From: a virus
DNA length: 20,421 bases
Virus record (IMG/VR): IMGVR_UViG_3300025314_000477
Span: 1 to 20,421 of that record
Strand: one strand, 5' to 3'
Position 1 is the stretch's first letter, and the number at the start of each line of letters is the position of its first letter. The notes beneath the pieces are model-generated. The model was not told where the DNA came from and searched no databases. It saw only the letters and a program-made list of their open reading frames with translations. This document shows, piece after piece, positions 1-20,421 of the stretch. A program made the translations under genes and the position numbers.

Positions 1-2
1 AG

Positions 3-215
3 AGGAAGAAATTCAACATCCACGCATTTGTCAATACTGAAAATGGAAGGTATTGGCGAGAGATAAAGAACGGTAGGCATACATTCATTGGCAGACACTT
101 AGACTTACCTATGGATTTAGACAAGGGAAAGAGGTGTGGTAAGATTATCTTGTATACAGATGACATGATAAAGGTATTGAAAAAGCAAATGGATGAAGCT
201 GGACATAAAAAATGA
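3..215 (+). CDS. C-terminal part of an unrecognised protein (partial, 5' cut by window edge)
   Basis: An open frame runs from the window edge to a TGA at 213-215, giving the last 70 residues of a protein. The fragment is strongly basic, ends in Gly-His-Lys-Lys, and contains Asn-Thr-Glu-Asn-Gly-Arg-Tyr-Trp and Lys-Cys-type segments that I do not match to any family. The other two forward frames stop within the first 66 bases, so this frame is the best candidate. It is followed by a 123-base gap before the homing endonuclease. No function is proposed. Confidence 0.6.
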   Translation, partial: RKKFNIHAFVNTENGRYWREIKNGRHTFIGRHLDLPMDLDKGKRCGKIILYTDDMIKVLKKQMDEAGHKK

Positions 216-338
216 GATACGAACTTTTTAGCCCTGAGATACAAACTAAAACAGACTTAAAAAAGTTATCTTAAAAGGTCCTTATTCATATTATTATTCT
301 TTAACTTCTTATCTTTAATATAACTTTGTAGGAGAGGA
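216..338. other. short AT-rich intergenic gap before the homing endonuclease
   Basis: This is one of only two gaps of around 100 bases in the window. It contains an 8-bp inverted repeat, AAAGTTAT at 262-269 and ATAACTTT at 320-327, with a 50-base loop. A second 8-bp element, TGAGATAC, occurs twice at 213-220 and 235-242. The gap ends with a strong Shine-Dalgarno (AGGAGAGG) for the downstream gene. A TATAAC at 319-324 could be a -10 box, but there is no acceptable -35 at 16-18 bp, so I do not call a promoter. Confidence 0.4.
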
Positions 339-824
339 ATGGACGAAAAATATTTAGCTGGAATTTTTGATGGCGAGGGTAGCACTGGTATTTATTGTCA
401 AGGTGAATCTTTTCACTTTTGCTTAACCATATCACAAAGTGGGTTCACCGAACCAAAGATACTTACGGACATTCATAATCAATACGGTGGTCACATCTCA
501 AAAAACACGAACACAGTCCGTAGTAAAATAAAATCAAGGAAGCCAAGTTGGGTTCTGTCATTGAGTAGGGGTGATGAGGCTATAAAAATATTGAATGATA
601 TTTACCCACACTTGAAGATTAAGAATCGTGAGGCTAAGTTGGTTATAGATTTTATAGAGTTGTGTAAGGAACAGAGGAAAGAGAAACCAATCAATAAGGC
701 GTATCCGAATAGATTACGCAGAAGTCAGATAGAACATAGAGCACATTTATATATTGAGTTTCTAAAGGTGAGAGAATCACAATTCGGTGGTGTTCTCAGC
801 AATAGAGATGCTGAGTATGAATAA
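339..824 (+). CDS. LAGLIDADG homing endonuclease, single-motif type
   Basis: This is a free-standing homing endonuclease of 161 residues. The signature lies at residues 6-14 (Leu-Ala-Gly-Ile-Phe-Asp-Gly-Glu-Gly), with Glu13 at the metal-binding acidic position. Only one motif is present and the length suits a single-motif enzyme, which by family knowledge acts as a homodimer on a pseudo-palindromic site. The rest is basic and of alternating strand/helix character, as expected for the DNA-binding saddle. The start is fixed by an AGGAGAGG site a few bases upstream. I see no intron or intein splice signals around it, so it probably spreads by cutting alleles that lack it and copying itself into the gap between two phage genes. 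The target site is unknown. Confidence 0.9.
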   Translation: MDEKYLAGIFDGEGSTGIYCQGESFHFCLTISQSGFTEPKILTDIHNQYGGHISKNTNTVRSKIKSRKPSWVLSLSRGDEAIKILNDIYPHLKIKNREAKLVIDFIELCKEQRKEKPINKAYPNRLRRSQIEHRAHLYIEFLKVRESQFGGVLSNRDAEYE

Positions 825-826
825 AC

Positions 827-1090
827 ATGAACAACAAGGAAAAAATCATTAAGTCTTTTGGAAAGGTGCGGGACGACCTTGATGACGTTATCTCCAACCT
901 GCAACAACTGGACAGTGGTGATAAGAAAACTGATAGGTTAGCAACGAATCGGATTACATTTGCGATGTTTTCGGTTGTTGACAGACTTATTGATACGGAA
1001 GCAAAACTATATAATTACTTAAAGAGGAGACAAGACAATGGATTGTGTATTAAAAAAGAGTCTAAAAGAGGAACACGAGAACATAAATAA
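827..1090 (+). CDS. hypothetical small helical protein
   Basis: A charged 87-residue protein that starts two bases after the endonuclease stop codon. I do not recognise it. The first 30 residues and residues 50-70 look like amphipathic helices (for example a Lys-Val-Arg-Asp-Asp-Leu-Asp-Asp-Val stretch). There are no Cys pairs, signal peptide or membrane segment. The Shine-Dalgarno is weak, so translation may be coupled to the gene upstream. Its last 53 bases overlap the next gene in another frame, an unusually long overlap for this window; the extreme C-terminus is very basic (Lys-Arg-Gly-Thr-Arg-Glu-His-Lys). It is probably real, but either it or its start may be misjudged. Confidence 0.6.
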   Translation: MNNKEKIIKSFGKVRDDLDDVISNLQQLDSGDKKTDRLATNRITFAMFSVVDRLIDTEAKLYNYLKRRQDNGLCIKKESKRGTREHK

Positions 1091-1337
1091 CCCACTATAT
1101 GCACCTGGTGGTATAGCCGCAGACATGACTCATATTTGTCCCTTAATGGGAAAGCAAATATGTTATTGGTGCTGTCAGCATATTTACCACGTTTCTCAAC
1201 CTATGACTAGAGTTGTAAGTAGTGACAACAACCCTGGGTATGCTGAGAAGATTGCTAAGTTGACTGATAGAGAAGACCTAGATGATGTTTGGTCTACTTG
1301 TAGTCAATGTGGCAGAGGTGGTAGTAAAGGGGCTTGA
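1038..1337 (+). CDS. hypothetical Cys/His-rich putative zinc-binding protein
   Basis: A 99-residue protein with two clusters of possible metal ligands. The first is Cys34, Cys42, Cys45, Cys46, His48 and His51; the second is the Cys88-x-x-Cys91 pair close to the C-terminus. The arrangement suggests a treble-clef or zinc-ribbon type fold, but I do not recognise the family. The start is supported by GAGGAG about 10 bases upstream. Its TGA stop (1335-1337) lies inside the -35 box of the promoter at 1334-1362, so that promoter serves only the genes downstream. The 53-base overlap with the preceding gene is odd and makes one of the two boundaries uncertain. Confidence 0.65.
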   Translation: MDCVLKKSLKEEHENINNPLYAPGGIAADMTHICPLMGKQICYWCCQHIYHVSQPMTRVVSSDNNPGYAEKIAKLTDREDLDDVWSTCSQCGRGGSKGA

Positions 1338-1362
1338 CATTCTGGCAAAAGTATGCTATAAT
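1334..1362 (+). promoter_or_regulatory. perfect-consensus sigma70-type promoter with extended -10
   Basis: TTGACA at 1334-1339, a 17-base spacer, and TATAAT at 1357-1362, preceded by TG one base upstream (TGCTATAAT), so both hexamers, the spacer and the extended -10 match the bacterial housekeeping consensus. Expected transcription start is about 1368-1370. It would drive the ClpP, nucleotide-metabolism and packaging genes using unmodified host RNA polymerase. Confidence 0.88.
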
Positions 1363-1364
1363 AT

Positions 1365-1577
1365 ATGAAAGAGTTAAAAAGACTTGAAATAGAGACTAGA
1401 AAACTTCGGGACGTGTTGGCAAAACTACATAATCCTGGGTTCTCTTTTCCTGAACAAGAACTGATTAGGAGAGTCTTCAAGTCCATACTTCCTCAACTGA
1501 GGAATGATACCGATAAGGGTATCGCTAATGATATTTTAGAGAAAACCGAATGGTTGGAGAAGACAAATGGAGCATGA
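1365..1577 (+). CDS. hypothetical 70-aa helical protein upstream of clpP
   Basis: A 70-residue, highly charged protein with probable amphipathic helices at residues 1-22 and 28-47; the family is not recognised. Its ATG lies only two bases after the -10 box of the strong promoter, and about four bases before the expected transcription start. No Shine-Dalgarno precedes it and there is no upstream in-frame start (a TAA lies two codons before). It could therefore be made only from read-through transcripts, as a leaderless message if transcription starts unusually early, or from an internal start such as GTG at 1413. It overlaps the ClpP start by 11 bases, which favours a real, coupled gene. The same DNA can form two neighbouring hairpins (1489-1504, 1506-1523). 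Confidence 0.5.
   Translation: MKELKRLEIETRKLRDVLAKLHNPGFSFPEQELIRRVFKSILPQLRNDTDKGIANDILEKTEWLEKTNGA
1489..1523 (+). promoter_or_regulatory. two adjacent small hairpins in the leader of the clpP transcript
   Basis: TTCCTCA (1489-1495) pairs with TGAGGAA (1498-1504), forming six pairs with a four-base loop in RNA. One base further on, GATACC (1506-1511) pairs with GGTATC (1518-1523) around a six-base loop. Both lie about 45-80 bases before the ClpP start and about 120-155 bases after the predicted transcription start. No U-tract follows, so this is not an intrinsic terminator. Function is unknown and chance pairing within a coding region is possible. Confidence 0.3.
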
Positions 1578-2184
1578 TTTGGACGATGAAATCGTAATCA
1601 CAAACGAATACGAAAGAAGAGAACTCAGAAAGCAGAGAACAATTATCTTGTCAGGAGAGATTGATACTGGAACTGCCCACGAGTTCATCGAAGATATGAT
1701 GATTCTAGTCAAAGCAGGTAAAGAACCTATGACGGTGGTTATTACATCACCTGGTGGGTCTGCTTTTGCTGGTTTTGCTATCATCCGTGCTATTAGATAT
1801 GCACAACGTCATGGAGTCAAAGTAATTGGTTCTGTGTACGGTCAGGCAATGTCTATGGCATTTTTTATTTTACAGTGCTGTGACGAAAGGGTCATGGGTA
1901 ACTTGTGTGTTCTCATGGCACACGGTGTTACTACTGGTTTCGTTGGTGACATGAGAAACGTAGACGCAGAAAAGAAACTACTTACTTTGTGGCAACACGA
2001 AATAGCTAAGTTGGTTTCTGAACGTTGTACTGCGAAGGACTCAAAGTATTGTACCGCCGAACATTGGGTAGAGTTACTAAGAGATAACACTCCGCAGTTC
2101 TATTCTGCAAATGAAAGTTTAGAGATGGGATTGGTTGATAAAATCTGTGATGATGACGGTAAAGACGAAGAAGTTAAACCCTAA
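1567..2184 (+). CDS. ClpP-like ATP-dependent protease subunit
   Basis: A 205-residue serine protease of the ClpP/S14 family, close to the usual length. The order of motifs is right: oxyanion-region Ser-Pro-Gly-Gly-Ser near residue 61, nucleophile Ser96 in Gly-Gln-Ala-Met-Ser-Met, His119 in Leu-Met-Ala-His-Gly, and Asp173 before the Ser-Ala-Asn-Glu-Ser-Leu-Glu-Met-Gly-Leu-Val-Asp segment, which matches the conserved C-terminal ClpP element. So the catalytic triad looks complete. There is no signal peptide. GGAGAAG precedes the start; the ATG overlaps the end of the previous gene. Some phages use a ClpP-type fold as their capsid protease, but here it sits with nucleotide genes and a different prohead protease begins at 19982, so a role in protein turnover, perhaps with a host Clp ATPase, is more likely (inference). 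Confidence 0.88.
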   Translation: MEHDLDDEIVITNEYERRELRKQRTIILSGEIDTGTAHEFIEDMMILVKAGKEPMTVVITSPGGSAFAGFAIIRAIRYAQRHGVKVIGSVYGQAMSMAFFILQCCDERVMGNLCVLMAHGVTTGFVGDMRNVDAEKKLLTLWQHEIAKLVSERCTAKDSKYCTAEHWVELLRDNTPQFYSANESLEMGLVDKICDDDGKDEEVKP

Positions 2185-2575
2185 CGCAATACTACCTAAG
2201 TTAGTTGATGATTTCGCCGCATGTGCTGATTTGTACTGCTGTGAAGACTGTGTGGTAGAGTTAGGTAAACTAACAAAGGTAAGGACAGGTCTGGTGTTTG
2301 AGATACCAGAAGGTCATATGGTAGAAGTAAGACCACGAAGTGGAATTTCCAGTCGTGGTGTGATTATACCAAACGCACCTGGAACAATTGACTCAAACTA
2401 TAGAGGAGAAGTAATCGTTCTAATGTACGGTCTGTTCGGTAGCGAAACTTTCAAAGCTGGAAGTAGAGTTGCTCAAGCAAGACTCGTGAAATTGGAGGGA
2501 TACACATTCAAAGAAGTAGACGAGGTTACAGAAACAATTCGTGGTTCAGGTGGTTTTGGGTCTACAGGAAAATAA
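2153..2575 (+). CDS. dut: dUTP diphosphatase (trimeric dUTPase)
   Basis: Hydrolyses dUTP to dUMP and pyrophosphate, keeping uracil out of phage DNA and feeding dTMP synthesis. All five motifs of the trimeric family are seen: Ala-Asp-Leu-Tyr (motif 1), Pro-Arg-Ser-Gly-Ile-Ser-Ser-Arg (2), Pro-Gly-Thr-Ile-Asp-Ser-Asn-Tyr-Arg-Gly-Glu (3), Gly-Ser-Arg-Val-Ala-Gln (4), and the C-terminal lid Arg-Gly-Ser-Gly-Gly-Phe-Gly-Ser-Thr-Gly (5). Length, about 140 residues, is normal. The start is chosen from family alignment (Met-Thr-Val-Lys-Thr); ATG at 2150 and TTG at 2135 are in-frame alternatives, and none has a strong Shine-Dalgarno. The gene overlaps the end of clpP by 32 bases, so translation is probably coupled to it. 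Confidence 0.95.
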   Translation: MTVKTKKLNPNAILPKLVDDFAACADLYCCEDCVVELGKLTKVRTGLVFEIPEGHMVEVRPRSGISSRGVIIPNAPGTIDSNYRGEVIVLMYGLFGSETFKAGSRVAQARLVKLEGYTFKEVDEVTETIRGSGGFGSTGK

Positions 2576-2584
2576 AGGAGAGGT

Positions 2585-3055
2585 ATGGACAAAGAGTATT
2601 CGGTTTATTTGGCAGGTCGAATTGCCAATTTAAGCTATGAGGAAGCAATGGCATCTCGTAATGAGATGATTCAGAAGCTTAACGCAGTCGGCATTAGGTG
2701 TCGGACTCCTATGCGGGGTAAACAGCATTTAGAGAATGCAAAGAAAATTGATAGTGATACATTTAAGAATGGACTAACTATCAATGAGGTCATTCAAAGA
2801 GACATCAGTGATGTCGAAAAAGTAGATGCTGTGGTAATTCTAACTGGTGATGATGCCAGTTGGGGAACTGCTGGTGAATTCTATTATGCAACGTGGGTTT
2901 CCAAGACTCCCACACTCGTAATTGCTAAGAACTACGTTGGTGGTTGGCTAGAGAGATTTGCAACTAGAATTGAACCAGATTTCGACAGTGCAGTCAAGGT
3001 TTTGGTGCATTGGAAGAAATACTGGAACGGTGAGGGAGTATACGATACGAGGTAA
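2585..3055 (+). CDS. nucleoside 2-deoxyribosyltransferase-like protein
   Basis: A 156-residue protein resembling the nucleoside 2-deoxyribosyltransferase superfamily, which moves or hydrolyses the deoxyribose bond of (deoxy)nucleosides or nucleotides. The N-terminal strand-loop Tyr-Leu-Ala-Gly-Arg-Ile (residues 8-13) matches the substrate-binding loop. Ser-Asp-Val-Glu-Lys-Val-Asp-Ala-Val-Val-Ile-Leu and then Gly-Thr-Ala-Gly-Glu98 match the second half, with Glu98 at the position of the catalytic nucleophile. An AGGAGAGG site fixes the start. It lies between dUTPase and ribonucleotide reductase, so nucleotide salvage or removal of unwanted nucleotides during infection is a fair inference. The exact substrate cannot be told, and a related DUF4406-type protein of unknown function is an alternative. 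Confidence 0.7.
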   Translation: MDKEYSVYLAGRIANLSYEEAMASRNEMIQKLNAVGIRCRTPMRGKQHLENAKKIDSDTFKNGLTINEVIQRDISDVEKVDAVVILTGDDASWGTAGEFYYATWVSKTPTLVIAKNYVGGWLERFATRIEPDFDSAVKVLVHWKKYWNGEGVYDTR

Positions 3056-3061
3056 TAAAAG

Positions 3062-3211
3062 ATGGTAGCAAAGAGTATTGCACAATGGGCAAAAGACTTA
3101 GTTAATGAAGATAACGTAAAATTATGTATTCTTCTTACACCAGATGCAAGTAATCCAACAGCTATTGCTGATGCAGTAAGTGGTTGGATTGTCTACAGTG
3201 GTTCTTTATAG
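3062..3211 (+). CDS. hypothetical 49-aa protein
   Basis: A short open frame fills the gap between the deoxyribosyltransferase-like gene and ribonucleotide reductase. It has a GAGG ribosome site nine bases before its ATG (3049-3052), starts seven bases after the previous stop, and ends 17 bases before the next gene. This gene-like spacing, more than any homology, supports it. The product is soluble-looking, with a basic/acidic N-terminal helix (Lys-Ser-Ile-Ala-Gln-Trp-Ala-Lys-Asp-Leu) followed by a mostly small and hydrophobic second half. I do not recognise it. Confidence 0.55.
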   Translation: MVAKSIAQWAKDLVNEDNVKLCILLTPDASNPTAIADAVSGWIVYSGSL

Positions 3212-3228
3212 GAGTAATTGGATAAACA

Positions 3229-5271
3229 ATGAGGGTAATTAAGCGTGACGGCAGAATAGTCAAGTATAATCAGGAAAAAATAGCCATAGCCGTAGGGAAA
3301 GCAATGAAGTCCCTTGGCAGACTTGATGATAAAATAGCACACCAAGTTGCTGACACAGTAACCGAAACATTGGGAAGTTCTAAAGAGGTTTCTGTCGAGG
3401 ATATTCAGGATAAAGTAGAAGATGCTTTAATCAAGTTGGGTGACGCCCAATTAGCTAAAGCGTATATACTCTATCGTGCAGAGAGAGCTAAAGTAAGAGG
3501 TTTCAAAGAAGCAATCGGTATTGAAGACGACCTCAAACTTGGGGTTAATGCTCTTTCGTTACTTGATAAGAGATATTTGAAGAAGGTAGATGGTAAGAAA
3601 GAGACACCATCACAGATGTTCCGCAGAGTAGCAAAGCATGTTGCCTCTGTAGAGAAGCAATATGGCAATGACCCTGTATATTGGTCTAAGGCTTTCTATA
3701 ACCTAATGGCAAACCAAATCTTTCTTCCAAACACACCGTGCTTGGCAAACGCTGGTAGAGAGGAATTGAACTATCTTTTTGCTTGTTACGCATTTGAAGT
3801 TGGTGACTCTATTGAAGACATTTTCCAGACCGTTAAAGATTGTGCTATAGTACAGAAGACAGGTGGTGGAGTTGGTCTTAATCTATCTAAGTTACGTCCT
3901 ATGGGTGACCTTGTTAAGTCAACTGAAGGTGTGGCTAGTGGACCGATTGACTTTATGCGTGTCTTTGATATGACAAGTGATGTTATCAAACAGGGTGGTA
4001 TCAGACGTGGTGGCAACATGGGTTTACTGCTAATTAACCATCCCGATATTGTTAACTTCATTAAGTGTAAGAACGATGAAAACAAACTAAACAATTTTAA
4101 TATATCTGTTGCTATTACTGATGACTTTATGAGAGCGGTAAAGAATGATACCGAGTTTCAATTGGTAAGTCCAAAATCTAACAAAGTCACAGGAAAAGTT
4201 AAAGCCAGAGAGTTGTTCCGTCTGATTGCAGAATCAGCTTGGAAGAACGGTGAACCTGGCTTTGTTTTTTGGGATAAGATTGAGGTTGACAACCCAACAC
4301 CAAAAGCTGGTCACTTGATTAAGAACTTGTGTGGTGAACAAGACCTACTTCCTTACGAAGCCTGTTGTCTTGGTTCAATCAATTTGGTCAAGTTTGTTGA
4401 GGATGGTCAGATTGTTTACACATCACTAAGAAAGGTTGTTCACCATGCGGTGCGTTTCCTTGATGACGTGATTGATGCTTCTGATTATCCATTAGATGTT
4501 ATCAAGAAGACAGTTAAGTCTAATAGAAAGATTGGACTTGGTGTGATGGGGTTCTCTAATTTATTACTCAGACTTGGTGTACCCTATGACTCAGACGAAG
4601 CGTTGAAGATTGCTGAAGATGTGATGGACTTTATCAATGTTGAATCACGAAAAGCTTCGGCAAAACTTGCTGAGGAGAAGGGTGATTTTCCAGCCATAAA
4701 GGTATCCATTGTTGATGCACCACAACGTAACGCTACGTTAACTACTATTGCTCCTACTGGTAGCATTAGTATCATTGCAGAGACATCAAGTGGCATAGAA
4801 CCAATATTTGCGGTGGTGTATAATAAGACTAATATTTTGGAAAACAACACATTCTTTGAGGTAAACCCAATATTTGAGGAAATTGGCAAACTAGAGGGGT
4901 GGTATTCACCTACTTTGATAAATAGGGTGATTAGGAATGGTGGTAAGGTCACAGGTATTACCGAAGTACCAGAGAAGTGGCAAAAAGTTTTCAGAACTGC
5001 GTTGGAAATATCACCTGAATGGCATGTAAAAATGCAGACAGCTTTCCAGCGTCATGTCAATAATTCAATATCCAAAACGATAAATCTTCCTTACGAATGC
5101 ACTGTCGAAGATGTCGAGAAGGTCATAAAGCTTGCTTATGATATGAACCTTAAAGGTCTTACAGTGTTCCGTAATAATAGTAGGACAACACAGGTCTTAG
5201 AAACACTCTGTCCTGAGTGTGAAGACGGTACTTGTCCTATTACCCCGCCTAGTCAGACCAGTTCTGATTAG
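3229..5271 (+). CDS. nrdJ: class II (adenosylcobalamin-dependent) ribonucleotide reductase
   Basis: Reduces ribonucleotides to deoxyribonucleotides for phage replication. A single 680-residue chain carries an ATP-cone at residues 1-90, starting Arg-Val-Ile-Lys-Arg-Asp-Gly, followed by the ten-stranded barrel. Catalytic residues fit the class: Asn366, Cys368 and Glu370 in Asn-Leu-Cys-Gly-Glu-Gln, and the redox pair Cys171 (Asn-Thr-Pro-Cys) and Cys379 (Glu-Ala-Cys-Cys-Leu-Gly-Ser). Ala-Pro-Thr-Gly-Ser-Ile-Ser is the phosphate-binding loop. The C-terminus has a Cys-x-x-Cys pair plus a third Cys (Cys-Pro-Glu-Cys-Glu-Asp-Gly-Thr-Cys), as expected for the swinging tail that re-reduces the active site. 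No NrdB radical subunit or NrdG activase follows, as expected for class II. Such an enzyme needs cobalamin from the host. Next to dUTPase it forms a dNTP-supply block. Confidence 0.93.
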   Translation: MRVIKRDGRIVKYNQEKIAIAVGKAMKSLGRLDDKIAHQVADTVTETLGSSKEVSVEDIQDKVEDALIKLGDAQLAKAYILYRAERAKVRGFKEAIGIEDDLKLGVNALSLLDKRYLKKVDGKKETPSQMFRRVAKHVASVEKQYGNDPVYWSKAFYNLMANQIFLPNTPCLANAGREELNYLFACYAFEVGDSIEDIFQTVKDCAIVQKTGGGVGLNLSKLRPMGDLVKSTEGVASGPIDFMRVFDMTSDVIKQGGIRRGGNMGLLLINHPDIVNFIKCKNDENKLNNFNISVAITDDFMRAVKNDTEFQLVSPKSNKVTGKVKARELFRLIAESAWKNGEPGFVFWDKIEVDNPTPKAGHLIKNLCGEQDLLPYEACCLGSINLVKFVEDGQIVYTSLRKVVHHAVRFLDDVIDASDYPLDVIKKTVKSNRKIGLGVMGFSNLLLRLGVPYDSDEALKIAEDVMDFINVESRKASAKLAEEKGDFPAIKVSIVDAPQRNATLTTIAPTGSISIIAETSSGIEPIFAVVYNKTNILENNTFFEVNPIFEEIGKLEGWYSPTLINRVIRNGGKVTGITEVPEKWQKVFRTALEISPEWHVKMQTAFQRHVNNSISKTINLPYECTVEDVEKVIKLAYDMNLKGLTVFRNNSRTTQVLETLCPECEDGTCPITPPSQTSSD

Positions 5272-5290
5272 CATATAGGGAGTTTTCCTT

Positions 5291-5629
5291 ATGGCAATCC
5301 ACAATCTCACTGGTAACGCAAGCAAAGAAATGGCAATATTGCCTCGTACTTCGGATATTAGGAGTAATATGACTGATTCGCAAAAACTGTGTGCCATATG
5401 CCAAAAGGAATACCGTCCCAGGTTTCCTCGTGAGTTCTTTTGTAATGATTGTTACCATAGATGGTACAAAGAGATAAGGGAACGTTTACCTTGGGTAAAG
5501 TTCTGCATATCGAGCGAATTACGAAGACGCAGACAAGACAGCAAAATGGGTGGTTGGATTTTTCTAGGTAATAAATGGGACGTTGATGACCACGATAGAT
5601 TAGTACCGAGGGACGGATATAATGGGTAG
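5291..5629 (+). CDS. hypothetical zinc-ribbon protein upstream of terminase
   Basis: A 112-residue basic protein with a zinc-ribbon signature: Cys34-x-x-Cys37 and Cys51-x-x-Cys54, separated by Arg/Lys- and aromatic-rich sequence. The C-terminal half is basic (Arg-Arg-Arg-Arg-Gln) and may bind nucleic acid. Two starts are plausible. ATG 5291 has AGGGAG eight bases upstream; ATG 5369 (Met27) has AGGAG about four bases upstream and would begin just before the zinc ribbon. Its last eight bases overlap the next gene. The position directly before two packaging genes suggests a role in packaging or HNH-like DNA processing, but no His-Asn-His core is visible, so no function is assigned. Confidence 0.7.
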   Translation: MAIHNLTGNASKEMAILPRTSDIRSNMTDSQKLCAICQKEYRPRFPREFFCNDCYHRWYKEIRERLPWVKFCISSELRRRRQDSKMGGWIFLGNKWDVDDHDRLVPRDGYNG

Positions 5630-6182
5630 AAAGAGAAAGGGTCAAGTTCTGCAAGAGAGAATTGACCGTTACATGCAAGAATATGAACTGGACGAGTTGA
5701 ATGAAGCCAATGATATGGCGGCACTCACTCAGATGTGTCAACTTGAGTTGAACATGGAGCAAATTCAGGAAGCTCTAGCCGATATGACTGATTTGTCAGA
5801 GAACTCAAAGAAGGTTAAAGACTTGATGAGTTCTTTACGTGATGCTACCCAGTCATGGACTAATCTTCAGGAGCAACTTGGTATTGCTAGGAAGAAGAGA
5901 CAGACCGAGAGTGATGAGACTCCTCTACAGTATATCGAGAAATTAAAGGAACAATCAAAGAAGTTCCTTGATAAGAGACTGAAGACATTGAAGTGTGACA
6001 AGTGTGGTCAGCCGTTGGGTAAGTTTATGTTCTATGTGAACGAAAAAGGTGAAAAAGGTTCTATAGAAAGCGAAAAGAAACCAATTGAAGAATACAAATA
6101 TACCATTCGTCACGAATGCTGGAAATGCTCTGGTCATATTGCTGAGGTTTCCAACGAAGATATTGTGTTAACACAGAAATGA
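5622..6182 (+). CDS. putative terminase small subunit with C-terminal zinc ribbon
   Basis: A 186-residue protein immediately before the large terminase, overlapping it by four bases (ATGA), the classic place for the small subunit that recognises phage DNA for packaging. Residues 1-20 are basic; residues 25-120 are predicted helical with coiled-coil character (long runs of Leu/Glu/Gln/Lys), suitable for an oligomerisation core. Residues 125-169 form a zinc ribbon, Cys125-x-x-Cys128 and Cys166-x-x-Cys169. I see no clear helix-turn-helix, which is the usual DNA-binding part of a small terminase. The assignment is therefore by position and architecture only; a packaging accessory protein is the alternative. 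Confidence 0.5.
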   Translation: MGRKRKGQVLQERIDRYMQEYELDELNEANDMAALTQMCQLELNMEQIQEALADMTDLSENSKKVKDLMSSLRDATQSWTNLQEQLGIARKKRQTESDETPLQYIEKLKEQSKKFLDKRLKTLKCDKCGQPLGKFMFYVNEKGEKGSIESEKKPIEEYKYTIRHECWKCSGHIAEVSNEDIVLTQK

Positions 6183-7792
6183 AAGAGAAAATAACCTTAT
6201 CAGAGGGCGATTTAGCCCTATTAGAGATTTTGGATGACCCAGTTTTGTTTGGGGAGTTCATAAAAACTGATGATGAAGACATTGAGTCTGGTGGTTATGG
6301 ATGGAAATGGGATAACTACCAAAAGAAGATGTTGACTGACACATCATCTTTCATTAGTGTTGCCACAGGACGTAGCACTGGTAAAACAGAGAGTATGGAA
6401 TCAAAGATTATCCATACTGCTATCTCAAATAAGTATAGAAAGTCCAGTGCCAACGAAATCTTGCTGGTTGTTCAGAACAAGGCACAACTAGAACCTGTGT
6501 TTAATAAGATATGTAATACAATTAGAAGACACGCACTACTAAAGTGGTACACTGATAGGTTCAGTATCAACATGTCAAGTCACGAACTAAGACTATTGAA
6601 CGGATGTTTGGTTAGGTGCAGAATTGTTGGTTCTACTGCTGATAGTAACATTATCGGTTTGCACGTACCATGTGTATTCGTTGATGAAGGTCAGGTGTTC
6701 GGATACAATGCTTGGAACTCACTACAACAGTGTTTGACACAGTGGGATACTGGATTCCAGTTGTGGGTTAGCGGTGTACCTAATGGTCTTCGTGAGAAGA
6801 ACGTTTTGTACGAGTGTGACCAAGTAGAGGCTAAGTTCTCACGTCACAATTTATCAAGATTGGGAAGTAGCAGATATACTAAAGACCAACACGCAAATGA
6901 CCTTAAACAGTATGGTGGTGAGACAGGAGATGATTATATTCACTTGGTGCTAGGCGAACATGGTTCACCCGCATTCTCTGTCTTTGACAGAAAGTTAATG
7001 AAGATAGAAAGCTATCCAGTAACTTATTGTCTCCTTAACAACATCACACTAGACCAGCATAATGGTGAGTTCAACGAGTTATTGAAAGCTCCTGATTTAC
7101 CATTGGAAATTCAAATGAAGTGCGACCTAATCGTTGCTGGTATAGACGCTGGTTTCTCCAACGACCCCACAATTATTACTATATTGTGGCGAGACAAAGC
7201 GACAGGTGTTTGGCGTGAGTTTTTGAGATATGAACTGCGTAGAATCAAATATCCTACTCAGGCTAAAATTATAGACTGGTTGGACACGATATACAGGTTC
7301 AACATGCTTTGTATTGATGCTGGTTCTTCAGGTCTTGCTTTGTGTCAGATATTACAAGATAACGATGGTGATTTCAAGAGTAAGGGTTATCTAAAGAGAC
7401 TCATTCCTGTTGACTTCCAAGCTAATGTGGTTACAGGTTATGAAGAAGATAAGAATGACCCAAAGAAAAAGGTTGAAGTAAAGGATAGGGTGAGGAAGTT
7501 TACTATCCAAACTTTACAGAAGTGGTCACAGAATGACCAGATTATTGCTTTCTCAGACCAGGATGATGATGTCATATCTGAACTTGAGAGAGTTGGTTTT
7601 ACTAGGGATATGCTAGGACAACCGAAATTTTTTGTATATTCCCCTCAAGGTGGTCAAAAGGGAGAAGACCACATATTGGCTTCGTTGCTTACTTGGGTGT
7701 ATGGTTATTACAATAACTATTTTTCACCGCAGAGACCTACTACAAAGGGCAAATATAGCGACCTTGCTGGTGCTAAGTGGAATACGAGGTAA
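6179..7792 (+). CDS. terL: terminase large subunit (packaging ATPase and nuclease)
   Basis: The DNA-packaging motor, 537 residues, normal length. The N-terminal ATPase has a terminase-style Walker A (Gly64-Arg-Ser-Thr-Gly-Lys69-Thr) and Walker B Cys-Val-Phe-Val-Asp169-Glu170. The C-terminal RNase H-like nuclease shows the three acidic residues expected: Asp323 in Ala-Gly-Ile-Asp-Ala-Gly, Asp380 in Cys-Ile-Asp-Ala-Gly-Ser-Ser-Gly, and Asp497 in Gly-Glu-Asp-His. It drives DNA into the prohead through the portal encoded next, and cuts the concatemer. It starts inside the preceding gene's stop region without a clear Shine-Dalgarno, so translation is probably coupled. The motifs do not let me say whether it makes cos, pac or direct-terminal-repeat ends. 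Confidence 0.95.
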   Translation: MKEKITLSEGDLALLEILDDPVLFGEFIKTDDEDIESGGYGWKWDNYQKKMLTDTSSFISVATGRSTGKTESMESKIIHTAISNKYRKSSANEILLVVQNKAQLEPVFNKICNTIRRHALLKWYTDRFSINMSSHELRLLNGCLVRCRIVGSTADSNIIGLHVPCVFVDEGQVFGYNAWNSLQQCLTQWDTGFQLWVSGVPNGLREKNVLYECDQVEAKFSRHNLSRLGSSRYTKDQHANDLKQYGGETGDDYIHLVLGEHGSPAFSVFDRKLMKIESYPVTYCLLNNITLDQHNGEFNELLKAPDLPLEIQMKCDLIVAGIDAGFSNDPTIITILWRDKATGVWREFLRYELRRIKYPTQAKIIDWLDTIYRFNMLCIDAGSSGLALCQILQDNDGDFKSKGYLKRLIPVDFQANVVTGYEEDKNDPKKKVEVKDRVRKFTIQTLQKWSQNDQIIAFSDQDDDVISELERVGFTRDMLGQPKFFVYSPQGGQKGEDHILASLLTWVYGYYNNYFSPQRPTTKGKYSDLAGAKWNTR

Positions 7793-7797
7793 CATAG

Positions 7798-9300
7798 ATG
7801 GATAAGAAAACAACAAAAGTTGCGACTGGTAACAAGCAACCAATAAAATTGGCAAAGGCTACTGTTAATCCAGTTGTTATGGACGATAAGAGCGTCTTGT
7901 TCACAGGATATGTATTAGATGAAATGCAGATTCCAGCCGACTATCAAAAGTTGGTGAAGATGTGCAGATTCTTCTACATGCATGACCCTATTGCGGGTAC
8001 TGTTATGAACAAGATAGTTGATTGTGCTATAACACCTTTGACTAACAGAAAGGCAAATTGTTCCGATGAAGAGTATGCTGTATACAACTCTATCCTAGAC
8101 TTGCTACAGGAATTCTTCAGAAACGTATGCCTTGAATACCTATTATCAGGATTGGTTGTACCTCAGTATGAGTGGGCTAGAACAAGAGGTAGTGACCTAT
8201 CTCCTACTCTTGATTCCAGACGTAGAGTTTATGTTCCAGACAATATCTGGTTCAGAGACCCCGCTTCTCTTACTGTAAAACTATCACCTTTGATGAAGAG
8301 ATATATCTATGTTACTATTGATGTCAACACAATCCAGTTTATCAGAACTGGTAAGTTACCCGATGGCACTAAAGATGAGGAAATGCTAAAGGAGTTTGAA
8401 GAGAACTATCCTGAATTTGTCAAAGCAGTCAAGTCTTTGAAGGGAACGAAGATGCAGATAAAACTAGAGAACACAAGACCTATCTTCTCTAGAACATTAC
8501 CTGAGAATCCATATCCTATTCCTTACATGGAGAATGCTCTTGAGTCTTTACTTCACAAGAGAAACTTGAGAAAGATGGACTACTCAATCGCATCCAGAGT
8601 GATTGCGGCTATCCAGTTGATTAAACTTGGTAGTGACGATTTCCCATGTACTGATGAATCAGATTTTGACCAGATTAAGGAACAAATCAATTACCGCACG
8701 TCAACAGGTTATGCGGAGAGAATATATCAATTGTTTGCTAACCACACATTGACTATTCAGTGGGTATTCCCTGATACACAGGCAATGTTGAATAGAGAGA
8801 AATATTCTTCAGTGGAAGATGACATCATTGCTGGTCTTGGCTTCCCACGTACACTTATTACTGGTGAAACATTACGTTCTAGTACGGCTGGTGGTAGCGA
8901 CTTTGCGGCTTTCTCTCCTATTGCAACAATGGAAACGATAAGAGACAAGTTGCTTGAGTGGACTAAGGTTCTATATAAGGAAATGCAGGACAAGAACGGT
9001 TTCCAGAATCGTCCTATTCCAGCATGGTCTCCAATGAAGTTGTACAAACTTCTTGACCTTAACAACATTGGTGCTTCTATCTACAAGGAAGGCTCACTAT
9101 CCAGAAAGACTAGACTTGAGATGCAAGGTCTCGACTTCGACACTGAGGTTGAAAGAAAGACTGAGGAAGCTAAAGTGTACAAGAAGAATAAACTTCCTGA
9201 TGCACCTGCTCTACCATTCTCTTCTCCACAAATTGGTAATCGTCCAAGAGGTGGTGGAACACCTACTGAAGAACCAACGGTGGCTGAGGAAGAAAATTAA
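7798..9300 (+). CDS. portal protein
   Basis: A 500-residue portal (dodecameric ring at one capsid vertex, docking site for terminase and later the tail). Support: position directly after the large terminase; usual length; the central Pro-Ile-Pro-Tyr-Met-Glu-Asn-Ala-Leu-Glu segment followed by a long basic helix (Leu-Leu-His-Lys-Arg-Asn-Leu-Arg-Lys-Met-Asp), typical of phage portals; the Gly-Phe-Pro-Arg-Thr-Leu-Ile-Thr-Gly-Glu segment near residue 350, which resembles the portal stem/wing junction; and an acidic, Pro-rich disordered C-terminal tail. GAGG lies eight bases before the ATG. The next gene downstream is a sugar-nucleotide enzyme rather than a protease or capsid gene, which is unusual. 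Confidence 0.88.
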   Translation: MDKKTTKVATGNKQPIKLAKATVNPVVMDDKSVLFTGYVLDEMQIPADYQKLVKMCRFFYMHDPIAGTVMNKIVDCAITPLTNRKANCSDEEYAVYNSILDLLQEFFRNVCLEYLLSGLVVPQYEWARTRGSDLSPTLDSRRRVYVPDNIWFRDPASLTVKLSPLMKRYIYVTIDVNTIQFIRTGKLPDGTKDEEMLKEFEENYPEFVKAVKSLKGTKMQIKLENTRPIFSRTLPENPYPIPYMENALESLLHKRNLRKMDYSIASRVIAAIQLIKLGSDDFPCTDESDFDQIKEQINYRTSTGYAERIYQLFANHTLTIQWVFPDTQAMLNREKYSSVEDDIIAGLGFPRTLITGETLRSSTAGGSDFAAFSPIATMETIRDKLLEWTKVLYKEMQDKNGFQNRPIPAWSPMKLYKLLDLNNIGASIYKEGSLSRKTRLEMQGLDFDTEVERKTEEAKVYKKNKLPDAPALPFSSPQIGNRPRGGGTPTEEPTVAEEEN

Positions 9301-9309
9301 GGAGATTAT

Positions 9310-10254
9310 ATGAAGGTATTGGTTACAGGCGGGAGAGGGTTTCTTGGCACGTATGTCATAAACGAACTAATAGATAGTGGCTTTCCACGAGGTGACATAT
9401 ATGCTCCTTCATCGCTAGAGGCTAATCTTCTACAAGAAGAACAATGCCGTAGAGTTATGAAGGGTGCAGATGTGTGTATTCATCTAGCGGCACGTGTGGG
9501 CGGAATTGGTCTTAATAATGCTAAACCAGCAGACCTGTTCTACGAGAATATGCAGATGGGTCTTAACGTAGTACACGTATCACAACAGATGAAAATAGGT
9601 AAGTTGTTGGTTGTTGGAACTATCTGTGCATATCCTAAACTGACACCTGTACCGTTCAAAGAAGAAGACTTGTGGTGTGGTTATCCAGAAGAAACCAATG
9701 CTCCATATGGCATAGCAAAGAAGTCCCTTCTCGTCTACCTTCAATCTTGCAGAAAGGAATATGGTCTAAATGGTATATTCCTGTTACCTGTAAACCTTTA
9801 CGGTCCAGGTGATGATTTCAGTCCAGAAAGTTCTCATGTGATACCAGCACTGGTAAAGAAGTTCTACGATGCAAAGACCGAAAACTCAAAAGAGGTGATA
9901 GTTTGGGGTACTGGTAAAGCAACCAGAGAGTTCTTGTACGTGAGAGACTGTGCTGAGGCAATAGTTAAGGCACTGAAGACATACAATAAACCAGACCCAA
10001 TTAACGTTGGTGCTGGCTTCGAGATTTCTATTAAGGACTTGGTTGAAAAGATAGTCAAGTTATCAAACTACAGTGGTGAGATTGTTTGGGACAACACTAA
10101 ACCAGATGGTCAACCTAGAAGAATGCTTGACACCACCAAGGCGGAAAAGGAATTCGGTTTTAAGGCATCAACCTCATTTGACTATGGGTTGATGAGTACA
10201 ATTAAATGGTATGAGGATAAAGGTAAGGATGTTTATTCAAGAAGAACTGTATAG
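9310..10254 (+). CDS. fcl: GDP-L-fucose synthase-like NAD(P)-dependent epimerase/reductase
   Basis: A short-chain dehydrogenase of the extended type, 314 residues, closest in pattern to GDP-L-fucose synthase (WcaG/Fcl), which turns GDP-4-keto-6-deoxy-D-mannose into GDP-L-fucose. Seen: Rossmann Gly-Gly-Arg-Gly-Phe-Leu-Gly at residues 7-13; Ala-Ala-Arg-Val-Gly-Gly-Ile; Thr104 in place of the catalytic Ser; Cys106 at the epimerase acid/base position (Gly-Thr-Ile-Cys-Ala-Tyr-Pro); Tyr133 and Lys137 (Pro-Tyr-Gly-Ile-Ala-Lys); and His176 in Ser-Ser-His-Val-Ile-Pro-Ala-Leu. Cys106 and His176 correspond to the residues needed for 3,5-epimerisation, so an epimerase/reductase is favoured over a plain dehydratase. 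AAGGAG precedes the ATG. It starts nine bases after the portal gene with no promoter between them, so the two are probably transcribed together. Confidence 0.85.
   Translation: MKVLVTGGRGFLGTYVINELIDSGFPRGDIYAPSSLEANLLQEEQCRRVMKGADVCIHLAARVGGIGLNNAKPADLFYENMQMGLNVVHVSQQMKIGKLLVVGTICAYPKLTPVPFKEEDLWCGYPEETNAPYGIAKKSLLVYLQSCRKEYGLNGIFLLPVNLYGPGDDFSPESSHVIPALVKKFYDAKTENSKEVIVWGTGKATREFLYVRDCAEAIVKALKTYNKPDPINVGAGFEISIKDLVEKIVKLSNYSGEIVWDNTKPDGQPRRMLDTTKAEKEFGFKASTSFDYGLMSTIKWYEDKGKDVYSRRTV
10219..10231 (+). promoter_or_regulatory. ribosome binding site deciding the Nudix start
   Basis: AAAGG at 10219-10223 lies five bases before ATG 10229. The alternative in-frame ATG at 10211 has no such site, and the 10229 start gives the Met-Phe-Ile-Gln-Glu-Glu N-terminus typical of GDP-mannose mannosyl hydrolases. 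Confidence 0.6.
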
Positions 10255-10672
10255 TAAATTTGTAGAGTTAATGCCAATTGCATGTGTTGACATTCTCGTT
10301 CACCAAGGTGACAAGATTTTGTTCATCAAGCGTAACCAAGAACCAGCAAAAGGACAGTGGTGGGTTATTGGTGGTAGATTAGATAAGAATGAGACAATGG
10401 AACAATGTGCTCTGCGAAAGTGTAAAGAAGAGATTGGTCTCGATGTGGTAATAGAAAAGAAGATTGGTGTCTATGACGAGTTTTTTGATACCAGTATTCA
10501 GGGTCCATCTACTCACACTGTTTGTGTAGCTTTCTTGGCTACTCCAATTGGTAACATAGATGATTTTGCTGTGGATTCTACCAGCGATAGTGGAATCGTG
10601 ACTAATGTGATTGATGAACGCTTAGACCCATATGTTAAGCGACTATTGGTTGATAGCGGGATGGTGAGGTAA
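10229..10672 (+). CDS. gmm: GDP-mannose mannosyl hydrolase-like Nudix protein
   Basis: A 147-residue Nudix hydrolase resembling Gmm (WcaH/NudD), which splits GDP-mannose or GDP-glucose at the sugar carbon into GDP and free sugar. The Nudix box spans residues 49-71 (Gly49, Glu55, Arg63, Glu67, Glu68, Gly70). At position 64 a Lys replaces the Glu of the canonical Arg-Glu-x-x-Glu-Glu; deviation at this point is a known mark of the GDP-mannose hydrolases and fits their different bond cleavage. The N-terminus and the Gln-Trp-Trp-Val-Ile-Gly-Gly segment also fit. It lies between fcl and gmd, as gmm neighbours fcl and gmd in colanic-acid clusters. It may trim the GDP-mannose pool or recycle GDP. The start overlaps fcl by 26 bases. 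Activity as another Nudix hydrolase is possible. Confidence 0.8.
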
Positions 10673-11736
10673 TGATGAAAGCTTTAATTACAGGTATAAC
10701 AGGGCAAGATGGCTCTTACCTGGCTGAATTTCTACTCTATAAGGGGTACGAGGTTCATGGAATTATAAGGAGAGCCAGTACATTTAATACGAGCAGACTA
10801 AACAATATCTATGTTGACCCACATGAAAAGGGTGCTCGTTTGTTCTTGCACTACGGTGATTTGACGGACTCTGAACAGGTTACTAACCTGATTTACAATT
10901 TGAAACCTGATGAAATATATCATCTCGGAGCACAGAGTCATGTGCGTGTAAGTTTTGATTGTCCAGAATTCACAAGTAACGTTACTGGACTTGGCACTAC
11001 TAGAATTCTAGAAGCAATCAGAAGAAGTAAGTACGAAGAGAAGTTTTACCAAGCATCCAGTAGTGAGATGTTCGGTGCTTCTACTCCACCTCAGAATGAA
11101 GATACTCCATTTCATCCTCGTAGTCCGTATGCGTGTGCTAAGGCTTATGCGTACTGGATGACAAAGAACTACAGAGATGGATATGGATTATTCGCTTGTA
11201 ATGGTATCTTATTCAATCACGAGAGTCCACGCAGAGGAGAGACATTCGTAACTAGAAAGATAACCAGAGCAATTGCTAACATACTTAATGGTAAACAGGA
11301 CAAATTGTATTTGGGTAATCTGGACGCATGTAGAGATTGGGGATTCGCTCCTGAGTATGTAGAGGGAATGTGGAAGATTCTACAACAAGACACACCAGAT
11401 GACTTTGTTCTAGGTACTGGTGAAACGCACAGTGTCAAAGAGTTTGTTCAGGAAGCATTCTCATATGCTGGTTTGAAGTGGACAGATTATGTTGATATAG
11501 ACCCAAGATACTTTAGACCTACAGAGGTTGAGAAGTTACAAGCAGACCCAAGCAAAGCAAATAAGGTATTTGGTTGGAAACCAAAGGTTACATTCAAAGA
11601 GTTGATTAGAGTTATGGTTGATTCTGACCTAGAACTGGCTGGAATAAATCCTATTGGTGAAGGAATCAAAGTAATTAACAATAAATTTGAATGGTGTACT
11701 TGGGGGCAAGGAAAGGAGATTCTCTGTGGAGATTAG
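10672..11736 (+). CDS. gmd: GDP-mannose 4,6-dehydratase
   Basis: Converts GDP-D-mannose into GDP-4-keto-6-deoxy-D-mannose, the branch point to fucose, perosamine, rhamnose and related sugars. The 354-residue sequence is close to standard: Thr-Gly-Ile-Thr-Gly-Gln-Asp-Gly-Ser cofactor loop near the N-terminus; Arg-Arg-Ala-Ser and Arg-Leu-Asn NADP-contact segments; catalytic Ser130 and Glu132 (Ala-Ser-Ser-Ser-Glu-Met-Phe-Gly) and Tyr153/Lys157 (Ser-Pro-Tyr-Ala-Cys-Ala-Lys); and the Asn-His-Glu-Ser-Pro-Arg-Arg-Gly-Glu signature. ATG 10672 overlaps the previous stop by one base; ATG 10675 is better placed behind GAGG and gives the family's usual Met-Lys-Ala-Leu-Ile-Thr-Gly start. Its substrate must come from host GDP-mannose, as no ManA/B/C gene is in the window. 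Confidence 0.96.
11713..11728 (+). promoter_or_regulatory. ribosome binding site deciding a GTG start
   Basis: AAGGAG at 11713-11718, seven bases before GTG 11726, inside the end of gmd. It marks the acetyltransferase start; the upstream in-frame ATG at 11687 has no ribosome site and would add 13 residues not expected for the family. Confidence 0.75.
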
Positions 11737-12166
11737 ACATTTTACTGATAAGGATATTGATGGTCTTATAAAGCTACAAGAAGATAACAAGGGAGAGTTC
11801 AAGTATTTTACTCCTCACCCAGTTGATAGGGTAACTTTGCTATCCATAATCAAGACAGCCAAATTAGACCTATATTACGTGGTGGTGTATGAAGGAAATG
11901 TTATTGGCTATGGCATATTACGTGGAATGGACGAGGGATACAAAGTACCTAGTTTGGGAATCGGTATTGATAAGAAGTTTTATGGTACTGGGGTTGGTTC
12001 TCTGCTTATGAACTTCTTGGAGACTACTGCTCGGATTCGTGGCTATAAGAAAATGAGACTGCGTGTCTACAACGAAAACAAGAGAGCGTTTCCGTTCTAT
12101 TTGAAACTTGGTTATAAGTATGAACCATACGATGAACACTCTGTTTTAGGTTTTAAGGAGTTATAA
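11726..12166 (+). CDS. GNAT-family N-acetyltransferase
   Basis: A 146-residue Gcn5-related acetyltransferase, which moves an acetyl group from acetyl-CoA to an amine. It opens with the usual Ile-Arg-His-Phe-Thr-Asp-Lys-Asp strand-helix. The acetyl-CoA pyrophosphate loop is Phe-Tyr86-Gly87-Thr-Gly89-Val-Gly91 after Leu-Gly-Ile-Gly-Ile-Asp. The end has the standard [16 protein letters not shown] element. GTG start by ribosome site; 11-base overlap with gmd and 1-base overlap with the next gene. In this setting a 4-amino sugar made by the aminotransferase at 14094 is a possible substrate, though known perosamine N-acetyltransferases are often of the left-handed beta-helix type. A protein substrate cannot be excluded. 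Confidence 0.85.
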
Positions 12167-12399
12167 TGGACATTAGTAAGAAGTCTATTGGTGTCTTGAT
12201 TGACGAGTTAATAACCACTGACATTAAGTGTTGGTTTGCCCAAGAGAAATTACTTGCTGGAAAAGATGACCACGAAGTGGCAGAAGCGGCAAAGGATGCA
12301 CAAGCACTCAATGCCAGGAGAAACCAACTAATACGAGTTATTGATGAGATACTAGGTCAAGGTGGTATTTCTTTACTGAGGAAGAGTTATGACAAATAG
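12166..12399 (+). CDS. small helical protein of unknown function in the glycan cassette
   Basis: A 77-residue, probably all-helical protein. AAGGAG lies five bases before the ATG, and both ends overlap neighbours (one base with the acetyltransferase, 11 with the next gene), so it is firmly part of the operon. The pattern Ile-Gly-Val-Leu-Ile-Asp-Glu-Leu-Ile-Thr-Thr-Asp-Ile-Lys-Cys-Trp, then Leu-Asn-Ala-Arg-Arg-Asn-Gln-Leu-Ile-Arg-Val-Ile-Asp, recalls small helical proteins (DUF4254-like) found beside glycosyltransferases, but this is a weak memory match. The function is unknown. A helper or chaperone of the adjacent glycosyltransferase is conceivable. Confidence 0.7.
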   Translation: MDISKKSIGVLIDELITTDIKCWFAQEKLLAGKDDHEVAEAAKDAQALNARRNQLIRVIDEILGQGGISLLRKSYDK

Positions 12400-12661
12400 A
12401 CGACTCTTCATGTACGCCACACAAACTAAGTTGGTAGAAGAGGAGTCATTCTTATTTTACAAGTTAGGTTTTGATGTATACACGGCGGCTTGGGCAACGA
12501 ATCAGACAACACATTTCTTGGGTTATCGTGAGTTTCACCCAAAGCACTTCTATCAAGGTTCATGCGATTTCTTGTCCGATTCTGATAAGAAGATACTATC
12601 CAAGATTGATGTTGAATGGGTAAACTACCAAGAACTCCTACGATATACTATCCAGATGTAA
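12389..12661 (+). CDS. N-terminal part of a probable glycosyltransferase, split by a frameshift
   Basis: A 90-residue frame that looks like the first third of a GT-B glycosyltransferase: a short N-terminal strand (Arg-Arg-Leu-Phe-Met-Tyr-Ala-Thr) with a helix and second strand (Gly-Phe-Asp-Val-Tyr-Thr-Ala-Ala). It has a good ribosome site (GAGG seven bases before the ATG), unlike the frame that follows. It ends at a TAA within the overlap with 12616-13410, whose frame lies one base back. Both pieces joined give about 340-350 residues, a normal glycosyltransferase length. No canonical slippery heptamer is seen in the 46-base overlap. A one-base deletion, real or from sequencing, is the simplest explanation; a stand-alone short protein is the alternative. 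Confidence 0.6.
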   Translation: MTNRRLFMYATQTKLVEEESFLFYKLGFDVYTAAWATNQTTHFLGYREFHPKHFYQGSCDFLSDSDKKILSKIDVEWVNYQELLRYTIQM

Positions 12662-13410
12662 GCAAGGTTCTACTGGAAAACTTCGATGCAATGTATGTGT
12701 CAGCACCAACACCTTGGTTGCTTTATGCAGAAGATTTCCTAAAAGCTGGCAAGATTGTGGTGTATCGTTCATTCGGGTATCCACCGTATACTTGGGGTAA
12801 GTTCGTTGATTTGGATGTTTTGTTTAAGTATGATAAATTCCATGTGGTTACTTGTGTTCCTATTGACCAGAAGCAATACCAGAGGTCTTATACTGCGGTA
12901 ACCATGCTTAATAGGGAACTAATAGAACCACTACCAACAGCACCAAGTAGATATACTTTTACAGTGTTCCCCGACATCTCACCCACCATAAAGAAGTCAG
13001 TCATGGCTCATATGAATGATATGCAAATACCCTGGACTTTACATGATTATTCTAAGGATGCCTGGAAATCTCATAGTGAGATAAATAAGTTGTTTGCGGA
13101 GTGTTTCTTATATTTGGACCTTAACAATAATGTGAGATATACAGCATTAGAAGCTATACTTCATGGAAAGGTTGCTGTTATCAAAGATAATTATATGTTG
13201 AGTTACATGAGAGACACAGGTCTAACCATAGAGGACAAGTTCTGGTATACAAATTACGAATCAGACCTTAGAGAGACAGTTCTAAAGTTGTACCTCGATG
13301 ACCGTTTTAGAAATAAGATTTTAGAGGCACAAAAAGTGTGGTTGAATGGCACATTAGATTCAGCCGTAAATGTTTGGTGTAAAGTGTTAGAGGTAAAGGA
13401 TGATAACTAG
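12616..13410 (+). CDS. C-terminal part of a probable glycosyltransferase (family GT4-like), same split gene
   Basis: A 264-residue frame that continues the preceding one at -1. The first residues are probably not a natural N-terminus: ATG 12616 has no Shine-Dalgarno, directly follows a TGA in its own frame, and nearly every other gene here has a clear site. The body shows GT-B features: a strand-rich middle (Phe-Asp-Ala-Met-Tyr-Val-Ser-Ala-Pro-Thr-Pro; Lys-Ile-Val-Val-Tyr-Arg-Ser-Phe-Gly-Tyr) and a C-terminal donor-binding segment, Tyr-Thr-Ala-Leu-Glu-Ala-Ile-Leu-His-Gly-Lys-Val-Ala-Val. This last element resembles the second Glu of the GT4 Glu-x7-Glu motif. The end overlaps the FkbM gene by 11 bases. 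The donor is probably a nucleotide sugar from the same cassette (inference). Confidence 0.65.
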   Translation: MGKLPRTPTIYYPDVSKVLLENFDAMYVSAPTPWLLYAEDFLKAGKIVVYRSFGYPPYTWGKFVDLDVLFKYDKFHVVTCVPIDQKQYQRSYTAVTMLNRELIEPLPTAPSRYTFTVFPDISPTIKKSVMAHMNDMQIPWTLHDYSKDAWKSHSEINKLFAECFLYLDLNNNVRYTALEAILHGKVAVIKDNYMLSYMRDTGLTIEDKFWYTNYESDLRETVLKLYLDDRFRNKILEAQKVWLNGTLDSAVNVWCKVLEVKDDN

Positions 13411-14101
13411 GTTCTTCGGACAGTGGGATATACCAGTTGATAAGGTTCTGTATGAGAACTACTTTAAGGATGTTGAAAGTGGTACATTTATAGATTGTGG
13501 TGCGGCAGAAGGTGCATTGTATAGCAATACTTTTGCTTTCGAGAGAGAAGCTAACTGGACTGGGTTGTGTCTTGAACCTTCACCAAAAGCTTTTGCTGAG
13601 TTGATTGTTAACAGACCTAAAGCAACTAATCTAAACATCGGATTATCAAACAAAGATGGTGTGATTACATTCACCCAAGCTGTCCATCCTGTAGGTACTG
13701 GCGCAGGTCTTCCAGCAGGTGGTGCTGTAAGTTACCTACCTAATTTGAAGAAAGAGATAGGTGCTTGGGGGTATAACTTCTCTGAGATACCAATAAATGT
13801 CTTGACCTATAGGACTATGGTTACAAAGTACAACATTATTAAAGTTGACCTATTGGTTATTGATGTCGAGGGTCACGAGATGTCTGTCATAGAGGGTATG
13901 GTTGGTGCTTCGGTTCTTCCAAAGGTTATCTGTATTGAATATCCCATAACTGGTATCAACAAGATAACAAGAGCACTTACCAATCTAGGATATAGGCTAG
14001 ATTTTGTTAGTTATAACAATGCGTTCTTCTCTAACGGAGTAGAGAGTAAGGAATGGTTCGGTAAGACAAAATTATGGGAAGGATGTTATCAAGATGACTA
14101 A
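13400..14101 (+). CDS. FkbM-family SAM-dependent methyltransferase
   Basis: A 233-residue class I methyltransferase of the FkbM type, whose members mostly O-methylate sugars or hydroxyl groups. SAM motif I is Gly28-Thr-Phe-Ile-Asp32-Cys-Gly-Ala-Ala-Glu37-Gly. The ribose-binding acid is in Leu-Cys-Leu-Glu-Pro-Ser-Pro-Lys-Ala-Phe, and the FkbM hallmark Leu-Leu-Val-Ile-Asp-Val-Glu-Gly-His-Glu follows at about residue 150, then Cys-Ile-Glu-Tyr. AGAGG lies six bases before the ATG. It overlaps the glycosyltransferase before it (11 bases) and the aminotransferase after it (8 bases), so it belongs to the same transcript. It probably caps or decorates the glycan by O-methylation; the exact acceptor is unknown. 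Confidence 0.88.
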   Translation: MITRFFGQWDIPVDKVLYENYFKDVESGTFIDCGAAEGALYSNTFAFEREANWTGLCLEPSPKAFAELIVNRPKATNLNIGLSNKDGVITFTQAVHPVGTGAGLPAGGAVSYLPNLKKEIGAWGYNFSEIPINVLTYRTMVTKYNIIKVDLLVIDVEGHEMSVIEGMVGASVLPKVICIEYPITGINKITRALTNLGYRLDFVSYNNAFFSNGVESKEWFGKTKLWEGCYQDD

Positions 14102-15188
14102 TATACCGTATTCTAAACCATCAATATGTGGCAAGGAAGCCGACTTTGTAACTGATGCTATACAATCAACGTGGTTGTCTGGTGGCAAGTATCTTGGACA
14201 ACTAGAGAAGTGGTTCTCTGACAAACTACAAAGCAAGCATACGTTACTCGTGTCGAATGGTACTACTGCTCTGCAACTAGCATACATGGGTTTGGGCATT
14301 GGTGTAGGAGATGAGGTAATAGTACCTGGTTTTGCTTTCATGGCGGCTGGTAATCTATTGAACCATATCGGAGCAACACCTGTGTTTGCTGATGTTGACC
14401 CTCATACTTGGTGTATGGGTGTTATAGACATCGAGAAGAAGATAACTGACAAGACTAAAGCAATTGTGGTTATTCATACTTATGGCAATGTGTGCGATAT
14501 GGATGATATAATGACTTTAGCTAATTCAAAAGGTATTCCTGTAATCGAAGATGGTGCAGAAGCTTTATTCTCTAGATATAACGGAAAATATTGTGGTACA
14601 ATCGGAACAATCGGAACTTTTAGTATGCACGCCACTAAGACTATCACAACTGGTGAGGGTGGCTTCGTATTGTGTGATGATGATACTGTTTCTGAGTTAA
14701 TGTCTACTATCAGAAGTCATGGTTTACCTAATCGTGGTAGTTATAATCATGTATTGGCGGGTCATAACTTTAGGATGACTAATTTGCAAGCGGCTTTTGG
14801 TTGTGCTCAAGTAGAGAATGCTGATTGGGTTATTACTGAAAGACAGAGAGTCTACGACACATACAAGAAACTTCTTACTAATCAGGAAGGAATTACTTTA
14901 CAGGCAATGACTACTGGTGTTGACCCAGTATTGTGGGTTGTGGCAATAAAACTTGATAAGAATAATTTCCCTCAAGGCAGAGATGGCGTGGTAGGACAAA
15001 TGAATACTGATGGTATAGAAACTAGACCTGGGTTTGTTCCGTCCAGTAGACTAGGATACTTCAAATCACACTCAGTTCCAAATTCTGAGGTTCTTGGAGA
15101 AACGGTGATGAGTTTACCAACCTACCCATTCTTGAAGGATGACGAGATTTCTCTGATTTGTGAGAGACTTATTTCGGTGAGGAGTTAG
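14094..15188 (+). CDS. DegT/DnrJ/EryC1 sugar aminotransferase, probable GDP-perosamine synthase
   Basis: A PLP-dependent aminotransferase of 364 residues. Family features: Trp-Leu-Ser-Gly-Gly-Lys-Tyr near the N-terminus; Val-Ser-Asn-Gly-Thr-Thr-Ala-Leu; Ile-Glu-Asp-Gly-Ala-Glu-Ala (Asp that contacts the PLP ring); Lys182 as Schiff-base lysine in His-Ala-Thr-Lys-Thr-Ile-Thr-Thr-Gly-Glu-Gly-Gly; and Asn-Phe-Arg-Met-Thr-Asn-Leu-Gln-Ala-Ala. The Ile-Thr-Thr-Gly-Glu-Gly-Gly and Asn-His-Val-Leu-Ala-Gly-His-Asn-Phe-Arg segments most resemble GDP-perosamine synthases, which aminate GDP-4-keto-6-deoxymannose at C4 with glutamate. Gmd, in the same cassette, makes exactly that substrate. An odd point is Met in place of the usual Phe/Tyr just before the His-Ala-Thr-Lys segment. 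Other 4-keto or 3-keto sugar substrates remain possible. Confidence 0.87.
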   Translation: MTNIPYSKPSICGKEADFVTDAIQSTWLSGGKYLGQLEKWFSDKLQSKHTLLVSNGTTALQLAYMGLGIGVGDEVIVPGFAFMAAGNLLNHIGATPVFADVDPHTWCMGVIDIEKKITDKTKAIVVIHTYGNVCDMDDIMTLANSKGIPVIEDGAEALFSRYNGKYCGTIGTIGTFSMHATKTITTGEGGFVLCDDDTVSELMSTIRSHGLPNRGSYNHVLAGHNFRMTNLQAAFGCAQVENADWVITERQRVYDTYKKLLTNQEGITLQAMTTGVDPVLWVVAIKLDKNNFPQGRDGVVGQMNTDGIETRPGFVPSSRLGYFKSHSVPNSEVLGETVMSLPTYPFLKDDEISLICERLISVRS

Positions 15189-15190
15189 TA

Positions 15191-16450
15191 ATGAGATTTA
15201 GTAAAATATGCAGGATAGCGGGTGATGAGTTAGTTCCTCTATTCTCTTTGGGTGATTTGTATGTGTCTGATTTCATTCCTGCTAATGAACAACCATCAAA
15301 ACCAAAGTATGAGATAAAACTTATGCTATCACGTAAATCTGGATTGGTTCAACTTGAAAAAGCTCCACCTCTAGATATGATGTATGGTGAATATTGGTAC
15401 AGGTCTGGAATCAGTAATACCATGAGAGCAGAATTGAAAGATATTGCCGAATCGTGTGTGGATGCTATTAGACCCAAAGATGGTGATGTGTTCTTGGATA
15501 TTGCTAGTAACGATGGTACTCTTCTAAGTAATGTTCCATCTAACCTTATCAAGATTGGTATTGACCCTGTTGACGAGTCGTTTCAGGCGGACGCTAGAAA
15601 ATATGCCGATGATGCCATACAAAATTACTTCACCGCAGATGTCTACAAAAAAGGACGTTACGGTAGCAAAAAAGCCAAGATAATTACTACAATTGCTATG
15701 TTTTACGACCTAGAAGATTCAGCCTCATTCTTGGACGACATAAATGATATTATGGATGATGATGGTCTGTTTGTACTTCAACTTAGTTATACCCCCTTGA
15801 TGCTACAGCAATTAGCCTTTGACAACTTATGTCACGAACATGTGTGCTACTACTCATTGTCTTCATTGAAGTACCTACTTGACAGAAAGGATATGAAGAT
15901 TGTTGATTGTCAGTTGAATGATGTCAACGGTGGTAGTTTCCGAATCTATATTATGAAGAACAAAGGAGACATCACCAAGTTTAAGACACACCCATACAGA
16001 GATGTGGCTAAGTTCAGGGTTGAGTCTATCCTTGAGTATGAACGCAAACTGAAGTTAAACGAACCAGAAGTTTACCTTGATTTCTACAAGAAAGTATGTG
16101 AACTGAAGAAACAAACAGTAGAGTTCATCAGAAATGAGAAAGCAAAAGGCAAAACTATTTGGGGTTACGGTGCTTCAACCAAAGGTAATACTCTTCTTCA
16201 GTGGTACGGACTAGATAACACAGTCATAGATGCCATTGCGGAGCGGTCTACTTTTAAGTTTGGTCTAAAGACAGTTGGTAGTAACATACCGATAGTGTCA
16301 GAAGAAGAGATGAGGAAGGCAAAACCAGACTACTTACTTGTTCTACCTTGGCACTTTGTGAAAGAGTTTAGACAGAGGGAGAATGATTACTTGAGTCATG
16401 GTGGTAAGTTCATTATTCCTTGTCCTACTTTCTATACGTTGGGGGCTTAA
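15191..16450 (+). CDS. sugar C-methyltransferase-like SAM enzyme (TylC3/NovU type)
   Basis: A 419-residue protein with the three-part layout of deoxysugar C-methyltransferases. Residues 1-45 correspond to the N-terminal zinc domain, but only Cys7 is left of the usual Cys pair (Cys-Arg-Ile-Ala-Gly instead of Cys-x-x-Cys-Gly), so zinc binding is doubtful. Residues 75-260 are the SAM domain: Leu-Asp103-Ile-Ala-Ser-Asn-Asp-Gly-Thr as motif I, Tyr-Arg-Ser-Gly near residue 70, and Cys-His-Glu216-His217 matching the catalytic Glu-His of the family. The C-terminal part has Trp-Gly-Tyr-Gly-Ala-Ser-Thr-Lys-Gly-Asn. Known members methylate C3 (or C5) of a 4-keto sugar nucleotide; here GDP-4-keto-6-deoxymannose is a reasonable substrate. 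GAGGAG lies six bases before the ATG, three bases after the aminotransferase. Confidence 0.85.
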   Translation: MRFSKICRIAGDELVPLFSLGDLYVSDFIPANEQPSKPKYEIKLMLSRKSGLVQLEKAPPLDMMYGEYWYRSGISNTMRAELKDIAESCVDAIRPKDGDVFLDIASNDGTLLSNVPSNLIKIGIDPVDESFQADARKYADDAIQNYFTADVYKKGRYGSKKAKIITTIAMFYDLEDSASFLDDINDIMDDDGLFVLQLSYTPLMLQQLAFDNLCHEHVCYYSLSSLKYLLDRKDMKIVDCQLNDVNGGSFRIYIMKNKGDITKFKTHPYRDVAKFRVESILEYERKLKLNEPEVYLDFYKKVCELKKQTVEFIRNEKAKGKTIWGYGASTKGNTLLQWYGLDNTVIDAIAERSTFKFGLKTVGSNIPIVSEEEMRKAKPDYLLVLPWHFVKEFRQRENDYLSHGGKFIIPCPTFYTLGA

Positions 16451-16451
16451 T

Positions 16452-17333
16452 GTGGGTAACGTAGTATTCTATAATCACTATGGTAATGGCGACCTGTTCA
16501 TATCTAGAGAGTTTATTAGGGACATTATGAGTATTATCCCTGCTGACAACTACTACTACGCTCACGCAAAGAATCCTAGAATGTTTGCAGACATACCTAA
16601 ACTACAACATACCAAGATTACTGATAATTGCATAATGAGAAGTCGTTGTGGGTTGTCTGGCAGTGACATTTACATCAATACGTGGTTGGGTGTTGATTCT
16701 ACATTCGTTACTAGAGCAAATTCATGCAGTATATTAAATGCGTATAAGATGTTTAGCTTAATACTAGCAACGCTTGGTTACAAACCACTTTCAAAACCGC
16801 TAGACGCATATCTACCATCAGTGGACTATACTGCATTTGACATAACCCCAGTTGATGAGTTCTTGAAGTCTGTAACCAGTAAGTTAGTATTGGTGGCTAA
16901 TTGTAATGCACAATCTGGTCAGGCAGAGAACTTCGATATGACAAGTGTTATACAAAGATTGTGCGACAATTATCATAATACTATCTTTATGGTAACTGAC
17001 CCAGTTAAGGTTGATGCACCGAATTACATAACTACTGGTGAGATTACAAAGAGTAAAGATGGATTTGACTTGAACGAAATATCATACCTCAGCAGGTTTG
17101 CTGATTTGTTCATTGGCAGAAGTTCTGGTGCTCAAATATTTACTATGACCAGAGATAATTACATGAATCCTGATAAAACATTCCTATCATTTACTAAGAT
17201 GGTGGAAAGTGCTCATATTGTTTGGCAAGCACCAGTAATAAAAGCCAAAGTATATTGGAGTAATGCTACTAATGAGACTGATGTTTACAATTATACGTGT
17301 AAGGTTATAAACGAAAGGAGAGGAAATGAGTAA
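16452..17333 (+). CDS. putative glycosyltransferase, GT-B / GT9-like
   Basis: A 293-residue protein whose family I recognise only loosely. The N-terminal Val-Val-Phe-Tyr-Asn-His-Tyr-Gly-Asn-Gly-Asp-Leu-Phe resembles the first nucleotide-fold strand and loop of glycosyltransferase-9-like proteins. The second half has two more Rossmann-like strands (Leu-Val-Leu-Val-Ala-Asn-Cys; Thr-Ile-Phe-Met-Val-Thr-Asp) and ends in Ala-Asp-Leu-Phe-Ile-Gly-Arg-Ser-Ser-Gly-Ala-Gln, similar to the donor-site loop of heptosyltransferase-like enzymes. The start is taken as GTG 16452, behind a GGGGG run, because the frame reads upstream only into the previous gene. The previous TAA lies at 16448-16450. It overlaps the next gene by eight bases. 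Non-catalytic GT-B-like protein is possible. Confidence 0.6.
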   Translation: MGNVVFYNHYGNGDLFISREFIRDIMSIIPADNYYYAHAKNPRMFADIPKLQHTKITDNCIMRSRCGLSGSDIYINTWLGVDSTFVTRANSCSILNAYKMFSLILATLGYKPLSKPLDAYLPSVDYTAFDITPVDEFLKSVTSKLVLVANCNAQSGQAENFDMTSVIQRLCDNYHNTIFMVTDPVKVDAPNYITTGEITKSKDGFDLNEISYLSRFADLFIGRSSGAQIFTMTRDNYMNPDKTFLSFTKMVESAHIVWQAPVIKAKVYWSNATNETDVYNYTCKVINERRGNE

Positions 17334-18249
17334 AACATTGATTGGAATAGTTAGTTTTGGCAACCTTCCATTCACCAAACTAACAATAGAAGAAATAGAA
17401 AGGACGACTACCAAACCGATTGAGTTTTTTATCGTAGTTGGTAAGCCAGGTGATGTGGATACGGAGAAGTATCTTGTGGACAGAAAGATACCTCATGTGG
17501 TTCACAAAGATAATTATGGTTTTCCATACTCTCTTAACGACATATACGACAGGGCGTTCAAGAATAGTGATTATGACAATCTCATAATTGCTGGTAATGA
17601 TGTCATAGCATATCCTACTACCATTGATGCACTTATTGAGACTGCTGATACGACCAAATATGGCTGGATTTCAGCTTGTCAATACGATGTAAAATCTTTG
17701 GTTAGGGACTATCCTGATACAGCACGGTATTTTGATGTCAACAGGAACTATGCTTTTAAGGACTTCAATACCAGACCTTGGGATGCGTTCAAAGGTTTTG
17801 ACCAACCAAAGACACCTGCTCAACCTGGACTAAGCGATATACACAACTTGGCACTATATAAGAAGGTAGTGTATGATGTGATTGGCTTGGTTGATGTTGG
17901 GTTCTATCCAGCGTACTACTCAGATAATGACTATGCTAGAAGAGGTGTTAATGCTGGATTAGCAGATATATCATGTACTCTTTCAGGTGCGTACTATTTC
18001 CATTTTTGGAGTAGGACAATTCATCAGGGTAGCGGTGGTTCTAATGGTCAATTCTTTAACAACAATAGAATGTACTACATTCTAAAGTGGGGTGGAGATT
18101 TTGGTAGTGAGCGGTTCAAAGTACCATTTGGTGGTAATAAATTTACACTACCTAAGAGCGATATAGTTCTAAATGCTGATATAAAGATTAGTTCTAGAGA
18201 AAACGAACTGCAAGTAATAGACTTTTGGCGTAAGCCATTTGGAGGATAA
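17326..18249 (+). CDS. family 2-like (GT-A) glycosyltransferase
   Basis: A 307-residue protein with the GT-A pattern of family 2 glycosyltransferases. It starts Leu-Ile-Gly-Ile-Val-Ser-Phe-Gly-Asn-Leu with a helix, then strand Phe-Phe-Ile-Val-Val-Gly. The metal/nucleotide site is Leu-Ile-Ile-Ala-Gly-Asn91-Asp92-Val, where Asn-Asp-Val replaces the more usual Asp-x-Asp. The acceptor-side Ser199-Asp200-Asn-Asp202-Tyr-Ala-Arg-Arg matches the conserved acidic segment with the catalytic base, followed by His-Phe-Trp-Ser-Arg-Thr-Ile-His. An AGGAGAGG site fixes the ATG. The start overlaps the previous gene, and the stop is one base before the ATG of the head-assembly gene. It most likely extends the glycan begun by the other transferases. 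Donor and acceptor cannot be told. Confidence 0.78.
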   Translation: MSKTLIGIVSFGNLPFTKLTIEEIERTTTKPIEFFIVVGKPGDVDTEKYLVDRKIPHVVHKDNYGFPYSLNDIYDRAFKNSDYDNLIIAGNDVIAYPTTIDALIETADTTKYGWISACQYDVKSLVRDYPDTARYFDVNRNYAFKDFNTRPWDAFKGFDQPKTPAQPGLSDIHNLALYKKVVYDVIGLVDVGFYPAYYSDNDYARRGVNAGLADISCTLSGAYYFHFWSRTIHQGSGGSNGQFFNNNRMYYILKWGGDFGSERFKVPFGGNKFTLPKSDIVLNADIKISSRENELQVIDFWRKPFGG

Positions 18250-18253
18250 CATG
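18241..18253 (+). promoter_or_regulatory. ribosome binding site deciding the 18251 start
   Basis: GGAGG at 18241-18245 lies five bases before ATG 18251. An in-frame ATG at 18239 lies within the preceding gene and has no site, so the shorter protein beginning Met-Pro-Tyr-Gly-Ile-Asn is chosen. Confidence 0.7.
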
Positions 18254-18733
18254 CCTTATGGAATTAATAACGAAACACCAGAAATGACCAAGTGGATGGA
18301 GAACTGCGTTGGTTCTATCACTGGTACTAATAGCAGGACTGGTAAACCCTACAAAGAGGGTGAGAAAATTGCTATTTGTAAGTGGAATCTAAAGAAGCAT
18401 GGTATGAAGAAAGAGTCTTCAAGTGAACTGAGTATGCGTGAGGAACTTTGGGACTTAGAGAAGAAGATTCGTGACGCTATTGTAGGTCCATCTAAAGAAG
18501 TAGTTGCTCCGTCAAGTGGTCCTTGGGTTGCGGACATCTTTGATGACTATGTGATAGTGGAGAGTGGTTCTAAGTTATACAAAGTACCTTACACAATGGA
18601 AGGTGATGCTGTTACCGTTGACTGGGCGAAAGCAACTGTGGTAGAGCGTAAGACAGTTTACGAACCTGCTGGTAGTGAAAAGAAGACATCCACAACTAGA
18701 ATTGTAACCTACGGCGGACGTACACTAAGTTAA
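18251..18733 (+). CDS. putative head-morphogenesis protein related to prohead protease accessory domains
   Basis: A 160-residue protein that looks like a virion-assembly protein and not a sugar enzyme. The N-terminal part (Lys-Trp-Met-Glu-Asn-Cys-Val, then Lys-Ile-Ala-Ile-Cys-Lys-Trp-Asn-Leu-Lys-Lys-His) resembles a short domain often found beside or fused to phage prohead proteases. The middle is charged and flexible. Residues 90-140 (Asp-Asp-Tyr-Val-Ile-Val-Glu-Ser-Gly-Ser-Lys-Leu-Tyr-Lys-Val-Pro-Tyr-Thr, then Trp-Ala-Lys-Ala-Thr-Val-Val-Glu) resemble a small beta-domain also seen in Mu-like and related head proteins. These are recollected patterns, not a search result. It sits between two glycosyltransferase genes, 1.2 kb before the protease gene, as if sugar genes had been inserted around it. 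Confidence 0.5.
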   Translation: MPYGINNETPEMTKWMENCVGSITGTNSRTGKPYKEGEKIAICKWNLKKHGMKKESSSELSMREELWDLEKKIRDAIVGPSKEVVAPSSGPWVADIFDDYVIVESGSKLYKVPYTMEGDAVTVDWAKATVVERKTVYEPAGSEKKTSTTRIVTYGGRTLS

Positions 18734-18743
18734 AGGAGAGGAA

Positions 18744-19883
18744 ATGAAGGTTCTATGGGTCGGAGATGCTGTAATACAATCTGGATTCAGCACAGTAACT
18801 CATAATGTCTGTGATGAACTAACTAAGATGTGTGACATAACCGTATTCGGCATCGGTTATGATGGAAGGGTCAGGAACAAATTACCGTACTACGTATATC
18901 CTGCGGCTGATAAGTTCGATTTGTATTCGTTTGCTAACGTACCAAAGGTAATTGAAACTGATGGTGCTGATGCTGTTGTCGTTTTCAACGATTTACCAGT
19001 TGTTATGGAGTATATAAAACACATACGTCAATCATATCCTAAATTGGCAATTGTACCATTGTTTCCTATAAACATGTTACCTCTTGATTACAAAATGGTA
19101 TCTGTGCTATTACATTATGACATACCACAAGTATTGACTTACACTGAATTCTCTAAGAAACAGGTAAATAATATTATACCGAGTATTGGTGTCGAAGCCA
19201 TTTATCATGGTGTTGATAAAAAAGTCTTTACGCTTGATGCTGATTGTAAGAAGACTACAGGATTAAAAGATTACTTTGTGGCGGGTTATATTGGTTCAAA
19301 CACAAGCAGGAAGAGACTAGATTTGCTGTTGGAAGGTTTTTCAAAGTTTGCCAAAAACAAAACTGATGTTCGGTGCTTAATACATACCAATGATATTACG
19401 AGATGTTATCCAATACCTGATATTGCTGACTACTATGGCGTTAAGGACAGAGTAATACTCAGTTCTGGTTATGCTCCTAATGATAAACTTAGAATGTTAT
19501 ACAGTCTTATGGATGTAAACGTTAATACGTCTCTAGGAGAAGGTTTTGGGTTACCTTTGATTGAGGGAGCATCGTGTGGTGTTCCAGTGTTATGTCCAGA
19601 GCATGGAAACTTGGTTGATATTTGGTCAAGTGGAGCAGATTTTATTAAAATTGCTAAAGATGAGTTTGTTCCTAACAGTAACAATCTTGGTGCGGTTATT
19701 GATACTGATGACATGGCAGTTAAACTAGAAAAATTGTACATAGACCGCAATTATTTGAAAACTCAGGGTACTAATGCTCTTAATAGGAGCAACGAACCCT
19801 TGTTTGATTGGATGATAGTATCGAGTAAGGTGTATAGTTCCCTAGTTTTGTCTACCAAGACCCGAATGAACATCATAGTTTAA
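18744..19883 (+). CDS. family 4 glycosyltransferase (GT-B)
   Basis: A 379-residue retaining glycosyltransferase of family GT4. The N-terminal domain opens Lys-Val-Leu-Trp-Val-Gly-Asp-Ala and has the acceptor-side loop Ser-Gly-Phe-Ser-Thr-Val. The interdomain region ends Tyr-His-Gly-Val-Asp, typical of the family. The C-terminal domain begins Phe-Val-Ala-Gly-Tyr-Ile-Gly-Ser-Asn-Thr-Ser-Arg-Lys-Arg, with the Arg/Lys that bind the donor phosphates. The Glu266-x7-Glu274 motif (Glu-Gly-Phe-Gly-Leu-Pro-Leu-Ile-Glu) and Cys-Gly-Val-Pro-Val follow. A strong AGGAGAGG site precedes the ATG. It is the last gene before the promoter region at 19884 and hence probably the last sugar gene. Donor is probably GDP- or UDP-sugar; not determinable from sequence. 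Confidence 0.92.
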   Translation: MKVLWVGDAVIQSGFSTVTHNVCDELTKMCDITVFGIGYDGRVRNKLPYYVYPAADKFDLYSFANVPKVIETDGADAVVVFNDLPVVMEYIKHIRQSYPKLAIVPLFPINMLPLDYKMVSVLLHYDIPQVLTYTEFSKKQVNNIIPSIGVEAIYHGVDKKVFTLDADCKKTTGLKDYFVAGYIGSNTSRKRLDLLLEGFSKFAKNKTDVRCLIHTNDITRCYPIPDIADYYGVKDRVILSSGYAPNDKLRMLYSLMDVNVNTSLGEGFGLPLIEGASCGVPVLCPEHGNLVDIWSSGADFIKIAKDEFVPNSNNLGAVIDTDDMAVKLEKLYIDRNYLKTQGTNALNRSNEPLFDWMIVSSKVYSSLVLSTKTRMNIIV

Positions 19884-19890
19884 CCCAAAA

Positions 19891-19925
19891 AATATCAAAA
19901 ACTACCAAAATAATGATTTGATATT
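19891..19925. repeat. 9-bp perfect inverted repeat overlapping the -35 box
   Basis: AATATCAAA at 19891-19899 and TTTGATATT at 19917-19925 are exact reverse complements, 17 bases apart. The right arm covers the -35 hexamer (19918-19923). It could be an operator for a repressor, or a stem ending the upstream transcript. The stem is AT-rich and lacks a U-tract, so an intrinsic terminator is unlikely. Confidence 0.55.
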
Positions 19926-19946
19926 GCCATAACTTGTTAGTATAAT
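19918..19946 (+). promoter_or_regulatory. sigma70-type promoter for the prohead protease / capsid genes
   Basis: TTGATA at 19918-19923, a 17-base spacer, and consensus TATAAT at 19941-19946. There is no extended -10. Expected transcription start is about 19952-19954, so the message would begin at the hairpin 19952-19971. It lies in the only sizeable gap in the second half of the window, right before the prohead protease. Confidence 0.8.
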
Positions 19947-19951
19947 AGTAG

Positions 19952-19971
19952 AGGGATATATACGTATCCCT
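19952..19971 (+). promoter_or_regulatory. hairpin at the predicted 5' end of the protease mRNA
   Basis: AGGGATA (19952-19958) and TATCCCT (19965-19971) form a perfect 7-bp stem with a six-base loop. The stem begins at the predicted transcription start and ends one base before the ribosome site AGAGG (19973-19977). Such 5'-terminal hairpins are known to protect phage and bacterial mRNAs from decay; a protein-binding operator is the alternative. Confidence 0.6.
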
Positions 19972-19981
19972 AAGAGGTTCA

Positions 19982-20421
19982 ATGCTTATGGAAAAAAGAG
20001 CAGATTTCACAATTAACTTAAAGTTCATGGAAGATAAAGACCTTGCTCTTGCGGGCGTTGAGGGATACAAGAACCCTCTGTTGACGTGGGTGAAGTTCGT
20101 TTTTACTGACGATAAACCAAATGCAAATAAGCAAGGAATTGGTCAAGATGAGTTCTCAAATCTTATAAAGTCAATGGCTTATATGCCTATCAAGGCTAAT
20201 TATAGTGCTGATTCTGGTGTTGAGGGTCATGCGGATGCCGCAATCATCGGTGTGATAAAACAAGGACAACAGGAAGCAAATAAGATTATGGCTATTGGTG
20301 CTTTATTCAATGACGAACACCCCGAAGTTATTGAATTCTTCAAGAAAGAACTAGCCGAAGGTCGTGAAGTTGGTTTTTCGTGGGAGATTAGATACAAGGA
20401 CTCAGAAAACAAAGACGGAGT
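19982..20421 (+). CDS. prohead (capsid maturation) protease, N-terminal part, cut by window edge
   Basis: The first 146 codons of a protein resembling phage prohead serine proteases, which cleave scaffold and capsid proteins during head maturation. Seen: Trp-Val-Lys-Phe-Val-Phe-Thr-Asp-Asp-Lys-Pro-Asn-Ala-Asn-Lys-Gln-Gly-Ile, as in proteases that open with an assigned 'thaw new gene' domain; Met-Pro-Ile-Lys-Ala-Asn; His83 in Glu-Gly-His-Ala-Asp-Ala with Ile-Gly-Val-Ile after it; and Ser133 in Gly-Phe-Ser-Trp-Glu-Ile-Arg-Tyr. His83 and Ser133 fit the His/Ser pair of this protease group. ATG 19982 lies four bases and ATG 19988 ten bases behind AGAGG; both are in frame. It is driven by the promoter at 19918-19946. 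The family assignment rests on pattern memory; a scaffold-protease fusion is possible. Confidence 0.65.
   Translation, partial: MLMEKRADFTINLKFMEDKDLALAGVEGYKNPLLTWVKFVFTDDKPNANKQGIGQDEFSNLIKSMAYMPIKANYSADSGVEGHADAAIIGVIKQGQQEANKIMAIGALFNDEHPEVIEFFKKELAEGREVGFSWEIRYKDSENKDG

Follow-up and report, generated by a model that had tools for sequence, protein, structure and literature searches.

Can a gene be expressed when a strong promoter lies on or against its start codon, and if RNA from that promoter leaves the start codon out, which genes does the promoter serve? This question is raised by the junction between two small genes, encoding 99 and 70 amino acids (g99 and g70), in a 20,421-base virus record that carries terminase and portal genes. 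We refer to the whole of this stretch as the window.

A consensus promoter between two genes

The promoter at the junction has all 12 consensus hexamer bases, a spacer of 17 and the TG of an extended -10 element (Table 1). The g99 stop codon, TGA (1335-1337), is contained in the -35 box, and the -10 box is followed by AT and then by the g70 ATG. Read from its bases, this is a strong host-type promoter (sigma-70, extended -10) of a tailed phage, wedged between the g99 stop and the g70 start. A first-pass annotation of the window had described the two hexamers and their spacing, the upstream stop codon within the -35 box, an ATG two bases past the -10 box, a 70-aa gene without a ribosome site and an expected RNA start inside that gene; re-reading by script and the analyses below bear out all of these points.

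Table 1. Features of the g99-g70 junction and of the genes around it, in window coordinates
Feature	Position	Strand	Basis and remarks
g99, 99-aa gene	1038-1337	+	Cys-rich, conserved upstream neighbour, with Shine-Dalgarno
-35 hexamer TTGACA	1334-1339	+	read directly and re-read by script
Spacer TTCTGGCAAAAGTATGC	1340-1356	+	17 nt, final three TGC
Extended -10 (TGN), TGC	1354-1356	+	sequence; TG in 75/84 perfect sites of relatives
-10 hexamer TATAAT	1357-1362	+	read directly and by script
Predicted +1	1369	+	7 bp after -10, inside g70 codon 2; initiator pattern of the promoter class and spacing rule in the cited passages of PMC5730371
g70, 70-aa gene	1365-1577	+	conserved family, no convincing library match; all-helical AlphaFold2 model, mean pLDDT 88
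GGAG, likely clpP Shine-Dalgarno	1556-1559	+	inside 3' part of g70, on the promoter's predicted RNA
clpP-like protease gene	1567-2184	+	PHROG head maturation protease / ATP-dependent protease; overlaps g70 end
Downstream genes predicted on the promoter's RNA: dUTPase, deoxyribosyltransferase-like, ribonucleotide reductase-like, terminase large subunit, portal	2135-9300	+	open reading frames

The site is the sole exact TTGACA-N16-18-TATAAT on either strand of the whole record. A 12-of-12 site on either strand also appeared in 14 of 400 first-order Markov windows; taken on its own, a single promoter site in 20 kb is possible by chance and only mildly improbable. The site is significant because its position is conserved in relatives, not because it is rare in 20 kb.

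A promoter class of the phage group

The exact TTGACA-N16-18-TATAAT pattern is present in 13 of 14 related records, compared with none of the 14 for a backwards-read control, and seven related contigs hold 77 perfect sites where Markov sequence predicts 1.2. The promoter class is real. To describe it we used 125 sites from the 13 contigs searched, comprising 84 perfect sites and 41 with one mismatch (11 of 12), the latter selected for having TG; the set excludes the sites of the window and of L107, L110 and L136. The class is marked by GGC ahead of the -35 box, a 17-nt spacer (113 of 125) and the TG element.

The class also shares an initiator. At sites away from g70, the sixth base past the -10 box (-1) is T in 60% of 75 perfect and 69% of 39 one-mismatch sites, and the seventh (+1) is A or G in 92% and 88%, respectively; at g70 sites T at -1 and A or G at +1 are each found in 11 of 11. 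This shared pattern places the predicted +1 seven bases after the -10 box. The window itself has A at -1 (sixth base after the box, offset 5), departing from the class-typical T. For bacterial polymerase, the cited passages of PMC5730371 give a modal start 7 bp past the -10 box and describe initiation displaced upstream from there by more than 1 bp as rare. The base directly past the -10 box is G, making the ATG, at 8 of 11 g70 sites versus 16 of 114 others (Fisher p 7e-5, uncorrected for kinship). An ATG at offset -2 is not enriched in non-g70 promoters (16 seen, 16.0 expected from shuffled columns).

Searches for other transcription systems covered five contigs. The T4-type late motif TATAAATA was not enriched there, and a phage-coded sigma factor (PF04542, sigma-70 region 2) gave no match in these contigs while 10 of 14 control genomes matched; PF00940, for single-subunit RNA polymerase, matched neither these contigs nor the controls and is uninformative. 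Near-consensus promoters for the host polymerase are known from large phages, T4 early promoters being an example. The class described here resembles such promoters in its strong sigma-70 type boxes and in its many copies per genome; unlike T4 early-type promoters, one of its members also precedes a head-gene cluster.

Several further arrangements were seen within the class. A conserved 106-110-aa gene in three genomes has its ATG 6-9 nt past a consensus-like -10 box, a leaderless-like spacing (L058:7855, L091:8137 and L071:13301, corresponding to G002 27855, G007 8137 and G004 133301), and similar single cases occur at L079:17110 (+8), L087:19687 (+6) and L087:8565 on the minus strand (+9). 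In five genomes one conserved 250-256-aa gene is preceded by a pair of promoters spaced 67-107 bp from each other (L060:19950 with L061:53; L094:67 and 174; L083:4988 and 4900, minus; L066:18901 and 18989; L085:5220 and 5153, minus). At L089:6167 (G005 106167) an unrelated 101-aa gene has its ATG inside the -10 box; the G006 homolog of this gene (73728, minus) aligns from residue 1 and starts with TTG, preceded by a GGAAGGGAG stretch resembling a ribosome site.

The junction promoter is conserved in relatives

Relatives were collected by viral-contig searches with clpP, terminase, the g70 alignment and the g99 alignment. Nineteen related contigs (rows) hold g70, of which L113 is a near-repeat of L112, leaving 18 distinct; the L107 contig starts just past g99, and seven of 19 terminase loci did not reach the junction and were left out (L008, L012, L013, L015, L018, L019 and L026).

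The promoter stands at the g70 start in 14 of the 18 distinct relatives, in addition to the window. In ten of these 14 the ATG overlaps the -10 box (L114, L112, L132, L115, L119, L108, L111, L109, L107 and L110), which reads TACAAT in L108; the -35 box of L111 is TTGACT. Elsewhere the ATG lies 1 nt past the -10 box (L117, with a second ATG at 4), 4 nt past it (L116 and L130) or, in L136, 14 nt past it with a spacer of 19 nt; the window, at 2 nt, falls within this range. Six distinct relatives (L114, L112, L115, L111, L109 and L110) combine the g99 stop in the -35 box with the g70 start in the -10 box. Counting the window, 14 promoters have a 17-nt spacer, and across these the first 14 spacer bases average just 48% identity. 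L119 carries about 870 inserted nt between g99 and the promoter with g70.

The start codon of g70 lies upstream of the predicted +1 in the window and in 13 of the 14 promoter-bearing relatives. The exception is L136, which, from its spacing, could express g70 from its own junction promoter.

Four of the 18 relatives (L133, L118, L131 and L135) are without such a promoter at the junction, and in these g70 overlaps the g99 stop or begins at most 10 nt after it. In a FastTree phylogeny of joined protein alignments, promoterless L133 and L118 are nested in a promoter-bearing clade, and L131 and L135 group with L136; the tree is midpoint-rooted with several weak nodes, leaving gains and losses of the promoter uncertain.

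g70 is selected as a protein from codon 4

Relatives of g70 share 42-63% amino-acid identity with the window copy. Among the seven of ten overlap relatives that align gap-free, pN/pS is 0.27 in codons 4-22, where every one of the 19 third positions varies, compared with 1.25 and 1.77 in the shifted frames, and codons 23-61 have a pN/pS of 0.24. Codons 2-3, which lie under the initiator pattern, have no third-position changes. The pattern of substitution thus indicates promoter constraint first, at codons 2-3, and then protein constraint from codon 4. The first-pass annotation had set conservation of the coding frame against conservation of the promoter; the frame is under selection, and 14 of 18 relatives keep the promoter.

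We scanned 14 promoter-bearing loci, leaving out L136, for internal starts: six (L003, L005, L009, L020, L022 and L110) have no in-frame ATG, GTG or TTG in codons 2-30. With selection acting from codon 4 and no other start available in these loci, ribosomes must enter the frame at the ATG, which the promoter's RNA would lack. We conclude that g70, judged by its codons, is a real protein gene translated from that ATG.

How ribosomes reach this ATG is less plain. The best anti-Shine-Dalgarno duplex at the g70 start is -0.4 kcal/mol, compared with -9.1 for g99, -6.4 for clpP and -5.9 to -9.2 at 19 of 22 other window starts tested; the weak exceptions are g87 and a nudix-like gene (-2.2 each) and terL (0.9). 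The g70 start region has no special openness, its values resembling those of other genes. Translational coupling to g99 was considered and rejected as a general route. The g99 stop and g70 start are 27 nt apart in the window, and the cited passages of PMC10666635 describe reinitiation and coupling as very short-range, about 20 nt almost abolishing coupling, so that reinitiation after g99 should be weak at this distance; the insertion of about 870 nt in L119 means that coupling cannot be general.

The protein itself is modelled by AlphaFold2 (19 sequences) with helices at 2-22, 28-44, 48-60 and 63-68 and a pTM of 0.65. A fold search of the PDB and a viral library gave no g70 match at E ≤ 0.001, and a search for solved relatives gave none up to E 1. 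Pfam matches were weak and scattered (best E 0.0023, DUF7708, in 5 of 19 members), as were those in PHROGs (best E 0.023, one member). Bacterial genomes yielded 31 stretches that fit the peptide pattern, none of them a relative. Named phages had no match to g70 or g99, window positions 800-2600 had no DNA match in the phage collection searched, and the terminase had one match there, at 22.5% identity. By these comparisons the group consists of uncultivated phages without a close relative in that collection.

The upstream neighbour g99 has invariant cysteines in 13 aligned sequences (C3, C34, C42, C45, C46, C88 and C91) and a motif, QICxWCC, like that of a zinc-binding protein; it has no PHROG match.

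The promoter faces the head-gene cluster

The predicted RNA begins about 200 nt ahead of clpP and includes the clpP ribosome site. The order of the genes that follow (Table 1) is conserved in relatives. PHROGs matched dUTPase, terminase and portal, and the deoxyribosyltransferase weakly (E 0.054); the ribonucleotide reductase-like gene was named from its sequence and is presumably what its name says. clpP is missing at the junction in L115, L136, L130 and L118 (4 of 19 rows), where a dUTPase or deoxyribosyltransferase-like gene comes next. Because the first three of these bear the promoter, the promoter is not tied to clpP.

The next same-strand near-perfect site lies about 45 kb downstream in G002 (34329 to 79950), G007 (14704 to 60067) and G006 (L136 coordinates converted), about 20 kb in G005 and about 22 kb in G003, and the G004 contig ends after 13 kb; this list holds near-perfect sites only, and weaker promoters may lie between.

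Some features of the region were noted in passing. In six of 14 rows (L002, L003, L006, L014, L107 and L110), conserved Thr-Glu-Trp codons near the g70 end contain CGGAGTGG and thereby supply the next gene with a GGAG ribosome site; the start of that gene and the g70 stop usually overlap. Insertions of about 1 kb interrupt some terminase or reductase frames at differing positions, in the manner of self-splicing or homing elements (L024:6296-7269, L025:7472-8502, L008:585-1636 and L014:7182-8242). Past the portal gene, window positions 9310-17333 hold genes that, judged from their translations, resemble sugar-nucleotide and glycosyl-transfer enzymes.

A proposed pair of RNAs across the junction

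We propose that the junction is served by two RNAs, one that skips g70 and feeds the downstream genes and one, begun upstream, from which g70 is made. Polymerase would start at about 1369, in g70 codon 2 in the window and codon 3 in the relatives with TATAATG, and the resulting short RNA, without the g70 start codon, would carry clpP, dUTPase, reductase, terminase and portal. A long RNA from promoters farther upstream would read through g99 and give the 70-aa protein from the ATG at 1365. Upstream promoters would then set the level of g70, and the junction promoter would raise the downstream genes without g70. The central step is simple: RNA that starts about 7 bp past the -10 box does not include the g70 start codon, so only transcripts initiated farther upstream could give the 70-aa protein. 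We regard this explanation as probable, and it agrees with one of the first-pass suggestions, that the gene is read from upstream RNA only, which selection from codon 4 and the lack of an alternative start in six of 14 loci support. The same annotation had the promoter switching g70 expression off, which goes too far: the protein cannot be made from the promoter's predicted RNA, but there is no sign that this RNA keeps upstream RNA from making it.

Candidate sources of the long RNA exist. In G002 and G007 a same-strand promoter is located 3.4 and 3.2 kb ahead of g70, respectively, and L118 and L131 have same-strand promoters ahead of their promoterless junctions; upstream of the promoterless L133 and L135 junctions, the available sequence holds no near-consensus promoter. 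Between the upstream promoter and g70, G002 has five forward terminator-like hairpins, which are all the hairpins there (shuffles, mean 1.4), and G007 has four forward among six in total (shuffles, mean 2.2, both strands). Such hairpins speak against easy read-through, or for read-through that is regulated. A 12-pair hairpin without a strong T run is common to L058:12907-12936 and L091:13445-13474, about 1.3-1.4 kb before g70, and two more listed hairpins correspond between these loci (L058:12135 with L091:12339; L058:13031 with L091:13569).

Alternative readings of the junction

The overlap might be pure packing, in which both RNAs exist and space is saved, but leaving out g70 regulates nothing. 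This reading shares the anatomy and mechanism of the two-RNA explanation and denies only its purpose. Six distinct relatives tuck the neighbours' stop and start into both hexamers, the distance of the ATG varies from -2 to +14, and four of 18 relatives manage without the promoter, all as packing would have it; the enrichment of the ATG-making G at g70 sites points the other way, though the need for any start codon explains that too. We lean slightly against packing and take it as a serious candidate.

Ribosomes might instead begin at an internal start codon on the promoter's RNA and make a truncated g70 protein, the gene then encoding two proteins. In the window, GTG and TTG fall in frame at codons 17-18, and several in-frame starts, among them an ATG at codon 11, are present in L002, so that these two loci may give such a product; a precedent exists in VirF21 of Shigella, made, according to the cited passages of PMC5101355, from a gene-internal promoter. 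The six of 14 loci without any in-frame start in codons 2-30, and the mostly differing positions elsewhere, make a shortened product very unlikely as a property of the group.

We tried and rejected the possibility that g70 encodes no protein, its frame being incidental, and that the stretch acts as a leader RNA regulating clpP. Window positions 1369-1600 fold better than shuffles (z -2.7, equalled by one of 200 shuffles; a repeat run gave z -2.52), and the fold partly covers the clpP ribosome site (GGAG at 1556 unpaired with probability 0.34). This fold stands out in the window only: z-scores in 13 relatives run from -0.75 to 1.18, none like the window. The window has no Rfam match at gathering score, coding selection on g70 is strong, and three relatives with the promoter have no clpP there. 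This reading is highly improbable, and a special role of g70 as a clpP leader, which the first-pass annotation had suggested, is not supported.

That annotation's other option, a leaderless mRNA in which polymerase starts at the ATG and g70 is translated from its own promoter, would suit a start codon near the -10 box without a Shine-Dalgarno and has parallels in the genes of the group that start 6-9 nt past such a box, but it is ruled out by a start codon upstream of the predicted +1, and we give it next to no credence: the A of the window ATG is 3 bp past the -10 box, 4 bp short of the usual start, the energetics described in the cited passages of PMC5730371 make initiation displaced upstream from that place by more than 1 bp rare, and ten of the 14 relatives with the promoter have the ATG built into the -10 box itself.

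Comparison with known systems

The closest parallel that we found is the pI promoter of phage lambda. The lambda record shows the xis ATG running into TGTACT, 17 nt after a hexamer that lies between two TTGC repeats; we take the repeats to be the CII repeats and the two hexamers to be the pI boxes. As g70 overlaps clpP, xis overlaps the start of int. Like the g70 promoter, pI lies inside a small gene, the 72-aa xis, and allows int transcription that does not depend on xis, whereas pL yields both, as set out in the cited passages of PMC2951348 and PMC5300877. The systems differ in their control and in the genes they serve. pI is activated by CII in the account cited from PMC5300877, whereas the boxes of the g70 promoter are perfect consensus, which from their sequence makes a need for an activator unlikely. 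Integrase lies downstream in lambda; here head and nucleotide-metabolism genes follow, with no integrase directly downstream. The likeness of arrangement implies no relationship between lambda Xis and g70, which is predicted to be all-helical. By analogy, then, the g70 arrangement would work like lambda pI and is not a member of a xis/int module.

Shigella virF offers a second parallel, a gene-internal promoter whose RNA is without the first start codon; as described in the cited passages of PMC5101355, that RNA yields a second, leaderless product (VirF21), whereas g70 has no conserved internal start in codons 2-30. Our literature search returned no direct report of a -10 box overlapping a start codon.

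Implications for this phage group

The logic of a promoter that skips a gene is already known from lambda pI. What the junction adds is an argument made from sequence only: selection maintains a small phage gene that the conserved promoter lying over it cannot, by its predicted start, express. The consensus promoter is now usable for annotating such genomes, and the point at which RNA entering the head-gene cluster probably begins is now marked in this uncultivated phage group.

More speculatively, the group may split expression by RNA through the overlap of promoter and start codon, without a regulator, with g70 itself a phase-limited regulator; we consider this unlikely. If true, g70 would be made only while upstream transcription arrives and omitted once the head-cluster promoter takes over; it might regulate, for example, the protease or the junction promoter, and the G005 gene at 106167 would be another case.
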